From positions 124,001-188,000 of the forward strand of contig NZ_JAIUZR010000004.1 of the NCBI RefSeq assembly GCF_020171465.1: a DNA stretch of 64,000 nt. The letters are read 5' to 3'. This DNA is from Lutimonas saemankumensis. GTDB lineage: Bacteria > Bacteroidota > Bacteroidia > Flavobacteriales > Flavobacteriaceae. Positions 1 through 64,000 of the stretch are shown here, in pieces. The first letter of the stretch is position 1, and each line of letters opens with the position of its first letter. Both the position numbers and the translations under genes were made by a program. The notes under the pieces were generated by a model. That model had not been told where the DNA came from and did no database searches. It saw nothing but the letters and a program-made list of their open reading frames with translations.

Positions 1-717
1 GGAATGATGTACGGACTTGTTTACGATGGTTTGTACCAGGCGGAAGATTTTATTTACGACCCTTCATCAAATCCTAATTCACCATATATTCTTAGAGATG
101 GTATACCTTCATATCCTCCGGGAGTCGGTCCTGGTCACGCAAAATACGTAGATCAGGATGGTAATGGTATCATTGATCAAGACGACCGTGTTGTTATTGG
201 TAATCCTTATCCTAAACACTTCGGTGGATTCAATAACAACTTTAAATTCAAGAATTTTGATTTGGGCGTACTTTTGAGATGGTCTTATGATTTTGACGTT
301 TTCAACGCCAATAATGCATTGTGGGGCCATCCATCTCATAATTCAAGTTTTAGCAGATTGGCCAATGTGGCGAATGCATGGACACCATGGAATACAGACA
401 CAGATGTTGTTTCTCATTATTCAAACGGAATTGCTACTTTTCCACGACCAGGTTTTAAAGGAGATACAAGATACATTGAAGACGGAAGTTATTTAAGATT
501 ACAAACTGTAACGTTAGGATACAATATTCCAGTAAAAAATTCAAAAGTTTTCAAAGGATTAAGGCTTGCATTCTCAGGTCAAAATTTATACACCTGGACC
601 AACTACTCCGGATATGATCCTGAAGTAAATGTTGGAGGCACTTTAATGCCAAGTCTGGATTATTCTGCATATCCAAAAAGTAGAACGTATAGTTTACAAT
701 TTTCAGCTAAATTTTAA
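1..717 (+). CDS. SusC-family TonB-dependent outer-membrane receptor, C-terminal part only
   Basis: This is the last ~238 residues of a SusC/RagA-type TonB-dependent transporter, whose start lies left of the window; the reading frame is open from base 1. Seen: a DQDGNGIIDQDDR calcium-like loop followed by IGNPYPKHFGG, LGVLLRWSYDFDVFNANN, and a terminal strand ending SLQFSAKF. These are hallmarks of the final strands of SusC barrels, which end in an aromatic residue. The family imports oligosaccharides across the outer membrane with a SusD lid. A SusD gene begins 5 bases after the stop, so the two form the usual co-transcribed pair. The internal ATG at base 4 is not the true start. Family call is secure; the cargo glycan is inferred only from neighbours. 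Confidence 0.93.
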   Translation, partial: GMMYGLVYDGLYQAEDFIYDPSSNPNSPYILRDGIPSYPPGVGPGHAKYVDQDGNGIIDQDDRVVIGNPYPKHFGGFNNNFKFKNFDLGVLLRWSYDFDVFNANNALWGHPSHNSSFSRLANVANAWTPWNTDTDVVSHYSNGIATFPRPGFKGDTRYIEDGSYLRLQTVTLGYNIPVKNSKVFKGLRLAFSGQNLYTWTNYSGYDPEVNVGGTLMPSLDYSAYPKSRTYSLQFSAKF

Positions 718-722
718 TAATT

Positions 723-2408
723 ATGAAGTCAATAAAAATAAAATCATTATATAGAAAAGGGTTGCTAATACTCGGATTATTAGTAGCTACCCTGGGTTGT
801 TCAGATGCCCTTGAACTGGATCCAAAAACTACATGGGCAGCGGAGAATTTTTACAAAAATAAAACGGAGATCAATGCGGCCCTTGCCGGGATTCACTCTT
901 CATTATCTTCCGGCAATACTTTTGGCGGTGTACTTCAGCAGATGTCTTCAGGAACGGATGAGGACTACAAGTTAAAAAGCTGGAATGAAAATATTCCAAC
1001 AAGTATTATGGCACATAATCCGGCTTCTGGAGAGGTGCAACTTTTGTATCAAAATTTCTATCAGGGAATTAACAATTGTAACAACTTTATAAAATATATC
1101 AGTCCAGACAACTTCGAGGAAGAAGAAGAATTCAACAAATATCTGGGTGAGGCAAAATTTCTCAGAGCCTTTATGTACTATCATTTAACAATATGGTACA
1201 ACGAGGTTCCTTTGAGACTTGAACCTTCAGTGGATCAAAATTCGAACCACGTAGCTCCCTCACCGGTAGAGGATATTTATTTACAGATCATTGAGGATAT
1301 GACTTTTGCAGCGGAACATTTGCCTGGATCATTTGATAGTGATTACGTGGCAGGCCATGCCAATAGTATGGCAGCCCACGCCATGTTGGCTAAAACCTAT
1401 TTAAAGGCGGCTGGATATCCTTTACGAGCCACAGAAATTAATGGAAGAAATCCTTACGAGGCAGCTAAAGAACATTGCGCCGTGGTCATGAATGAAGGAA
1501 ATCATGGATTGAATGCCGATTATAAAGAACTATTTTTAAATTATATCCAAAACAGATTCGATTTAAGCGAGACATTGTTTGAAATCGTTTATAGAAATGG
1601 TACAGACCTGGGCTTGAATATTGGTGGAAGAATTGGCTATAGCAACGGACTGCATATCGGGATAAATGGTTCAAGAGTTGGCGAACCTTTTGCGAGTCCT
1701 GAAATTTCTCCTTCTCCGATACACGATGAAATCTATGAAGAGGGTGACAAGAGAAAAACATGGAATACACCAAGTTACAATGGAGCCAAAAACAAAAATT
1801 TTCCAAATGGAAAAGTAAATGAGTTACATGCCCTGCAATGGGGATATACCATCGGTAAATTTAGAAGATGGGATGCAATTTACCCTGATGACATTGAAAG
1901 AACAAATGCATCAGCTACTCCGATTATAACTTTGGAAACTCCTCAGCCAATTAATCAGAATATTACCGGTATTAACTTCCCAGTGTTACGATTTTCTGAT
2001 GTCCTGCTCATGTTTGCAGAGGCTTCAAATGAATTAGACGGTCCAACAGGAGAAGCTATCGCAGCAGTGGATCTGGTAAGAAACAGAGCCGGATTAGAGA
2101 ACCTGGGTTCTGTAAAACCTGATGCAATTGCGGGGAAGGGAGCCTTCTTTGAAGAAATTGTTGATGAGCGATTAAGAGAACTGTGTTTCGAAGGGCACAG
2201 AAAAATGGATTTAATACGTTGGGGATTATTGGAGGAAAAACTGACGGAATTATATGAATCTATAATTTATCATCCTAATTACACACCTGCGAGTGCTTTT
2301 AGGTATCGTTGTTACACAAACTTTGATCCATCAAAACATTTATCGTTGCCTTATCCGCAACAAGAAGTGTTGATCAACAATTTGCTGGAACAAAAACCAG
2401 AATGGTAA
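723..2408 (+). CDS. SusD/RagB-family glycan-binding outer-membrane lipoprotein
   Basis: 561 residues, normal length for SusD. The N-terminus has a hydrophobic stretch and a lipobox TLGC with Cys26, so the mature protein is a surface lipoprotein. The fold-typical order is visible: an early helical segment (FYKNKTEINAALAGIH), a TPR-like region with YLGEAKFLRAFMYYHL at about residues 139-154, and the C-terminal RDLR-like stretch IVDERLRELCFEGHRKMDLIRWG at about residues 479-501, characteristic of RagB/SusD. It should cap the adjacent SusC barrel and bind incoming oligosaccharides. It follows SusC by 5 bases and is followed by a strong hairpin, a common arrangement that lets SusCD be expressed above the downstream enzymes. 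Confidence 0.94.
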   Translation: MKSIKIKSLYRKGLLILGLLVATLGCSDALELDPKTTWAAENFYKNKTEINAALAGIHSSLSSGNTFGGVLQQMSSGTDEDYKLKSWNENIPTSIMAHNPASGEVQLLYQNFYQGINNCNNFIKYISPDNFEEEEEFNKYLGEAKFLRAFMYYHLTIWYNEVPLRLEPSVDQNSNHVAPSPVEDIYLQIIEDMTFAAEHLPGSFDSDYVAGHANSMAAHAMLAKTYLKAAGYPLRATEINGRNPYEAAKEHCAVVMNEGNHGLNADYKELFLNYIQNRFDLSETLFEIVYRNGTDLGLNIGGRIGYSNGLHIGINGSRVGEPFASPEISPSPIHDEIYEEGDKRKTWNTPSYNGAKNKNFPNGKVNELHALQWGYTIGKFRRWDAIYPDDIERTNASATPIITLETPQPINQNITGINFPVLRFSDVLLMFAEASNELDGPTGEAIAAVDLVRNRAGLENLGSVKPDAIAGKGAFFEEIVDERLRELCFEGHRKMDLIRWGLLEEKLTELYESIIYHPNYTPASAFRYRCYTNFDPSKHLSLPYPQQEVLINNLLEQKPEW

Positions 2409-2450
2409 TAACTTTCAATATATAAATTACCAGATTAACCTGTCTATCAT

Positions 2451-2484
2451 ATTGTTCTCATGATCCAATGATCATGAGAGCAAT
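2451..2484 (+). terminator. Long hairpin downstream of susD, possible attenuator or mRNA-stability element
   Basis: Seen directly: TCTCATGATC at 2456-2465 and its perfect complement GATCATGAGA at 2470-2479 enclose the tetraloop CAAT. Pairing extends outward through a T-G wobble (2455/2480) and four further pairs, giving a stem of about 15 bp from 2451 to 2484. No U-tract follows, so it is not a textbook intrinsic terminator. A second, mutually exclusive pairing exists: AGAGC (2477-2481) with GCTCT (2492-2496). It sits in the 150-base gap between susD and the first enzyme gene. Inference: partial terminator or 3' stabiliser that sets SusCD levels above downstream genes. Confidence 0.6.
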
Positions 2485-2558
2485 GCTGGTAGCTCTACAA
2501 ATTAATATTCTGCAATAACAGTTCAGGTCCTCATGACCATTTTATATTCTGATATATA

Positions 2559-5051
2559 ATGAAATATCTACTCTCATATAGTTACACAACTATGATTATT
2601 TTTTTGATGTTGTCAGGTCTTTCAGGATCGTGTACTAAAGCAGGATCTCAATCCAGGATAAGAGAATCATTCAACGATTCCTGGCGATTTGCCAAAGGTG
2701 AAACATCAAATGAGTATGCCTCTGATTTTGACGATTCTCAATGGAGACAATTAAACTTGCCTCATGACTGGGCAATAGAAGGGCCTTTTGACAAAAACTA
2801 TGACACAAGAACCGGTGGATTGCCAATCTATGGAACTGCATGGTACAGAAAACACTTTAAAATAGAGGAATCGGCAAAAGGTAATACAGTGACTCTGGAA
2901 TTTGACGGAGTGATGAATAATGCTGAAATCTATTTAAACGGTCATAAAGTTGGTGGCAGACCGTTTGGCTACATCAGCTTTGAAGTCGACTTGACACCAC
3001 ACATAAAATTTGGAGAAGAGAATGTAGTAGCCGTAAGGGTTGATCCTAAAGAATTATCCGCGAGATGGTATCCAGGAGCAGGAATATACAGAAATGTATA
3101 TCTGAACATTAAAAATCCTGTCAATATTGCCTATAACGGCACCTACATTACTACTCCTGAAATTTCATCAGAAGAGGGAAAAGTTGTCATTGAAACAACA
3201 ATTGAGAATAAAAAACAACTTAAGGGATCTTATGTCTTAAGAACGGATATTAAAAACGACCTGGGTAAAACTGTAGCAAGCATCGACCAGAAATTTGATC
3301 CAGAAAAAGAACAGGTCATACAAAATGAATTCATTGTAGAAAATCCAAAACTATGGAGCCTTGAAAGCCCTCATATCTATACAGCTAATTCAACTTTATT
3401 GAAAAATGGAACTCAAATAGACAACTATACATCCACCTTTGGTATAAGATCGATTGCATACAGCCAGGAAAATGGTTTTGAATTAAATGGGAAACAAATA
3501 AAATTTAAGGGAGTTTGCCTGCATCATGATCTGGGGCCTTTAGGCAGTGCAGTAAACTACAGGGCTACTGAGCGGCAGCTGGAAATCATGAAAGAAATTG
3601 GTGTAAACGCCATTCGAACAAGTCATAATCCTCCTTCCCGGGAGCAATTAGAGCTTTGCGATAAGATGGGAATACTGGTTCAGGTTGAGGCTTTTGATGA
3701 ATGGAAAAATGGCAAAGTTGAAAATGGTTATCATAAATTCTGGGACGAATGGCATGAAAAAGACTTGAGGGATATGATCAGGAGAGATCGTAACCATCCT
3801 TCTGTGGTCATGTGGAGTATAGGAAATGAAATTAAAGAACAAAGGAATAAAAAAGGAGCTGAAATGGCTCAGCACCTGGTTGACATTTGTCACGATGAAG
3901 ATCCCACAAGGCCTGTAACAGCTGGATTTAACAACTATCCCCAGGCCGTTAAAAATGGATTGGCAGGAGCTTTGGATTTAGTAGGATTCAACTACAAACC
4001 CACCCAATATGACAATGTTATAAAAAACAATCCTGAGTTCATTGTTTACGGAGCCGAAACCGCTTCCACAGTTAGCTCAAGGGGAGTTTACCACCTACCA
4101 GTTCAGAACTACGATAAACATGAATCTTTGCAGGTTTCAAGCTATGATATCATAAGTCCACCTTGGGCCTATCCTCCAGATTTTGAAACCTATGCTCAGG
4201 AAACCATGCCGCATTCACTCGGGGAATTTGTATGGACCGGATTTGACTATTTGGGAGAACCTACGCCTTACAACGGAAGAGATAATGAAACCCATGGCAA
4301 ATGGGGTGGCGACTGGCCGGCAAGGAGTTCTTATTTTGGAATTGTGGACCTGGCAGGGTTTCCTAAAGACAGGTACTATTACTATCAAAGCAGATGGACA
4401 GAAAAACCTATGGTCCATATTTTACCACATTGGAATTGGGAAAACTCTGGACATAAAGAGATTCCCGTATACTGCTATACAAACGGTGATGAAGCTGAAC
4501 TTTTTCTCAATGGGAAATCCTTGGGCAAAAAAGTAATGGGCATTGACAAAACAACTATTCCTGCCGAGTTTGCCTGGTGGAAAAAACCAGAAACAACCTG
4601 GGATTCACCTTACAGGTTAAACTGGAACGTAAAATACGAACCAGGAGAATTAAAAGTCGTGGCATATAAGCAAGGTGAAATTATAGCAGAAAAAACCATT
4701 GTTACCGCCAACCAGCCCTATCAAATTAAACTGATACCGGACAGAACTGAAATTGATGCCGATGGTAATGATCTCTCTTTTATAACAGTTAAAATAGAGG
4801 ACAAAGACGGTAATTTCTGTCCTTTAGCAGACAACTTGATCAATTTCAAAATTGAGGGCCCGGGAAGTATTGCAGCAGTTGGCAATGGAAATGCGGCCTC
4901 AGTTGAACCATTTCAGGCAAACTACAGAAAAGCTTTTAATGGCCTGTGCATGCTAATTGTAAAAAGTAAAAAAGGAGAGAACGGAAGCATTGAGATTCAG
5001 GCTTCGTCAGAAAATATGAAGGGAATCAAAACAGTTATACAATCGAAATAA
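2559..5051 (+). CDS. Glycoside hydrolase family 2 enzyme (beta-galactosidase/beta-glucuronidase type), lipoprotein
   Basis: 830 residues. N-terminal signal with a probable lipidation site at Cys25 (LSGSC). Domain order reads as a GH2 jelly-roll sugar-binding domain (about 35-185, with LPHDWAIEGPF and GTAWYRKHF), an Ig-like sandwich (about 190-300), the TIM barrel (about 305-600) and C-terminal Ig-like modules. Barrel motifs: IRTSHNPPS, RDRNHPSVVMWSIGNE with predicted acid/base Glu424, and YGAETAS with predicted nucleophile Glu500. The shorter domain layout and FKGVCLHHDLGPLGS loop match exo-acting periplasmic GH2 enzymes of polysaccharide loci rather than LacZ. It removes a terminal beta-linked sugar, probably galactose or glucuronic acid; substrate not settled. 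A close paralogue lies at 7992-10457, separated by two sulfatases. Confidence 0.88.
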   Translation: MKYLLSYSYTTMIIFLMLSGLSGSCTKAGSQSRIRESFNDSWRFAKGETSNEYASDFDDSQWRQLNLPHDWAIEGPFDKNYDTRTGGLPIYGTAWYRKHFKIEESAKGNTVTLEFDGVMNNAEIYLNGHKVGGRPFGYISFEVDLTPHIKFGEENVVAVRVDPKELSARWYPGAGIYRNVYLNIKNPVNIAYNGTYITTPEISSEEGKVVIETTIENKKQLKGSYVLRTDIKNDLGKTVASIDQKFDPEKEQVIQNEFIVENPKLWSLESPHIYTANSTLLKNGTQIDNYTSTFGIRSIAYSQENGFELNGKQIKFKGVCLHHDLGPLGSAVNYRATERQLEIMKEIGVNAIRTSHNPPSREQLELCDKMGILVQVEAFDEWKNGKVENGYHKFWDEWHEKDLRDMIRRDRNHPSVVMWSIGNEIKEQRNKKGAEMAQHLVDICHDEDPTRPVTAGFNNYPQAVKNGLAGALDLVGFNYKPTQYDNVIKNNPEFIVYGAETASTVSSRGVYHLPVQNYDKHESLQVSSYDIISPPWAYPPDFETYAQETMPHSLGEFVWTGFDYLGEPTPYNGRDNETHGKWGGDWPARSSYFGIVDLAGFPKDRYYYYQSRWTEKPMVHILPHWNWENSGHKEIPVYCYTNGDEAELFLNGKSLGKKVMGIDKTTIPAEFAWWKKPETTWDSPYRLNWNVKYEPGELKVVAYKQGEIIAEKTIVTANQPYQIKLIPDRTEIDADGNDLSFITVKIEDKDGNFCPLADNLINFKIEGPGSIAAVGNGNAASVEPFQANYRKAFNGLCMLIVKSKKGENGSIEIQASSENMKGIKTVIQSK

Positions 5052-5054
5052 ATC

Positions 5055-6527
5055 ATGACTATCAATAAAAGATTATATATTTTTTCACTGATCGTATTTA
5101 CCTTGTTTTCATGCAACAAGAAGAAGCATATTGTCAGCGCATCTTCAAATTCTGTTCACAGAAATCCTAATATAATCTATATTCTTGCGGATGATCTTGG
5201 TTATGGTGACCTGACCCTAAATGGTCAGAAAAAATTTGAGACACCAAATATTGACAAACTGGCTGCAGAAGGAATCGTGTTTACACAGCATTACTCCGGT
5301 GCCACTGTTTGTGCACCCTCCAGATCCGCATTGTTAACAGGCATGCACACTGGGCATACTGTTGTTAGAGGTAATAAAGAAATTCAACCGGAAGGTCAGT
5401 ATCCAATCCCTTCGGACACCTATACTGTTGCTGAAATGCTCAAGGAAGTCGGGTACAAAACATCCGTATTTGGGAAATGGGGATTAGGTTTTCCTGGTTC
5501 GGAAGGAGATGCGAACATGCAGGGATTTGATGAATTCTTTGGATACAATTGCCAGCGACTGGCTCATAATTATTACCCTCATCATTTATGGCACAATCAG
5601 GAAAAAATCATCCTTGATGAAAACGTAAATGAGAAACAGGGAATCTACGCCCCCGATATGATCCATGAAAAATCACTGGAATTTCTTGAACAAAATAAAG
5701 ATTCTACTTTCTTCATGCTTTATGCCACTCCTCTTCCACACGCGGAATTACTGATACCGGAAAAATACATGGAAAAATACCGAGGAGACCTTCTGCCAGA
5801 GTTAAACTTTAAAGGAGTTGATGAAGGGCCCACTTTCAAAAAAGGAGGATATGGTTCACAGAAAGAATCTCATGCTGCATTTGCGGCTATAATCAATCAT
5901 CTGGATAATCAGGTGGGTGAAATTATGAAAAAACTGGAAGAACTCGGAATTGCGGAAAATACCATCGTGATTTTCACCTCAGACAACGGGCCGCACAGAG
6001 AAGGCGGAGCGGATCCGGATTATTTTGACAGCAATGGAATTTACAAAGGATACAAGCGAGATCTTTATGAAGGTGGTGTACACGTCCCTATGATCGCTAG
6101 ATGGCCACAAAAAATCAAAGCCGGTTCTTCTACAAATCACATTTCAGCTTTTTGGGATGTCATGCCCACTTTTGCCGAAATTATTGGTAAAAATCTGGAT
6201 GAAAATATTGATGGGATTTCCTTCCTCCCAACGTTGACCAATCAAGGGAAACAAGCTCAACATGAATACCTTTATTGGGAATTTCATGAAAAAGGGGGGA
6301 GAATTGCTATACGAAAGGGAAAATGGAAAGGAGTAAAATACAACGTCTTGAAAAAACCAAAACAAACCATTGAATTGTACGACTTGAAAGCTGACCCCGG
6401 GGAGACCGAGAATTTGGCTTCTTTACATCCTGAGATTGTAGCGGAATTAACAGCACTGATGCAAGAGGCGAGAACACCTTCAGACATATTTCAATTTGCA
6501 GCACCTACATATTTAGATTCCAAATAA
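5055..6527 (+). CDS. Formylglycine-dependent sulfatase (S1), lipoprotein
   Basis: 490 residues. Lipobox LFSC with Cys20. Sulfatase signature CAPSRSALLTG places the residue converted to formylglycine at Cys86. Metal-binding ADD at about 45-47, FGKWGLG at about 140-146 (the usual GKWH has a Gly in place of His here) and TSDNGPH at about 309-315 are present. The C-terminal half has the family's LYDLKADPGETENLA block. The region around GHTVVRGNKEIQPEGQYP and YNCQRLAHNYYPHHL is shared with a distinct arylsulfatase clade. It hydrolyses a sulfate ester on the glycan or its oligosaccharides; position specificity cannot be read off. The start is 3 bases after the GH2 stop, and its own stop overlaps the next sulfatase start by one base (TAATG), so translation is likely coupled. 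Confidence 0.92.
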   Translation: MTINKRLYIFSLIVFTLFSCNKKKHIVSASSNSVHRNPNIIYILADDLGYGDLTLNGQKKFETPNIDKLAAEGIVFTQHYSGATVCAPSRSALLTGMHTGHTVVRGNKEIQPEGQYPIPSDTYTVAEMLKEVGYKTSVFGKWGLGFPGSEGDANMQGFDEFFGYNCQRLAHNYYPHHLWHNQEKIILDENVNEKQGIYAPDMIHEKSLEFLEQNKDSTFFMLYATPLPHAELLIPEKYMEKYRGDLLPELNFKGVDEGPTFKKGGYGSQKESHAAFAAIINHLDNQVGEIMKKLEELGIAENTIVIFTSDNGPHREGGADPDYFDSNGIYKGYKRDLYEGGVHVPMIARWPQKIKAGSSTNHISAFWDVMPTFAEIIGKNLDENIDGISFLPTLTNQGKQAQHEYLYWEFHEKGGRIAIRKGKWKGVKYNVLKKPKQTIELYDLKADPGETENLASLHPEIVAELTALMQEARTPSDIFQFAAPTYLDSK

Positions 6528-7978
6528 TGATGATGATCAATAAAATAACATTACTCGTGCTCACCGTCCTAGTGATGGGTTGTAGTAAAAGTACAGTATC
6601 TCATTCTGAATTGAGCAAACCAAATGTTGTACTCATCTTGGTGGACGATCTTGGATGGACGGATCTGGGTGTATATGGCAGTGACCTATACCAGAGTCCC
6701 AATATTGATAACCTGGCCAGCGAAGGTGTTCGTTTTACAAATTCCTACAGTTCCTGTACGGTATGTTCTCCTACCCGAGCTTCGATCGTAACAGGTAAAT
6801 ATCCTGCCAGAAACAATGTAACCGACTGGATCGAGGGCCACAAATATCCATGGGCAAAGTTTAATGTCCCGGATTGGAACATGTCGCTTTCGGAAGAAGA
6901 GTATACAATGGCCGAAGCTTTTAAAGATGCAGGATATAAAACGGCACATTTTGGTAAATGGCATCTTGGCGAAAAAGAAGTAAACTGGCCCGAAAATCAC
7001 GGTTTTGATGTCAATATCGCCGGTTGGAAAAAAGGCTCTCCCAACCTAAATAAGAAAACAGGTACAAAGGGTTATTTTTCTCCATATGGAAACCCAAGGA
7101 TTGAGGATGGCCCAGAAGGAGAATATCTGACGGAACGATTAAGCAATGAAGTAATCAATTTTATAGACCAAAATGCTGATAAGCCGTTTTTTATTAATTT
7201 TTGGTTGTACAATGTACATACTCCACTTCAGGCAAAACAAGATAAAATTGATAAATACAAAGATTTAGTCAAAGCTGAAACAAGACATCGCAATGTGAAA
7301 TATGCTGCCATGGTGGAACATACCGATGATGCCGTGGGCAAAATCATCAATAAGTTAAAAGAAAAAGGATTATATGAAAACACCATCATCCTATTTTCCT
7401 CAGATAATGGCGGGCTTATAGGAAGATCAAAAAATCCGGTTACCAATAATTACCCACTGAGAACAGGAAAGGGAGATATTTATGAAGGTGGAGTAAGAAT
7501 ACCTACGATTATTTACACACCAAATAGTTCAGTGAAAGGAATAAAGATCGATGACCCAATCATCTCTATGGACTATTACCCTACGCTAATGGAGCTGGCA
7601 GGAATAACTTCTGATAAAACCAGGAAACAAACCATTGACGGCAAAAGCCTGGCTTCTTTAATTCATGAGAGTACCCCTTTGGACCGGGACGCCGTTTATT
7701 GGCACTACCCTCATTATCACCAGGAAGGCGGGGTGCCTTATTCATCAATTCGATACAAAGATTTTAAACTGATTCAGAACTTTGAGAATGACACCTTTGA
7801 GTTGTACAATCTTCAAAATGATATTGGAGAATCTGTTAATGTGATCAAAGAATTCCCTGAAGAATTTGAATTAATGAAAGATAAATTAGAGGCTTGGAGG
7901 CAAGATGTAAAAGCCCAATATGTCACTCCTAACCCTGATTACATCAAAAAACTGGAACGGAAAAAAGCGATAAAATAA
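6527..7978 (+). CDS. Formylglycine-dependent sulfatase (S1) with CSPTR motif, lipoprotein
   Basis: 483 residues. Lipobox VMGC with Cys19. The active-site motif reads CSPTRASIVTGKYPAR with Cys80 as formylglycine precursor; Thr replaces the commoner Ser in CxPSR, a variation known in the family. Other sulfatase motifs: VDDLGWTDLGVYGS at 39-52, HFGKWHLGEKE, FWLYNVHTPLQ and FSSDNGG. The start codon overlaps the stop of the preceding sulfatase by one base, so the two are translationally linked and may act in sequence on the same oligosaccharide. The clade with SPNIDNLASEG and a KYP insertion after the motif acts on sulfated monosaccharides in related organisms; substrate here is unknown. A 13-base gap separates it from the next GH2. 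Confidence 0.92.
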   Translation: MMMINKITLLVLTVLVMGCSKSTVSHSELSKPNVVLILVDDLGWTDLGVYGSDLYQSPNIDNLASEGVRFTNSYSSCTVCSPTRASIVTGKYPARNNVTDWIEGHKYPWAKFNVPDWNMSLSEEEYTMAEAFKDAGYKTAHFGKWHLGEKEVNWPENHGFDVNIAGWKKGSPNLNKKTGTKGYFSPYGNPRIEDGPEGEYLTERLSNEVINFIDQNADKPFFINFWLYNVHTPLQAKQDKIDKYKDLVKAETRHRNVKYAAMVEHTDDAVGKIINKLKEKGLYENTIILFSSDNGGLIGRSKNPVTNNYPLRTGKGDIYEGGVRIPTIIYTPNSSVKGIKIDDPIISMDYYPTLMELAGITSDKTRKQTIDGKSLASLIHESTPLDRDAVYWHYPHYHQEGGVPYSSIRYKDFKLIQNFENDTFELYNLQNDIGESVNVIKEFPEEFELMKDKLEAWRQDVKAQYVTPNPDYIKKLERKKAIK

Positions 7979-7991
7979 AAACAACTGCCCT

Positions 7992-10457
7992 ATGCAAAAT
8001 ATGATAAGAAATAAAAAGATCCTGACGCTTTTTGGTAGTTTGTTCATTCTAATAATTAGTCTTCAGTTTATAAATTCCGAAGATCGGAATGCAACCTCAT
8101 TACGTCAAAAAGAATCCATTGATTTTGACTGGAAATTTCATTTGGGAGACATTGAAGGGGCCGAAACAGAATTTTTTGATGATTCAAACTGGAGAAGTCT
8201 CGATTTACCTCATGACTGGAGCATTGAAGGAAACTATGATCAAAATAATCCATCTGGTATTCATGGTGGTTTTCTGCCCACAGGAATTGGGTGGTACCGC
8301 AAAGATCTGGTGATTGAAAGCTTAAGCCCGGACGAAAGGTACTTCATAGAATTTGATGGCGTTTACATGAATTCGGATGTTTATATAAACGGTAAGTTAC
8401 TTGGTAACCGGCCTTATGGATACATCAGCTTTTCATACAATCTGACACCCTATTTAAAACCAGGAAAGAACCAGATAGCAGTAAGGGTTAACAACTCAAA
8501 AAGTCCAAGTGCCAGATGGTATACAGGTTCAGGGATTTACCGTCATGTTTGGTTGACGAAAACATCTGATATTTACATACCGCAATGGGGAACTTATGTC
8601 ACAACGAGCAATATAAGTAAGTCCAAAGCCAGGGTTACACTTAAGGGGAAGCTTGTTTTTGAAACCAGCAAAGAGTATCAGTTGGAAATTTTAAGTACGA
8701 TTACTGATCCTGGGAATAATGTGGTTGCTACTTCAAAAAGTACAAATCCCGATCTAAAAGATGGTGTTTTCCTACAAGAATTTATAGTTAAAAATCCTGA
8801 CTTATGGTCCCCGGAAAATCCTGCAATGTATAATCTCGTTACCAACGTATATGAAAAAAATGAATTAAAAGACAGCTATACCACCCCATTTGGAATCAGA
8901 TCAATTGAACTCAAAGCAGGTAAAGGATTCTATTTAAATAATGAGCCTACAAAATTTAAGGGATTGAGTAATCATCATGATGCGGGTCCTGTTGGATCGG
9001 CAGTTCCCGATGATGTTCTTTATAAAAGGTTAAAATTATTAAAGGATATGGGATGTAATGCGGTTCGTACCACCCATAATCCCTTTTCTCCAGAATTTTA
9101 CAAAATCTGTGATACGTTAGGAATCATGGTGATGAATGAAGCCTTTGATGGCTGGTGGAAAACCAAGGCAACTTTTGATTACGGCCTGTATTTTAATGAA
9201 TGGTGGAAAACGGATCTAAAAGATTTTATTAAAAGAGACCGGAATCATCCTTCTGTGGTCATCTGGAGCATAGGTAATGAAATTCATGGATTTACATCTG
9301 ATGAACAGGAAGAGATTCTTTCTTTTGCAAAGAAAATAGACAATACCAGGCCTTTTACACAGGGTAGGGGCTACTCGGCACCGCATATTGACATAGCAGG
9401 TTTCAATGGTCATGGAGAGTACAAAGGAAGTCTTGAATCCTATCATAAACTTCACCCTGACAAACTCATCATAGGTACTGAAATGACTCATACTTTGCAA
9501 ACAAGAGGGGTTTACAGAACTAAAACTTGGTATCGAACCAAAGACAACCCGGCACCGTGGGAAAAGCCAGGGCAATTCAAAAAAATGGAACCTAAAGTGT
9601 ATAAAATTCCTGATTTGAGTGAAGAAGAGGTATTTCCGGGAATCCCAAAAAAATATCAATCCTCTTATGATAATTCAATTGTTAGAATCGGTGTCAGACA
9701 TGACTGGAACCGTGTTCAAAAATATGACTATTATATCGGTAATTTCAGATGGACTGGTTTCGATTATTTGGGAGAATCTTTTGGATGGCCTGCAAGAACC
9801 GCGAATTTTGGCATTATCGACCTCGCAGGATTCCCGAAAGATCACTATTACCTGTATCAAAGCCTTTGGAGCGACAAACCTATGGTCCATTTGTTGCCTC
9901 ACTGGACACATCCTGGCAAAGAAGGAAAAATTATTCCGGTGGTTGCATATACCAACTGTGAAACTGCCGAACTTTTTTTAAACGATAAATCCCTGGGAGA
10001 ACAAGAAATGGGTGAGGGCAGACAACTTGTCTGGAATGTTCCTTATCAAAAAGGGGAGCTCAAGGTGGTCGCGAAAAATGATGGTCAAATAGTCTGTGAG
10101 AAAAAATTTGTAACTGCAGAAGAAGAACATGCCCTAGCTGTTGATATAGACAGAAAAGAAGTTGATGCAAACGGAACTGATGTTATTTATTTGGAATATT
10201 CTGTTGTGGATAAAAACGGGACTTGTATTCCTCACGCCGATAACCTTATTCAATTTGAAGTATCCGGACAGGGTAAAATCATAGGAGTAGAAAATGGTGA
10301 TATCCTGGACCTTTCACCACATAAGGTTAATCATCGTAAAGTGTTCAAAGGAAAATGCCTCCTTTTGATTCAATCCGGACATGAGGCTGGTGAAATCATT
10401 ATCAAGGCAACTTCAAATGGATTAGAGCCTGTAAGTGCAAATATCAAGGTAAAATAA
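7992..10457 (+). CDS. Glycoside hydrolase family 2 enzyme, second copy
   Basis: 821 residues, same architecture as the 2559-5051 gene and clearly its paralogue (shared LPHDW, GWYRK, RPYGYISF, YTGSGIYR and a matching C-terminal tail ending in a KVFKGKCLLLIQS block). Predicted acid/base Glu430 in RDRNHPSVVIWSIGNE and nucleophile Glu497 in IIGTEMTH. The N-terminal hydrophobic stretch ends ISLQFINSED without a lipobox, suggesting a periplasmic or inner-membrane-anchored form unlike the lipoprotein paralogue. Residues around the barrel entrance differ (THNPFSPEFY, AFDGWWKTKATFDYG), which suggests a different leaving group. The pair flanks two sulfatases, so each GH2 may need its substrate desulfated first (inference). 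Confidence 0.88.
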   Translation: MQNMIRNKKILTLFGSLFILIISLQFINSEDRNATSLRQKESIDFDWKFHLGDIEGAETEFFDDSNWRSLDLPHDWSIEGNYDQNNPSGIHGGFLPTGIGWYRKDLVIESLSPDERYFIEFDGVYMNSDVYINGKLLGNRPYGYISFSYNLTPYLKPGKNQIAVRVNNSKSPSARWYTGSGIYRHVWLTKTSDIYIPQWGTYVTTSNISKSKARVTLKGKLVFETSKEYQLEILSTITDPGNNVVATSKSTNPDLKDGVFLQEFIVKNPDLWSPENPAMYNLVTNVYEKNELKDSYTTPFGIRSIELKAGKGFYLNNEPTKFKGLSNHHDAGPVGSAVPDDVLYKRLKLLKDMGCNAVRTTHNPFSPEFYKICDTLGIMVMNEAFDGWWKTKATFDYGLYFNEWWKTDLKDFIKRDRNHPSVVIWSIGNEIHGFTSDEQEEILSFAKKIDNTRPFTQGRGYSAPHIDIAGFNGHGEYKGSLESYHKLHPDKLIIGTEMTHTLQTRGVYRTKTWYRTKDNPAPWEKPGQFKKMEPKVYKIPDLSEEEVFPGIPKKYQSSYDNSIVRIGVRHDWNRVQKYDYYIGNFRWTGFDYLGESFGWPARTANFGIIDLAGFPKDHYYLYQSLWSDKPMVHLLPHWTHPGKEGKIIPVVAYTNCETAELFLNDKSLGEQEMGEGRQLVWNVPYQKGELKVVAKNDGQIVCEKKFVTAEEEHALAVDIDRKEVDANGTDVIYLEYSVVDKNGTCIPHADNLIQFEVSGQGKIIGVENGDILDLSPHKVNHRKVFKGKCLLLIQSGHEAGEIIIKATSNGLEPVSANIKVK

Positions 10458-10462
10458 ACACA

Positions 10463-12409
10463 ATGAAAAGGTGTACTCTTTTTTTGATCTTTTTTGTGAT
10501 TAGCAGCAGTCTTTGTTTCTCACAGGTAAATACTTCAAAAAAAACATCAAACATCTACTATGTGAGTAACTCAGGCAATGATGAAAATAATGGCAGTAAG
10601 CTGGCTCCATGGAAAACCATTGAGAAAGCAAACAAGGCTCTTGCAAATGACTCAAATGGTGGATTCCTTCTTCCCGGTGACAAAATTCTGTTTAAAGCAG
10701 GTGATCAATTCCATGGTAACCTTCTTATCAACAGATCAGGCAGTAAGGAACGACCCATAGAAATATCAAGCTATAGTCTTGGTGAAAAACCTGTTATTTC
10801 AGGGTCAGGAAATATTGAAGGTGGAGATTATTTTGAGGCCATTAAAATTACCAATGCCAGTCATATACTGGTTACCAATCTTTCCGTTAAAAACAACAGA
10901 AAAAACACCAGTCGCTATTCCTGGGGATCTGAAATCAGTTATGGGATTCATTTGGTAGCCAATAAATGGGGAGGTGTGATGAAAGACCTAACTTTCAGGA
11001 ACTTAATTGTATCCGACGTTTATGGTGTTAATCTGCCGGAAGTTTTTAATGACTTAAAGGTCACGGGAATCCGCATCAGTTCAGAGGCTAACGAAGATCA
11101 GAAAGAGGTGGGCATCCATGATGTGCTAATTGAGGATTGTTATTTTACCCATATCAGTAAAGCGGGCGTTTGGGCGGTGCACAAAGGAAATACAGATCCT
11201 GATGATGACACTGTCAACAGGAATCAAAATATCGTGGTACGAAACAATACTTTCTATCAAACAGGAGGGTCAGGAGTTATTCTATCGAAAACCTATAACG
11301 GTCTGATTGAGAACAATGATTTTGACCATACAGGATACAGTAACATTGAAGAACCTCGACTAATTGGCAGAGGAAGTGGCGCCTGGGTATGGAGCTGTCG
11401 GAATATCATTGCCCAGTTCAACAGGTCATACAGCGTCAGAGGATATGCCGACTCTTACAGTATGCATATTGATTTTGGAAATAAAAATGTGATTTTTCAA
11501 TACAACTACAGCGAGGATACTGAAGGGGGATTCTGTGAAATTCTTGGTGACAATATTAATTCAACTTATCGATTTAATGTAAGTGTGAACGACGGGTTCA
11601 GAAGAAATGGCAGTTCTATCTGGGTTTCTGACTTTGCCGGAAAGAATGCAAGAATTAAATCAGATTACAATTACATCTACAATAACACGATCTTCCTGGA
11701 TAAAAATATCACTCCTGATATTAAGATAAAGGCCCGAAATACATTTATTTACAACAATATTTTTACGGCCCTTAATGGTGAAATTGCAGCCAATACAGAT
11801 ATTACCATTGAAAATGGAAGTAAACTTTCACTTTCAAACAATTTATACCACGGAAATATAAATGATCAGTTCATCTTATTAGATGAAAATACCCTTTTAG
11901 CGGATCCTTATTTTAAAGGAGATTCAGAAATAAATAAAAATGCTTTTAAAATACTTCCGGAAAGCCCGGTGATCAATAAGGGTATGATGTTTTCCGAGCC
12001 TTTGTTTCCGATGGCAGGCTCTGGAATATTCGAACATATTTCTGAATTTGCCTCAACGGACACCTTCAACAATGAGGTTGACCTTAAGGCGTATGCACCA
12101 AATATAGGTGCCAGCAATGAGCACAATTCAAATCTTGTTCTGGGACTGCATCCTGTTAGTGATACAAAGAACATATTTAAAATATATCCAAATCCGGTTA
12201 CACGGCAGATAAATTTCCAGATGAACACCGAGGTTAAACCTGAAATCATCGAAATTTTTGACATACAGGGAAAATTGATTCATGATATTTCTCCCAACAA
12301 ATATTATACGAGTATTAGTTTACCAGATTCTATTAAGAATGGCATATATTTTCTTAAAATGGCATCTGGCAAAGCTATCCAAACAAGTCAATTTGTCTTA
12401 TACCGATAA
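10463..12409 (+). CDS. Right-handed parallel beta-helix protein with T9SS C-terminal sorting domain; candidate secreted glycan lyase or hydrolase
   Basis: 648 residues. Signal peptide ending CFSQ. It opens with NIYYVSNSGNDENNGS and PWKTIEKA, the entry motif of pectin-lyase-like beta-helix enzymes, followed by repeated helical rungs rich in N and I (for example ENNDFDHTGYSN, GRGSGAWVWSCRN, QFNRSYSV, HIDFGNKNVIFQYNYSED). The last ~75 residues (IYPNPVTRQINFQ through FVLYR) are a type A T9SS sorting domain, so the protein is exported across the outer membrane and anchored or released. It is the only protein in the window where I see this domain. Beta-helix proteins include PL6-type lyases and GH families such as GH141; exact family is not assigned. 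Inference: extracellular, possibly endo-acting on the polymer before SusCD import. Confidence 0.85.
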   Translation: MKRCTLFLIFFVISSSLCFSQVNTSKKTSNIYYVSNSGNDENNGSKLAPWKTIEKANKALANDSNGGFLLPGDKILFKAGDQFHGNLLINRSGSKERPIEISSYSLGEKPVISGSGNIEGGDYFEAIKITNASHILVTNLSVKNNRKNTSRYSWGSEISYGIHLVANKWGGVMKDLTFRNLIVSDVYGVNLPEVFNDLKVTGIRISSEANEDQKEVGIHDVLIEDCYFTHISKAGVWAVHKGNTDPDDDTVNRNQNIVVRNNTFYQTGGSGVILSKTYNGLIENNDFDHTGYSNIEEPRLIGRGSGAWVWSCRNIIAQFNRSYSVRGYADSYSMHIDFGNKNVIFQYNYSEDTEGGFCEILGDNINSTYRFNVSVNDGFRRNGSSIWVSDFAGKNARIKSDYNYIYNNTIFLDKNITPDIKIKARNTFIYNNIFTALNGEIAANTDITIENGSKLSLSNNLYHGNINDQFILLDENTLLADPYFKGDSEINKNAFKILPESPVINKGMMFSEPLFPMAGSGIFEHISEFASTDTFNNEVDLKAYAPNIGASNEHNSNLVLGLHPVSDTKNIFKIYPNPVTRQINFQMNTEVKPEIIEIFDIQGKLIHDISPNKYYTSISLPDSIKNGIYFLKMASGKAIQTSQFVLYR

Positions 12410-12461
12410 ATTGAGTAATTAATTTACAATCAATGTTAAGCATAAAAAACACCATTAAACT

Positions 12462-12821
12462 ATGAAAAAAATAGCTCTAATTATCGCACTGTTGGCATTC
12501 TCTGTTTCAAGTTTCGCACAATCAAAAAACAACTGGCAGGAAGGAAGGTTTGAGAGGTCAAAAGTATACGCTGAATTGGCAGCCGAGGAATTTGGTTTAA
12601 CTAAAGAACAGCAACAAGAAGTTTATGAGAAAAAAGTTGTGCAATATGAAGAATCGTATGAAGCCAAGAAAAAATACAAAAAAGGTGAAATAACCAAAGA
12701 GGAATTGAAAATTCCTAATAAAAAATTTGGAAAATACTTTAGTAAATTAACTGGTAAAAATTATCAGGAACTAAAACCATTTTACGAAAAAGTTCAAAAA
12801 GAAATGGCGAAAATCAAATAG
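12462..12821 (+). CDS. Small secreted charged helical protein, function unknown
   Basis: 119 residues with a clean signal peptide (MKKIALIIALLAFSVSSFAQ). The mature part is almost entirely predicted helix and very rich in Lys and Glu, with motifs LAAEEFGLTKEQQQEVYEKK and FSKLTGKNYQELKPFYEKV. No catalytic motif is visible and I do not recognise a named family. The two-helix, heptad-like pattern is reminiscent of small periplasmic Spy/CpxP-like or DUF4890-like helical proteins, but that is only a resemblance. Start is well supported by the signal peptide. It lies 52 bases after the beta-helix gene and 49 bases before an esterase, in the middle of the enzyme operon, so it is probably co-expressed with glycan breakdown. 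Confidence 0.7.
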   Translation: MKKIALIIALLAFSVSSFAQSKNNWQEGRFERSKVYAELAAEEFGLTKEQQQEVYEKKVVQYEESYEAKKKYKKGEITKEELKIPNKKFGKYFSKLTGKNYQELKPFYEKVQKEMAKIK

Positions 12822-12870
12822 TATAATAGAAGCGCTACTACTCTAAATCGATTCGAAAAAGTTGTCGACA

Positions 12871-13758
12871 ATGAAAAAAATAATTCTTAATGCCCTGTTT
12901 TTTTTAACAACTGCATCCTTATCCGCCCAGATTAGCCCGGACGAGAAAGTAGTCTATAAAAAAATCGACAGCGTTGAATTATCACTTCATTTCTTTTTCC
13001 CGAAGGATCATTCAGATCAGGATCAAGTTCCTGCCATAGTATTCTTTCATGGCGGAGGATGGAAAGGAGGCGCACCAAACCATTTCTACAACCAATCCGA
13101 GTATTTTGCCTCAAGGGGAATGGTTGCTGTAAGTGTTCAATACAGGACTGAAAAAGCAAACAAAACAACTCCGGCAGAATGCGTCAAAGACGGAAAGTCT
13201 GCGATGCGATGGATTCGAAGTAATGCCTCAATATATGGAATAAACCCTAACAAGATAGCTGCTGGAGGTGGTTCAGCAGGGGGAAATGTAGCCGCAGCCA
13301 CAGCTGTCTTAAAGGGATTTAATGAATCAGGTGAAGACCTTTCTGTAAGTTGCAAACCTGACGCCTTGGTCTTATTCAATCCAGTGGCTAACAATGGGCC
13401 AGACGGCTATGGATATGATCGTATAAAAGAATATTGGAAAGAATTTTCACCCTATCACAATTTAGAGAAAGGCACCTCCCCTACTTTGATCATGTTAGGT
13501 ACCAAAGACAAATTATTCACAGTGGATCAGGCTAAACATTACAAGGAAAAAATGGAGAGCTTTGGGGATCGTTGTGATCTCATTTTGTATCAGGATCAGG
13601 ATCATGCCTTTTTTAACGTGGATAGAAACCAGGAGATGCATTTTCAAACCATGAAAGATGCAGATATTTTTCTGACTTCTCTGGGATTTCTAACAGGGGT
13701 TCCAAACGTAAATCAGTTTCGGGAAAATTACCTGACATTCATGAACCAATCGAATTAG
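12871..13758 (+). CDS. Secreted alpha/beta-hydrolase (BD-FAE/lipase-like carbohydrate esterase)
   Basis: 295 residues from the ATG at 12871. An in-frame TTG nine bases upstream could extend it, but the ATG gives a proper signal peptide MKKIILNALFFLTTASLSAQ. The oxyanion motif HGGGW is at residues 60-64. The nucleophile elbow GGGSAGG puts Ser135 as catalytic, with Asp213 (LGTKDKLF) and His245 (QDQDHAFF) completing the triad. This is the layout of acetylesterases and of feruloyl-type enzymes of the BD-FAE group. It probably removes acetyl or similar esters from the glycan so that sulfatases and glycosidases can act. Substrate is inferred from context. Confidence 0.85.
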   Translation: MKKIILNALFFLTTASLSAQISPDEKVVYKKIDSVELSLHFFFPKDHSDQDQVPAIVFFHGGGWKGGAPNHFYNQSEYFASRGMVAVSVQYRTEKANKTTPAECVKDGKSAMRWIRSNASIYGINPNKIAAGGGSAGGNVAAATAVLKGFNESGEDLSVSCKPDALVLFNPVANNGPDGYGYDRIKEYWKEFSPYHNLEKGTSPTLIMLGTKDKLFTVDQAKHYKEKMESFGDRCDLILYQDQDHAFFNVDRNQEMHFQTMKDADIFLTSLGFLTGVPNVNQFRENYLTFMNQSN

Positions 13759-13782
13759 TAAATAAAAACAATAAGAAGAAGT

Positions 13783-15243
13783 ATGAGGGTAAAAAAAACC
13801 ATAACATTATTCGCTCTTTGTTTGATGAGCCTTTTGAAATTTGCTTATGCTCAGCAACAAAATAAACCTAACCTTATCATCATACATACTGACGAGCATA
13901 ACCTAAGAACCATAGGTGCTTACCGAGAAACAATGTCTGAAGAACAGGCTTATATGTGGGGAAAGGAAGCGGTTGTTAACACCCCGAATATAGATAAGCT
14001 GGCAGAACAAGGTGTTCTATGTACAAACTGGTACGCCCCTTCACCCGTCTGCACACCTTCAAGGGCTTCTATGGTCAGTGGACTCTATCCTGTGGCGACA
14101 GGTTCTCCTGTCAATGACATGCCTTTGAATGATGATGTAGTCACTTTTGCACAAATATTAAAGGATAACGGTTACGCCACGTCATATGTCGGAAAGTGGC
14201 ACCTGGACGGCGATGACAAGCCAGGGATTCATCCTGACAGAAGTTTTGGTTTCTCAGATAACAGATACATGTTTAACCGGGGGCACTGGAAAGTTTTGAA
14301 AGAGGATGAAGAAGGTCTAAAGCTTGGACAAGATTTTGATGGTAAAAAAATAACCTGGAGACAGGAAGATGCCAATGAGAAATCCTTTACTACAGATTTC
14401 CTGACAGATAGAACTCTGGAAATCATAAAAAGAGATCGTGAGCAACCTTTTTGCGTGATGCTTTCATTACCCGATCCTCATGGCCCTAATCAGGTAAGGG
14501 CACCTTATGACACCATGTATACTGATATTAAATTCGAAGATCCGAGAACGATGCATCCTACCCCGGAACAGACACCGGGTTGGTTAAACATTACAGGAAA
14601 GAAGAATTCAGGAAGGAAAGTAAACCAAAGAGCCATGGCCCACTATTTTGGAATGGTTAAGTGTATCGATGATAATGTGGGAAGAATATTAACCTTTCTA
14701 AAAGAAAATAATCTTGATGAGAATACAATAGTAATCTTCACCTCCGATCATGGAGACCTACTGTATGAACATCAAAAATTAAACAAAGGGAATCCCTATG
14801 AGATGTCCGCCAGGGTCCCTTTTCTCATTAGATATCCAAAAAAAATAAAAGCTAAAAAACAAATTCAAAAAGCTTTTACAATGGTGGATTTTGCCCCAAC
14901 CGTTTTAGGTTTGATGGATGTTGAACATTCTGCATATCAATTTCATGGCATAGATGCTTCCAAGGACTTTACGAGTAAAAAAATGACAATCATTGATGAC
15001 CGAACCGTGTATATAACAAACGCCAATAAAAGGTGGGTAGCTGCAGTGAACAATCGCTACAAACTTGTCTTGTCTCCTAAAGGTAAACCCTGGTTATTCG
15101 ATCTGGAAAAAGATCCTGATGAACTCATCAACTTTTACACGAATCCCAAATATCAAAAGATAGCTCAAGAACTGGAAGAGGAGCTTTTTGCCCAGATGGA
15201 AGAATTTAAAGAGCCTTTAAAGAAGAAGGATTTAATCAGATAA
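13783..15243 (+). CDS. Formylglycine-dependent sulfatase (S1), periplasmic
   Basis: 486 residues, signal peptide ending FAYAQ. Active-site motif CTPSRASMVSG with Cys90. The metal motif is HTDEHN (Asp37, Glu38) rather than the usual DD, which is seen in some sulfatase clades. YVGKWHLDG, SLPDPHGP and FTSDHGD supply the catalytic Lys/His and the second metal site; the last one has DHG rather than DNG. An unusual insertion, RETMSEEQAYMWGKEAV, follows the first metal motif. It heads a run of three consecutive sulfatases (13783-18147) separated by 6 and 3 bases, suggesting a desulfation cassette. Sulfate position and sugar unknown. Confidence 0.92.
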   Translation: MRVKKTITLFALCLMSLLKFAYAQQQNKPNLIIIHTDEHNLRTIGAYRETMSEEQAYMWGKEAVVNTPNIDKLAEQGVLCTNWYAPSPVCTPSRASMVSGLYPVATGSPVNDMPLNDDVVTFAQILKDNGYATSYVGKWHLDGDDKPGIHPDRSFGFSDNRYMFNRGHWKVLKEDEEGLKLGQDFDGKKITWRQEDANEKSFTTDFLTDRTLEIIKRDREQPFCVMLSLPDPHGPNQVRAPYDTMYTDIKFEDPRTMHPTPEQTPGWLNITGKKNSGRKVNQRAMAHYFGMVKCIDDNVGRILTFLKENNLDENTIVIFTSDHGDLLYEHQKLNKGNPYEMSARVPFLIRYPKKIKAKKQIQKAFTMVDFAPTVLGLMDVEHSAYQFHGIDASKDFTSKKMTIIDDRTVYITNANKRWVAAVNNRYKLVLSPKGKPWLFDLEKDPDELINFYTNPKYQKIAQELEEELFAQMEEFKEPLKKKDLIR

Positions 15244-15249
15244 AAGAAT

Positions 15250-16680
15250 ATGATTTCGATGCGGGCCCAACATCTTTTAATATTACTGTTTATTTTAATG
15301 GCAGGTTCCCTTTATGCACAGGATAGACCCAATGTATTGTTTGTAGCATTTGATGACCTCAGGCCTTTAATAGGAGCCTATGGAGAGCCGGAACCGCTCA
15401 CACCAAACATAGATGCTCTGGCCGATCAGGCCACAATATTTGAAAAAGCCTATGTGAGTTATCCTCTTTGTTCTCCCTCGAGGGCTGCGATGCTAACGGG
15501 TATACGATTTGATAATCAGAACTGGGTAAATGGAAAAAAAGTCTGGACCTTTCCTAAAATGATTCAAACACAGGACACCTGGCCCAGGGTATTAAGAGAG
15601 AACGGATACTGGACAGCTACCAGAGGCAAGATTTATCACGGAAATGTTCCAAAATTTGATAGCAGTGCATGGGATGTGCCAGGAAAAGCTAAGGTTAAAC
15701 ACCGAGATGGTGGTCCCGAAATTGAAAAAAGAATAGTTGACATCGGGGGCAGACAAGATCAGATTGATGAATACTTTGAAAAAGATGCCGGACCTGCCGC
15801 ATTAATGTATGCTGCAGTTGACGGACCCGATGATATTTTAAATGACGGGAAAACCGCGAAGGACGTTATTGATTTTATAAAAAACCAACGTGATAAATCA
15901 AAACCATTTATGATTTCCTGCGGGTTCGCAAGACCCCACATGCCATGGGTGGCCCCTAAAAAGTATTTTGACATGTATCCTGAAGATGCAGGCAAAATGG
16001 CCTACTTACCGTCGGGAACGGTTAAAGATATCACTAAAGATCCCTTCAAAGGAAGAGGTACGGCCTTCGGATGGAATGAAGGTGTCTCTGATAAAACCGC
16101 TCAAAAACTTATAAGGGGTTATATGGCAAGCACCACATATGCAGATGCCCAGATGGGAAAAGTAATTCAGGCCTTGAAAGATGAAGGCCTGTATGACAAC
16201 ACCATCATAATCGTCTGGGGAGACCATGGATACCATCTTACGGACCATGGTAAGTGGCGCAAAAACACGGGATACAACATCTCACTAAGGGGTCCTTTGA
16301 TCATTAAAACACCTCATAACAATAAGGCACAAATAGTGAATAATGTAGTGCAGAATATAGATATTTACCCAACGATATTAGATCTTTTAAACATTGAGGC
16401 ACCAGAAGACGTCATATTACATGGAAAAAGCCTGGTACCTCTTTTGAATAACAAAAAAGTTGATTGGGAGGATATTGCATTTACCTGCGCTGTTGGAAAC
16501 TATGGCCTGGTAACAGACCGTTATCGATTTACCAAATTGGAAAAAGGGGGTTATTTATTATACGATCTTAAAAATGACCCTCATGAGTGGAACAATTTAG
16601 CCTCAAACAAAAAATATAAAAAACTAATTCAGGAATTTGAAACCAGAATAGAAAAAGTGGTTTGGAACAAACCGAAATAA
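15250..16680 (+). CDS. Iduronate-2-sulfatase-like sulfatase (S1_7-like)
   Basis: 476 residues with signal peptide ending GSLYAQ. Reads AFDDLRPLIGAYGEPE, the FDDLRP form typical of iduronate-2-sulfatase relatives, and CSPSRAAMLTG with Cys74 as formylglycine precursor. TRGKIYHGN replaces GKWH, and GFARPHMPWVAPKKYFDMYP and WGDHGYHLTDHGKW are the clade's other hallmarks. Relatives in marine Bacteroidota remove 2-O or 3-O sulfate from uronic acids or 6-deoxyhexoses in ulvan, glycosaminoglycan and fucoidan loci, so clade alone does not fix the substrate. Start at 15250 chosen; a second ATG at 15259 is equally usable. Adjacent gene 16684-18147 belongs to the same clade. Confidence 0.9.
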   Translation: MISMRAQHLLILLFILMAGSLYAQDRPNVLFVAFDDLRPLIGAYGEPEPLTPNIDALADQATIFEKAYVSYPLCSPSRAAMLTGIRFDNQNWVNGKKVWTFPKMIQTQDTWPRVLRENGYWTATRGKIYHGNVPKFDSSAWDVPGKAKVKHRDGGPEIEKRIVDIGGRQDQIDEYFEKDAGPAALMYAAVDGPDDILNDGKTAKDVIDFIKNQRDKSKPFMISCGFARPHMPWVAPKKYFDMYPEDAGKMAYLPSGTVKDITKDPFKGRGTAFGWNEGVSDKTAQKLIRGYMASTTYADAQMGKVIQALKDEGLYDNTIIIVWGDHGYHLTDHGKWRKNTGYNISLRGPLIIKTPHNNKAQIVNNVVQNIDIYPTILDLLNIEAPEDVILHGKSLVPLLNNKKVDWEDIAFTCAVGNYGLVTDRYRFTKLEKGGYLLYDLKNDPHEWNNLASNKKYKKLIQEFETRIEKVVWNKPK

Positions 16681-16683
16681 TTT

Positions 16684-18147
16684 ATGAAAATGAAAATACG
16701 AGATTACACATTTATACTTTTAATCTGCCTTGGCCTTGGTACAAGTTTTACTTCAGCTCAGGAAAAACAACCCAATATCTTATTCATAGCTATTGACGAT
16801 ATGAATGACTGGACGGGCTTTTTGGGAGGGCATCCGGAAACCATTACACCAAATATGGATAAGTTGGCAAAAAAAGGAGTAAACTTTACCAATGCACATA
16901 CCTCGGCTCCGGGTTGCTCCCCCAGCCGAAATGCATTGTTATACGGTATTCAACCTTTCAAGTCAGGACTATATCCCTTCTACGAGCATGACATTCATAG
17001 GGAATTGATGGAGAAATACACCTCCTTGCCAAGATTACTTAAAGAAAACGGTTATCTCACCTTTGGCGCGGGTAAAATACATCATGGCAATCTCAGTGAT
17101 ACGAGGGAATGGACAGAATTTCACAAAACAAAGGCCAACCCCAAAAGGTTTAAAGAGGGTGAAGGTTATGTTAAAGGTAACAATAAAAAATATTCATTCA
17201 GGCCCACTATTAACCCTGATGAAGAGCATATTGACCATCAGGTGGCATCGTATGGAATTGAAAAACTAAATGAAAAGCATGATAAGCCCTTCTTTTTAGC
17301 TGTCGGAATTGTAAAGCCTCATTTGCCATTCGATGCACCTGTCCGATTCTTTGACGCGCTTCCGGATCAGGTCACTCCGCCGGAGGTACTTGAAAATGAT
17401 TCTGATGACATTCCTGCAGTGGGCCGATCATTGCAAAAAAGAGGCGAATATAATCATTACCTCAGCAAAGGGGTTTGGAATGAGGTAAGAAAGTCTTATT
17501 TAGCCTGTATTTCATGGGCAGATTACAATATTGGCAGAGTATTGGATGCTCTTGAAAAAAGTGACTATGCCGACAATACGGTAGTCGTCCTTTGGTCTGA
17601 CCATGGTTATCATCTGGGAGAAAAAAAGACCTTCAAGAAATTTACACTTTGGGAAGAAGCAACTCGGGTTCCGTTTATCATTTATGACACAAGAACCAAA
17701 GGGAAAGAAAACGCTGACAACTATACAGATGCAGTTTCTCTGATCAATGTATATAAAACAATTGCCGACTACACAGGTGTGCAAATCCCGGATTATGTAG
17801 ATGGCGAAAGTTTGGTGCCTATCGTAAAAGGCCATTCGGAAAAATTGAAAAACCCAACCATTATCGCATGGGGAAGAGGTAACTATTCCGTCAGATCAAA
17901 AACACACCGATATACTCGTTATTTTGATGGTGGAGAAGAATTGTACGATCATCAAAACGATCCGAATGAATGGAAGAATCTTGCAAAAGATGAGAAGTTT
18001 GAAGTCGTTAAACAAGAACTCTCAGCTTATTTACCTTCAGTTGAAGAACCAATGGTTAGCGACTTTGTTTCTCCATGGAGTATTGAAGGAGCGGATAAGG
18101 CCGCTTATAAAAAGAAGAAAGGGACTTCTCACAAGAAAACGAAATAA
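16684..18147 (+). CDS. Iduronate-2-sulfatase-like sulfatase (S1_7-like), second in tandem
   Basis: 487 residues, signal peptide ending SFTSAQ. Motifs: IDDMNDWTGFLGGHPE at about 37-52, CSPSRNALLYG with Cys78, GAGKIHHG (in place of GKWH), GIVKPHLPFDAPVRFFD and WSDHGYHLGEKKTF. The NDW...GGHP block and the following HTSAPGCSPSR are shared with the sulfatases at 51877 and 59029, so three to four members of this clade serve the locus. The C-terminal 20 residues are Lys-rich (AAYKKKKGTSHKKTK). Its stop is immediately followed by the start of a beta-helix protein (TAAATG), which implies co-translation with that candidate polysaccharide-cleaving enzyme. Confidence 0.91.
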   Translation: MKMKIRDYTFILLICLGLGTSFTSAQEKQPNILFIAIDDMNDWTGFLGGHPETITPNMDKLAKKGVNFTNAHTSAPGCSPSRNALLYGIQPFKSGLYPFYEHDIHRELMEKYTSLPRLLKENGYLTFGAGKIHHGNLSDTREWTEFHKTKANPKRFKEGEGYVKGNNKKYSFRPTINPDEEHIDHQVASYGIEKLNEKHDKPFFLAVGIVKPHLPFDAPVRFFDALPDQVTPPEVLENDSDDIPAVGRSLQKRGEYNHYLSKGVWNEVRKSYLACISWADYNIGRVLDALEKSDYADNTVVVLWSDHGYHLGEKKTFKKFTLWEEATRVPFIIYDTRTKGKENADNYTDAVSLINVYKTIADYTGVQIPDYVDGESLVPIVKGHSEKLKNPTIIAWGRGNYSVRSKTHRYTRYFDGGEELYDHQNDPNEWKNLAKDEKFEVVKQELSAYLPSVEEPMVSDFVSPWSIEGADKAAYKKKKGTSHKKTK

Positions 18148-19623
18148 ATGAAAAACTACAGATTAATTCTATTTCTTTCTTTTTTTACCTGTTTTTCCAT
18201 GATGGCAGAAACCTATTATGTAAATTCCAGTTTTGGAAATAATCGTAATAGTGGCATAAGTGAAGCCAAGCCTTGGAAAGATCTTACAAGGGTTAACAAA
18301 CAAAAGTTTGAACCAGGAGATATAATTTTGTTTGCATCCGGGACAAGTTATTTTGGAACATTGGAACCAAAAGGATCAGGTTCAGCAGAGAGCCCTATCC
18401 TTATCGATAAATACGGAAGTGGCCCAAAGCCTGCTATCCATGGCACCGGCTGGAAGGACCATACCCTTCTACTTTATAACGTTGAATATTGGGAAATCCG
18501 AAACTTAGAGATCACAAATCAAGGCCCCGAGAGAAAAGCACGGAGAAGAGGTGTGATCATTAGAGCGGTGGATTTTGGTGATTGTCATCATATTGTTTTA
18601 GAAGGACTCGAAATCCATCATGTCAATGGTTTATTGGAAAAGAAAAAAGGCGGCGGTTCAGGAATTTTATGGGAAAATAAAGGAAAAAGAGTAAAAACCA
18701 GGTTTATAGATCTACAGATCCTGAACAATTATATTCATCATTGTGACAGAAACGCTATAAATTCAAAAGGAAACATACAGCGAACGGCCTGGCACCCTAG
18801 TTTGGGAGTTGTGATTAGAGGAAACCTGATAGAAAACGTTCCAGGAGACGGTATCGTTCCCCTTGGATGTGACGGGGCTTTGATCGAATACAATGTCATT
18901 CGCAAGGGCCTGGATGTTATGTCCGTTGGGGACGCGGCCGCAGGAATCTGGCCCTGGAGTTCAGACAACACATTGATTCAGTTTAATGAAGTAAGTGACC
19001 ATAGAGCTAAATGGGACGGACAGGCATATGACGCCGATTTCAATTGTATAGGTACAACCTTTCAATACAACTACAGTTATGACAACTGGGGAGGATTTAT
19101 GCTGATCTGTAATAATGGCAACAAATTAGGTGAGCCGAATAATATAGGAACCAAGGACACTAAAATTCATTATAATTTAAGTATAAATGATGGTTTACGT
19201 CCTTACAAGGCGCACAATAAGAGGTTCTTCTCTCCCATATTCCATATTACAGGACCCGTTGAGAATACTGACATTCATCACAACATTATCATTATGCCAA
19301 AAAAACCTGTTGATGACATCGAAAATACCTTGATTGAGTTTGGTGATTGGGGAGGTACCTTTCCCATTGATACCCAATTTTCAAACAATATTATCCGTAG
19401 TCAGGAACCTTCTGGAATTTTAAAAAGAGACCAGGCTTCAGGGTTAATTGAGCAGGGCAATGATGTACAATCGGATTTTGATTATGAGGAGAAAAATCCA
19501 TTAAAAGTATTGGGTCAGCTAAAGGAACACCCTATGTTCAAGAACAATTCAGATTTTGAGTTATTACATAAGTTTATTAAACACAGAATGACACATCCGG
19601 ATCCTAGATTTGCAGGACGATGA
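18148..19623 (+). CDS. Right-handed parallel beta-helix protein, candidate polysaccharide lyase or glycosidase
   Basis: 491 residues, signal peptide ending SMMAE. Opens with TYYVNSSFGNNRNSGISE and PWKDLTRVN, followed by KFEPGDIILFASGT and a beta-helix core (about 90-450) with rungs such as LEGLEIHHVNGL, ILNNYIHHCDRNAIN, VIRGNLIENVPGDGIVP and IQFNEVSDHRAKWDGQAYDADFNC. No T9SS domain, so periplasmic. It resembles the other two beta-helix proteins in the entry motif and in the GIWPWSSDN/TFQYNYSYDNWGG segment, which probably lines the cleft. The conserved DADFNC and HID-F-like segments may carry catalytic acids or metal ligands, but that is inference. It follows a sulfatase with no gap. Confidence 0.82.
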   Translation: MKNYRLILFLSFFTCFSMMAETYYVNSSFGNNRNSGISEAKPWKDLTRVNKQKFEPGDIILFASGTSYFGTLEPKGSGSAESPILIDKYGSGPKPAIHGTGWKDHTLLLYNVEYWEIRNLEITNQGPERKARRRGVIIRAVDFGDCHHIVLEGLEIHHVNGLLEKKKGGGSGILWENKGKRVKTRFIDLQILNNYIHHCDRNAINSKGNIQRTAWHPSLGVVIRGNLIENVPGDGIVPLGCDGALIEYNVIRKGLDVMSVGDAAAGIWPWSSDNTLIQFNEVSDHRAKWDGQAYDADFNCIGTTFQYNYSYDNWGGFMLICNNGNKLGEPNNIGTKDTKIHYNLSINDGLRPYKAHNKRFFSPIFHITGPVENTDIHHNIIIMPKKPVDDIENTLIEFGDWGGTFPIDTQFSNNIIRSQEPSGILKRDQASGLIEQGNDVQSDFDYEEKNPLKVLGQLKEHPMFKNNSDFELLHKFIKHRMTHPDPRFAGR

Positions 19624-19659
19624 CCTAAAATTTAAAACTCATTTTCCAACATACCGGTA

Positions 19660-21294
19660 ATGAATAAGTATACTATAATGAATACACTTAAAACCGTTTA
19701 TACCTTTGCCTTTTTTGTATTGTTATCGATATCATCCTTTGCCAAGGAGTATTATGTGAATGCAGAAACCGGTAGTGATAAAAACAATGGTACCAGTCCT
19801 GCCACAGCCTGGAAATCGCTTAAAAAAGTTAGTGATAAAAACTTCAAACCGGGAGATCAAATCCTGCTGGCAACCGGCCAGATTTTCTTTGGATCCATTC
19901 AATGGAACAATCAATATGGAAAAAAATCAAAGCCAATTATTATTTCGAGCTATACGGTGGGCAACAGCAATGTTAAACCCATTATCGACGCTCAAAATCA
20001 TTTGAATGGAATTAAACTTGAAAACTGCAGTTTTATCACAATAAACGGCTTGTCAATAAGAGCTGATGGGGGGAACAATAACCCAAAAAGAGGAATGCGC
20101 TGCGGTATTTTGTATACCACGAATACTGGGGGTAGTTACAACGATATTAGCATTAAAAATTGTACGGTGAAGGATGTATTTTTTGAAAACGAAAATTTTG
20201 AGCGTGGTAAGGATGAAGTGAAAACGGCAAATGGAACCCAAAGCTACGGGTGGGGAATTCGTTTTTTGCTTTCAAAGAACAGCAAATTAAAAAATGTACT
20301 TATTGAATCGAATGAGATTGAAAATGTGAGCCATACAGGAATAAAAATGAAGGGAAACATTGACCAACTTAGAATCTTTGGAAACAAAATCTTCAAAACA
20401 GGTGGTCCCGGCATGCAGTTTAGCGGTATCACCAATGGCCATATCAAGGGTAATGACATTAACTACTCAGGATCTAAAGATGATACCAGAAAATGGGGAC
20501 GAGGGAGCGGTATGTGGACCTGGGGTTGTGATAGTATACTGATTGAACATAACTCATTTAGAAATGCAAATGGACCTGCAGATTCGGCAGGCTGTCATAT
20601 TGATTTCAATTGCAAAAATATTGTAGTACAATACAACCTTAGTGAAAATAATGCCGGTGGATTTGCAGAGATTTTAGGAAATAACTGGAATTGCGCCTAC
20701 AGATACAATGTGAGTATCAATGATGGCCATCGTATTAAAAAGAAAGGAGTTGCATTTCAGGAAGGAAAAATATTCTGGTTAAGCGGTTTTGTTGGTAAAG
20801 ACAGACAAAGGCATGGACCATACAACTCCTATTTTTACAATAATACCATTTATGTAAAGAGTGATATTATCGCAAAAATGGCTGTTTCAAAAGTGGCAGA
20901 AGGTGTTTTGATCACCAACAATATCTTTTATATTGAAGGAGATAGTAAGGCCGTATTGGGCGATCAGTACAAGCCTCAGGAAGCTGGAGAGGCAGATATA
21001 CCCAACGTGATTTTTCAAAACAATCTTTTCCTTAAAGCAAGTAACTGGCCTAAAAGTGTACTTATTCAGGATGAGGCCCCAGTTTTTGGAAACCCAGGAT
21101 TTTTTAACCCTGGTGGAAGTAAAATAACTGATTATACGCCAATCAATGTTAATCTGATCAAAAACAAAGGAATTGATATACCTATGGTTCCAGGAGATAA
21201 AAAAGGATTGATTTATGGATTAAAGGTTGAAAAAGATATTTTAGGGAATGAAATTAATGGGAAACCGGATATGGGCGCGATTGAAGTGAATTAA
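19660..21294 (+). CDS. Right-handed parallel beta-helix protein, candidate polysaccharide lyase or glycosidase (third copy)
   Basis: 544 residues. The first ATG is at 19660; a second at 19678 gives a compact signal peptide ending SISSFAK. Entry motif EYYVNAETGSDKNNGTSPATAWKSLKKV, then FKPGDQILLATGQIFFGS. Core rungs include GRGSGMWTWGCDSILIEHN, CHIDFNCKNIVVQYNLSENNAGGFAEILGN and YRYNVSINDG, each nearly matching the T9SS-exported protein at 10463 (GRGSGAWVWSCRN, HIDFGNKNVIFQYNYSEDTEGGFCEILGD). These matched blocks mark the likely active-site face. No sorting domain seen. It ends the first block of the long plus-strand run; the following 149 bases hold regulatory-looking dyads. Confidence 0.82.
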   Translation: MNKYTIMNTLKTVYTFAFFVLLSISSFAKEYYVNAETGSDKNNGTSPATAWKSLKKVSDKNFKPGDQILLATGQIFFGSIQWNNQYGKKSKPIIISSYTVGNSNVKPIIDAQNHLNGIKLENCSFITINGLSIRADGGNNNPKRGMRCGILYTTNTGGSYNDISIKNCTVKDVFFENENFERGKDEVKTANGTQSYGWGIRFLLSKNSKLKNVLIESNEIENVSHTGIKMKGNIDQLRIFGNKIFKTGGPGMQFSGITNGHIKGNDINYSGSKDDTRKWGRGSGMWTWGCDSILIEHNSFRNANGPADSAGCHIDFNCKNIVVQYNLSENNAGGFAEILGNNWNCAYRYNVSINDGHRIKKKGVAFQEGKIFWLSGFVGKDRQRHGPYNSYFYNNTIYVKSDIIAKMAVSKVAEGVLITNNIFYIEGDSKAVLGDQYKPQEAGEADIPNVIFQNNLFLKASNWPKSVLIQDEAPVFGNPGFFNPGGSKITDYTPINVNLIKNKGIDIPMVPGDKKGLIYGLKVEKDILGNEINGKPDMGAIEVN

Positions 21295-21313
21295 TAATTT
21301 TCATTTCAGTCAA

Positions 21314-21439
21314 TTGCTTATAGCAAGTGCCGAATATCCAAAACTGGGCATAAATGTCTATTTTATGTTAGTCTTTGTACGATTTGTGTTCTTTTAATGA
21401 ATAGGGCTTTATTAGTTTTATAACGTTAATTAAACGTTA
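21314..21439 (+). promoter_or_regulatory. Intergenic region with two inverted repeats before sulfatase gene
   Basis: The 149-base gap 21295-21443 is one of the larger gaps in the plus-strand run. Seen: a short hairpin TTGCT-TAT-AGCAA at 21314-21326, and TAACGTT (21421-21427) with its perfect complement AACGTTA (21433-21439) around the 5-base spacer AATTA. The second dyad ends only 4 bases before the ATG at 21444, where an operator or a translation-blocking hairpin would act. No exact TAnnTTTG element was found. Inference: an internal promoter with an operator, or a post-transcriptional control point. Confidence 0.4.
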
Positions 21440-21443
21440 CTAC

Positions 21444-22973
21444 ATGAAGTTTTTTAAGCTAAAAAAGATACTGTCAATAATGCTATTCTTTGCCTGTTTT
21501 ATCATGACAGGACAAAATGAAAAACCTAATATTATCATCGTATATGTTGATGACCTGGGTTATGGGGATTTAGGCTGTTATGGTGCTACTGAAGTATCAA
21601 CCCCAAATGTAGACAAACTCGCTACACACGGAGTCAGATTTACCGATGCCCATAGTTCGGCGGCTACTTGTACCCCATCTCGATATTCTTTATTAACAGG
21701 TAGGTATGCCTTTCGTAAAAATGCCTCTGTACTTCCTGGTGACGCACCGCTATTGATAGATACCAAGACTCCTACGCTCCCCGGTATGTTACAAGAAAAC
21801 GGATATAAAACTGCGGTGGTTGGAAAATGGCATCTTGGGCTAGGGAACGGTAACGTGGACTGGAATGGCAAGGTCAGTCCCGGGCCCCTGGAAATCGGAT
21901 TTGATTACAGTTACTTGATTCCGTCAACAGGTGATAGGGTTCCGTCGGTATTGCTTGAAAATCACTACGTTCTTAATCTCGATCCGGAAGACCCAATTAA
22001 AATCAATTACAAGAAAAAAATTGGAGATGATCCGACAGGAATAGAAAATCCTGAGCTTTTAAGATATCCCTCAGATGAGTTTCATGGAAAAACCATAGTC
22101 AATGGTGTTAGCCGCATTGGCTATATGTCAGGGGGAAATTCTGCAAGATTTAAAGACGAAACAGTACCCTATCAAATGTTGAATCAGGCCAGAAAATTTA
22201 TTGACAACAACATGGAACAACCCTTCTTCCTTTATTTTTCCTTTCATGATATTCATGTTCCAAGACTACCTGATAACAGATTTATTGGCAGCACTAAGAT
22301 GGGAGTTCGCGGAGATGCCATAGTTCAAATGGATTATATAACCGGTGAGCTGGTTAATCACCTTGAGAAAAGAGGAATAAGTAAAAATACCATCATTGTT
22401 TTTACAAGCGACAATGGCCCTGTTTTGAATGATGGTTACACCGACCAGTCGGTGGAATTACTGGGTACTCACCAACCAGGCGGGCCTTATCGAGGAAATA
22501 AATACAGTGCCTATGAAGCGGGAACCAGGGTCCCTACGATTGTGTACTGGCCGGGAAAAATAGCTTCAACTGAAAGTGATGCGCTATTAACTCAAACCGA
22601 TTTGTATGCTTCGTTTGCTCAATTGATTGGACATGAACTCAATGAAAAAGAAGCTCCAGACAGTTATGGCATGTGGGATTCCTTTTCAGGAAAATCAAAA
22701 AAAGGAAGAGAATTTCTGCTAGAGGAATCTGTAACGCTATCGATCAGACATGGAAACTTCAAATATATACATCCGACAAAGAAAAAGGCTTCCTGGATCA
22801 AGGATCAAAAAAATATAGAATCTGGAATTTCTCTGAAACCGCAACTTTATGACCTTTCAAAGGATCCTGAAGAACGTAATAACATCGTCGAAAAGAACGA
22901 AAAACTTGTCAAGAAAATGCAAGCTGAGATTGAAAGGATCAAAAACAATCCAATGAGCAGAAAAGTTAATTAG
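21444..22973 (+). CDS. Formylglycine-dependent sulfatase (S1, arylsulfatase A-like)
   Basis: 509 residues, signal sequence ending FIMTGQ. Motifs: YVDDLGYGDLGCYGATEVSTPN at 34-55, CTPSRYSLLTGRYAFR with Cys76, VVGKWHLGLGNG, YFSFHDIHVPR and TSDNGPVLNDGY. The arrangement of ATCTPSRYSLLTGRY and an early LPG-DAPLLID block matches the arylsulfatase A-like clade common in marine sulfated-glycan loci. It removes sulfate from an oligosaccharide in the periplasm; the exact bond is unknown. It stands first after a 149-base gap with dyads and is followed after 2 bases by a GH116-like enzyme, implying that the two work on the same fragment. Confidence 0.92.
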   Translation: MKFFKLKKILSIMLFFACFIMTGQNEKPNIIIVYVDDLGYGDLGCYGATEVSTPNVDKLATHGVRFTDAHSSAATCTPSRYSLLTGRYAFRKNASVLPGDAPLLIDTKTPTLPGMLQENGYKTAVVGKWHLGLGNGNVDWNGKVSPGPLEIGFDYSYLIPSTGDRVPSVLLENHYVLNLDPEDPIKINYKKKIGDDPTGIENPELLRYPSDEFHGKTIVNGVSRIGYMSGGNSARFKDETVPYQMLNQARKFIDNNMEQPFFLYFSFHDIHVPRLPDNRFIGSTKMGVRGDAIVQMDYITGELVNHLEKRGISKNTIIVFTSDNGPVLNDGYTDQSVELLGTHQPGGPYRGNKYSAYEAGTRVPTIVYWPGKIASTESDALLTQTDLYASFAQLIGHELNEKEAPDSYGMWDSFSGKSKKGREFLLEESVTLSIRHGNFKYIHPTKKKASWIKDQKNIESGISLKPQLYDLSKDPEERNNIVEKNEKLVKKMQAEIERIKNNPMSRKVN

Positions 22974-22975
22974 AC

Positions 22976-25573
22976 ATGTTTAAAAAACTAATAATTTTTT
23001 GTGCCATTCTAAGTAGTTCAAGTCATTTTGCTCAATCTGAGTTATTGAGTGAAAAAATAAACATTCTAAAAAGATACGATAAGGATCATTTGCATCGCAT
23101 AGCCCTGCCACTGGGAGGAATTGGAACCGGAACAGTTTCTCTGGGGGGTTCGGGAGAACTACGCGACTGGGAGGTAATGAATGTTCCCGCAAAGGGATAC
23201 AGTACCGTTACAACGGGTAATGATGCTCCTTTCTTCGCCATCTACACCAAAAATAAAAATGGAACTTCAAATACAAAAGCCCTGTTAGGGCCAATTCATC
23301 CGGCTGATTATCAGCACTATGAAGGGAGGTCTGTAAATCATCATGGTTTCCCGCGTTTCAGGGAGGCTTTCTTTGAGGCTACCTATCCTTTTGGAATCGT
23401 GGAATTGTCGGACAAAACGATGCCGGTTAAGGTTAAGCTGATTGGATACAACCCATTTATCCCGGCTGATGCGGATGCCTCAGGTATACCTATGGCTATT
23501 CTAACCTATGAGGTGAAAAATACAAGTGATCAAGAACTTGAAGTTTCAATCTCCGGAAATATTCGAAATTTTATTGGGAAAGACGGAAGTAAGCATAAAT
23601 CTGACTGGAAAGGAGATTTTATACCGATTGGTGAAAAAGGTAATATCAACCAATACAGATCAACAGAGAAGTTACAGGGTATTTATATGTACTCTGAGAG
23701 TGTGGACAAAGATGATGCAGCCTGGGGTACTTTTGCAATATCCACTCCAAAAAGTGAAGAAGGTAAAATCACCTACCGTACAAGCAGTACAAAAAATGAT
23801 TGGTATAATGCAACACTAAATTTTTGGGATGATTTTAGTGAGGATGGATTGCTGGTTGAGAAAGATGAGCAGCAAGATGTGGATCCAATGGCTTCACTGG
23901 CTGTTTTAAAAACCCTGAAACCCGGAGAAACCAAGACTTTTACTTTTTATTTGACTTGGCACTTTCCGAATCGCTATGCCTGGTCCGCTGAAAGATTAAC
24001 CAATTACTATGCAACCCAATATGCTGATGCCTGGGATGTGATAGAAAACCAAATAGATCGTTTACCTGAACTGACCGATAAGACACTAAAATTTTCAAAT
24101 AATTTCCTCCGCAGTTCTTATCCTGAGGAAATCAAGGAAGCTGCTTTATTTAACCTCAGCACGCTTCGCTCTCAAACCGTATTCCGAATTGAAGACGGTA
24201 AAATGTTTGGCTGGGAAGGCGTAATGGATCGATTTGGATCTTGTTTTGGTTCATGTACCCATGTTTGGAATTACGAACAGGCCACTCCTTTTCTCTTTAG
24301 CGATTTGGCAAAAACCATGCGGGAAGTGGAATTTGACTATGCTACAAGAGAAAATGGGCACATGGGGTTCAGGACGAAACTTCCTCTTGAAAAAGGAGCC
24401 TCAGGTATAGATCTGGCAGCCGCAGACGGACAAATGGGAACGATCATGAAATTTTATCGTGAATGGCAGCTTTCAGGAGACTCGGAATTCTTAAAAAAGC
24501 ACTGGCCAAAAATAAAAACAGTATTGGCCTATGCCTGGATAGAAAATGGTTGGGATGCAGATGCTGACGGCGTTATGGAAGGGGTACAACACAATACCAT
24601 GGATGTGGAATATTATGGTCCAAACCCTCAAATGCAAATATGGTATTTAGGTGCCTTAATAGCAGCTGAAAAGATGGCTGATTTTATGGATGACAAGGCC
24701 TTTGCCAAAAAATGTAAAAAATTATTTAGCTATGGGTCTAAATGGACAGATAATAATTTGTTCAATGGCGAATATTTTGTACATAAAATTCAAGTACCAG
24801 AAAGCAAAGATGCCATTGCAAAAGGATTGGTAGGAGAACATAGATTAAAAGGATTGGACTTAAATGACCCTTATTATCAATTGGAAACTGGCTGCTTGGT
24901 TGATCAATTGGTAGGTCAATATATGGCTCATGTTCTGGGACTGGGCTATCTGGTAAATGAAGATAATGTCAAAACAGCCTTGTTGAGTATACAGAAATAC
25001 AACAAAAGAGAAACGATGTTCGAGCATTTTAACAATATGCGTTCTTATGCCATGGGTGATGAAAAAGCACTATTAATGGCTAGCTGGCCCAATGGAGGAA
25101 GACCAACTATTCCTTTCCCCTATTGGTCGGAAGTGATGACCGGCTTCGAATACACTGCCGGAATTGGTATGTTGTATGAAGGTATGGAACAGGAAGGCCT
25201 GGAAACTATAAAAAATATAAGAGACCGATATGACGGGTTAAAGAGAAATCCCTTTGACGAAGCAGAGTGCGGACATCATTATGCGCGTGCAATGGCCTCC
25301 TGGGCTGCAGTTATCGCAGCAGGCGGGTTCTTGTATTCTGGAGTCGATAAAACCATTAAATTCAAAGACAAACCTGGAAGCTATTTTTGGTCAAATGGTT
25401 CCGCTTGGGGAATGTGTGAGGTTTCAAAAGATAGGGATGATTTTAGTGTTAACTTTGAGGTACTCCATGGTAAAATAGAGCTAAAAAAGTTTCAATTGGG
25501 AGAACATAAATCATATAATTTTAAAGGGGGGAAGCTTTTGAGTGAAGGTGAATGTGCATCTCTAAGGTTTTAA
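22976..25573 (+). CDS. GH116-like glycosidase (GBA2-type beta-glucosidase/beta-xylosidase family)
   Basis: 865 residues, signal peptide ending SHFAQ. The N-terminal domain starts with RIALPLGGIGTGTVSLGGSGELRDWE (residues 41-66), the signature of bacterial GH116 and related proteins. The C-terminal (alpha/alpha)6 barrel holds CTHVWNYEQATPFLF, with candidate nucleophile Glu434, and GVQHNTMDVEYYGPN with candidate acid/base Asp543. Another conserved block is WPNGGRPTIPFPYWSEVMTGFEY. Known GH116 members cleave beta-glucosides, beta-xylosides or N-acetylglucosaminides. Here a beta-xylose or beta-glucuronate branch is plausible but not shown. The catalytic residues are my assignments from motif position, not from an alignment. 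Confidence 0.82.
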   Translation: MFKKLIIFCAILSSSSHFAQSELLSEKINILKRYDKDHLHRIALPLGGIGTGTVSLGGSGELRDWEVMNVPAKGYSTVTTGNDAPFFAIYTKNKNGTSNTKALLGPIHPADYQHYEGRSVNHHGFPRFREAFFEATYPFGIVELSDKTMPVKVKLIGYNPFIPADADASGIPMAILTYEVKNTSDQELEVSISGNIRNFIGKDGSKHKSDWKGDFIPIGEKGNINQYRSTEKLQGIYMYSESVDKDDAAWGTFAISTPKSEEGKITYRTSSTKNDWYNATLNFWDDFSEDGLLVEKDEQQDVDPMASLAVLKTLKPGETKTFTFYLTWHFPNRYAWSAERLTNYYATQYADAWDVIENQIDRLPELTDKTLKFSNNFLRSSYPEEIKEAALFNLSTLRSQTVFRIEDGKMFGWEGVMDRFGSCFGSCTHVWNYEQATPFLFSDLAKTMREVEFDYATRENGHMGFRTKLPLEKGASGIDLAAADGQMGTIMKFYREWQLSGDSEFLKKHWPKIKTVLAYAWIENGWDADADGVMEGVQHNTMDVEYYGPNPQMQIWYLGALIAAEKMADFMDDKAFAKKCKKLFSYGSKWTDNNLFNGEYFVHKIQVPESKDAIAKGLVGEHRLKGLDLNDPYYQLETGCLVDQLVGQYMAHVLGLGYLVNEDNVKTALLSIQKYNKRETMFEHFNNMRSYAMGDEKALLMASWPNGGRPTIPFPYWSEVMTGFEYTAGIGMLYEGMEQEGLETIKNIRDRYDGLKRNPFDEAECGHHYARAMASWAAVIAAGGFLYSGVDKTIKFKDKPGSYFWSNGSAWGMCEVSKDRDDFSVNFEVLHGKIELKKFQLGEHKSYNFKGGKLLSEGECASLRF

Positions 25574-25583
25574 ATATATCAAA

Positions 25584-27539
25584 ATGAAAAACTTAAGACT
25601 ATTACTTACCACAGCTTTACTAGGATTATCCGGCCTTGTTATGAGAGCGGATGTAAGTGTTGCAGATATATTTTCTGACAATATGGTTTTACAGCGCAAT
25701 CTGAATGTAAAAGTTTGGGGAAAAGCAGATCCCGGAGAAAAAATAACAATCAGATTCAATGGTCAAAAACTGAAGGACCGAGCAGATGCAAGTGGCAACT
25801 GGCTGATTGTTCTTGAGCCAATGAAATTCGGTGGGCCTTACTCGATGATCATTCAAGGAAAAAATGAAATTGTATTCAATAATATTTTAATCGGCGACGT
25901 ATGGGTTTGTTCAGGTCAGTCCAATATGCAATGGCCGGTTTCAAAATCAATGAATCCTGAAAAAGAAATTCAAAATGCCAGCTATCCTGAGATCAGGCTT
26001 TTTGAAGTACCACGGAAGGTTAGCAACGTACCTCTTGAATCGATGCCGAATTCTTCGTGGAAGGCCTGCAGCCCTGAAACCATTAAAAACTTCTCTGCCG
26101 TAGGCTATTATTTTGGAAGAGATTTACAAAAAGAGATTGGCGTTCCTATCGGACTTATACATTCTTCCTGGGGAGGAACATGTGTAGAAACCTGGACATC
26201 TAAAGCATCAATTACCAAAGTTCCCAAATATGAAAATATGGGAGAAAGAATCGACCGTTACGATGCGGAAAAAATAATTGATCAGAAAAAGAATGAACTA
26301 AAAAAAGCCTTGGGCGGTTTTCCTGAAAAGGAAAATGGCATGGAAGATCAATGGATGCTCCCAAGTACCGACAAAAGTACCTGGAAAAGTATTGAATTAC
26401 CAACTTTATGGGAAAATGCCGGATACCGTTTGTTAAATGGTGTTGTCTGGTTTAGCCGCGACTTCAATTTGACTGAAAGTGAAATAGTCAAAAATTCACA
26501 ATTGCATTTGGGTAAAATTGATGACAATGATATGACCTGGCTCAATGGGCAAGAAGTTGGAAAAATGAAATGGGGAGCTGACGTTGAACGGGTATATAAG
26601 ATACCTGAAAAAAAATTGAAACCAGGGAAAAACAACATTACAATTCGGGTTGAAGATACTTATTATAAAGGTGGTTTTAGCAGTAAACCGGAAAAACTCT
26701 TTCTTGAACTCGGTCAAAAAAAAATATCTCTTAGCGGTGAATGGAAGTTTAAAATAGATACGGTTTATGCCAATTTCAGAGTGTCTCCTAATGATGCACC
26801 CAGCCTACTTTATAATGCCATGATCAACCCCCTAATACCTTATGGTATAAAAGGTGTGATCTGGTATCAGGGAGAGTCTAATACATCTCGCTCCAAAGAG
26901 TACCAAATCACCTTTCCAAATATGATTAGGAATTGGCGCAAAGACTGGCAACAAGATGATTTTCCTTTCCTTTTTGTTCAATTGGCCAATTATAAGAAAG
27001 CTAAGAATGTTCCTCGGGATGATGACTGGGCTGAATTGCGTGAATCTCAAACCAAAACCCTGAACTTGCCTAAAACAGGTATGGCAGTAGCCATTGATAT
27101 AGGTGAAGCCTCTGATATTCATCCAAAAAACAAACAGGATGTCGGAAATAGGCTGATGCTATCTGCGCTAAAAGTGGCATACGATAAAGACATTGTACAT
27201 TCAGGTCCGATTTATAAGTCAATGCAAATATCAGGGAAGAAGGCCATTATAAGTTTTGACCACATCGGATCTGGACTTCTAATTAAGAATAAACACGGGT
27301 ATATCAATGAGTTTGAAATTGCCGGGGAGGATAAAAAATTCTATTGGGCAAAGGCGACAGTAAATGGTGATAAAATTATTGTATGGTCAGATCAGGTAAA
27401 AAATCCTGTGGCTGTGCGGTTTGGATGGGCAAGCAATCCTGATGAGTTTAATCTTTACAATAAAGAAGGATTACCTGCTTCTCCGTTTAGAACAGATGAT
27501 TGGGAAGGGATCACGGATGGAAAATCCTTTGACGATTAA
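25584..27539 (+). CDS. Sialate O-acetylesterase-like SGNH esterase with inserted sugar-binding domain
   Basis: 651 residues, signal peptide near the N-terminus (ending LVMRAD). Opens with the family's ADIFSDNMVLQRNLNVKVWGKADPGE, then GDVWVCSGQSNMQWPV with catalytic Ser113. The esterase core continues with GVIWYQGESNT and ends with the catalytic Asp/His block EASDIHPKNKQDVGNRL. Between them, at about 250-390, an inserted GH2-type jelly-roll (WFSRDFNLTESE, GKIDDNDMTWLNGQEVG) splits the domain, as in known members. The family removes O-acetyl groups from sugars; in polysaccharide loci these act on acetylated backbone sugars. Sialic acid itself is not implied by anything nearby. Confidence 0.88.
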   Translation: MKNLRLLLTTALLGLSGLVMRADVSVADIFSDNMVLQRNLNVKVWGKADPGEKITIRFNGQKLKDRADASGNWLIVLEPMKFGGPYSMIIQGKNEIVFNNILIGDVWVCSGQSNMQWPVSKSMNPEKEIQNASYPEIRLFEVPRKVSNVPLESMPNSSWKACSPETIKNFSAVGYYFGRDLQKEIGVPIGLIHSSWGGTCVETWTSKASITKVPKYENMGERIDRYDAEKIIDQKKNELKKALGGFPEKENGMEDQWMLPSTDKSTWKSIELPTLWENAGYRLLNGVVWFSRDFNLTESEIVKNSQLHLGKIDDNDMTWLNGQEVGKMKWGADVERVYKIPEKKLKPGKNNITIRVEDTYYKGGFSSKPEKLFLELGQKKISLSGEWKFKIDTVYANFRVSPNDAPSLLYNAMINPLIPYGIKGVIWYQGESNTSRSKEYQITFPNMIRNWRKDWQQDDFPFLFVQLANYKKAKNVPRDDDWAELRESQTKTLNLPKTGMAVAIDIGEASDIHPKNKQDVGNRLMLSALKVAYDKDIVHSGPIYKSMQISGKKAIISFDHIGSGLLIKNKHGYINEFEIAGEDKKFYWAKATVNGDKIIVWSDQVKNPVAVRFGWASNPDEFNLYNKEGLPASPFRTDDWEGITDGKSFDD

Positions 27540-27562
27540 TCAAACATCATAAAAAACAGTTA

Positions 27563-30472
27563 ATGAAAAAAGCGCTTTTTATAACATTCTTATTCATCGT
27601 ATCAGTAAAAAGTATTGCCCAGTATGACACAAGCCATGAGTCGATTGCCTCATATGATGTTCCGAATTGGTACAGCGAAGGAAAACTTGGAATATTTATG
27701 CATTTAAGTGCATTTACAGTTCCAGCTTTTAAAAATGAATGGTACGCAACAAGTATGTACTATGCCGAAGACAATCCTAATATTAGACATAAGGAGTGGA
27801 CTAAATCATTTAGGGATCATCATGAAAAAACCTATGGCCCATTAAATGAGTTTGGATATAAAGACTTTATACCCATGTTCACCTTGGAAAAGTTCGATGC
27901 CGATTACTATGCCGATTTGGTAAAAAAATCTGGCGCGGCTTATTTCGCAGCTCCTGCAGTACACCATGATGGCTTTGCCATGTGGGATTCTAAAGTCATA
28001 GAATGGAATGCAAAAAAAATGGGGCCAAAACGCGATGTTGTTCGTGAGTTGACCAATGCCATGCGTAACAAGGGAATTAAAACCGGTGTTTCCACACACT
28101 ATGGGCGCCACTGGAAGTATTACACCTTCCGACCAGAGTTCGATACATGGGATAAAGCGAACGAAGGTCTTTACGGAAAGCGTCGTAGAGATACCGATCC
28201 TCCCCGACCGGAAGATGCTTTAAAGTGGGAGCACGTTCTAAATGAATTAATCGATAATTACCAACCCGACTATATTTTTGTTGATGGAGGAATATGTGAC
28301 GGCTATACCGAATATAAAAAGCCTTATTTTAGAGATGCCTTGTATCGGGTTGTGGCTCACTACTACAACAAAAGTAAAGAATGGAACCAAGATGTAGTGC
28401 TTTCCTGGAAACGTGATGCCATGACTAAAGGGGAAGCGGTTTATGATACGGAAGGTATTTTAGAAGACGGTATTCCCAAACGCCCGTGGCAGGCACATTT
28501 CACAGTAAACGGCAGCTGGTCTTATGTAGGAGAAAAACCGGCAACATCGATGAATGCTATCATTCGTTCATTTGTTGACCTGGTGAGTCGCAATGGAAAT
28601 CTCTTACTGAATATTGGCCCAAGGCCAGATGGAACCTTGGATAAAAATCAGGAAAATGTGTTATTGGAACTTGGTCAATGGTTAGCAATAAATGGTGAGG
28701 GAATTACTAAATCTACACCCTGGAACACTTGGGGAGCAGGAAAATTAAATTCTTTAAGGGGAGGCTCGGATCTTAATGACTATGACCGAAATGCCGTTCG
28801 ATACACACAAAAAAACGGAAATCTGTATGCCTGGTTCGTGACCTGGCCTGAAAATGGAAAAGTAACACTTCCCATAGCTGGAAATTATAATGCTAAAAAC
28901 ATCGTACCATTAGGAGGGAAAGGAACTTTAAAATTTTCCAAAAATGGTGATAACCTGATCGTTGAACTGCCAAATGAGAAATTTGGCCAATATGTCTGGG
29001 GATTGAAATTATCAAAAGATGAGGATGAACCACGAAATGAATTACAAGAAGTTGCTGCAGCGGCCGTGGCCATGAGCGGAGGAGATGAAAGCGGTCCTCT
29101 TCCTACTCGTTATAAAACAGAAAAACCCCTCCCTTTTCCTAAAGGAGGAGAATGGTTTAAAAAGGCTGGTTTGGGATTATTTATTCACTGGGGTCCCGCA
29201 TCTGTTGCCGATATTGAAGATGTCTGGCGCATCAGGCAGCCCGTGAAAAACAGTGATCCATTGCGTCCAAAGGTTACTCCTCAATATTACTATGATCATG
29301 CACCTGAAGGATTTACTGCGGAGAATTATGATGCAAAAAAATGGATTGAAGCTGCTGCAAAAGCAGGATTCAAGTATTCGGTTTTAACCTCAAAACATCA
29401 TGATGGTTATGCATTATGGCCAAGCAAACTTTCTGATCTGGGAGTGAGTACCTATTTACAAGGGCGTGATCTGTTACAACCCTATGTGGATGCCTTGCGC
29501 GACAATAATATGAAAGTTGGATTCTATTTCTCAGGAGCAGATTGGTGGCAGGACCGTGATTATATGAATTACTATTTCAGTCGCGGTAAAGAAGGATGGG
29601 ATTTTCAAGGAAAGCCTTATCCTCAAAATGCTGTAAAACCGTTGCCGATGAAAATTGTAGAGAACAAGAAGCAGATGGCCTTTGAGGTGATGGAACGGTA
29701 TCGTCCGGATCTTTGGTGGTGGGATTCAGGCTTACCTGTTACGTATGAAGAAACGGCCCTGAAATACAATCCTAACATGATCTTTAACAACCGGGGTAAC
29801 TGGTATCACGATGGAAAACTAAAAGGGAAATACCCGGGCTCAAATTTCGCTACTCCGGAAGGGTTTCATTCTTTGGAGTGGAAGCATGTAAAACAATTGA
29901 TCAAAACAAATACGCCCTGGGAAGTTTGTATGACCTTTCAGCGTTCGGGATGGTTTTACCACGGTCGTAATGGATTGGGTGATCAAACTGCAGCGCTTGA
30001 AGATATCATGTATGCCTTGGCAAGGGTACGATCCTGGCAAGGAAACTTACTCTTGAATATATCTCCACGAGCAGACGGAACACTTCCCGATGCGGTTTAT
30101 ACTGATTTCGAAAAAATGGCACGATGGATGGAATGGGGACAAGCAGCAGTATACAATACAAAAGGAACCCATTTTCCTGAAAAATCGAATGTACCAATTA
30201 CAACTTCTCAAGACAACAAAGTTTGGTACTTGCATGCGCGTCCAGGACAACAATCAGACGCCAATACATGGGGGAAATGGAAGAAAATCTATTATACAGG
30301 GACGGAACCCGGGAAACCGATTCGTGTCACAGAAGTACCAAAAGTAACTTCAGTTAAATTACTGCGCACAGGTGAGCGAATAGATTATAGCCTAAAAAAT
30401 GGCAATCTTGAAATTCAGAATCCGGATGCAGGTCCTGATGGCTTGCATGAAGTGATAGAAATAAAATTTTAA
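27563..30472 (+). CDS. Tandem double GH29 alpha-L-fucosidase (two catalytic modules in one chain)
   Basis: 969 residues, about twice the usual GH29 length; signal peptide ending VKSIAQ. Module 1 (about 25-480): SEGKLGIFMHLSAF, VHHDGFAMWDS, and YQPDYIFVDGG with predicted nucleophile Asp241, then SRNGNLLLNIGPRPDGTLD. Linker about 485-518 is Ala/Gly/Glu-rich. Module 2 (about 525-969): KAGLGLFIHWGPAS, KHHDGYALWPSK, YRPDLWWWDSG with predicted nucleophile Asp721, and SWQGNLLLNISPRADGTLP. Both modules keep the retaining-fucosidase framework, but module 1 has MHLSA where HWG is usual, so its pocket differs. It releases alpha-L-fucose (or a related 6-deoxy or L-galacto sugar). Two modules suggest two linkages, or sulfated and unsulfated fucose, handled by one protein. 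Confidence 0.9.
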   Translation: MKKALFITFLFIVSVKSIAQYDTSHESIASYDVPNWYSEGKLGIFMHLSAFTVPAFKNEWYATSMYYAEDNPNIRHKEWTKSFRDHHEKTYGPLNEFGYKDFIPMFTLEKFDADYYADLVKKSGAAYFAAPAVHHDGFAMWDSKVIEWNAKKMGPKRDVVRELTNAMRNKGIKTGVSTHYGRHWKYYTFRPEFDTWDKANEGLYGKRRRDTDPPRPEDALKWEHVLNELIDNYQPDYIFVDGGICDGYTEYKKPYFRDALYRVVAHYYNKSKEWNQDVVLSWKRDAMTKGEAVYDTEGILEDGIPKRPWQAHFTVNGSWSYVGEKPATSMNAIIRSFVDLVSRNGNLLLNIGPRPDGTLDKNQENVLLELGQWLAINGEGITKSTPWNTWGAGKLNSLRGGSDLNDYDRNAVRYTQKNGNLYAWFVTWPENGKVTLPIAGNYNAKNIVPLGGKGTLKFSKNGDNLIVELPNEKFGQYVWGLKLSKDEDEPRNELQEVAAAAVAMSGGDESGPLPTRYKTEKPLPFPKGGEWFKKAGLGLFIHWGPASVADIEDVWRIRQPVKNSDPLRPKVTPQYYYDHAPEGFTAENYDAKKWIEAAAKAGFKYSVLTSKHHDGYALWPSKLSDLGVSTYLQGRDLLQPYVDALRDNNMKVGFYFSGADWWQDRDYMNYYFSRGKEGWDFQGKPYPQNAVKPLPMKIVENKKQMAFEVMERYRPDLWWWDSGLPVTYEETALKYNPNMIFNNRGNWYHDGKLKGKYPGSNFATPEGFHSLEWKHVKQLIKTNTPWEVCMTFQRSGWFYHGRNGLGDQTAALEDIMYALARVRSWQGNLLLNISPRADGTLPDAVYTDFEKMARWMEWGQAAVYNTKGTHFPEKSNVPITTSQDNKVWYLHARPGQQSDANTWGKWKKIYYTGTEPGKPIRVTEVPKVTSVKLLRTGERIDYSLKNGNLEIQNPDAGPDGLHEVIEIKF

Positions 30473-30475
30473 CGA

Positions 30476-35042
<4,567 letters not shown>

Positions 35043-35053
35043 ATGACCTAATT

Positions 35054-35998
35054 ATGAAAAATTATTGCCTTGTATTTGCATTGCTTCTGTCCGTTCATGG
35101 CTTCGCTCAAAAGGAATTTCACTTTAAAAATGAAGGAAACCCTTTGGTCAAACACATGTATACTGCGGACCCTTCTGCCCATGTTTTTAATGGGAGATTA
35201 TATGTTTATACCTCTCATGATGAAAATAAGGCAACCTATTTTGATATGCTTGACTGGCATGTTTTTTCAACCGATAATCTGGTGGACTGGATTGATCATG
35301 GAGCTGTTTTAAGTTTGGAGGATATTGAATGGGCCGATAAATGGGCCTGGGCCCCTGATGCCATTAAAAGAGATGGAAAGTTCTATTTCTATTATCCGGT
35401 AGAAAGAACCAAAATAGGAGTGGCAGTAAGTGATTCCCCCACGGGTCCCTTTGTGGACAAACGGGGCAGAGCACTTATTGACAATACGGGTCAGATTGAT
35501 AAAATTGGAAAGGAACCTATAGATCCTTCTGTACTTATTGAGGATGGTCAGGCTTTTATGTATTTCGGATGCCGTGAGCCAAAAGTGGTAAAACTGAATA
35601 ATGATATGATGACCCTCAAGGGAGAAGTAAAAGTGTTAAAGATACATGGGATCGAAAATGATAAAGAGCATTTTGGAGGCTATTTCGGAGAGGCTCCTTG
35701 GGTGTTCAAACGTAAGGATACTTTTTACCTGCTTTACTCCAATGGATGGGGAAAGGAAAGTACTTTGGTATATGCCACAGCAAAGGATCCTATGGGACCT
35801 TTTGATTTTCAAGGGGAAGTGATGAGTGTTGTTGATTCATGGACGTCACATGGATCTATCGTTGAATTTAAAGGGAAGTGGTATGTGTTTTATCACAACA
35901 TGGAATTGTCTAAAAACAATTACCGACGGTCGATTTGTTTCGATGAAATCACATTTGATGAAAATGGAATGATCAATAAACTAGAATTAAAAGAATAA
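35054..35998 (+). CDS. GH43-family glycosidase (beta-xylosidase/alpha-arabinofuranosidase type)
   Basis: 314 residues, signal peptide ending VHGFAQ. Single five-bladed propeller. The three catalytic carboxylates can be placed: base Asp39 in MYTADPSAHVF, pKa modulator Asp157 in KEPIDPSVLIEDG, and acid Glu213 in FGEAPWVFKRKDTFYL. Other blades include WAWAPDAIKRDGKFYFYYP and SDSPTGPFVD. No accessory C-terminal module, so this is a compact exo-enzyme. Family members cleave beta-xylose, alpha-arabinofuranose or beta-galactose; context does not choose. It lies 11 bases after the LacZ-type gene. Confidence 0.88.
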   Translation: MKNYCLVFALLLSVHGFAQKEFHFKNEGNPLVKHMYTADPSAHVFNGRLYVYTSHDENKATYFDMLDWHVFSTDNLVDWIDHGAVLSLEDIEWADKWAWAPDAIKRDGKFYFYYPVERTKIGVAVSDSPTGPFVDKRGRALIDNTGQIDKIGKEPIDPSVLIEDGQAFMYFGCREPKVVKLNNDMMTLKGEVKVLKIHGIENDKEHFGGYFGEAPWVFKRKDTFYLLYSNGWGKESTLVYATAKDPMGPFDFQGEVMSVVDSWTSHGSIVEFKGKWYVFYHNMELSKNNYRRSICFDEITFDENGMINKLELKE

Positions 35999-36016
35999 AC
36001 ATTTATTTAAATAACT

Positions 36017-37663
36017 ATGATTCGACTTATAACATTTTGTTTTGCATTATTACTGCTCTCATGCAGTACATCAAATCAAGACAAGAACATCAAGAAAAAT
36101 CAACCCAACATCATCCTGATCATGGCCGATGATATGGGCTTTTCAGATCTGGGCTTTATGGGTTCAGGGATAGAGACTCCCAATATTGATCGATTGGCTG
36201 GTAAAGGAATGGTATTTAATCAGTTCTATAATGCAGGCAGATGCTGCCCGAGCCGTGCCTCATTACTTACGGGTCTCTATGCTCATAATGCAGACTTAGG
36301 CTGGATGACCGCTTCCGATTTTGGCAGGCCGGGTTACAGAGGAACTATCAGTAAAAATAGTGTGACCCTGGCCCAGGTCCTCAAATCAGCGGGATATGAA
36401 AATTATATGACCGGAAAATGGCATTTAACCTATGACCCTAACATGGAAGCAGGGGCCGATAATTCCAACTGGCCCATTCAAAGAGGATTTGACAAATACT
36501 ATGGCGTGCTTTCAGGAGGAGGAGGTTATTATATCCCCTCTACCCTTACCAAAAACAATGAAAGAATAGAGCCTTCAGACGATTTCTACCTTACGGAAGC
36601 GATCAACAACTCCACCATAGAAATATTAGAAGATCATTTTAAAACCAAAGAGGAGAAGCCTTTCTTTTTCTATGTTGCCCATTATGCTCCACACAGGCCA
36701 TTACATGCATTAGAAGATGACATCAAGAAATACAAAGGCAAGTTCAGCAAAGGCTGGGACCACTTTAGAGAACAACGTTTTAAGACCATGAATGAAAATG
36801 GTTTGGCCAATACCTGGGCACTAAGCCAGCGGCCTGCAAATATTCCGGAATGGAACAGCTTATCTGATAAAGAAAAAGCCATGTGGGAAATGCGAATGGA
36901 AGTATACGCGGCGCAAATAGACAGAATGGATCAGGGCATAGGAAAGATCATACAACTTCTTGAAGAAAAAAATGAACTAGATAATACCATTATCATGTTC
37001 TTATCAGACAATGGCGGAAATGCCGAGCCTGAGGGAAAAGATTTTAATGCGGATACCATTCAAAATCCCGGCGACAATAATTTCAATCAAAGTTACCGAA
37101 GGCACTGGGCAAACATGAGCAATACCCCTTTCCGTCTCTACAAAAGCTCAAATCATGAAGGTGGAATCAGCACCCCACTAATCGTGCATTGGCCCGAGAA
37201 AATCAAAGAGGCTTCTGTAACCAATCAGCAGGGGCATGTCATTGACTTGATGCCAACATTGATGGAACTTACCGGTGCAAATTATCCTGAAGAGTTAAAC
37301 GGGAATAAGATCAAAGCCTATCAGGGCAAGAGTATATTATCTGCCATAGAAGGTAATTCTTCAGAAAGAGGACCTATGTTCTTTGAGCATGAAGCTGACA
37401 GAGCGGTAATTGATGGCAAATGGAAACTGGTGGCAACAAAAGCTGGAAAGAAACCTTACAAAGGAAAATGGGAATTATACGATTTATCCGCTGATCGATC
37501 GGAAGAAAATAACCTCATCGAGACCTATCCTGAAATTACTGCTAACCTTGAGCAAAAATGGGATGACTGGGCCCAGGAAAATAATGTTTTACCACTTGAT
37601 GGAAGAGGTTGGGCCAAGAGGGTCAAAAGTGATGTCAACAAGAAAAAAAATAGAGAGGAATGA
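36017..37663 (+). CDS. Formylglycine-dependent sulfatase (S1), CCPSR type, lipoprotein
   Basis: 548 residues, the longest sulfatase here. Lipobox LLSC with Cys16. Active site RCCPSRASLLTG: Cys76 is the formylglycine precursor and Cys77 is the variable position. Metal site MADDMGFSDLGFMGSG at 36-51; MTGKWHLTYDPN; YVAHYAPHRPLHA; LSDNGGNAEPEG. The long central insert (about 230-300, with FSKGWDHFREQRF) and the HWANMSNTPFRLYKSSNHEGG block are typical of the CCPSR arylsulfatase clade. Its stop overlaps the next sulfatase start in an ATGA arrangement, giving coupled translation. Sugar target unknown. Confidence 0.92.
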   Translation: MIRLITFCFALLLLSCSTSNQDKNIKKNQPNIILIMADDMGFSDLGFMGSGIETPNIDRLAGKGMVFNQFYNAGRCCPSRASLLTGLYAHNADLGWMTASDFGRPGYRGTISKNSVTLAQVLKSAGYENYMTGKWHLTYDPNMEAGADNSNWPIQRGFDKYYGVLSGGGGYYIPSTLTKNNERIEPSDDFYLTEAINNSTIEILEDHFKTKEEKPFFFYVAHYAPHRPLHALEDDIKKYKGKFSKGWDHFREQRFKTMNENGLANTWALSQRPANIPEWNSLSDKEKAMWEMRMEVYAAQIDRMDQGIGKIIQLLEEKNELDNTIIMFLSDNGGNAEPEGKDFNADTIQNPGDNNFNQSYRRHWANMSNTPFRLYKSSNHEGGISTPLIVHWPEKIKEASVTNQQGHVIDLMPTLMELTGANYPEELNGNKIKAYQGKSILSAIEGNSSERGPMFFEHEADRAVIDGKWKLVATKAGKKPYKGKWELYDLSADRSEENNLIETYPEITANLEQKWDDWAQENNVLPLDGRGWAKRVKSDVNKKKNREE

Positions 37664-39054
37664 ACAAAATAAAAGTATCAATAGCATTCACATTTTTGAT
37701 TTTGACCTTTGCAAATGGTCATTCTCAATCGAAATCGGAAAACCCCAATTTCATAATCATTTTGGCCGACGATTTAGGGTATGGAGATGTGGGTTTTACA
37801 GGCAGTACACAAATCAAAACACCACATATTGATGCTTTGGCTTCAGGTGGCGTAGTATTTTCTGATGGATATGTTTCTGCACCCGTATGCGCACCATCCA
37901 GAGCAGGTTTAATTACGGGAAGGAACCAGGTCAATTTTGGTTATGACAATAATCTTAGTGAACCGCTCCCTCAATTCAACAAAGAATATTCGGGTTTACC
38001 CATAGAAGAAAAAACCATCGCGGACCGATTGTCAGAGCTTGGCTATGTGAATGGTATTATAGGAAAGTGGCATTTGGGTGAAGAAGAACAATTTCACCCT
38101 CTTGAAAGAGGATTCGATGAATTTTGGGGGTATCTCGGCGGAGGCCATAACTACTTTCAAACCGAATTCAAAGGTGCAAAATATGACAGGCCCATTATCT
38201 CTAACTATAAAAAACCTCAGTCCATCACCTATCTAACAGATGACAAAGGAGATGAATGTGTTGATTTTATTCGTCGTCATAGAGACGAACCCTTCTTTTT
38301 ATATGCTTCTTTTAATGCACCTCATGCACCCATGCAGGCAACTGAGGCTGACTTAAAATTGTATGCACATATCAAAGATGAAAAGAGACGTACCTATGCA
38401 GCCATGGTTCACCGCTTGGATGTCAACATCGGACGAATGATCAAAGAATTAAAAACCCAGGATATTCATGATAACACGGTTATCGTGTTTTTAAGTGATA
38501 ATGGAGGGCCAGATACCAACAACGGTTCAATAAATGCTCCTTTTAATGGCCGTAAAGGTATTTTATTAGAAGGAGGGATAAGGGTTCCCTTCGTATTGTC
38601 CTATCCTGAAAAATTAAAAAGCGGTGTATATGATAAGGCAGTTACTTCTTTGGACCTGGCTCCGACTTTTGTGGCCCTGGCAGGTGGTGAAATAACAAAA
38701 AATGACAATTTTGATGGTGTAAATCTTTTTCCCTACCTCATCAATCAAGGAACTGAAAATCCGCATGAAACCTTGATGTGGAGGTTCACCATTAGCGCCG
38801 GGATAAGAAAAGGAAACTGGAAACTGGTACGCTTACCAGATCGTTTACCATTGCTTTATAATTTGGACAAAGATCCTTCTGAACAAAACAATGTGGCCAG
38901 TGAGAATAATGACCTTGTACAAAGCATGCTAAAGGAATTGGGTAACTGGGACGTTTCAACGCCTCATATTTTATTTCTGGAAGGAAGTAAATGGCGAAGA
39001 AATCAATTGGACCTTTATGATAAATCATATCAATTGGAACAACCAAAAAACTAG
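37660..39054 (+). CDS. Formylglycine-dependent sulfatase (S1)
   Basis: 464 residues, signal peptide ending ANGHSQ. CAPSRAGLITGR with Cys77; LADDLGYGDVGFTGSTQ; IIGKWHLGEEEQFHPLERGFDEF; SFNAPHAPMQ; LSDNGGPDTNNGS. It is closely similar in layout to the sulfatase at 46226-47611 (shared HPLERGFD, GGGHNYF, SLDLAPT/SLDIMAT positions and RTYAAMV), so they are paralogues. Four-base ATGA overlap with the upstream sulfatase. It closes the continuous stretch that began at 21444; a 106-base gap follows. Confidence 0.92.
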   Translation: MNKIKVSIAFTFLILTFANGHSQSKSENPNFIIILADDLGYGDVGFTGSTQIKTPHIDALASGGVVFSDGYVSAPVCAPSRAGLITGRNQVNFGYDNNLSEPLPQFNKEYSGLPIEEKTIADRLSELGYVNGIIGKWHLGEEEQFHPLERGFDEFWGYLGGGHNYFQTEFKGAKYDRPIISNYKKPQSITYLTDDKGDECVDFIRRHRDEPFFLYASFNAPHAPMQATEADLKLYAHIKDEKRRTYAAMVHRLDVNIGRMIKELKTQDIHDNTVIVFLSDNGGPDTNNGSINAPFNGRKGILLEGGIRVPFVLSYPEKLKSGVYDKAVTSLDLAPTFVALAGGEITKNDNFDGVNLFPYLINQGTENPHETLMWRFTISAGIRKGNWKLVRLPDRLPLLYNLDKDPSEQNNVASENNDLVQSMLKELGNWDVSTPHILFLEGSKWRRNQLDLYDKSYQLEQPKN

Positions 39055-39060
39055 TTTTTT
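39045..39060. other. 16-base perfect palindrome over the stop codon; following gap otherwise featureless
   Basis: AAAAAACTAGTTTTTT at 39045-39060 is self-complementary and contains the TAG stop of the preceding sulfatase. A related ACTAGTTAAAAACTA segment follows within 25 bases. The pairs are A/T only with no loop, so it is a poor RNA terminator; it might act as a weak bidirectional signal. The rest of the gap to 39160 shows no recognisable promoter. Confidence 0.3.
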
Positions 39061-39160
39061 ATCAAGTCAACTAGTTAAAAACTATTATGATTCAATAATG
39101 GATTTAGAGTAAACCAAATCATGTATCTCATAAAACAAAATATCAAAACCTTATTAAAAA

Positions 39161-40279
39161 ATGAAGTCAAAGTATGTTTTAATACTAATTTGCTCTTTTC
39201 TGATCTTTTCTTGTGAAATACCTGAAAATACTTTTAAACCTGGAGAAGTTTGGTTAGATAATAATGGAGTCCATATCAATGCCCATGGTGGTGGGATTCT
39301 CTTTTTTAATGACACTTATTATTGGTTTGGTGAGCATAAGACGGAAGGTGAAGCAGGAAATAAAGCCAATGTGGGAGTTCATTGTTATTCCTCTAAGGAT
39401 TTGTACAATTGGAAAGATGAAGGTGTTGCTTTATCAGTCTCTAATGATTCTTCATCTTTGATCGTAAAAGGTTGTATTGTAGAGAGGCCCAAGGTAATTT
39501 ATAATACCAAAAACAAGCAATTTGTCATGTGGTTTCACCACGAGTTAAAAGGGAAGGGATATGATGCCGCTATGACTGGTGTAGCATTAAGTGATAAAAT
39601 AACAGGTCCGTACAATTATGTAAAAAGCATGAACCCGAATAAAAGTCAATGGCCCTTGAATTATCCCGATAGTTTAAAATCGTTAAGCCCAAATTTAGAC
39701 GGATTTAAAAGGTGGTCAGAAGAATGGAACAAAGAAATGATCAATGGGGCAATTCTCAAAAGAGATTTTGAACGTGGACAAATGGCCCGTGATATGACGC
39801 TTTTTGTAGATGATGACGGGAAGGCGTATCATATCCACTCCTCTGAAGAAAACACCACACTTCATATCGCAGAATTGACGGATGATTATTTAGACTTTAC
39901 AGGAAAGTATACAAGAGTTCTAATCAACAAGAGTAATGAGGCTCCGGCCATTTTTAAGAAAGGCGAAAAATATTTTATGATTACTTCAGGGCTATCAGGT
40001 TGGAAACCAAATGCAGCCAGATCTGCCGTTGCTGACCATCCGTTAGGCCCCTGGAAAGAACTGGGTAATCCTTGTCGAGGAACCGAAGAAGAGGTAACTA
40101 AGACATTTTACTCACAAAGCACATTTGTATTGCCTGTTCAGGGAAAACAAGACACTTATATTTTTATGGCGGATCGATGGACTCCTGAAAATGCGATTGA
40201 CGGAAGATATATTTGGTTACCCATAGAATTTGAAAACAATAAACCCATTATTAAATGGCAGGATGAATGGAAGATGTAA
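39161..40279 (+). CDS. GH43-like five-bladed propeller glycosidase, lipoprotein
   Basis: 372 residues. Lipobox IFSC with Cys18. The propeller begins VWLDNNGVHINAHGGGILFFNDTYYWFGEHKTEG, the entry block of the GH43 group that includes exo-beta-galactosidase and galactanase-type subfamilies (GH43_24/34-like). Later blades: VERPKVIYNTKNKQFVMWFH, ARDMTLFVDDDGKAYHIHSSEENTTLHIAELT and EAPAIFKKGEKYFMITSGLSGW. The usual N-terminal catalytic Asp is replaced by the NAHGG segment, as in those subfamilies, so the mechanism may differ from classical GH43. Likely trims beta-galactose or a related unit. It starts the last plus-strand unit, with GH95 18 bases downstream. Confidence 0.8.
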   Translation: MKSKYVLILICSFLIFSCEIPENTFKPGEVWLDNNGVHINAHGGGILFFNDTYYWFGEHKTEGEAGNKANVGVHCYSSKDLYNWKDEGVALSVSNDSSSLIVKGCIVERPKVIYNTKNKQFVMWFHHELKGKGYDAAMTGVALSDKITGPYNYVKSMNPNKSQWPLNYPDSLKSLSPNLDGFKRWSEEWNKEMINGAILKRDFERGQMARDMTLFVDDDGKAYHIHSSEENTTLHIAELTDDYLDFTGKYTRVLINKSNEAPAIFKKGEKYFMITSGLSGWKPNAARSAVADHPLGPWKELGNPCRGTEEEVTKTFYSQSTFVLPVQGKQDTYIFMADRWTPENAIDGRYIWLPIEFENNKPIIKWQDEWKM

Positions 40280-40296
40280 AAATCAAAAAATAAAAT

Positions 40297-42672
40297 ATGA
40301 AGAAAATAAACATACTCTTCCTTTCACTATCCGTAGTTTTAGGGTTCACTGCCTGTAACAAAACAACGGTCAAAAGTGAATCAACCTTGAAGCTGTGGTA
40401 TGAGCAACCGGCAACCGACTGGCAATCAGAAGGGCTTCCTATTGGTAATGGCCATTCAGGAGCCATGTTTTTTGGTGGAATTGAAAATGAGCAGATCCAG
40501 TTTTCAGAAGGTACCCTTTGGAGCGGTGGGCCGGGATCAGGAAAGGAGTATAACTACGGCATAAAAAAAGATGCCTGGAAACACCTTGCTGAAGTACGTC
40601 GTTTATTAGATGAAGGAAAAATGGAAGAAGCTCATGAATTAGCCAACCGAGAATTAACCGGGTCCATTTATAAAGCTGAAGGATCAACATCCCAATTTGG
40701 CAACTACGGAGCACAGCAAACCATGGGTGATATTTTTATCGATATACACAATGAAGGAGTAGTAACAGGTTATAGAAGGGAGCTGGATATCTCAAAAGCA
40801 GAAGGACGAGTAAGCTATAAAATCGATGGTACCCGTTACAAACGTACTTATTTTGCTTCTTATCCGGCTAATACCTTCGTCTACCGCTTTGAATCAGATA
40901 AATTAACTGATTACACTTTTCGTTTTAAATCACCTCACAATAAGATCGATGAGTCCTTTGCTAATTCTGTTTATTCTTATCAGGGAGAAGTTGCTGATAA
41001 CGGAATGGAGTTTGAAACACGCTTCAAGGTTGATACTGATGGGAGCATAAACTATAAAGACGGAAAAATAAATATCAATGGGGCAAAATACCTGAATATT
41101 TATCATGTTGCAGCAACAGATTATACCAATCTATACCCAAATTATAAGGGGAATGACTATCAGGCTGAAAACAAAAGAACCTTTCAAAACATTGAAGGTA
41201 AATCCTACCTCGACCTTTTAGACGAACATCAAAAAGATTATAAATCACTTTATGACAGAGTTCATTTTAAATTAGGAAATAAAACAAAAGACAGCCTTCC
41301 CACCAACCTGCGATTGTTGGAATATGCCAATGGAGCCACGGATCTAGGGCTGGAAGAACTTTATTTTCAGTTTGGCCGTTACATGATGATTTCATCCTCT
41401 CGCCCAGGAACCATGCCCATGAATTTACAGGGGAAATGGAACAATAGTACCAATCCCGCATGGGCTTGTGATTATCATATGAACATCAATCAGCAAATGT
41501 TGTACTGGCCGGCAGAAATAACCAATCTTAGTGAATGCCATGAACCTTTATTTGACCATATGGAGAGCCTGGTTGAGCCTGGAAGGGTTTCAGCGCAGGA
41601 ATTTTACAATACAAGAGGTTGGGTGGTCAATACCATGAACAACCCATTTGGTTATACTTCACCGGGTTGGAATTTTCCCTGGGGAGCGTTCCCGGGTGGT
41701 GCGGCATGGTTATGTCAGCATCTATGGGAGCATTATGATTTTACGCAAGACAGAAATTTCTTAGAACAGACCGCTTATCCATTGATGAAGGAAGCAGCCT
41801 TGTTTTGGATCGATTATTTAATCGAAGACGAGAACGGATATTTGGTTTCTTCTCCTTCTTATTCTCCTGAGCATGGCGGAATTTCAAGAGGTTCGTCAAT
41901 GGATCATCAGATCGCATGGGACCTTTTAAACAATTGTATTGCAGCCAGTAAAATATTAGGTATAGATGGTGAATTTAAAACAGAAGCACAAAGAATTCGA
42001 GACAGGATTTCTCCTCCAACCATTGGTAGCTGGGGACAGCTCCAGGAATGGAAGGAAGATGTGGACGACCCAAATAGCAAGCACCGCCATGTATCTCATT
42101 TATATGCTTTCCATCCGGGAAAACAAATCTCCATGGAAAAAACACCTGATCTCGCAGAAGCTGCAAAAGTAAGTCTAAATGCACGTGGAGATGGTGGAAC
42201 AGGATGGTCACTGGCATGGAAGGTAAACTTTTGGGCCAGGTTTAAAGATGGGGACCGTGCTTATAAATTATATCGAAGGTTGTTATTTCCGGCTTCCATA
42301 GAGGGTGAAAAGATAATGGGGCAAGGCAGTGGAACTTATCCCAACCTGTTTTGTGCACATCCCCCTTTTCAATTGGATGGCAATATGGGAGGTACAGCAG
42401 GAATGGCAGAAATGTTGATTCAATCGCATACCGGGGTATTGGAAATACTTCCGGCCCTTCCTTCTGCATGGGAGAAAGGACATGTGAAAGGTTTAAGGGC
42501 GAGAGGTGGATTTGAGGTAGCTCTCGACTGGAAAAATGGAAAACTTCAACAACTCGAAATTCTTTCTCAAAAAGATGCTGAAATCAAGCTGAAATTCAGG
42601 AAAAATCAGAAATCGATTCAAATTAAAAAAGGTGAAAAACTCTGTTTTGACGAGGATTTGAATACCTTGTAG
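40297..42672 (+). CDS. GH95 alpha-L-fucosidase/alpha-L-galactosidase, lipoprotein
   Basis: 791 residues. Likely lipidation at Cys20 (GFTACN). N-terminal beta-sandwich starts [29 protein letters not shown] (34-62), then ETLWSGGP-like [10 protein letters not shown], a helical linker and the (alpha/alpha)6 barrel. [19 protein letters not shown] supplies Asn396 and Asn398, matching the paired asparagines used by the inverting GH95 mechanism. [38 protein letters not shown] and [15 protein letters not shown] follow as expected. Characterised members release alpha-1,2-L-fucose or alpha-L-galactose. Together with the double GH29 it is the main evidence that an L-fuco-configured sugar is the target. 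Confidence 0.93.
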
Positions 42673-42693
42673 ACTTAAATTATATTTAAAGTG

Positions 42694-43611
42694 ATGAATA
42701 AATTATTATCAACATTCCTCATTTTTACACTAATCATTGTTAGTTCCTACGGGCAGGAAACAGTTAGGCTATGGAGCGATCAGGACATCCCCAATTTTCA
42801 ACTAAGTGATGAGCAAGAGTTTATTGCGGAGGACCGAAACATCCTGTTTATTGAAAAAGTTCAAAGGCCGGCTCTGGAAATCTTTCTTCCATCGAAAAGG
42901 AATTCGAAAAATATCGGGGTGTTAATTCTTCCCGGAGGAGGATATTCAGGAGTAGCCTATGACTGGGAAGGAACAGACTACGCGAAATGGTTGAATTCTA
43001 TTGGTATTGCTGCTTTTGTACTAAAGTACAGAATGCCTCAGTCTGAATCTGTCATCACCTCCCACAAGGCTCCGATTCAGGATGCGCAGCGTGCCATCCG
43101 CTATATACGAGACAATGCCAAAAAGTTTACTATTAAGAAGAATAAAGTTGGCGTTCTTGGTTCGTCCGCCGGAGGGCATTTGGCATCAACCCTCTCAACT
43201 CACGAAGAAAATTATTACACATTGAAAGATGAAATCGACTTGGAGGATAAAAGGCCTGATTTTCAAATCTTGATTTATCCTGTAATAAGTATGGAAAAAG
43301 GTGTGACTCATATGGGTTCAAGAAATAACCTTTTAGGTAATCATCCTGAGGAGGAATTGATTCGTCAGTTTTCCAATGAATTGCATGTAACTGAAAATAC
43401 CCCCGCAAGTCTTATAATTCACTCAGGTAATGACAAAGCGGTACCCATAGAAAATTCACTTAGGTATTATAAGGCTTTACTGAATAAAAATGTTGCTACA
43501 ACGATGCATATATTCCCTGATGGAGGTCATGGATATGGTTTGGGTCTAAACAATGAAAATGCCCCTCATTGGAACTCACTTGCCAGGAATTGGTTAGAGC
43601 AATTTGAATAG
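42694..43611 (+). CDS. Secreted alpha/beta-hydrolase (acetylxylan esterase/BD-FAE-like)
   Basis: 305 residues from the ATG at 42694; an in-frame GTG directly upstream is a less likely start. Signal peptide ending IVSSYGQ. Oxyanion region LILPGGGYSGVAYDWEG, nucleophile elbow GVLGSSAGGH with Ser158, acid in IHSGNDKAVPIENS and His in DGGHGYGLG. This is the layout of small acetyl-esterases that strip acetyl groups from glycan oligomers. A different sequence subgroup from the esterase at 12871, so the two may act on different ester positions. Last gene of the plus-strand run; it converges on a TonB-dependent barrel gene 38 bases downstream. Confidence 0.85.
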   Translation: MNKLLSTFLIFTLIIVSSYGQETVRLWSDQDIPNFQLSDEQEFIAEDRNILFIEKVQRPALEIFLPSKRNSKNIGVLILPGGGYSGVAYDWEGTDYAKWLNSIGIAAFVLKYRMPQSESVITSHKAPIQDAQRAIRYIRDNAKKFTIKKNKVGVLGSSAGGHLASTLSTHEENYYTLKDEIDLEDKRPDFQILIYPVISMEKGVTHMGSRNNLLGNHPEEELIRQFSNELHVTENTPASLIIHSGNDKAVPIENSLRYYKALLNKNVATTMHIFPDGGHGYGLGLNNENAPHWNSLARNWLEQFE

Positions 43612-43649
43612 TCGGATCTCTTTAACCCGAATTCTGTTCATCATGTATT

Positions 43650-45968
43650 CTAAATATTGTAAACGGCTCCCAATATGACGCTCCTTGAATTGTAGGATCT
43701 ATGGAAATTGTTATACGTCGCGTTGGAATAGCCTTGATAAATGCTTTTTCTACCCATAAAAATATCTTTTGCCTTTAAGCTGATGCTAAATTTATTTTTC
43801 AAAAAGGACTTATTGACTCGCACATCTACAAAAGAATAATCAGAAATTTCAGCATTTGGAATATATCTCCTGCCCTGGTAATTGTAATTGATATTGAATC
43901 TCAGTTTGTAACTTGTTTTATAAGCCAGACCTATCTTTGCAGAACCGGATATTCCTTTGTTACTGGCTCTTGGATCCAGCAGGTCATCTTTCATTTCTAA
44001 ATGATACGCCAAGAGATATGTATTGATCGAAAAATTTTTATTGATCTTATATTTCTGTGTTAGATCGAGGCCATATGAGTTGGTTTCATCTATATTTTCA
44101 GGTTTGCTCAAAAGAACAGCATCTGCTTCGGATTCTGAAATGATTCTGGCAATTTTGTTTTCTTCCTTCCTGATAAAAACAGAAAACTTATTATTTAATA
44201 TTCCGGAATTTAAATTGTGAACCAATTCAGCATTCCAGATCGAAGGAATATCTAAAAATGGGTTTCCACTTCTAATAATATCAGGATTTGAATAAATAGC
44301 ATGTGGATTAAGGTAAAGGTATTTTGGCGCAATGATCCTCCTTGAAAACCCCAGGCTCATATTTTGATTTTGATTTACCTTGTAATTTATATCCAGTACA
44401 GGTGAAGGGATAAGATTATGAGTTGTATAACTCGAATCTATTTCTTTTATAGAAGATACCCATGTAATGTTTTCTAATCTCAAGCCTAAACTTACAGCTA
44501 CTTTTTTACGATTAAATGTTACCGAAAGATAACTTGCAAACTTGTTCTCAAGATAATCATAGGTATAACTTCTTTTGGGATCTATTTCCCAGTCCCCCGT
44601 ACTTTGACTGAATTTTTCTACCAAAGACTCCATGCTGTTATCCGTAAGCTTAAAGGAAGCGCCTGCCTCCAAATGAAAAACTTCACTCAGATCTCTGTCA
44701 TAGTCAACTCTGGATAAAACAAAATTCAGGCTTTCATCTGTCCTTACCTTATTGCCCCATAAATTATTTTCACTCAAATCAAACGTATTTGAGTTATTAG
44801 TTCTTACAGAACTTAAGTTCTGGTACTGATTCGTCCACTCAAAATTTCCTATTCTATCGGATTTTCTCCTCCAAATGGCTACAACGTTACTTATATTTTG
44901 ATTGAAATCATTATCGTTTGTTGAATAATTTTCTCGAGGTGGGTTTGAGATATACTGATTCTTAAGAAATATATCGGGTTCCTGTTGGTTATTTACCAAA
45001 AAACCTTTAAGCATCAACACATTTTTTTTGTTTAGTTTATATGCGGCATTGGCAAATATCTTTTTTCGTTTCACATTGGTGCTGTCCAGCTTTTCCTGTA
45101 ATAAAACCTGCTCTTTTAGATCAAAGGTTCTCACCAGTTCTTGTTCCCTGTAAAAATTCTGATTTTGAATAAACCCTCCTGCTCCAAAATTCCACTTGTT
45201 TTTGCGGTAATTACCATGAAGTTGTAGGTTATAAAAATCGTAGTTTCCCCCAAGTGTACTTAATTTTAAACTTTTTTGCTTTACACCTTTTGATTTGAGC
45301 TTTACATTGATGATTTTCGAGCCGGCATATTTTGCGGAAGCATTGGTCTGAACTTCAATACTTGAAATAATCTGCGGGCTTAGAGAATTGAATTCGTCCC
45401 GAGTACTTTCAATGCCGTCAATTAATAAAACTGGCTTTTGTCCTTGAATGGCAATGCCCTCATCATCAACATTAACTGACGGGATATTTTCCAATAATTC
45501 ACTTACAGAAGTACTTTGACTCAAGCCTTCGTTGATGTTCAAGATCGTTTTATTACTTTTTTGTACGATTGTATTTCTTTCAATAACTACTTCAATATCC
45601 TGTAAAGACTGTACACTCTCATTCATATAAATTATTCCCAGGTTAATAGTTTCTTCGGAAGAGAATTCTATTTTCTTTTTGATACTGGAATAACCAATAA
45701 ATAATAACTTAATCGTATAAGAATCTTCGACGAGATTTTCAAAATGAAAAGAACCTTCCAGGTTTGTTGTACTGCCCTTTATTGCGTTCGTGGTGTCTGC
45801 AGCAAAAAGCAACGTATGAACAAATGGCAAGGGTTCTTTCGTGCCGGAATCGAATACCTGGCCCTTAATTGATCTGTTCTGACCATACACTTTAAGGCTA
45901 AATGAAACTAACAACAAGCCTAATAAAAAGCAAACACTTCTGCTCTTTCTCATTTTTTGAAATGGCAT
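43650..45968 (-). CDS. TonB-dependent outer-membrane barrel (CarboxypepD-reg plus OMP_b-brl_3 type), no SusD partner
   Basis: 772 residues. Either the ATG at 45968 or the one at 45953 can start it; both give a signal peptide ending LKVYGQ. Domains: a carboxypeptidase-regulatory-like beta-sandwich (about 30-115, SIKGQVFDSGTKEPLPFV and LEGSFHFENL), a TonB plug (about 120-235, ISELLENIPSVNVDDEG-like, LLIDGIEST), and a barrel ending in YNI. This class of shorter receptor is not paired with SusD. Substrate unknown; possibly an oligosaccharide, metal or cofactor connected to glycan use, since it is divergent from a sulfatase and shares its regulatory gap with dyad repeats. Confidence 0.85.
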   Translation of the reverse strand: MPFQKMRKSRSVCFLLGLLLVSFSLKVYGQNRSIKGQVFDSGTKEPLPFVHTLLFAADTTNAIKGSTTNLEGSFHFENLVEDSYTIKLLFIGYSSIKKKIEFSSEETINLGIIYMNESVQSLQDIEVVIERNTIVQKSNKTILNINEGLSQSTSVSELLENIPSVNVDDEGIAIQGQKPVLLIDGIESTRDEFNSLSPQIISSIEVQTNASAKYAGSKIINVKLKSKGVKQKSLKLSTLGGNYDFYNLQLHGNYRKNKWNFGAGGFIQNQNFYREQELVRTFDLKEQVLLQEKLDSTNVKRKKIFANAAYKLNKKNVLMLKGFLVNNQQEPDIFLKNQYISNPPRENYSTNDNDFNQNISNVVAIWRRKSDRIGNFEWTNQYQNLSSVRTNNSNTFDLSENNLWGNKVRTDESLNFVLSRVDYDRDLSEVFHLEAGASFKLTDNSMESLVEKFSQSTGDWEIDPKRSYTYDYLENKFASYLSVTFNRKKVAVSLGLRLENITWVSSIKEIDSSYTTHNLIPSPVLDINYKVNQNQNMSLGFSRRIIAPKYLYLNPHAIYSNPDIIRSGNPFLDIPSIWNAELVHNLNSGILNNKFSVFIRKEENKIARIISESEADAVLLSKPENIDETNSYGLDLTQKYKINKNFSINTYLLAYHLEMKDDLLDPRASNKGISGSAKIGLAYKTSYKLRFNINYNYQGRRYIPNAEISDYSFVDVRVNKSFLKNKFSISLKAKDIFMGRKSIYQGYSNATYNNFHRSYNSRSVILGAVYNI

Positions 45969-46018
45969 TTACCAAAACACCAAAGTAGCTTAAAAAGCCA
46001 TCCTTTTTGAACCAACTA

Positions 46019-46190
46019 TTATCCATTAAAGTGCATTCATTAACAGTTTATTCCGTTTCAGTGTATTTAAATTTCAATTTTCAACAACTCCTAGATGCCA
46101 AAACCTGACACTCAGTAAAAGCCTGGTCATGACATGGATAATATCTGAGTATATTTTGTTAAAATAAATGGCTATTTTATCCATGACAAT
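46019..46190. promoter_or_regulatory. Divergent regulatory region with inverted TGGATAA repeats
   Basis: The 257-base divergent gap (45969-46225) between the orphan receptor and a sulfatase holds three copies of TGGATAA. One is at 46135-46141 on the plus strand. The others are on the minus strand, at 46177-46183 and 46019-46025. The two inner copies are a dyad: CATGGATAA (46133-46141) and TTATCCATG (46177-46185) are perfect complements, and over 15 bases they match at 13 positions. They flank TATATTTTG, a near-match to the Bacteroidota -7 element. Inference: operator for the HTCS or AraC regulator encoded nearby. The same heptamer occurs at 51771 and 60719. Confidence 0.45.
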
Positions 46191-46225
46191 CGTGTTATTT
46201 GAACATTGAAGCATTACAACGAACA

Positions 46226-47611
46226 ATGATGAAAAAAACATTGATTATTTTACTGTTTATTGTGAATATAATTCACGCCCAGAACAGAACTGAGCAAAAT
46301 CCAAATCTTATCATCATCATGACTGATGATATGGGATGGGCGGATGTGGGATTCAATGGTTGTAAAGACATTCCAACACCAAATATTGATATGATAGCCA
46401 ATCAAGGTGTCCGTTTTGAGGAGGGGTATGTTTCATTTCCTGTTTGCGGACCCAGCAGGGCCGGATTATTGACAGGAAGGTACCAGGACCGTTTTGGCTT
46501 TACAACAAACCCCTCAATTGATCCTAACAATCCTGTCGCAGGGCTTCCTACTTCAGAAGAAACGATTGCCACAGTTTTGAGAAAAGCCAATTATAAAAGT
46601 GCGATCATAGGAAAATGGCACATGGGGACCCACCCAGATTTTCATCCTTTGGAACGGGGCTTTGATTATTTTTACGGATTCCTTTCAGGAGGGCATAATT
46701 ATTTTCCGGACCAGCTTACCTTAAATGATCTTTCAGAAGTAACCGAAAAATGGCAGTGGTACAGAACAAAGATCATTGAGAACAGAACAAAAATTGAGAC
46801 GGATGATTATCTTACCGATGAACTCAGTGATGCCGCAGTCCGATACATAGACAAACAAGCCGAAAGTGATCAGAGATTTATGCTTTATTTAGCCTATAAT
46901 GCTCCTCATACACCCTTACAGGCCACAGAAAAATATTTATCTCGTTTCCCTGAAATAAAGGATAAAAGAAGAAAAACCTATGCCGCCATGGTGAGTGCGG
47001 TTGATGACGGAGTGGGTCGCGTATTACAAAAGCTGGAAGAAAAAGGTCTGGATGAAAATACCATCATCGTGTTTTTATCAGATAATGGAGGAGCAAAAAA
47101 TAATGCCTCAAATAACGGTCCTTTAAGAGGCCTCAAAGGAGACCTTTTCGAAGGAGGAATAAGGGTGCCCTTTGCCATCCGATGGAAAGGAACAATTCCT
47201 GAAGGTCAAAATTACAAAAACCCTGTATCCTCACTTGATATCATGGCGACTATAGTAAGTCTGAATCAAATTGAGATCAACCCTAAAAGGACTCTCGATG
47301 GAGTAGATCTGATGCCGTTTTTAACAGGTAAGAATAAAGGCCTTCCTCATGATATTTTGTTTTGGAGAAAATGGGAACAGAACGCCATGGCGATCCGGAA
47401 AGGAAATTATAAACTTGTGGCCAACCAAAACAAAGAAAAATATATTCCTGATCTATACCAAATGGATCTGTCTGAATCTGAAGACAAGATTCTAAAAAAC
47501 AAGGACAAAGTTTATTCAGAATTACTATCAGACTGGAATCAGTGGAACAAGGAATTGAAAGATCGGATTTTCCCGACCCTTCAAGATAGATGGTGGACTA
47601 CACAGGATTGA
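46226..47611 (+). CDS. Formylglycine-dependent sulfatase (S1)
   Basis: 461 residues from the ATG at 46226. An upstream TTG at 46199 would add nine residues in front of a good signal peptide (MMKKTLIILLFIVNIIHAQ), so it is not used. CGPSRAGLLTGRYQDRFG with Cys74; MTDDMGWADVGFNGC; IIGKWHMGTHPDFHPLERGFDYF; YNAPHTPLQ; LSDNGGAKNNASNNGPLRG. Paralogue of 37660-39054. It ends only 3 bases from the end of the convergent HTCS gene, so any terminator would have to lie inside coding sequence. Confidence 0.92.
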   Translation: MMKKTLIILLFIVNIIHAQNRTEQNPNLIIIMTDDMGWADVGFNGCKDIPTPNIDMIANQGVRFEEGYVSFPVCGPSRAGLLTGRYQDRFGFTTNPSIDPNNPVAGLPTSEETIATVLRKANYKSAIIGKWHMGTHPDFHPLERGFDYFYGFLSGGHNYFPDQLTLNDLSEVTEKWQWYRTKIIENRTKIETDDYLTDELSDAAVRYIDKQAESDQRFMLYLAYNAPHTPLQATEKYLSRFPEIKDKRRKTYAAMVSAVDDGVGRVLQKLEEKGLDENTIIVFLSDNGGAKNNASNNGPLRGLKGDLFEGGIRVPFAIRWKGTIPEGQNYKNPVSSLDIMATIVSLNQIEINPKRTLDGVDLMPFLTGKNKGLPHDILFWRKWEQNAMAIRKGNYKLVANQNKEKYIPDLYQMDLSESEDKILKNKDKVYSELLSDWNQWNKELKDRIFPTLQDRWWTTQD

Positions 47612-47614
47612 GAA

Positions 47615-50600
47615 TCAAACATAATCCTTTGGGCTTACACCAAACATTTTTTTGAAGCTCTTACTAAAATATGAGCTATTTGAAAACCCTACTTTATACA
47701 TTACTTCCTTCACATTATATTTTCCGCTTTCCATCAATTGAGCGGCCTTTTTTAATCTTATGGAACGGATAAAATCATTTGCAGTCTGACCCGTCAATCC
47801 TTTAATTTTTCTGTAAAAATTAGTATGATTCATTCCGGCAAGATCGCTTAAAGACTTCACATTTAAGTTGCTGTCATCAATATTTTTTTCGATTATTCGT
47901 ACCACCTTACTCAGGAAGTTTTCATCCAAAGAACTTAGCTCAATATTACTAATCTCTGTACTGCGTTGGTTGATAAAAGTTTTCTTGAGCTTCTCCCTTT
48001 GTTTGATCAGGTTCTTTGACTTAGTTATCAGATAATCGAACTGGAAAGGCTTTCCTACATAGTCATCAGCCCCGTACTCAACACCTGTTAATTTACTTTT
48101 TGAATCACCCTTGGCAGATAACAGAATTATGGGAATATGACTGGTTCTAATGTCCGTTTTTAGCTTATTGCATAATTCATAACCATCCATTCTTGGCATC
48201 ATGACGTCTGAAATAATGATATCAGGCATCCTTCTGGTGGCTGAATCAAAGCCCTCTACTCCATCAACCGCCGTGATAACATTGTAGAATTTATCGAAAC
48301 TTTCTTCAAGAAATTCCCGCATATCCTTTTCGTCTTCAACAATCAACAAAACCGGTAATTTCCTTTTCTTATCATTAATTCCGTTTTCCCGAATTTCAAA
48401 TTCACCTCTTACCGATTCTATTTCCTTTATTCTACCATTGATCTGTGTCTTTTCAACAAAATCCGTAAAAGCTTCCTTTTCTGTTGGTATCTCTATTATG
48501 AATTCACTTCCTTTGTTCAATTTACTTTTAAATTCCACAAATCCATTATGCAGTTTTACATACTCCTTTACGAGCGATAGACCGATTCCGCTCCCACCCT
48601 GATTTGTGTAATTTGTTGATTCGATATTCGAAAACCTCTCAAAGACCTGATCCTGATCTTCATTATTAATACCAACTCCTGAATCTTTGACAGAAATCAA
48701 TAGTTTGGAAACCTTTTTTTTGTACTCCAGCTTTAGTTTGATCGAACCTCTATCTGGCGTGAATTTATAGGCATTCGACAAAAGATTCAACAATGTTTTT
48801 TCCATTTTTTCAAGATCAAACCACATATGCAATGACTTCCTGTTTGATTTGAAAGTCATATCCAGTTCTCTGTGCAAGGCTTCGCTTTCAAACCTGTCAA
48901 AGATATTTTTGGAGAATTCTACGATATCATATTCCTGTATCTCAAGTTTCTCCACTCCCTTTTCAAATTTTCTCAGGTCAAGAATCTGATTAACAAGTTT
49001 AATAAGTCTGCCTGCATTTCTGTCGATTACGCTCAATTTTCTGACCATTTCAACATCTTCTTCCTCTTCAATGATTCTTTCAAGAGGAGCTTTAATAAGG
49101 GTAAGGGGTGTTTTCAACTCATGGGTGATTGTGCTGAAAAATTTAGTTTTTAACTCAGCTAGTTCTTCTGTCTTCTTTCTTTGAAATGTTTCTAATTTTA
49201 TTCTGTTATTATATTTTTCCCTCGAAAGAATTACTCGATATCCAATCATTACAGACAAAACCAAAATAATAACATAAAACGCATAAGCCAGGTTAGATGC
49301 ATAGAATGGTGGTTTAATCGAAATTCCAAACTTCCTTACTTCGTTACTGCTGATTCCAAAAGCATTGCTCGCTTTAACCTTAAAGACATATTTTCCTGGT
49401 TGTACTTTAACATATTTAGCCACATTGTTCCCATTATTTAAAATATTCCAGACTTCGTCATATCCCTCGAGCATATAACTATAGGTTATATTTTTATTGT
49501 CTATCAGGTTTAAAGAAGAGAATGAAATATCAAAACTATTGTCGTTGTAGGATAAATTAATATTTTCAATTTGGTTTAAGGGCTTTTCAGAAAAGAGCTC
49601 CTTATAAAACTCAGCATCTTTAGATTCATCTTTGCCCAGTACCTCAAAATTTGTAAATCTTAAATCCGGAGCTGATTCGTTAAAAGTAATTTGGTTCGGA
49701 TCGAAGCTTATATAACCATCCAGACTATTAAAGAATATTCTCCCTTCTTTATTCTTGTATCCTTTTCGGCTAAACTTAATATTCCGAATGAGATAACTTG
49801 GAACTTTTCTTAAAACAGAACGGCTTACATCAAATTGATAGATATTTGAATAATCCGATAACCAAATAAAATTGTCATCTACTATCATTCCTCTGACAAT
49901 CATATCGAGATCGGTAATTCTAATAAAATTATTCGCTTCACCATCCCACTTAAATAATCCATTTTCGGCAGCAGCCCAAAATTCATTATCGTTCAGGTAG
50001 GTATCATAAACAACCCCATTTGGAGCATCTTCCTCTGGACCAAAGGAGATTATTTCCTCTGTTTCCACATTCAATTTGATCAGGCTTATAAAAGTGTCGA
50101 TCCAAAGGTTATTGCTACTATCTAAGGTAATTTCTTTTATTCGGGTTACAGGAACCTTATTCTCATTTAGGACCGGATAAGGGTTAAAATTTCTGTCCTT
50201 CTTACCCCCTGTTGACTTGTAAAGTCCTTTATTGAGAGTAGAAACCCATAAATCTCCGTTTAATTCGATAGCAATATCCGACATATAATTTGTTCCTAAA
50301 TACCCCTTTTTACCAACTTGTGCCGTATAACTGACAAACTTGTCTCGATTAGAATCAAATTTATTAATACCTCCTGGTGTTGCTAACCAGATATTATCCT
50401 CATCGTCAATATAGATTTTCGAAACTTTCGTATGAAGAATTTGCGGAGGATGAAACTCAGAATACTTATTTTTATCAGGATCATACTTGATCAACCCTTC
50501 ATTTGACGCAAACCAATAATTACCTTTCCTGTCTTCCAAAATCGAATTCACCTCAAAACTCTCAGCATGCTGTTTTCCGTTATTTCCTGTTTGATTAAAT

Positions 50601-51658
50601 AGGATACTGTTATCAGAAATAAGAATCTTATTTACACCATTATTGGTTCCGATCCAAAGGTTGCCCTGACGATCTTGATAGAGCGTGTTTATTACGTCAT
50701 GGCTGATTGAGTTAATATTTCCAAAATTGTGAAAAAAACTTAATGTTTCTCCGGTTTCAATAGAGTACCTGTTTAACCCGAAATCAGTACCAAACCAAAT
50801 CTCATTTGAATTGACAGGATAAACCGTCTTTATAACATCATTGCTAATTTGGCCTTTGGTACTGTTCTTTGTAATATTCTTAAATGAATAATTATCAGTA
50901 TTAAAAATCACCAATCCGGTTTCCGTGCCAATTAATAATTTATTATTCTCCTCGTTTTCCAACGGATGGATACTTAGAATAAGATTATTTCGCCCCTGTT
51001 CTGCTTCTTTTGGTTTAATATTAAATGATTCAAAACTTTTAGACTCCCTGTTGAACTTGTTCAGTTCATTATAAGTCCCGATCCATAGATTTCCTTCATG
51101 GTCCTCATTAATAACCCGGATGACATTGTGACTAATGGATTTGTCGTTATATGAATCATGAATATAAGACTCAAACTTCCCTGTATATTTATCATAGATT
51201 CTTAGTCCTTTATTTGTCCCTATAACAATCTCATTATATCTCGTAATATAAAGTGTTCGGTATTCAACCCCTACGCTTTCATTAAGAATGAATCTTCTTG
51301 TTTGATCCGATTTTGGATCATAAATAAACACCCCTGCTCTTGAAACAATCACAATTTCACCATCATGATCCAAAGCCAGTTTTTCAACAAAGAAGAAATC
51401 GGTTTCACTTCCAAATTCATCTCTATAAGTGATTGCTTTTATTTCATGGCCGTCATACCTGTAAATACCATTGCGCATTCCCAGATAAAGGAATCCGTTT
51501 TCGTCTTCAGCAAAACTCGTTGAGGTAACTGATTGTAGCTCATCGGGAAGCTCTAAATGGTCAATAACATAATTATTGTTTTGCGCCAATACATTGGTAC
51601 AATGTAGACAAACTGCAAGCAGCAGATAAAAATGAGTTAATACTTGTCTGAAGGTCAT
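47615..51658 (-). CDS. Hybrid two-component system sensor-regulator (HTCS)
   Basis: 1347 residues, normal for an HTCS. Order: signal peptide ending VLAQ; periplasmic double-propeller of Reg_prop repeats (about 40-660, with GNLWIGT, NEIWFGTDFG and GLNRY-type blades); Y_Y_Y domain (about 690-785); transmembrane helix about 790-811; HisKA with phospho-accepting His846 in THELKTPLTLI; HATPase with NAYKFTPDRG, DSGVGI and GGSGIGLSLV; receiver with VEDE and phosphorylated Asp1151 in ISDVMMPRMDG; C-terminal AraC HTH (about 1250-1347). HTCS proteins bind an oligosaccharide in the periplasm and switch on the cognate locus. It should be the main inducer of these genes; its ligand is probably a sulfated oligomer. 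Confidence 0.96.
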   Translation of the reverse strand: MTFRQVLTHFYLLLAVCLHCTNVLAQNNNYVIDHLELPDELQSVTSTSFAEDENGFLYLGMRNGIYRYDGHEIKAITYRDEFGSETDFFFVEKLALDHDGEIVIVSRAGVFIYDPKSDQTRRFILNESVGVEYRTLYITRYNEIVIGTNKGLRIYDKYTGKFESYIHDSYNDKSISHNVIRVINEDHEGNLWIGTYNELNKFNRESKSFESFNIKPKEAEQGRNNLILSIHPLENEENNKLLIGTETGLVIFNTDNYSFKNITKNSTKGQISNDVIKTVYPVNSNEIWFGTDFGLNRYSIETGETLSFFHNFGNINSISHDVINTLYQDRQGNLWIGTNNGVNKILISDNSILFNQTGNNGKQHAESFEVNSILEDRKGNYWFASNEGLIKYDPDKNKYSEFHPPQILHTKVSKIYIDDEDNIWLATPGGINKFDSNRDKFVSYTAQVGKKGYLGTNYMSDIAIELNGDLWVSTLNKGLYKSTGGKKDRNFNPYPVLNENKVPVTRIKEITLDSSNNLWIDTFISLIKLNVETEEIISFGPEEDAPNGVVYDTYLNDNEFWAAAENGLFKWDGEANNFIRITDLDMIVRGMIVDDNFIWLSDYSNIYQFDVSRSVLRKVPSYLIRNIKFSRKGYKNKEGRIFFNSLDGYISFDPNQITFNESAPDLRFTNFEVLGKDESKDAEFYKELFSEKPLNQIENINLSYNDNSFDISFSSLNLIDNKNITYSYMLEGYDEVWNILNNGNNVAKYVKVQPGKYVFKVKASNAFGISSNEVRKFGISIKPPFYASNLAYAFYVIILVLSVMIGYRVILSREKYNNRIKLETFQRKKTEELAELKTKFFSTITHELKTPLTLIKAPLERIIEEEEDVEMVRKLSVIDRNAGRLIKLVNQILDLRKFEKGVEKLEIQEYDIVEFSKNIFDRFESEALHRELDMTFKSNRKSLHMWFDLEKMEKTLLNLLSNAYKFTPDRGSIKLKLEYKKKVSKLLISVKDSGVGINNEDQDQVFERFSNIESTNYTNQGGSGIGLSLVKEYVKLHNGFVEFKSKLNKGSEFIIEIPTEKEAFTDFVEKTQINGRIKEIESVRGEFEIRENGINDKKRKLPVLLIVEDEKDMREFLEESFDKFYNVITAVDGVEGFDSATRRMPDIIISDVMMPRMDGYELCNKLKTDIRTSHIPIILLSAKGDSKSKLTGVEYGADDYVGKPFQFDYLITKSKNLIKQREKLKKTFINQRSTEISNIELSSLDENFLSKVVRIIEKNIDDSNLNVKSLSDLAGMNHTNFYRKIKGLTGQTANDFIRSIRLKKAAQLMESGKYNVKEVMYKVGFSNSSYFSKSFKKMFGVSPKDYV

Positions 51659-51876
51659 AAAAAATCTGACTATTTACCCTCCCCCGGGTAATTTTTAGAT
51701 CGAGTAAATTAATAAATTCTTCGCTCAGGAATGGCATGATATAAAAAAAAAGGTAATTAATGATAAAATGTGGATAATTTATTTGAAATAATACTATTCC
51801 TATACCTTATTTTCACATCTTATCGGATTAACTGATTGTTTTGAAATCGATTTAGATCCTGAAAAAACATAAAACT
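51659..51876. promoter_or_regulatory. Divergent gap between HTCS and sulfatase
   Basis: 218 A/T-rich bases serve as the only upstream region for both the HTCS gene and the sulfatase at 51877. Seen: a GC hairpin TTACCC (51674-51679) with GGGTAA (51686-51691), 16 bases upstream of the HTCS start, and one TGGATAA heptamer at 51771-51777 shared with two other regulatory gaps of the window. No exact TAnnTTTG element was found on either strand, so promoters are not placed. Confidence 0.4.
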
Positions 51877-53448
51877 ATGAAAACAGCTTTTTACCAAATT
51901 TTGATTCTGTTTCTTTTGTTCACGGGTCAAACTAATTCAGCTCAGGAAAAACCAAACGTATTGATGATCGTACTTGATGATCTAAATGATTTTGTTGGAG
52001 TTATGGGAGGACATCCTCAGGCGAGAACTCCTCATATAGATAAATTTGCATCTCAGGGAGTTCTCTTTCTGAATGCGCATAGTAATGTTCCGGTTTGCAT
52101 GCCTTCAAGAGCTAGTTTTATGAATGGAATACTGCCAACATCATCAGGGAATTGGGGATTTGAGAATTGGCTTAAGAATGAAACGCTGATAAATTCAAAA
52201 TCACTTCCCGAATACTTCAGGGATAATGGTTACCAAACTTTTCAGACGGGTAAGGTTTTTCATAATGCTAAAAAAGGAGTATGGGATGAAATGGGTGCCG
52301 TTGCAGACTATGGGCCCATGGCCTTCAATGGTATAAAGGCTGTCGTCCACCCTTCCTGTCCAGAGGCGATGGGAGTCTTAGGGCCTCTGGATGCAACTTT
52401 CGCATCTTTGGCAGATGTTCCTGAGGTACAGCCAAATGCAGATTCTCCAGGTTATAAGGGATGGAGAAACACACATCGAAAAACGAATAGCCACTTCAAT
52501 TACGAGGACAATAACAACAGAGATCTGATGACTGATGAAAAAAGCGTTCAATGGTTTGAAACAAAAATAAAAGCACTGGAAAAGGACGAACAAGGAGATC
52601 CTTTTTTCTTAAGTGTCGGTTTAATCAGGCCTCATACACCCCTTGTGGTTCCTCAAAAGTATTTTGACAAATTTCCTATTAAAGATATTCAAATACCTGT
52701 TCAGTTAAAAGATGACAAAAATGACACACGTCTTGCCGAAAATTCTAAAAAAGAACCCAGAGGCAGGACTGCTTTTAAAACGCTAACTGAATCGTATTCA
52801 AACCCGGAAGAGGGCCTAAGGAAATACACCCAGGCATATCTTGCAAGCGTTGCCTTTGCCGATGACATGGTAGGGAAACTTCTAAAAGTTCTTGACAACA
52901 GCAGGTTTAAAAAGAATACCATAGTTGTTCTGTTTAGCGACCATGGTTATAATTTGGGCCAAAAAGATTACCTGTTCAAGTATTCATTATGGGAAGAGTC
53001 AACCCGAGTACCTTTGATCATGAGGATACCAAAAAATGAGCAAAATGCCGGAAAAAAAGTACAATCTCCGGTTAGTCTGATAGACCTATATCCTACCTTA
53101 AAAGATCTTTGTAATCTAAAAGGTACCACTTTGCTAAACGAAAGGGGGGGCGAATTGGACGGGTTTAGCTTAAAACCCTTGATCGAAAATCCCGAGGCAG
53201 AACAATGGGACGGACCTGATGTTGCACTATCCGTTATTGCAAGCTGGAAATCTAATAAACCGGAAGACCAGCATTTGTCAGTTAGATCCCGTGACTTTAG
53301 ATACATCCATTATTTTAACGGGGCCGAAGAGCTTTATGATCATAGGATTGATCAATACGAATGGAACAATATTGCTAATGACCCCAAATATGCAGAAATA
53401 AAACAAACACTTAAAAAGAAATTGTTTCTGGAAATTGGCAAGGAATAA
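51877..53448 (+). CDS. Iduronate-2-sulfatase-like sulfatase (S1_7-like)
   Basis: 523 residues, signal peptide ending QTNSAQ. LDDLNDFVGVMGGHPQARTPHID at 33-55, CMPSRASFMNG with Cys74, FQTGKVFHNAKKG, GLIRPHTPLVVPQKYFDKFP and FSDHGYNLGQKDYL. This is the same clade as 16684-18147 and most like 59029-60711: both carry an extra segment after the GK motif (about 130-220) describing a RPYRYNNDDDRDL-like or HFNYEDNNNRDL stretch and a RTRYTQAYLA-type block. It faces the HTCS across a shared promoter gap, so its expression may report the regulator directly. Substrate: a sulfated uronic acid or 6-deoxyhexose is plausible. Confidence 0.92.
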   Translation: MKTAFYQILILFLLFTGQTNSAQEKPNVLMIVLDDLNDFVGVMGGHPQARTPHIDKFASQGVLFLNAHSNVPVCMPSRASFMNGILPTSSGNWGFENWLKNETLINSKSLPEYFRDNGYQTFQTGKVFHNAKKGVWDEMGAVADYGPMAFNGIKAVVHPSCPEAMGVLGPLDATFASLADVPEVQPNADSPGYKGWRNTHRKTNSHFNYEDNNNRDLMTDEKSVQWFETKIKALEKDEQGDPFFLSVGLIRPHTPLVVPQKYFDKFPIKDIQIPVQLKDDKNDTRLAENSKKEPRGRTAFKTLTESYSNPEEGLRKYTQAYLASVAFADDMVGKLLKVLDNSRFKKNTIVVLFSDHGYNLGQKDYLFKYSLWEESTRVPLIMRIPKNEQNAGKKVQSPVSLIDLYPTLKDLCNLKGTTLLNERGGELDGFSLKPLIENPEAEQWDGPDVALSVIASWKSNKPEDQHLSVRSRDFRYIHYFNGAEELYDHRIDQYEWNNIANDPKYAEIKQTLKKKLFLEIGKE

Positions 53449-53561
53449 CCACTTATTGCCATTAAATAGGGTAATTTATCATAAAGTCAGTTAAAATAGC
53501 GCAGATAATGATAGAAATGGTTTAAATTACACCCCATTGATATATTTAAATCGGGTATACA

Positions 53562-54425
53562 TTGAAACTAGAATATCATCCATCCACAATTTCGAATTTT
53601 GAATCCTTTTATGTAGAAAGAAAAAAGTCTCCATATTACGGGCTTCATTGGCATTATCATGAAGAATTCGAAATCCTGTATACCATCAAGGGCGAGGGAG
53701 TAAGGATTGTTGGAGATAATATGGATCATTTTAAAGGTGAGGAATTGGTCTTTCTCGGGTCAGGATTGCCTCACCTGTTCAAAAATGACGAAAAGGACGA
53801 ATCCAAATCTGTTGATTTTATTGTAGTAAAATTTGGTCAGAAATTTAATGATGTCCCTCTCTTCTCTCTTCCGGAATTCTCAAAAATCGATCGTTTCCTA
53901 AAATCTGCTCACAGGGGGCTCATATTCTCCAAAGAAACTGCTAAAAAGGTAAGTAAAGAATTAATCAAATTGTCAAAATGCAAAGACGCCGATAAGATTA
54001 TTCATCTTATATCTGTGCTTCAAATTCTCTCACAGGAAAGTAACTACCAGTATTTGGCAAGTGAAAACTTTTCTTCCAGAATTTCTGACAGAGGTGAGGA
54101 TAGGATGCAAAAAATAATTGATTACATTTCAAACCATTATACCAAAGATATTTCCTTGGAAGATCTTGCCGAAGTAGCCCATATGACTACAAATTCATTT
54201 TGTAGGTTCTTTAAGAACAGAACTGGTAAGACGGCCTTCCAGTTCATCAGAGAATTCAGGATAAACAAGGCTTGTCAAATGCTTATTAATGGAGAAAAGA
54301 GTATCGCAGAAATTTGCTATGATACCGGGTTTAATTCCTTTTCCAGTTTTAACCGTATTTTCAAGAATATGAAAGGTATTTCCGCCAGTGAATACAAAAA
54401 TAAGTACATGAGTCTTAATTATTAG
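53562..54425 (+). CDS. AraC-family transcriptional regulator with cupin sensor domain, TTG start
   Basis: 287 residues. N-terminal cupin (about 5-140) with HWHYHEEFEILYTIKGEGVRIVGD; His29, His31 and His33 may bind ligand. C-terminal AraC double HTH (about 185-285) with ISLEDLAEVAHMTTNSFCRFFKNRTGKTAFQFIREFRI and AEICYDTGFNSFSSFNRIFKNMKG. The start must be TTG at 53562: an in-frame stop lies 15 bases upstream (TAA at 53547), no ATG occurs in between, and the next Met would remove part of the cupin. Regulators of this type usually sense a monosaccharide or its derivative in the cytoplasm, so it could control the catabolic operon that converges on it at 54464. 113 bases separate it from the sulfatase upstream. 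Confidence 0.9.
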   Translation: MKLEYHPSTISNFESFYVERKKSPYYGLHWHYHEEFEILYTIKGEGVRIVGDNMDHFKGEELVFLGSGLPHLFKNDEKDESKSVDFIVVKFGQKFNDVPLFSLPEFSKIDRFLKSAHRGLIFSKETAKKVSKELIKLSKCKDADKIIHLISVLQILSQESNYQYLASENFSSRISDRGEDRMQKIIDYISNHYTKDISLEDLAEVAHMTTNSFCRFFKNRTGKTAFQFIREFRINKACQMLINGEKSIAEICYDTGFNSFSSFNRIFKNMKGISASEYKNKYMSLNY

Positions 54426-54463
54426 ATTCCCCGATGATGATTCATGATTATGGCTTCCGCATA

Positions 54464-55489
54464 TCAGGATACTGAGTTCGAATATCCAAGCAAAATACTG
54501 GCAAAGATCAAAACCACGAGACCAACCAACAAGAGTTTGAATGGCTTCTTAGCACCTTTCCATTCTCCGGCTTTATAGGCCCAGAAATTACTCACAATCA
54601 AAGATAGTCCCAGTAACATCGGCCAACCTATTACCCCTCCTATTGGTCCGATCAAAGCTGCTCCCTGACCGTATACACCGAGTGCACCAAACCAGAATAT
54701 GCTTGCGATAATTGCCCACTTATAGGCCTTGGCTGATCCAGCAACTTTAAAATTGTTCCAGGAATTATTTTTGATCAGTAAAAATATCGCATAACCTGCA
54801 TTCATGATATAAGCTCCAAGGAGTACCACCACCCAGGCAGCCAGGCTCGCATTTCTATCCAAAGCACCCGCCTTTTCAGCCAGTTCAGCGATTGGAGCAG
54901 CGCTTACGAATCCCACATTGAGTAAGGCGGATAAGACCCCGCAGGCTACAGCAATAAAAATTCCCTTTCCGATGTTTGATTTTTCTGACACCTCTTCCTT
55001 TACCAGTTTATCCTTGTTTATTCCAGCTTTTGCTGTAATTGCTACCCCTGACAGGGTAACGATCAAACCCGCTATAACATAGGGAAACTGAGGAGTTGAA
55101 CTGGCGTCATCCATGAGCAACAGGGGAATTAGGGCTCCAACAGATCCTGCAAGACCCATCACGATTCCCATGGTCAGTGAAAGGCCTATATAGGGAACGC
55201 TCACCCCAAAAAGAATACCTCCGATACCCCATAAAAAACCGAACAACATTGCCATAAAAACAACTTCGTTCATTGCCGGGTCAGAAAAAGCCGTAGCCAA
55301 TACCCCGAACAGGTCCGGTACTACAAGGTAAGCCCAAATGACAGGAATAATAAGCATTGCGATCGTTGCATGCACCAGCCACCACGATTCCCATTTTAGG
55401 GGAGCCATATACTTCATGCCGAGTCCAAAAGATCCTTGAAAAACACTGGCAAATATGATTAATAAGAAAGGAAAAAACATTGAATCCAT
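54464..55489 (-). CDS. RhaT-like sugar-proton symporter
   Basis: 341 residues, ten predicted membrane helices. FGFLWGIGGILFGVSVPYIGLSLTMGIVMGLAGSVGALIP strongly resembles the signature stretch of the L-rhamnose-proton symporter family, and the N-terminal part FASVFQGSFGLGMKYMAPLKWESWWLVHA fits as well. A hydrophilic loop at about 155-172 (AGINKDKLVKEEVSEKSN) is placed as in RhaT. It should move a 6-deoxyhexose such as L-rhamnose or L-fucose, or a related sugar acid, across the inner membrane. Last gene of the minus-strand catabolic operon, 19 bases after the aldolase. The sugar is inferred; the family call is firm. Confidence 0.87.
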   Translation of the reverse strand: MDSMFFPFLLIIFASVFQGSFGLGMKYMAPLKWESWWLVHATIAMLIIPVIWAYLVVPDLFGVLATAFSDPAMNEVVFMAMLFGFLWGIGGILFGVSVPYIGLSLTMGIVMGLAGSVGALIPLLLMDDASSTPQFPYVIAGLIVTLSGVAITAKAGINKDKLVKEEVSEKSNIGKGIFIAVACGVLSALLNVGFVSAAPIAELAEKAGALDRNASLAAWVVVLLGAYIMNAGYAIFLLIKNNSWNNFKVAGSAKAYKWAIIASIFWFGALGVYGQGAALIGPIGGVIGWPMLLGLSLIVSNFWAYKAGEWKGAKKPFKLLLVGLVVLIFASILLGYSNSVS

Positions 55490-55508
55490 AATATGCAGAT
55501 CTGATTAG

Positions 55509-56273
55509 TTAATTATTTAGTTTGTGACTTATTTCCTGATAAGCATTCAAGACCAGGCCAACATCAACGGAATAGGCTATGTATTGAACCCCTATTTGTT
55601 TCCATTTTTCGGCATCTTCCACATTCTCGGTGAAGGTCCCTATTTTTTTACCCCTTTTTTGAGCTAAAATAACGGCGTCCTTCATTTTGGAAACTACCTT
55701 TTCATGATTTACTTCTCCCGGTACCCCACAAGATTGAGACAAATCATAGGGCCCCAAAAAGATCACATCAATACCCTCCACCTCGAGAATCTCAGCTAAA
55801 TTATCAAGTCCCTCAAGTCCTTCAATATGGATAATTGTGAGAATAGACTCATTGGCACTGCCAAAATATTTAGCTTTATCTTCATGAGTATAATCGGCCG
55901 CCCTTACATAGCGGCACATACCTCTTTCCCCTTGTGGATAGAATTTAGTGGCCTTAATAACTTTCTGAGCATCTGATTTTGAGGAAATTTTAGGAACCTG
56001 AATGCATCTGGCCCCAACATCCAATGTTCTCAAAATCAAGGTCTCTGAATTCTCCGTGACACGTACCACAGGGGTTATTCCCCTTGCCTCAGCTGTCCGG
56101 ATCAAGGTTTGAACTGTTTCTATACTAAAGGGTCCGTGTTCCATATCCAAAATGATAAAGTCAAAGCCGCTTAACGCCGCAATTTCTACCATGGTCGCAT
56201 CCTGGATTTTACAGAACGGCCCGTAGACAGTTTTCCCCTTTGAAAGATGATCTTTTAATTGATTCCTTTTCAT
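55509..56273 (-). CDS. HpcH/HpaI class II aldolase (2-keto-3-deoxy-aldonate aldolase)
   Basis: 254 residues, standard length. Motifs: FDFIILDMEHGP with base His47, VVRVTE with Arg71, FYPQGERGMCRYVRAADY, IIHIEGLEG with metal ligand Glu151, and FLGPYDLSQS with metal ligand Asp177. Relatives (2-keto-3-deoxy-L-rhamnonate aldolase, 5-keto-4-deoxyglucarate aldolase) split a 2-keto-3-deoxy acid to pyruvate plus an aldehyde. Here the product would be L-lactaldehyde if the sugar is a 6-deoxyhexose. Oddity: position 149 is His where the family usually has Gln (QIE), next to the metal ligand. Between the aldehyde dehydrogenase (22 bases) and the transporter (19 bases). Confidence 0.88.
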   Translation of the reverse strand: MKRNQLKDHLSKGKTVYGPFCKIQDATMVEIAALSGFDFIILDMEHGPFSIETVQTLIRTAEARGITPVVRVTENSETLILRTLDVGARCIQVPKISSKSDAQKVIKATKFYPQGERGMCRYVRAADYTHEDKAKYFGSANESILTIIHIEGLEGLDNLAEILEVEGIDVIFLGPYDLSQSCGVPGEVNHEKVVSKMKDAVILAQKRGKKIGTFTENVEDAEKWKQIGVQYIAYSVDVGLVLNAYQEISHKLNN

Positions 56274-56295
56274 AATTTCTTTCCCAATAGCAACC

Positions 56296-57771
56296 CTAAT
56301 CTATTGCTGTTGATATTCTTTTTTTAACCAAATAATCATCCAGGGCCAGATGAGAACAGTCATAGCCTATACCACTATTCTTGATTCCTCCGTGAGGGAG
56401 ATAAATGGCATATTTCACCCCATTGATCTGAATTTCTCCAAATTCAAGATCTTCTGAAAAACGTTCTATTCTTTTGTGGTTATTTGTAAAAATATAGGAA
56501 GCTAATCCGTATTCGGTATCGTTGGCCAACTGCAGGACCTCATCATCAGTTTCAAAACTCAAAATACTCGCAATCGGCCCAAAAGTCTCTTTACGGAACA
56601 GGTCCATCTCAGAAGTAATACCCGAAATAACCGTGGGTTCTATCCAGTTTCCATTTTCAGGTAAATCTCTTGGAATTTGCCCTCCGTATTCTAATTTCCC
56701 TCCTTTGTCCAGAGCATCATCGATCAGATCAAACATCCTGTCACGATCCTCTCGGGTCACAACGGGCCCCATAAATACTTCAGGATGTTCTTTTGTTCCA
56801 AGGCCCAATTTCAATTCAGAAGTCCTTTCTACAAAAGCTTTTAAAAATTTCTGATAGATCTTTTTATGTACAAATATTCGATTCGCTGCAACACATATCT
56901 GACCGGAATTCCAAAAACTTAAAGTCACCGCCAAATTTAGTGCTTTTTCAAAATCGGCATCATCGAAAATGATAAAAGGAGCATTCCCGCCAAGTTCCAT
57001 ACCCAACTTCTTGATCGAGGTGTTACTATCTGCAATAACTCTTTTCCCTGTTTCAGTAGATCCAATCATGGTCAATACCGATGGAATCTTGCTTTTAGTC
57101 ATCGTACTTGCCACATATTTACTTGGCCCGGTGAGTATATTTACGACACCTGCAGGAAAATCGATTTCGTAAAGGATCTCACCAAGGATATAGGCAGACA
57201 ACGGTGATAAAGAAGAAGGTTTGATGATCAATGAACATCCAGCCGCCAGTGCCGGGCCCAGTTTAAAGCCTACATTAAGTAAGGGAAAATTCCAGGCCAG
57301 ATACGCCACAGCCACCCCCGCAGGTTTTGAAATCATCTTATGTGTATGTGTATTTTCGTAATCAGGTATCAGCTCTTCACGTAAATTTTTCATGGCACCC
57401 GGGTACCATTCCAAAGCATTGACCACAGCTTCAATGTCTTCATAGGCTCCCTCATAGTTTTTACCCATTTCGTAAACCATTGCAGTCCTTAATTCATGTT
57501 CCTTTTCGAGAACCGCGGATCGCAGTTTCATCATCCAGGCAGTTCTTTTCGCCAGGGATAATTTGGACCAGTATTTAAAACCATTCTGAGCAGCTTCAAG
57601 TGCCTTTTCGGCATCAGAGATCCCTGCCTCTGCAATTTGAGCAATAACTTCTCCATTTGCCGGGCAAACCACATCCGCTTTTTTATTGCCTTCAGCGTCG
57701 ATCAGCTTTCCGTTGATATATAATTTCTTGTATCCAAAATGTTTTGTTTCCATTTTACCATGATTTATCAT
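56296..57771 (-). CDS. NAD(P)-dependent aldehyde dehydrogenase (lactaldehyde dehydrogenase candidate)
   Basis: 491 residues. Catalytic Cys293 in FWNSGQICVAANR, general base Glu259 in GMELGGNAPFIIFDDAD, cofactor motifs WNFPLLNVGFKLGPALAAG and IGSTETGKRV, and the C-terminal FGEIQINGVKYAIYLPHGGIKNSGIG. The 57771 ATG overlaps the stop of the dehydratase gene (ATGA), which favours translational coupling; an alternative Met at 57753 also fits. In a pathway with a 2-keto-3-deoxy-aldonate aldolase the natural substrate is L-lactaldehyde, giving lactate. Succinate-semialdehyde dehydrogenase-like members look similar, so this is context-led. Confidence 0.87.
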   Translation of the reverse strand: MINHGKMETKHFGYKKLYINGKLIDAEGNKKADVVCPANGEVIAQIAEAGISDAEKALEAAQNGFKYWSKLSLAKRTAWMMKLRSAVLEKEHELRTAMVYEMGKNYEGAYEDIEAVVNALEWYPGAMKNLREELIPDYENTHTHKMISKPAGVAVAYLAWNFPLLNVGFKLGPALAAGCSLIIKPSSLSPLSAYILGEILYEIDFPAGVVNILTGPSKYVASTMTKSKIPSVLTMIGSTETGKRVIADSNTSIKKLGMELGGNAPFIIFDDADFEKALNLAVTLSFWNSGQICVAANRIFVHKKIYQKFLKAFVERTSELKLGLGTKEHPEVFMGPVVTREDRDRMFDLIDDALDKGGKLEYGGQIPRDLPENGNWIEPTVISGITSEMDLFRKETFGPIASILSFETDDEVLQLANDTEYGLASYIFTNNHKRIERFSEDLEFGEIQINGVKYAIYLPHGGIKNSGIGYDCSHLALDDYLVKKRISTAID

Positions 57772-58922
57772 ATGATACTTTTATCTTTCATTTTAGAAAT
57801 ATCGTACTCCCTGAGCACATCTTCGTTAACATCCAATCCAAGTCCAGGCCCTTTTGGAACCTTAATAAACCCATCTTTCATGATAACCTTTGGGAAGGTT
57901 AGCTTTTCACGAAGTGCATTTTCGGTCTGATCGTACTCCATTAAAAAATCAGGCTGTTTCATTCGCCCCGGAATCAATTCAAGATTCGAAATAAAATGAA
58001 GCGCCACGTGCATTCCAATTGAAGTTCCCCAGGTATGCGGAATCACGTCTATCCCGTAAACCGATGCCAGAGTTGAAATCCGTTTCGCTTCTGTTAACCC
58101 GCCACTTGAACAAATATCAGGTTGCAGGATATCAACAGATTTACTTCTGAGCAACTGATGAAATCCATACCTTAGATACTCACATTCCCCGGCTGCGATC
58201 GGTATCGTGGTCTTCTCTCTTAATTCCCTGTACTGATCATAAAATTCAGGAGACAGTGGTTCTTCAAACCACGATATGTTCAAGGGTTCAAGTTTCCTGG
58301 CCAAACTCACTGCTTCTTTTAAACTATAGGCATGATTGGAATCGATCATTAATTCAATCTCATCCCCAATCATGGATCTTACTTTCTTTACATTCTCATA
58401 ATCTTCGTCTACACCTAGGCCAACCTTCATTTTAATCGCCTTAAATCCTTGTTTTACATAACGCTCAATCTCCTCTCCAAATTCTACTGAAGGCTCCTCA
58501 TAATTCCTAAAATAAAGACCAGTGGCATAAGGCTTTACTTTATCACGATGTGCACCACCCAAAAGGGCAGACACAGCTACACCCAGGATTTTACCTTTCA
58601 GGTCCCAGATGGCGATATCAATGGCACTCATGGAGGATACAAGAATTCCTCTCCTCGCATAATCCAAAGTTTTTCTGTACATCTGATGCCATACTAATTC
58701 ATTTTTCAAAGGATCCGAACCAATCACAATTGGTTTTAAAAAATTCACCCCTTCTTCAAGAATTTTTGCCGGCCCATATCCTTCTCCCCATCCATAGGTC
58801 CCGTCAGATGCTGTTATTTTTACAACACATATTGAACGTTCTGAGTATTCCCATTGGGAAAAGAAAAAACTTTTTGACAGTTTGTCCTTTAAAACAAAGG
58901 TTTCAACCTTTTCTATGATCAT
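57768..58922 (-). CDS. Mandelate-racemase-group sugar-acid dehydratase (enolase superfamily)
   Basis: 384 residues. Catalytic set of the mandelate racemase group is complete: Lys164-x-Lys166 (AIKMKVG), metal ligands Asp194 (MIDSNHAY), Glu220 (WFEEPLSP) and Glu246 (AAGECEY), and the Asp269/His296 dyad (LQPDICSSGG, IPHTWGTS). Relatives dehydrate L-fuconate, L-rhamnonate or D-galactonate to 2-keto-3-deoxy acids. Given GH29 and GH95 upstream, L-fuconate or L-galactonate is favoured, but sequence alone cannot decide. The next genes (aldehyde dehydrogenase, aldolase) continue the pathway. First strictly catabolic gene of the operon, 106 bases after the sulfatase gene. Confidence 0.88.
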   Translation of the reverse strand: MIIEKVETFVLKDKLSKSFFFSQWEYSERSICVVKITASDGTYGWGEGYGPAKILEEGVNFLKPIVIGSDPLKNELVWHQMYRKTLDYARRGILVSSMSAIDIAIWDLKGKILGVAVSALLGGAHRDKVKPYATGLYFRNYEEPSVEFGEEIERYVKQGFKAIKMKVGLGVDEDYENVKKVRSMIGDEIELMIDSNHAYSLKEAVSLARKLEPLNISWFEEPLSPEFYDQYRELREKTTIPIAAGECEYLRYGFHQLLRSKSVDILQPDICSSGGLTEAKRISTLASVYGIDVIPHTWGTSIGMHVALHFISNLELIPGRMKQPDFLMEYDQTENALREKLTFPKVIMKDGFIKVPKGPGLGLDVNEDVLREYDISKMKDKSII

Positions 58923-58929
58923 AATTTTA

Positions 58930-58992
58930 TTCTTTCAGCCAATCTGGGATCGGCTTTTTAAGCAATTCTAAAAGTAGATCATAGGCTTGCAC
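58930..58992 (-). other. Hairpin and possible gene remnant in the leader of the dehydratase
   Basis: In the 106-base gap upstream of the dehydratase, the minus strand reads AGCCGATC-CCA-GATTGGCT (58937-58955), an 8-bp stem with one G-U pair and a 3-base loop, about 15 bases before the ATG. The same bases translate, in the frame ending at TAA 58929-58927, as VQAYDLLLELLKKPIPDWLKE, which looks like a natural protein C-terminus but is preceded by a TAG stop. It may be the remnant of a lost gene, or simply a leader hairpin that marks an mRNA processing or translation-control site. Confidence 0.35.
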
Positions 58993-59028
58993 CTATAATA
59001 TTTGCAATTATCAATCATAGTTCATTTA

Positions 59029-60711
59029 TTACCTCCCGTCTGAGTCTATCATTTCCATCATCTCTGACCGCAGCCTGATTTTCATGTCTGAAAACTTCTC
59101 TTCACCTGCCAGATTCACCCATTCATAAGGATCATCCGGGTGATAATACATCTCCTCCTTTCCATTATGATACAAGATATACCTCCAGTCTTTTGTCCGA
59201 TAGGTATAATTCTGTTTCTTTACATAGGACGTATCCAGATCGTTGATGATCTCAATATGCCACAAGGCCCCTGGGTTCTTGCTCACCCCGATTCCCTCAA
59301 TCGGTTTATTGATCCCAGCCCCTAAAACGGTAAGAGCCCCCCTTGGCCCTTCCCAGTCAGAAGTTTTGGCATCAGCTAAAAAAGGTTTTAAACTGAACCC
59401 GTCCATTTGCAACGGAGACGCTGCACTGTCGTTTGCCTGAAGCTCGCATAGTTCTATGAGGGTTGGGTATAGATCGATCAAGGATACCGCATGATCGATC
59501 TCCTCTACTGGATCTGATAGCCTTGGGTCTCTGATTATAAAAGGAATTCGTGTACTCTCATCCCAGGGAGAGTTTTTGTACAAATATGCTTTCTCACCCA
59601 TTTGCCATCCGTGGTCACTGACAAGAATCACAATCGTGTTATCTCTAAACCGACTATGATTCAGCGCATCCAGTACGATTCCTATCTGATCATCTACAAA
59701 GGCAACACATGCCAGGTAAGCCTGCAAGAATCTTCTCAAGCCTTCATCCCCGTTAGGATAAGATTGTTTTAATTTTCTGTAATATGCGAGTCCCATTTCT
59801 GTCTGCGCGTAAACCGTCTGATAAAAAATATCATCAACATCTCCATCTTGTACAACAGGCATTTGGATCGATTCAAGAGGGAATAAATCAAAGTATTTTT
59901 GAGGTGCATATAAAGGGGTGTGTGGATTCACAAATCCTACCCCCATAAAAAACGGTTCCGATCCACCCTGATCATCAAGTTCTTTTATTTTTCCTGAGAT
60001 CCACTGCGCATGCCGCTCGTCAGGTAACAGATCCCTGTCGTCGTCATTATTGTATCGGTATGGCCGGTTGCCATAGGTCCAGCCTGTTTTCTTAAATCCT
60101 CCCTTTCCATCCGGAATGACAGGAGTATCAGATAAAGGTGCAAATGATCCGTCAACCACATTGATACTTCTAAAAGGTTCCGGTACTGAAGAATGCCCCA
60201 TGATTCGCTTTCCTTTTTCATCAATACCGCTAAAGGCATGCGGTCCGTAATTGATCCCTTCCGGAATTCCCCATTGATCCCAGTACTTCTTCACATTTTT
60301 ATGTAATAATTTTCCAGTTCCCAATGTTTGATAACCGTTTTCCTTAAAGAGCTCAATAAAAGTTTTATTATGCTTTAAAACAGCTTGTCGAAAGTGTGGT
60401 GTCCACCCAAAATCTCTTGAATTATGCGGATAAACACCTGTAAATAAACTATTCCGTGAAGGTTGACACACCGGAGAATTTGTATGGGCATTGGTGAATA
60501 CCGTTGCCGATTTTGCAAAATTATCGATACTTGGAGTTAATGCCTGGGGATGTCCTCCATAAACCCCTTGGTAATCATTCAGGTCATCAACCATGATAAA
60601 CAACACATTGGGATGATCCCTGACAGAATTATCGGACTGTGCCTTGCAATCCCTCAGAAAAAGAAGAAGGATTAGTAGCTTGAATAACTGAAATGTGTTG
60701 ATATATTTCAT
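59029..60711 (-). CDS. Iduronate-2-sulfatase-like sulfatase (S1_7-like)
   Basis: 560 residues from the ATG at 60711; a longer frame reaches TTG at 60810 but would put 33 residues ahead of a good signal (FQLFKLLILLLFLRDCKAQ). VDDLNDYQGVYGGHPQALTPSID at 41-63, CQPSRNSLFTG with Cys82, LGTGKLLHKNVKKY, GFVNPHTPLYAPQKYFDLFP and VSDHGWQMGEKAYL. Same clade as 51877-53448, with the same long insert (PYRYNNDDDRDL). It is the first gene of the catabolic operon, which links a sulfatase directly to sugar-acid degradation, so its sulfated substrate may contain the sugar that the operon then degrades. Confidence 0.91.
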   Translation of the reverse strand: MKYINTFQLFKLLILLLFLRDCKAQSDNSVRDHPNVLFIMVDDLNDYQGVYGGHPQALTPSIDNFAKSATVFTNAHTNSPVCQPSRNSLFTGVYPHNSRDFGWTPHFRQAVLKHNKTFIELFKENGYQTLGTGKLLHKNVKKYWDQWGIPEGINYGPHAFSGIDEKGKRIMGHSSVPEPFRSINVVDGSFAPLSDTPVIPDGKGGFKKTGWTYGNRPYRYNNDDDRDLLPDERHAQWISGKIKELDDQGGSEPFFMGVGFVNPHTPLYAPQKYFDLFPLESIQMPVVQDGDVDDIFYQTVYAQTEMGLAYYRKLKQSYPNGDEGLRRFLQAYLACVAFVDDQIGIVLDALNHSRFRDNTIVILVSDHGWQMGEKAYLYKNSPWDESTRIPFIIRDPRLSDPVEEIDHAVSLIDLYPTLIELCELQANDSAASPLQMDGFSLKPFLADAKTSDWEGPRGALTVLGAGINKPIEGIGVSKNPGALWHIEIINDLDTSYVKKQNYTYRTKDWRYILYHNGKEEMYYHPDDPYEWVNLAGEEKFSDMKIRLRSEMMEMIDSDGR

Positions 60712-60718
60712 TTGAAAC

Positions 60719-60792
60719 TGGATAAAATTTAGTACAGGAACATAAATACCGACAACCATTTTCATGACAAATAAACGTATAAATTCCTGTAC
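60719..60792. promoter_or_regulatory. Divergent regulatory region with GTACAGGAA inverted repeat
   Basis: Between the operon start (60711, minus) and the sulfatase at 60888 (plus), GTACAGGAA (60732-60740) and its perfect complement TTCCTGTAC (60784-60792) form a 9-bp dyad separated by 43 bases. A TGGATAA heptamer at 60719-60725, also found in two other gaps, lies between the dyad and the operon ATG. Inference: an operator controlling the catabolic operon, probably for the AraC-type protein encoded at 53562. Confidence 0.45.
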
Positions 60793-60848
60793 AAAAAAAT
60801 TTTTATTCAAACTGGTACGGACAGGTATGGTTTATATAATTTTTATCC

Positions 60849-60856
60849 TATATTTG
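60849..60856 (+). promoter_or_regulatory. Candidate Bacteroidota -7 promoter element for sulfatase gene
   Basis: TATATTTG at 60849-60856 is an exact match to the TAnnTTTG -7 consensus and would give a 5' leader of about 25 bases before the ATG at 60888. A clear TTTG -33 box is not present; the nearest is TGGTTT around 60828-60833 at roughly the right spacing. Only exact -7 match I noticed in the gaps. Confidence 0.5.
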
Positions 60857-60887
60857 CCGGTAGCCTAACATGCACTAACAAATTAAG

Positions 60888-62435
60888 TTGATGAAAAAAT
60901 ATTCAATGTTATCGTTCCTTTTAATAGGGATTTTTTTTGCGACTTGCTCAACCAAGGGTCAAAAAGGCCAAGACGATCAAAGCGCTAAAATAAAACCCAA
61001 CATTTTGTTCCTTCTCGCTGAAGACATTAGCACGGATCTTGAGTGCTATGGGATGCAGGGAGTCAAAACTCCTGTCCTAAATCAGTTGGCTTCCGATGGT
61101 ATTCAATTTATGAATGCCTATGGCAACAATTCCATTTGCTCACCGAGCCGATCAAACATGATGGTTGGGGTCCATCAAAATATCAGCAATACCCAGCACC
61201 ACAGGTCCAACCGTGATATCCCCTTGATGGAGCCCTATAAACCGATCACTTCTTATCTCAGAGATGCGGGTTATACCTGCATCATCGGAAGTAATTTAGT
61301 AAGGCAAAACGGTCAAAAGATTGATGTCAACTTCAAGCATACGATGATTGGGGAATGGGATGGTAAAAACAACTTTGGACTGTTTGATAAAAAACACGAG
61401 GTCCTTCCGGAAGATCAACCTTTTTTCCAGCAGGTCACCTTGCACGTAACCCATCGCGGGGGCTGGTGGAACGGGGTTAGGGCTCAGTCAAAACACAAAG
61501 TTGACCCGGCTGCTGTTAGCTTACCACCTTATTATGCAGATACCCCTGTAATCAGAGAAGACTGGGCAAAATACCTGGATCAGATGGAGTATATGGACAA
61601 TGAAGTTGGGTTACTGCTCAAAGATCTTGAAGCCAAAGGTATGAGAGACAACACCATCATCATTTTCATAGGTGATAACGGACGATGTAATGTAAGAGGT
61701 AAAGGTTATTTGTATGAGCCCGGGTTACATCTGCCTCTGATCGTGAACTGGCCGGCTGCCCTGACAGGTGGTAAAAAAGAGGAAAGACTTGTCGCTTCAG
61801 TCGATGTGGCAGCAACGATCCTTCATGCTGCAGGAGTGGAAATTCCTGATTATATGACAGCAAGGTCTATTATCAAAGAAGACAACGAACCGAGAGAGTA
61901 TGTTTATTCGGCAAGGGACCTATGGGATGAAATACTGGAACAATCCAGAGCGATTACAACAACCGAATACAGGTATATTAAAAACAACATTACAGATCAG
62001 TCTTATGACGCACATCAGGCCTATCTGGAATTTTACAGGCCCGCCGTTCATGTCATGAGAGGATTAAATGAGAAAAACGAACTGACGGAGTTACAGTCAA
62101 AATTTTTCGAACCAACCAAGCCCAAAGAAGAATTATATGATCGAATCAATGACCCCTATGAAACGGTAAATTTGATAGATCACCCAGAATATCAGGCCGT
62201 TGCCGACAAAATGAGGGGTTATTACGAGGATTGGAACACTGAAAATCACGACTATGGATTGGAAGAGATCATCTGGGAAAATTGCCCGCCTCCTAAATCG
62301 GTTGAGATCATGGAATGGCTCAACAAGGAAAGGCCTGAAGTTATTGCCAAAATGAAGAAGGGAATAGAACCCGGATATGGCAAGTTGAATAAAGAATACC
62401 AGAAAGCACAGAAAAATCAGGAAAAATCAAATTAG
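60888..62435 (+). CDS. Sulfamidase-like sulfatase (S1_8-like)
   Basis: 515 residues, signal sequence with Cys20 (FFATCS), lipoprotein possible but the lipobox is weak. First metal site is LAEDISTDLECYG (Glu-Asp instead of Asp-Asp); CSPSRSNMMVG with Cys84; IGDNGRCNVRGKGYLYEPGLHLPL. The usual GKWH block is absent; NGQKIDVNF takes the place of the (S/N)KTDYNF segment found in heparan N-sulfatase relatives, a clade that in Bacteroidota includes several O-sulfatases. The clade and AED/QKIDVNF variants suggest a different orientation of substrate than in the other twelve sulfatases. Promoter element seen 39 bases upstream; a GH2 follows after 3 bases. Confidence 0.9.
   Translation: MMKKYSMLSFLLIGIFFATCSTKGQKGQDDQSAKIKPNILFLLAEDISTDLECYGMQGVKTPVLNQLASDGIQFMNAYGNNSICSPSRSNMMVGVHQNISNTQHHRSNRDIPLMEPYKPITSYLRDAGYTCIIGSNLVRQNGQKIDVNFKHTMIGEWDGKNNFGLFDKKHEVLPEDQPFFQQVTLHVTHRGGWWNGVRAQSKHKVDPAAVSLPPYYADTPVIREDWAKYLDQMEYMDNEVGLLLKDLEAKGMRDNTIIIFIGDNGRCNVRGKGYLYEPGLHLPLIVNWPAALTGGKKEERLVASVDVAATILHAAGVEIPDYMTARSIIKEDNEPREYVYSARDLWDEILEQSRAITTTEYRYIKNNITDQSYDAHQAYLEFYRPAVHVMRGLNEKNELTELQSKFFEPTKPKEELYDRINDPYETVNLIDHPEYQAVADKMRGYYEDWNTENHDYGLEEIIWENCPPPKSVEIMEWLNKERPEVIAKMKKGIEPGYGKLNKEYQKAQKNQEKSN

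Positions 62436-64000
<1,565 letters not shown>

Follow-up and report, generated by a model that had tools for sequence, protein, structure and literature searches.

Among species with carrageenan-utilisation loci, some carry no known carrageenase, and in Pseudoalteromonas the anhydrogalactosidase had, as of 2019, yet to be uncovered, as far as the accessible text of PMC5698469 and PMC6923384 goes; the same text places an AraC-family gene, cgrA, in the Zobellia carrageenan cluster. For the GH136 lacto-N-biosidase ErLnb136, the accessible part of PMC7335108 gives D568 as acid/base and D575 as nucleophile, with W548 stacking on galactose. An "enigmatic" PUL of Winogradskyella forsetii holds GH136-labelled proteins and sulfatases, with no obvious substrate according to the part of PMC9723794 available. 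In the window, the whole 64-kb stretch of Lutimonas DNA that was analysed, three beta-helix genes (BH1, BH2 and BH3) and their surroundings lie as follows:

10463..12409, plus strand: BH1, 648 aa, clade A (ORF list)
11450..11473, plus strand: codons of the BH1 block D330-D337, whose two end aspartates fall in the alignment on D568 (acid/base) and D575 (nucleophile) of ErLnb136
12182..12397, plus strand: T9SS C-terminal sorting domain of BH1, residues 574-645 (PF18962, Por_Secre_tail, 41 bits)
12862..18147, plus strand: one esterase (12862) and three sulfatases (13783, 15250, 16684) between BH1 and BH2 (Pfam)
18148..19623, plus strand: BH2, 491 aa, clade C (ORF list)
19660..21294, plus strand: BH3, 544 aa, clade B (ORF list, alignment A3 invariant columns)

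The first-pass annotation had presented the span 10463-21294 as three related beta-helix proteins sharing matched blocks. That the three are real and related was borne out by frames at the exact positions, by Pfam, which assigned Beta_helix to each (the curated cut-off being exceeded only by BH2), and by pairwise identities over aligned columns of 31.5% (BH1/BH3), 25.6% (BH1/BH2) and 27.2% (BH2/BH3), with 78 invariant columns in the three-way alignment. The span also includes the esterase and the three sulfatases, however, none of which are beta-helices. The blocks have the exact form of the annotated pattern in BH1 (GRGSGAWVW, HIDF, QYNYSEDTEGGFCEILG) and BH3 (GRGSGMWTW, HIDF, QYNLSENNAGGFAEILG), but are altered in BH2 (AAAGIWPW, DADF, QYNYSYDNWGGFMLICN). 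The order esterase, three sulfatases, BH2, BH3 recurs in a second locus, L071.

The proteins had been proposed as a possible new family, yet GH136 is the closest both by sequence (PDB) and by fold (Foldseek). Among PDB sequences BH1 matched 6kqs (1.3e-20) and BH2 matched 7v6m (7.2e-32) and 6kqs (5.9e-28); identity to ErLnb136 was 27-33% for the three, highest in BH2 (33.4%), and the NCBIfam model LnbX gave weak matches, below cut-off, to each of them. The structure prediction suggested earlier was run for BH1 (pLDDT 91.5) and BH3 (pLDDT 92.8), and in both fold searches the top six rows were all GH136 (7v6m at 2.9e-20 for BH3). Between the best GH136 row and the first row from any other family, the E-values differ by about 12 orders of magnitude in each search. 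GH136 is closest for BH2 by sequence alone, and for BH1 and BH3 also by modelled fold. GH136 activity calls for a helical GH136I domain or partner; no fused GH136I domain was found in the three sequences or in the BH1 and BH3 models. In a tree made by a quick method with two GH136 reference rows only, the BH group is set apart from those two rows by a branch of length 1.44 with 100% support. Judged on sequence, BH1-3 are GH136-like and outside GH136 proper. The annotation had set its idea against membership of a characterised exo-acting family; the closest family is indeed exo-acting, but BH1-3 fall outside its clade. Since GH136 is an exo-acting pocket enzyme, an endo role would require a changed cleft.

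The aligned catalytic aspartates are conserved throughout. W310, D330 and D337 of BH1 align with W548, D568 and D575 of ErLnb136, and the aligned Asp pair is D290/D297 in BH2 and D308/D315 in BH3. Both columns are Asp in 122 of 122 alignment rows, and the stacking position is W, F or Y in 121 of them and W in BH1, BH2 and BH3. The pair was kept in all 36 rows that contain neither scan seed, which indicates a kinship beyond chance, and in 10/10 rows from the genome search, though these may overlap with the 36. The suggestion of a lyase fared poorly, as the conserved pair is of the retaining-hydrolase type and the Pfam matches of the window include no enzyme, GH88 or GH105 for example, that would process uronates alongside it. 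PL6 ranks behind GH136 in both fold searches (BH1 and BH3), and this rank together with the Asp pair makes a lyase less likely.

Of the three proteins only BH1 carries Por_Secre_tail (Pfam), as had been claimed, and BH3 is without a T9SS tail. The tail was present in 18 of the 19 clade A members put through Pfam (24 are in the tree), with CBM_4_9 in 5 and CBM_35 in 4 of the same 19. Clade A, to which BH1 belongs, is thus consistently of an exported kind. The BH proteins are plausible suppliers of a missing cutting activity.

Further along the window lies a sugar-catabolism cassette:

53562..54425, plus strand: AraC-type regulator adjoining the cassette (Pfam; compare cgrA)
54464..55489, minus strand: RhaT-like DMT sugar/H+ symporter (Pfam; Zobellia-like comparison)
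55509..56273, minus strand: HpcH/HpaI aldolase, candidate 2-keto-3-deoxy-galactonate aldolase (Pfam)
56296..57771, minus strand: DauA-like aldehyde dehydrogenase, probable 3,6-anhydro-D-galactose dehydrogenase (PDB search)
57768..58922, minus strand: DauB-like enolase, probable 3,6-anhydro-D-galactonate cycloisomerase (PDB search, identity)
59029..60810, minus strand: sulfatase adjoining the enolase, best window match of the dau-adjacent sulfatase in loci L116 and L118

The DauA and DauB roles were assigned through the carrageenan-utilisation literature, within the accessible text of PMC5698469 and PMC6923384. The enolase matched 5olc at 472 bits (53.1% identity) and 4ggb at 304 bits (39.4%), and keeps D87, K166, D194, E220, E246, H296 and W298; the same text has these seven residues shared by DauB and the lactone enzyme AtGCI, so they speak for catalytic competence and not for substrate. 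Assignment as an arabinonate or galactonate dehydratase was set aside, with NCBIfam matches below cut-off only and DauB far ahead in PDB, as was 3,6-anhydro-alpha-L-galactonate cycloisomerase (5xd7, 135 bits against 472). The dehydrogenase matched 6pnu/6pop at 476.7 bits and about 47% identity, the second-ranked row scoring 329, and the symporter is 57.7% identical to its counterpart in a Zobellia-like dau cluster (L119). The aldolase, which would cleave 2-keto-3-deoxy-galactonate non-phosphorylatively, adjoins the aldehyde dehydrogenase in L114 and L124 too. L114 combines a window-type enolase (71.9%) with GH127, two GH16, SusD-like and GH2 genes, its GH127 being 65.9% identical to the Zobellia-like one. 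The sulfatase at 59029 had no specific neighbour in the PDB sequence search. These matches suggest that the cassette is probably of the 3,6-anhydro-D-galactose type of carrageenan utilisation.

Linkage between BH genes and such cassettes was found in the DNA fetched around BH genes, where 13 of 79 loci have the run BH-BH-DauB-DauA-RhaT-PfkB-KDPG aldolase and 3 more have it minus the enolase. In the 13 loci with the full run the BH genes stand first in the anhydrogalactose operon, and 76 of 78 junctions are no longer than 15 bp. By their record names we take the operon-bearing genomes to resemble open-ocean plankton bacteria. GH2 occurs in 9 and sulfatase in 12 of these 13 ocean loci, four of which end inside or before them, and outer neighbours were named by Pfam in L056 only; sulfatase relatives occur in 52 of the 79 loci. 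A DauB-type enolase (E <= 1e-80) was found in 43/73 BH genomes against 5/140 relatives without full-length BH. The count of ocean genomes overstates independence, these being mutually related as well as small and probably incomplete; among relatives alone the link is weak (2/8 against 5/140, p = 0.047). One genome (G070, locus L116) combines dau genes with GH2 and sulfatase and showed BH neither in the stretch read nor in the genome search; window-type enolases also occur in two others, G023 and G056, whose BH matches are partial only.

The usual enzymes of this step were not seen near the BH genes, with GH127, DagB-like and GH16 relatives in none of the 79 loci over the DNA fetched. None of the 16 operon genomes searched had a GH127 match, and the Lutimonas genome has no full-length GH127, no DagB match and four GH16 matches, none of them on contig 4. 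Of 30 genomes, the only one with a DagB-like match was the Zobellia-like control. A near full-length GH127 does occur elsewhere in the genome in 17 of 45 BH genomes (45 of the 73 were searched), and BH therefore need not replace GH127. Algibacter mikhailovii and a Carboxylicivirga have two dau cassettes each, with the near full-length GH127 all on contig 4 and the BH genes and second cassette on contigs 6 and 8.

On balance we lean towards BH1-3 being retaining hydrolases of a GH136-like kind whose target is a sulfated galactan with anhydrogalactose in it, clades A and D acting at the surface and clade B as an inner exo-enzyme. The kinship, modelled fold, aligned catalytic residues, T9SS tail and gene linkage are observed; the substrate, the bond cut, the endo and exo roles and the part of BH2 are what we infer. 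The first aspartate of D-x6-D would be the acid/base and the second the nucleophile, with the aromatic residue holding the next sugar. The polymer would be a sulfated galactan with 3,6-anhydro-D-galactose, of carrageenan or furcellaran type and perhaps hybrid with L-galactose, and not fucoidan. It would be cleaved outside the cell by the T9SS-tailed clade A protein (BH1), or in the ocean operon by a clade D lipoprotein. Further in, the clade B protein (BH3), with sulfatases and a GH2 beta-galactosidase, would yield anhydrogalactose, either free or as its disaccharide, and take the role that GH127 (DagA) and GH16 play in classical carrageenan loci. The freed anhydrogalactose would enter the DauA/DauB-like cassette. 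We know of no close BH relative with a known activity.

By Pfam, the window also holds 13 sulfatases and two GH43, GH116, GH95 and GH29 genes, any of which glycoside hydrolases could act on other linkages; Rfam gave nothing at gathering scores in the 64 kb. The GH29 gene is the following:

27563..30472, plus strand: protein with two GH29 domains (Pfam; PDB search of the first domain)

It is possible, if unlikely, that BH1-3 are instead GH136-like hydrolases whose targets are side chains (L-fucose/L-galactose or others) on a complex algal glycan, anhydrogalactose being freed by another enzyme of the locus or cell. The glycoside hydrolases just listed would suit this, as would the 30 of 73 BH genomes without a DauB-type enolase match and the GH136 member RiLea/b136, which requires Fuc-alpha-1,4-GlcNAc at subsite -1 (PMC7335108, accessible part). 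However, BH genes head a tightly packed anhydrogalactose operon in the ocean loci, and GH2 and sulfatase are the only glycan-acting partners recognised within these loci. The fucoidan-cutting endo-fucanase or fucoidan lyase family proposed in the first-pass annotation is improbable, given the type of the catabolic cassette, which is closest to DauA/DauB rather than to a fucose pathway, and most of the best GH29 matches: for the first GH29 domain two of the best PDB rows are named exo-alpha-L-galactosidase, against one equal-scoring row named alpha-L-fucosidase. That tie counts for fucoidan, along with the GH29, GH95 and sulfatase genes, a weak fold match of the fucoidan lyase FdlA to the BH3 model (7e-5) and the recent demonstration of endo-fucanase activity in beta-helix GH141 enzymes from a fucoidan cluster (PMC12786026, accessible part). 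No GH107/GH168/GH174/GH187-type protein is among the names Pfam gives in the window. It is more improbable still that they are beta-helices without hydrolytic action, such as lyases, epimerases or binding proteins; the fold searches do list PL6 lyases and the alginate epimerase AlgE4 as weaker matches, but GH136 is far ahead and its Asp pair invariant. That BH1-3 are true GH136 members, working as ordinary lacto-N-biosidases or on host glycans, is very hard to credit, since although lacto-N-biosidases are their closest solved relatives, the long supported branch, the low identity, the missing GH136I domain and the sulfatase relatives around BH genes speak against it.

The BH group is a concrete candidate for the missing carrageenase/anhydrogalactosidase, with a substrate guess, catalytic residues and a seven-gene operon. 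More tentatively, and with some doubt on our part, it may form a GH136-derived group for 3,6-anhydro-D-galactose galactans, with endo clades A and D and exo clade B, that feeds open-ocean Bacteroidota lacking any known carrageenase or anhydrogalactosidase on a carrageenan-like polymer. If the galactan reading is right, anhydrogalactose-bearing polymers are also eaten by what look like plankton bacteria of the open ocean, a habitat in which red seaweeds would be unexpected. In the literature covered (titles and abstract openings, with bioRxiv and most subscription papers outside its scope), no GH136-like enzyme was reported on carrageenan.

Compared with known systems, BH1-3 share with the GH141 endo-fucanases of Wenyingzhuangia a parallel beta-helix and a setting in marine sulfated-glycan clusters. 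The GH141 catalytic pair, D523/D564, is 41 residues apart against 7 in the BH proteins, BT1002 is a weak fold match, 5mqp ranks far behind GH136 for both models, and the insertion domain GH141_M (PF21231) had no match in the Lutimonas genome, while the control was found in Bacteroides ihuae. GH141 was rejected on these grounds, which also count against the fucoidan reading. With the GH136 lacto-N-biosidases (LnbX, BsaX, TnX, ErLnb136) they share the beta-helix fold (Foldseek E-values between 6e-15 and 3e-21), the Asp pair seven residues apart and the stacking aromatic, and differ, beyond identity, clade and the GH136I domain, in their sulfatase-rich loci and in the His, not Asp, that BH1 and BH3 carry two residues before the nucleophile. 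The DagA (GH127)/DagB anhydro-D-galactosidases and GH16/GH82 carrageenases serve the step proposed for BH beside dauA/dauB but have no sequence match to these beta-helices with an Asp/Asp pair, and no carrageenase chain is among the PDB sequence matches of BH1, BH2 or BH3. GH82 is also a beta-helix. The Zobellia galactanivorans carrageenan cluster (ZGAL_3145-3159) has DauA, DauB, the DMT symporter, an AraC regulator and sulfatases in common with the window, but has GH127 and DagB, neither of which is in the window. The Winogradskyella forsetii PUL, likened by description and not by sequence, has GH136-labelled proteins and sulfatases in common with ours, and the BH group is a candidate for that locus without obvious substrate as well (PMC9723794, accessible part).

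Three related beta-helix proteins in the window, BH1, BH2 and BH3, had been proposed in the first-pass annotation as a possible new lyase or hydrolase family that cuts a polymer backbone, assumed to be that of fucoidan. Open frames were present at all three places, and are given here with two further genes:

10463-12409, open frame, beta-helix protein BH1
18148-19623, open frame, beta-helix protein BH2
19660-21294, open frame, beta-helix protein BH3
27563-30472, protein with two GH29 domains (domain one 13-483, domain two about 530-872)
57768-58922, enolase, nearest to 5olc

The sequence blocks quoted as common to all three proteins were exact in BH1 and BH3 and altered in BH2, and the T9SS sorting domain assigned to BH1 alone was matched by Pfam there and in neither BH2 nor BH3. 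The window is a sulfatase-rich locus, in which Pfam identified 13 sulfatases, four GH2, a GH116, the double GH29, two GH43, a GH95, esterases, SusD and regulators; 26 sulfatase-domain matches occur across the 3.58 Mb genome, two of which look like parts of one frame. The order esterase, three sulfatases, BH2, BH3 (window 12862-21294) is retained in another Flavobacteriaceae genome (L071). Upstream of the window (L121 4070-15659) lie a GH2 relative, a PfkB kinase, a GH78-like protein and three sulfatase relatives, so the locus reaches past the window's left end. Next comes a frame of 538 aa in which Pfam matched nothing (L121 15839-17452), and directly after it an 820-aa frame runs to the stretch end at the window's left edge.

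The nearest solved relatives of BH1-3 by PDB sequence search were GH136 lacto-N-biosidases, the best matches being 6kqs for BH1 (1.3e-20) and BH3 (5e-15) and 7v6m for BH2 (7e-32), with alginate lyases as weak next matches for BH1 and BH2. AlphaFold models of BH1 and BH3 were confident (mean pLDDT 91.5 and 92.8), and rows 1-6 of each Foldseek search were all GH136. The first non-GH136 row (XylC at 7.7e-9 for BH1, a PL6 lyase at 5.3e-7 for BH3) fell ~12 orders of magnitude behind the best GH136 row, and the best GH141 row reached 2.4e-5 and 2.7e-4, respectively. In the reference lacto-N-biosidase ErLnb136, according to part of PMC7335108, the acid/base is D568, the nucleophile D575 and the stacking residue W548, and BH1 D330, D337 and W310 align with these (the chain index in the alignment is the paper's numbering plus two). 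Equivalents of D330 and D337 are kept in 122/122 alignment rows (118 relatives, BH1-3 and ErLnb136). Since the seeds of the genome scan for relatives were drawn partly from the aspartate motif, we recounted on seed-free rows, and both aspartates were found in all 36 rows without either seed and in 10/10 rows from whole-genome searches, which may overlap the 36. BH-type proteins may already be labelled GH136 by CAZy tools, as excerpts of two reports call a GH136-sulfatase locus of Winogradskyella forsetii 'enigmatic' (PMC9723794) and list GH136, with GH82, GH117, GH127 and GH167, among the families for which chromosome two of Flammeovirga MY04 is enriched (PMC8653839).

A tree built by a quick method, in which two reference rows stood for GH136 (one of them fragmented), separated both rows from the BH group by a branch 1.44 long with full support. 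Clade A (24 rows) includes BH1, clade B (61 rows) includes BH3, clade D (21 rows) is mostly from the ocean, and BH2 falls in a small group; the tree settles no branching order among A, B and D. Among 19 of the 24 clade A members scanned by Pfam, 18 carried a T9SS tail, five a CBM_4_9 and four a CBM_35. Ten N-termini were inspected by eye, and a lipobox-like start was called in the five clade D and two clade B ones that belong to ocean-type loci, seven in all. Three tandem BH2-related proteins of ~1000-1100 aa occur at L105 7829-17574, in a genome recorded as goat-colon Clostridia.

Fucoidan, the food first put forward, fared less well. The window enolase matched 5olc with 472 bits (53.1% identity) versus 304 bits (39.4%) for 4ggb, which a portion of PMC5698469 gives as DauB, the 3,6-anhydro-D-galactonate cycloisomerase of Zobellia, and as the galactarolactone cycloisomerase AtGCI, respectively. 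The L-type anhydrogalactonate enzyme gave 135 bits, so the D form of anhydrogalactose is likely. The window enolase has, with identical numbering, all seven residues named in that portion (D87, K166, D194, E220, E246, H296, W298), but these are common to DauB and AtGCI and so do not settle the substrate. The adjoining aldehyde dehydrogenase was nearest to 6pnu/6pop (477 bits, ~47% identity; second-best entry 329 bits), which are among the depositions of PMC6923384, a paper that describes DauA, the 3,6-anhydro-D-galactose dehydrogenase, with and without NADP+; we took them as DauA because of the molecule name 'Aldehyde dehydrogenase'. The neighbouring DMT symporter shares 57.7% identity with that of a Zobellia-like dau cluster (L119; identity of its enolase to DauB, 99.2%). 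In the protein at 27563, GH29 domain one matched 7snk (alpha-L-fucosidase by name) and 7ljj (exo-alpha-L-galactosidase by name) equally at 275.9 bits, followed by 7lnp (exo-alpha-L-galactosidase) at 274 and thereafter 176; the second domain matches entries named alpha-L-fucosidase. In the relative genome G056, a window-type enolase (71.9%) shares its locus with GH127, two GH16, SusD-like and GH2 genes. From these matches, a sulfated galactan bearing anhydrogalactose is better supported as the food than fucoidan.

At a threshold of E <= 1e-80, a DauB-type enolase was found in 43/73 BH genomes (34/48 and 9/25, one of the latter at only 44% identity) and in 7/148 relatives (5/140 without full-length BH, 2/8 with it). 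The relative G025 is evidently the genome of locus L053 and is thus counted both among the 73 BH genomes and among the relatives with BH. These counts ignore kinship among genomes, and collapsing the 16 operon genomes to one leaves 28/58. There is also counter-evidence to the anhydrogalactan reading: the enolase was not found in 30/73 BH genomes, a near full-length GH127 occurs somewhere in 17 of the 45 BH genomes (out of 73) that were searched, the dau genes, GH2 and sulfatase of G070 are not accompanied by any BH match, and G023 and G056, which carry window-type enolases, match BH only in part.

BH and dau genes stand together in 13 of 79 named loci, where BH-BH-DauB-DauA-RhaT-PfkB-KDPG aldolase run on one strand:

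L056 9806-18342, full BH-dau operon; also in L053-L055, L058, L061-L063, L065, L070, L095, L096 and L109

Taking the first ATG as start, 76/78 junctions were <=15 bp. A sulfatase lies on the opposite strand in 12/13 and a GH2 in 9/13 (some stretches end early), and three further loci have the same run minus the enolase. Pfam identified the kinase and aldolase in L056, where the outer neighbours look unrelated to polysaccharides. By record names, this compact, complete anhydrogalactose operon with two beta-helix enzymes belongs to apparently open-ocean Bacteroidota, for which anhydrogalactose is an unexpected diet, and no known carrageenase was seen beside it in L056 and the 12 similar loci. 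With one or two query proteins each, relatives of the anhydro-D-galactosidases GH127 and DagB and of GH16 carrageenases were found in 0/79 loci, including up to 10 kb of DNA on each side. GH127 was not found in any of the 16 operon genomes or in a Polaribacter MAG (L057), and the Lutimonas genome gave a single above-cut-off match, a partial one (31 bits over 109 of 376 positions); carrageenan-type genomes had four (G022), three (G032) and two (G056). DagB was found in 1/30 genomes, the Zobellia-like G022.

Algibacter mikhailovii has two dau cassettes. Three GH127 and a GH16 accompany the one on contig 4; the other is on contig 6, where no GH127 was found. Compared by stretches (about 182-195 kb of the contig lies outside them), contig 6 has in common with the window BH3, GH116, SASA, two BH1, GH2, an esterase, several sulfatases, HTCS, AraC, RhaT, HpcH, ALDH and the enolase. 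A Carboxylicivirga (G183) likewise holds two separate cassettes, on contig 4 with GH127 and on contig 8 near beta-helix genes; outside contig 4 its only GH127 signal is partial and lies on contig 2, and ~33 kb separate BH3 from the enolase of contig 8. That both genomes keep the two loci on separate contigs suggests that the BH locus and the GH127 locus serve different galactans.

Given their GH136 likeness, the BH enzymes would act by retaining hydrolysis. Clades A and D may cut polymer at the cell surface, as their export signals and binding modules suggest, and clade B could free anhydrogalactose, since it lies beside dau genes where GH127 and DagB are lacking. Against this reading, the known GH136 enzymes are pocket-shaped and exo-acting according to part of PMC8106489, require a second domain according to a section of PMC7335108, and take milk glycans as their substrate.
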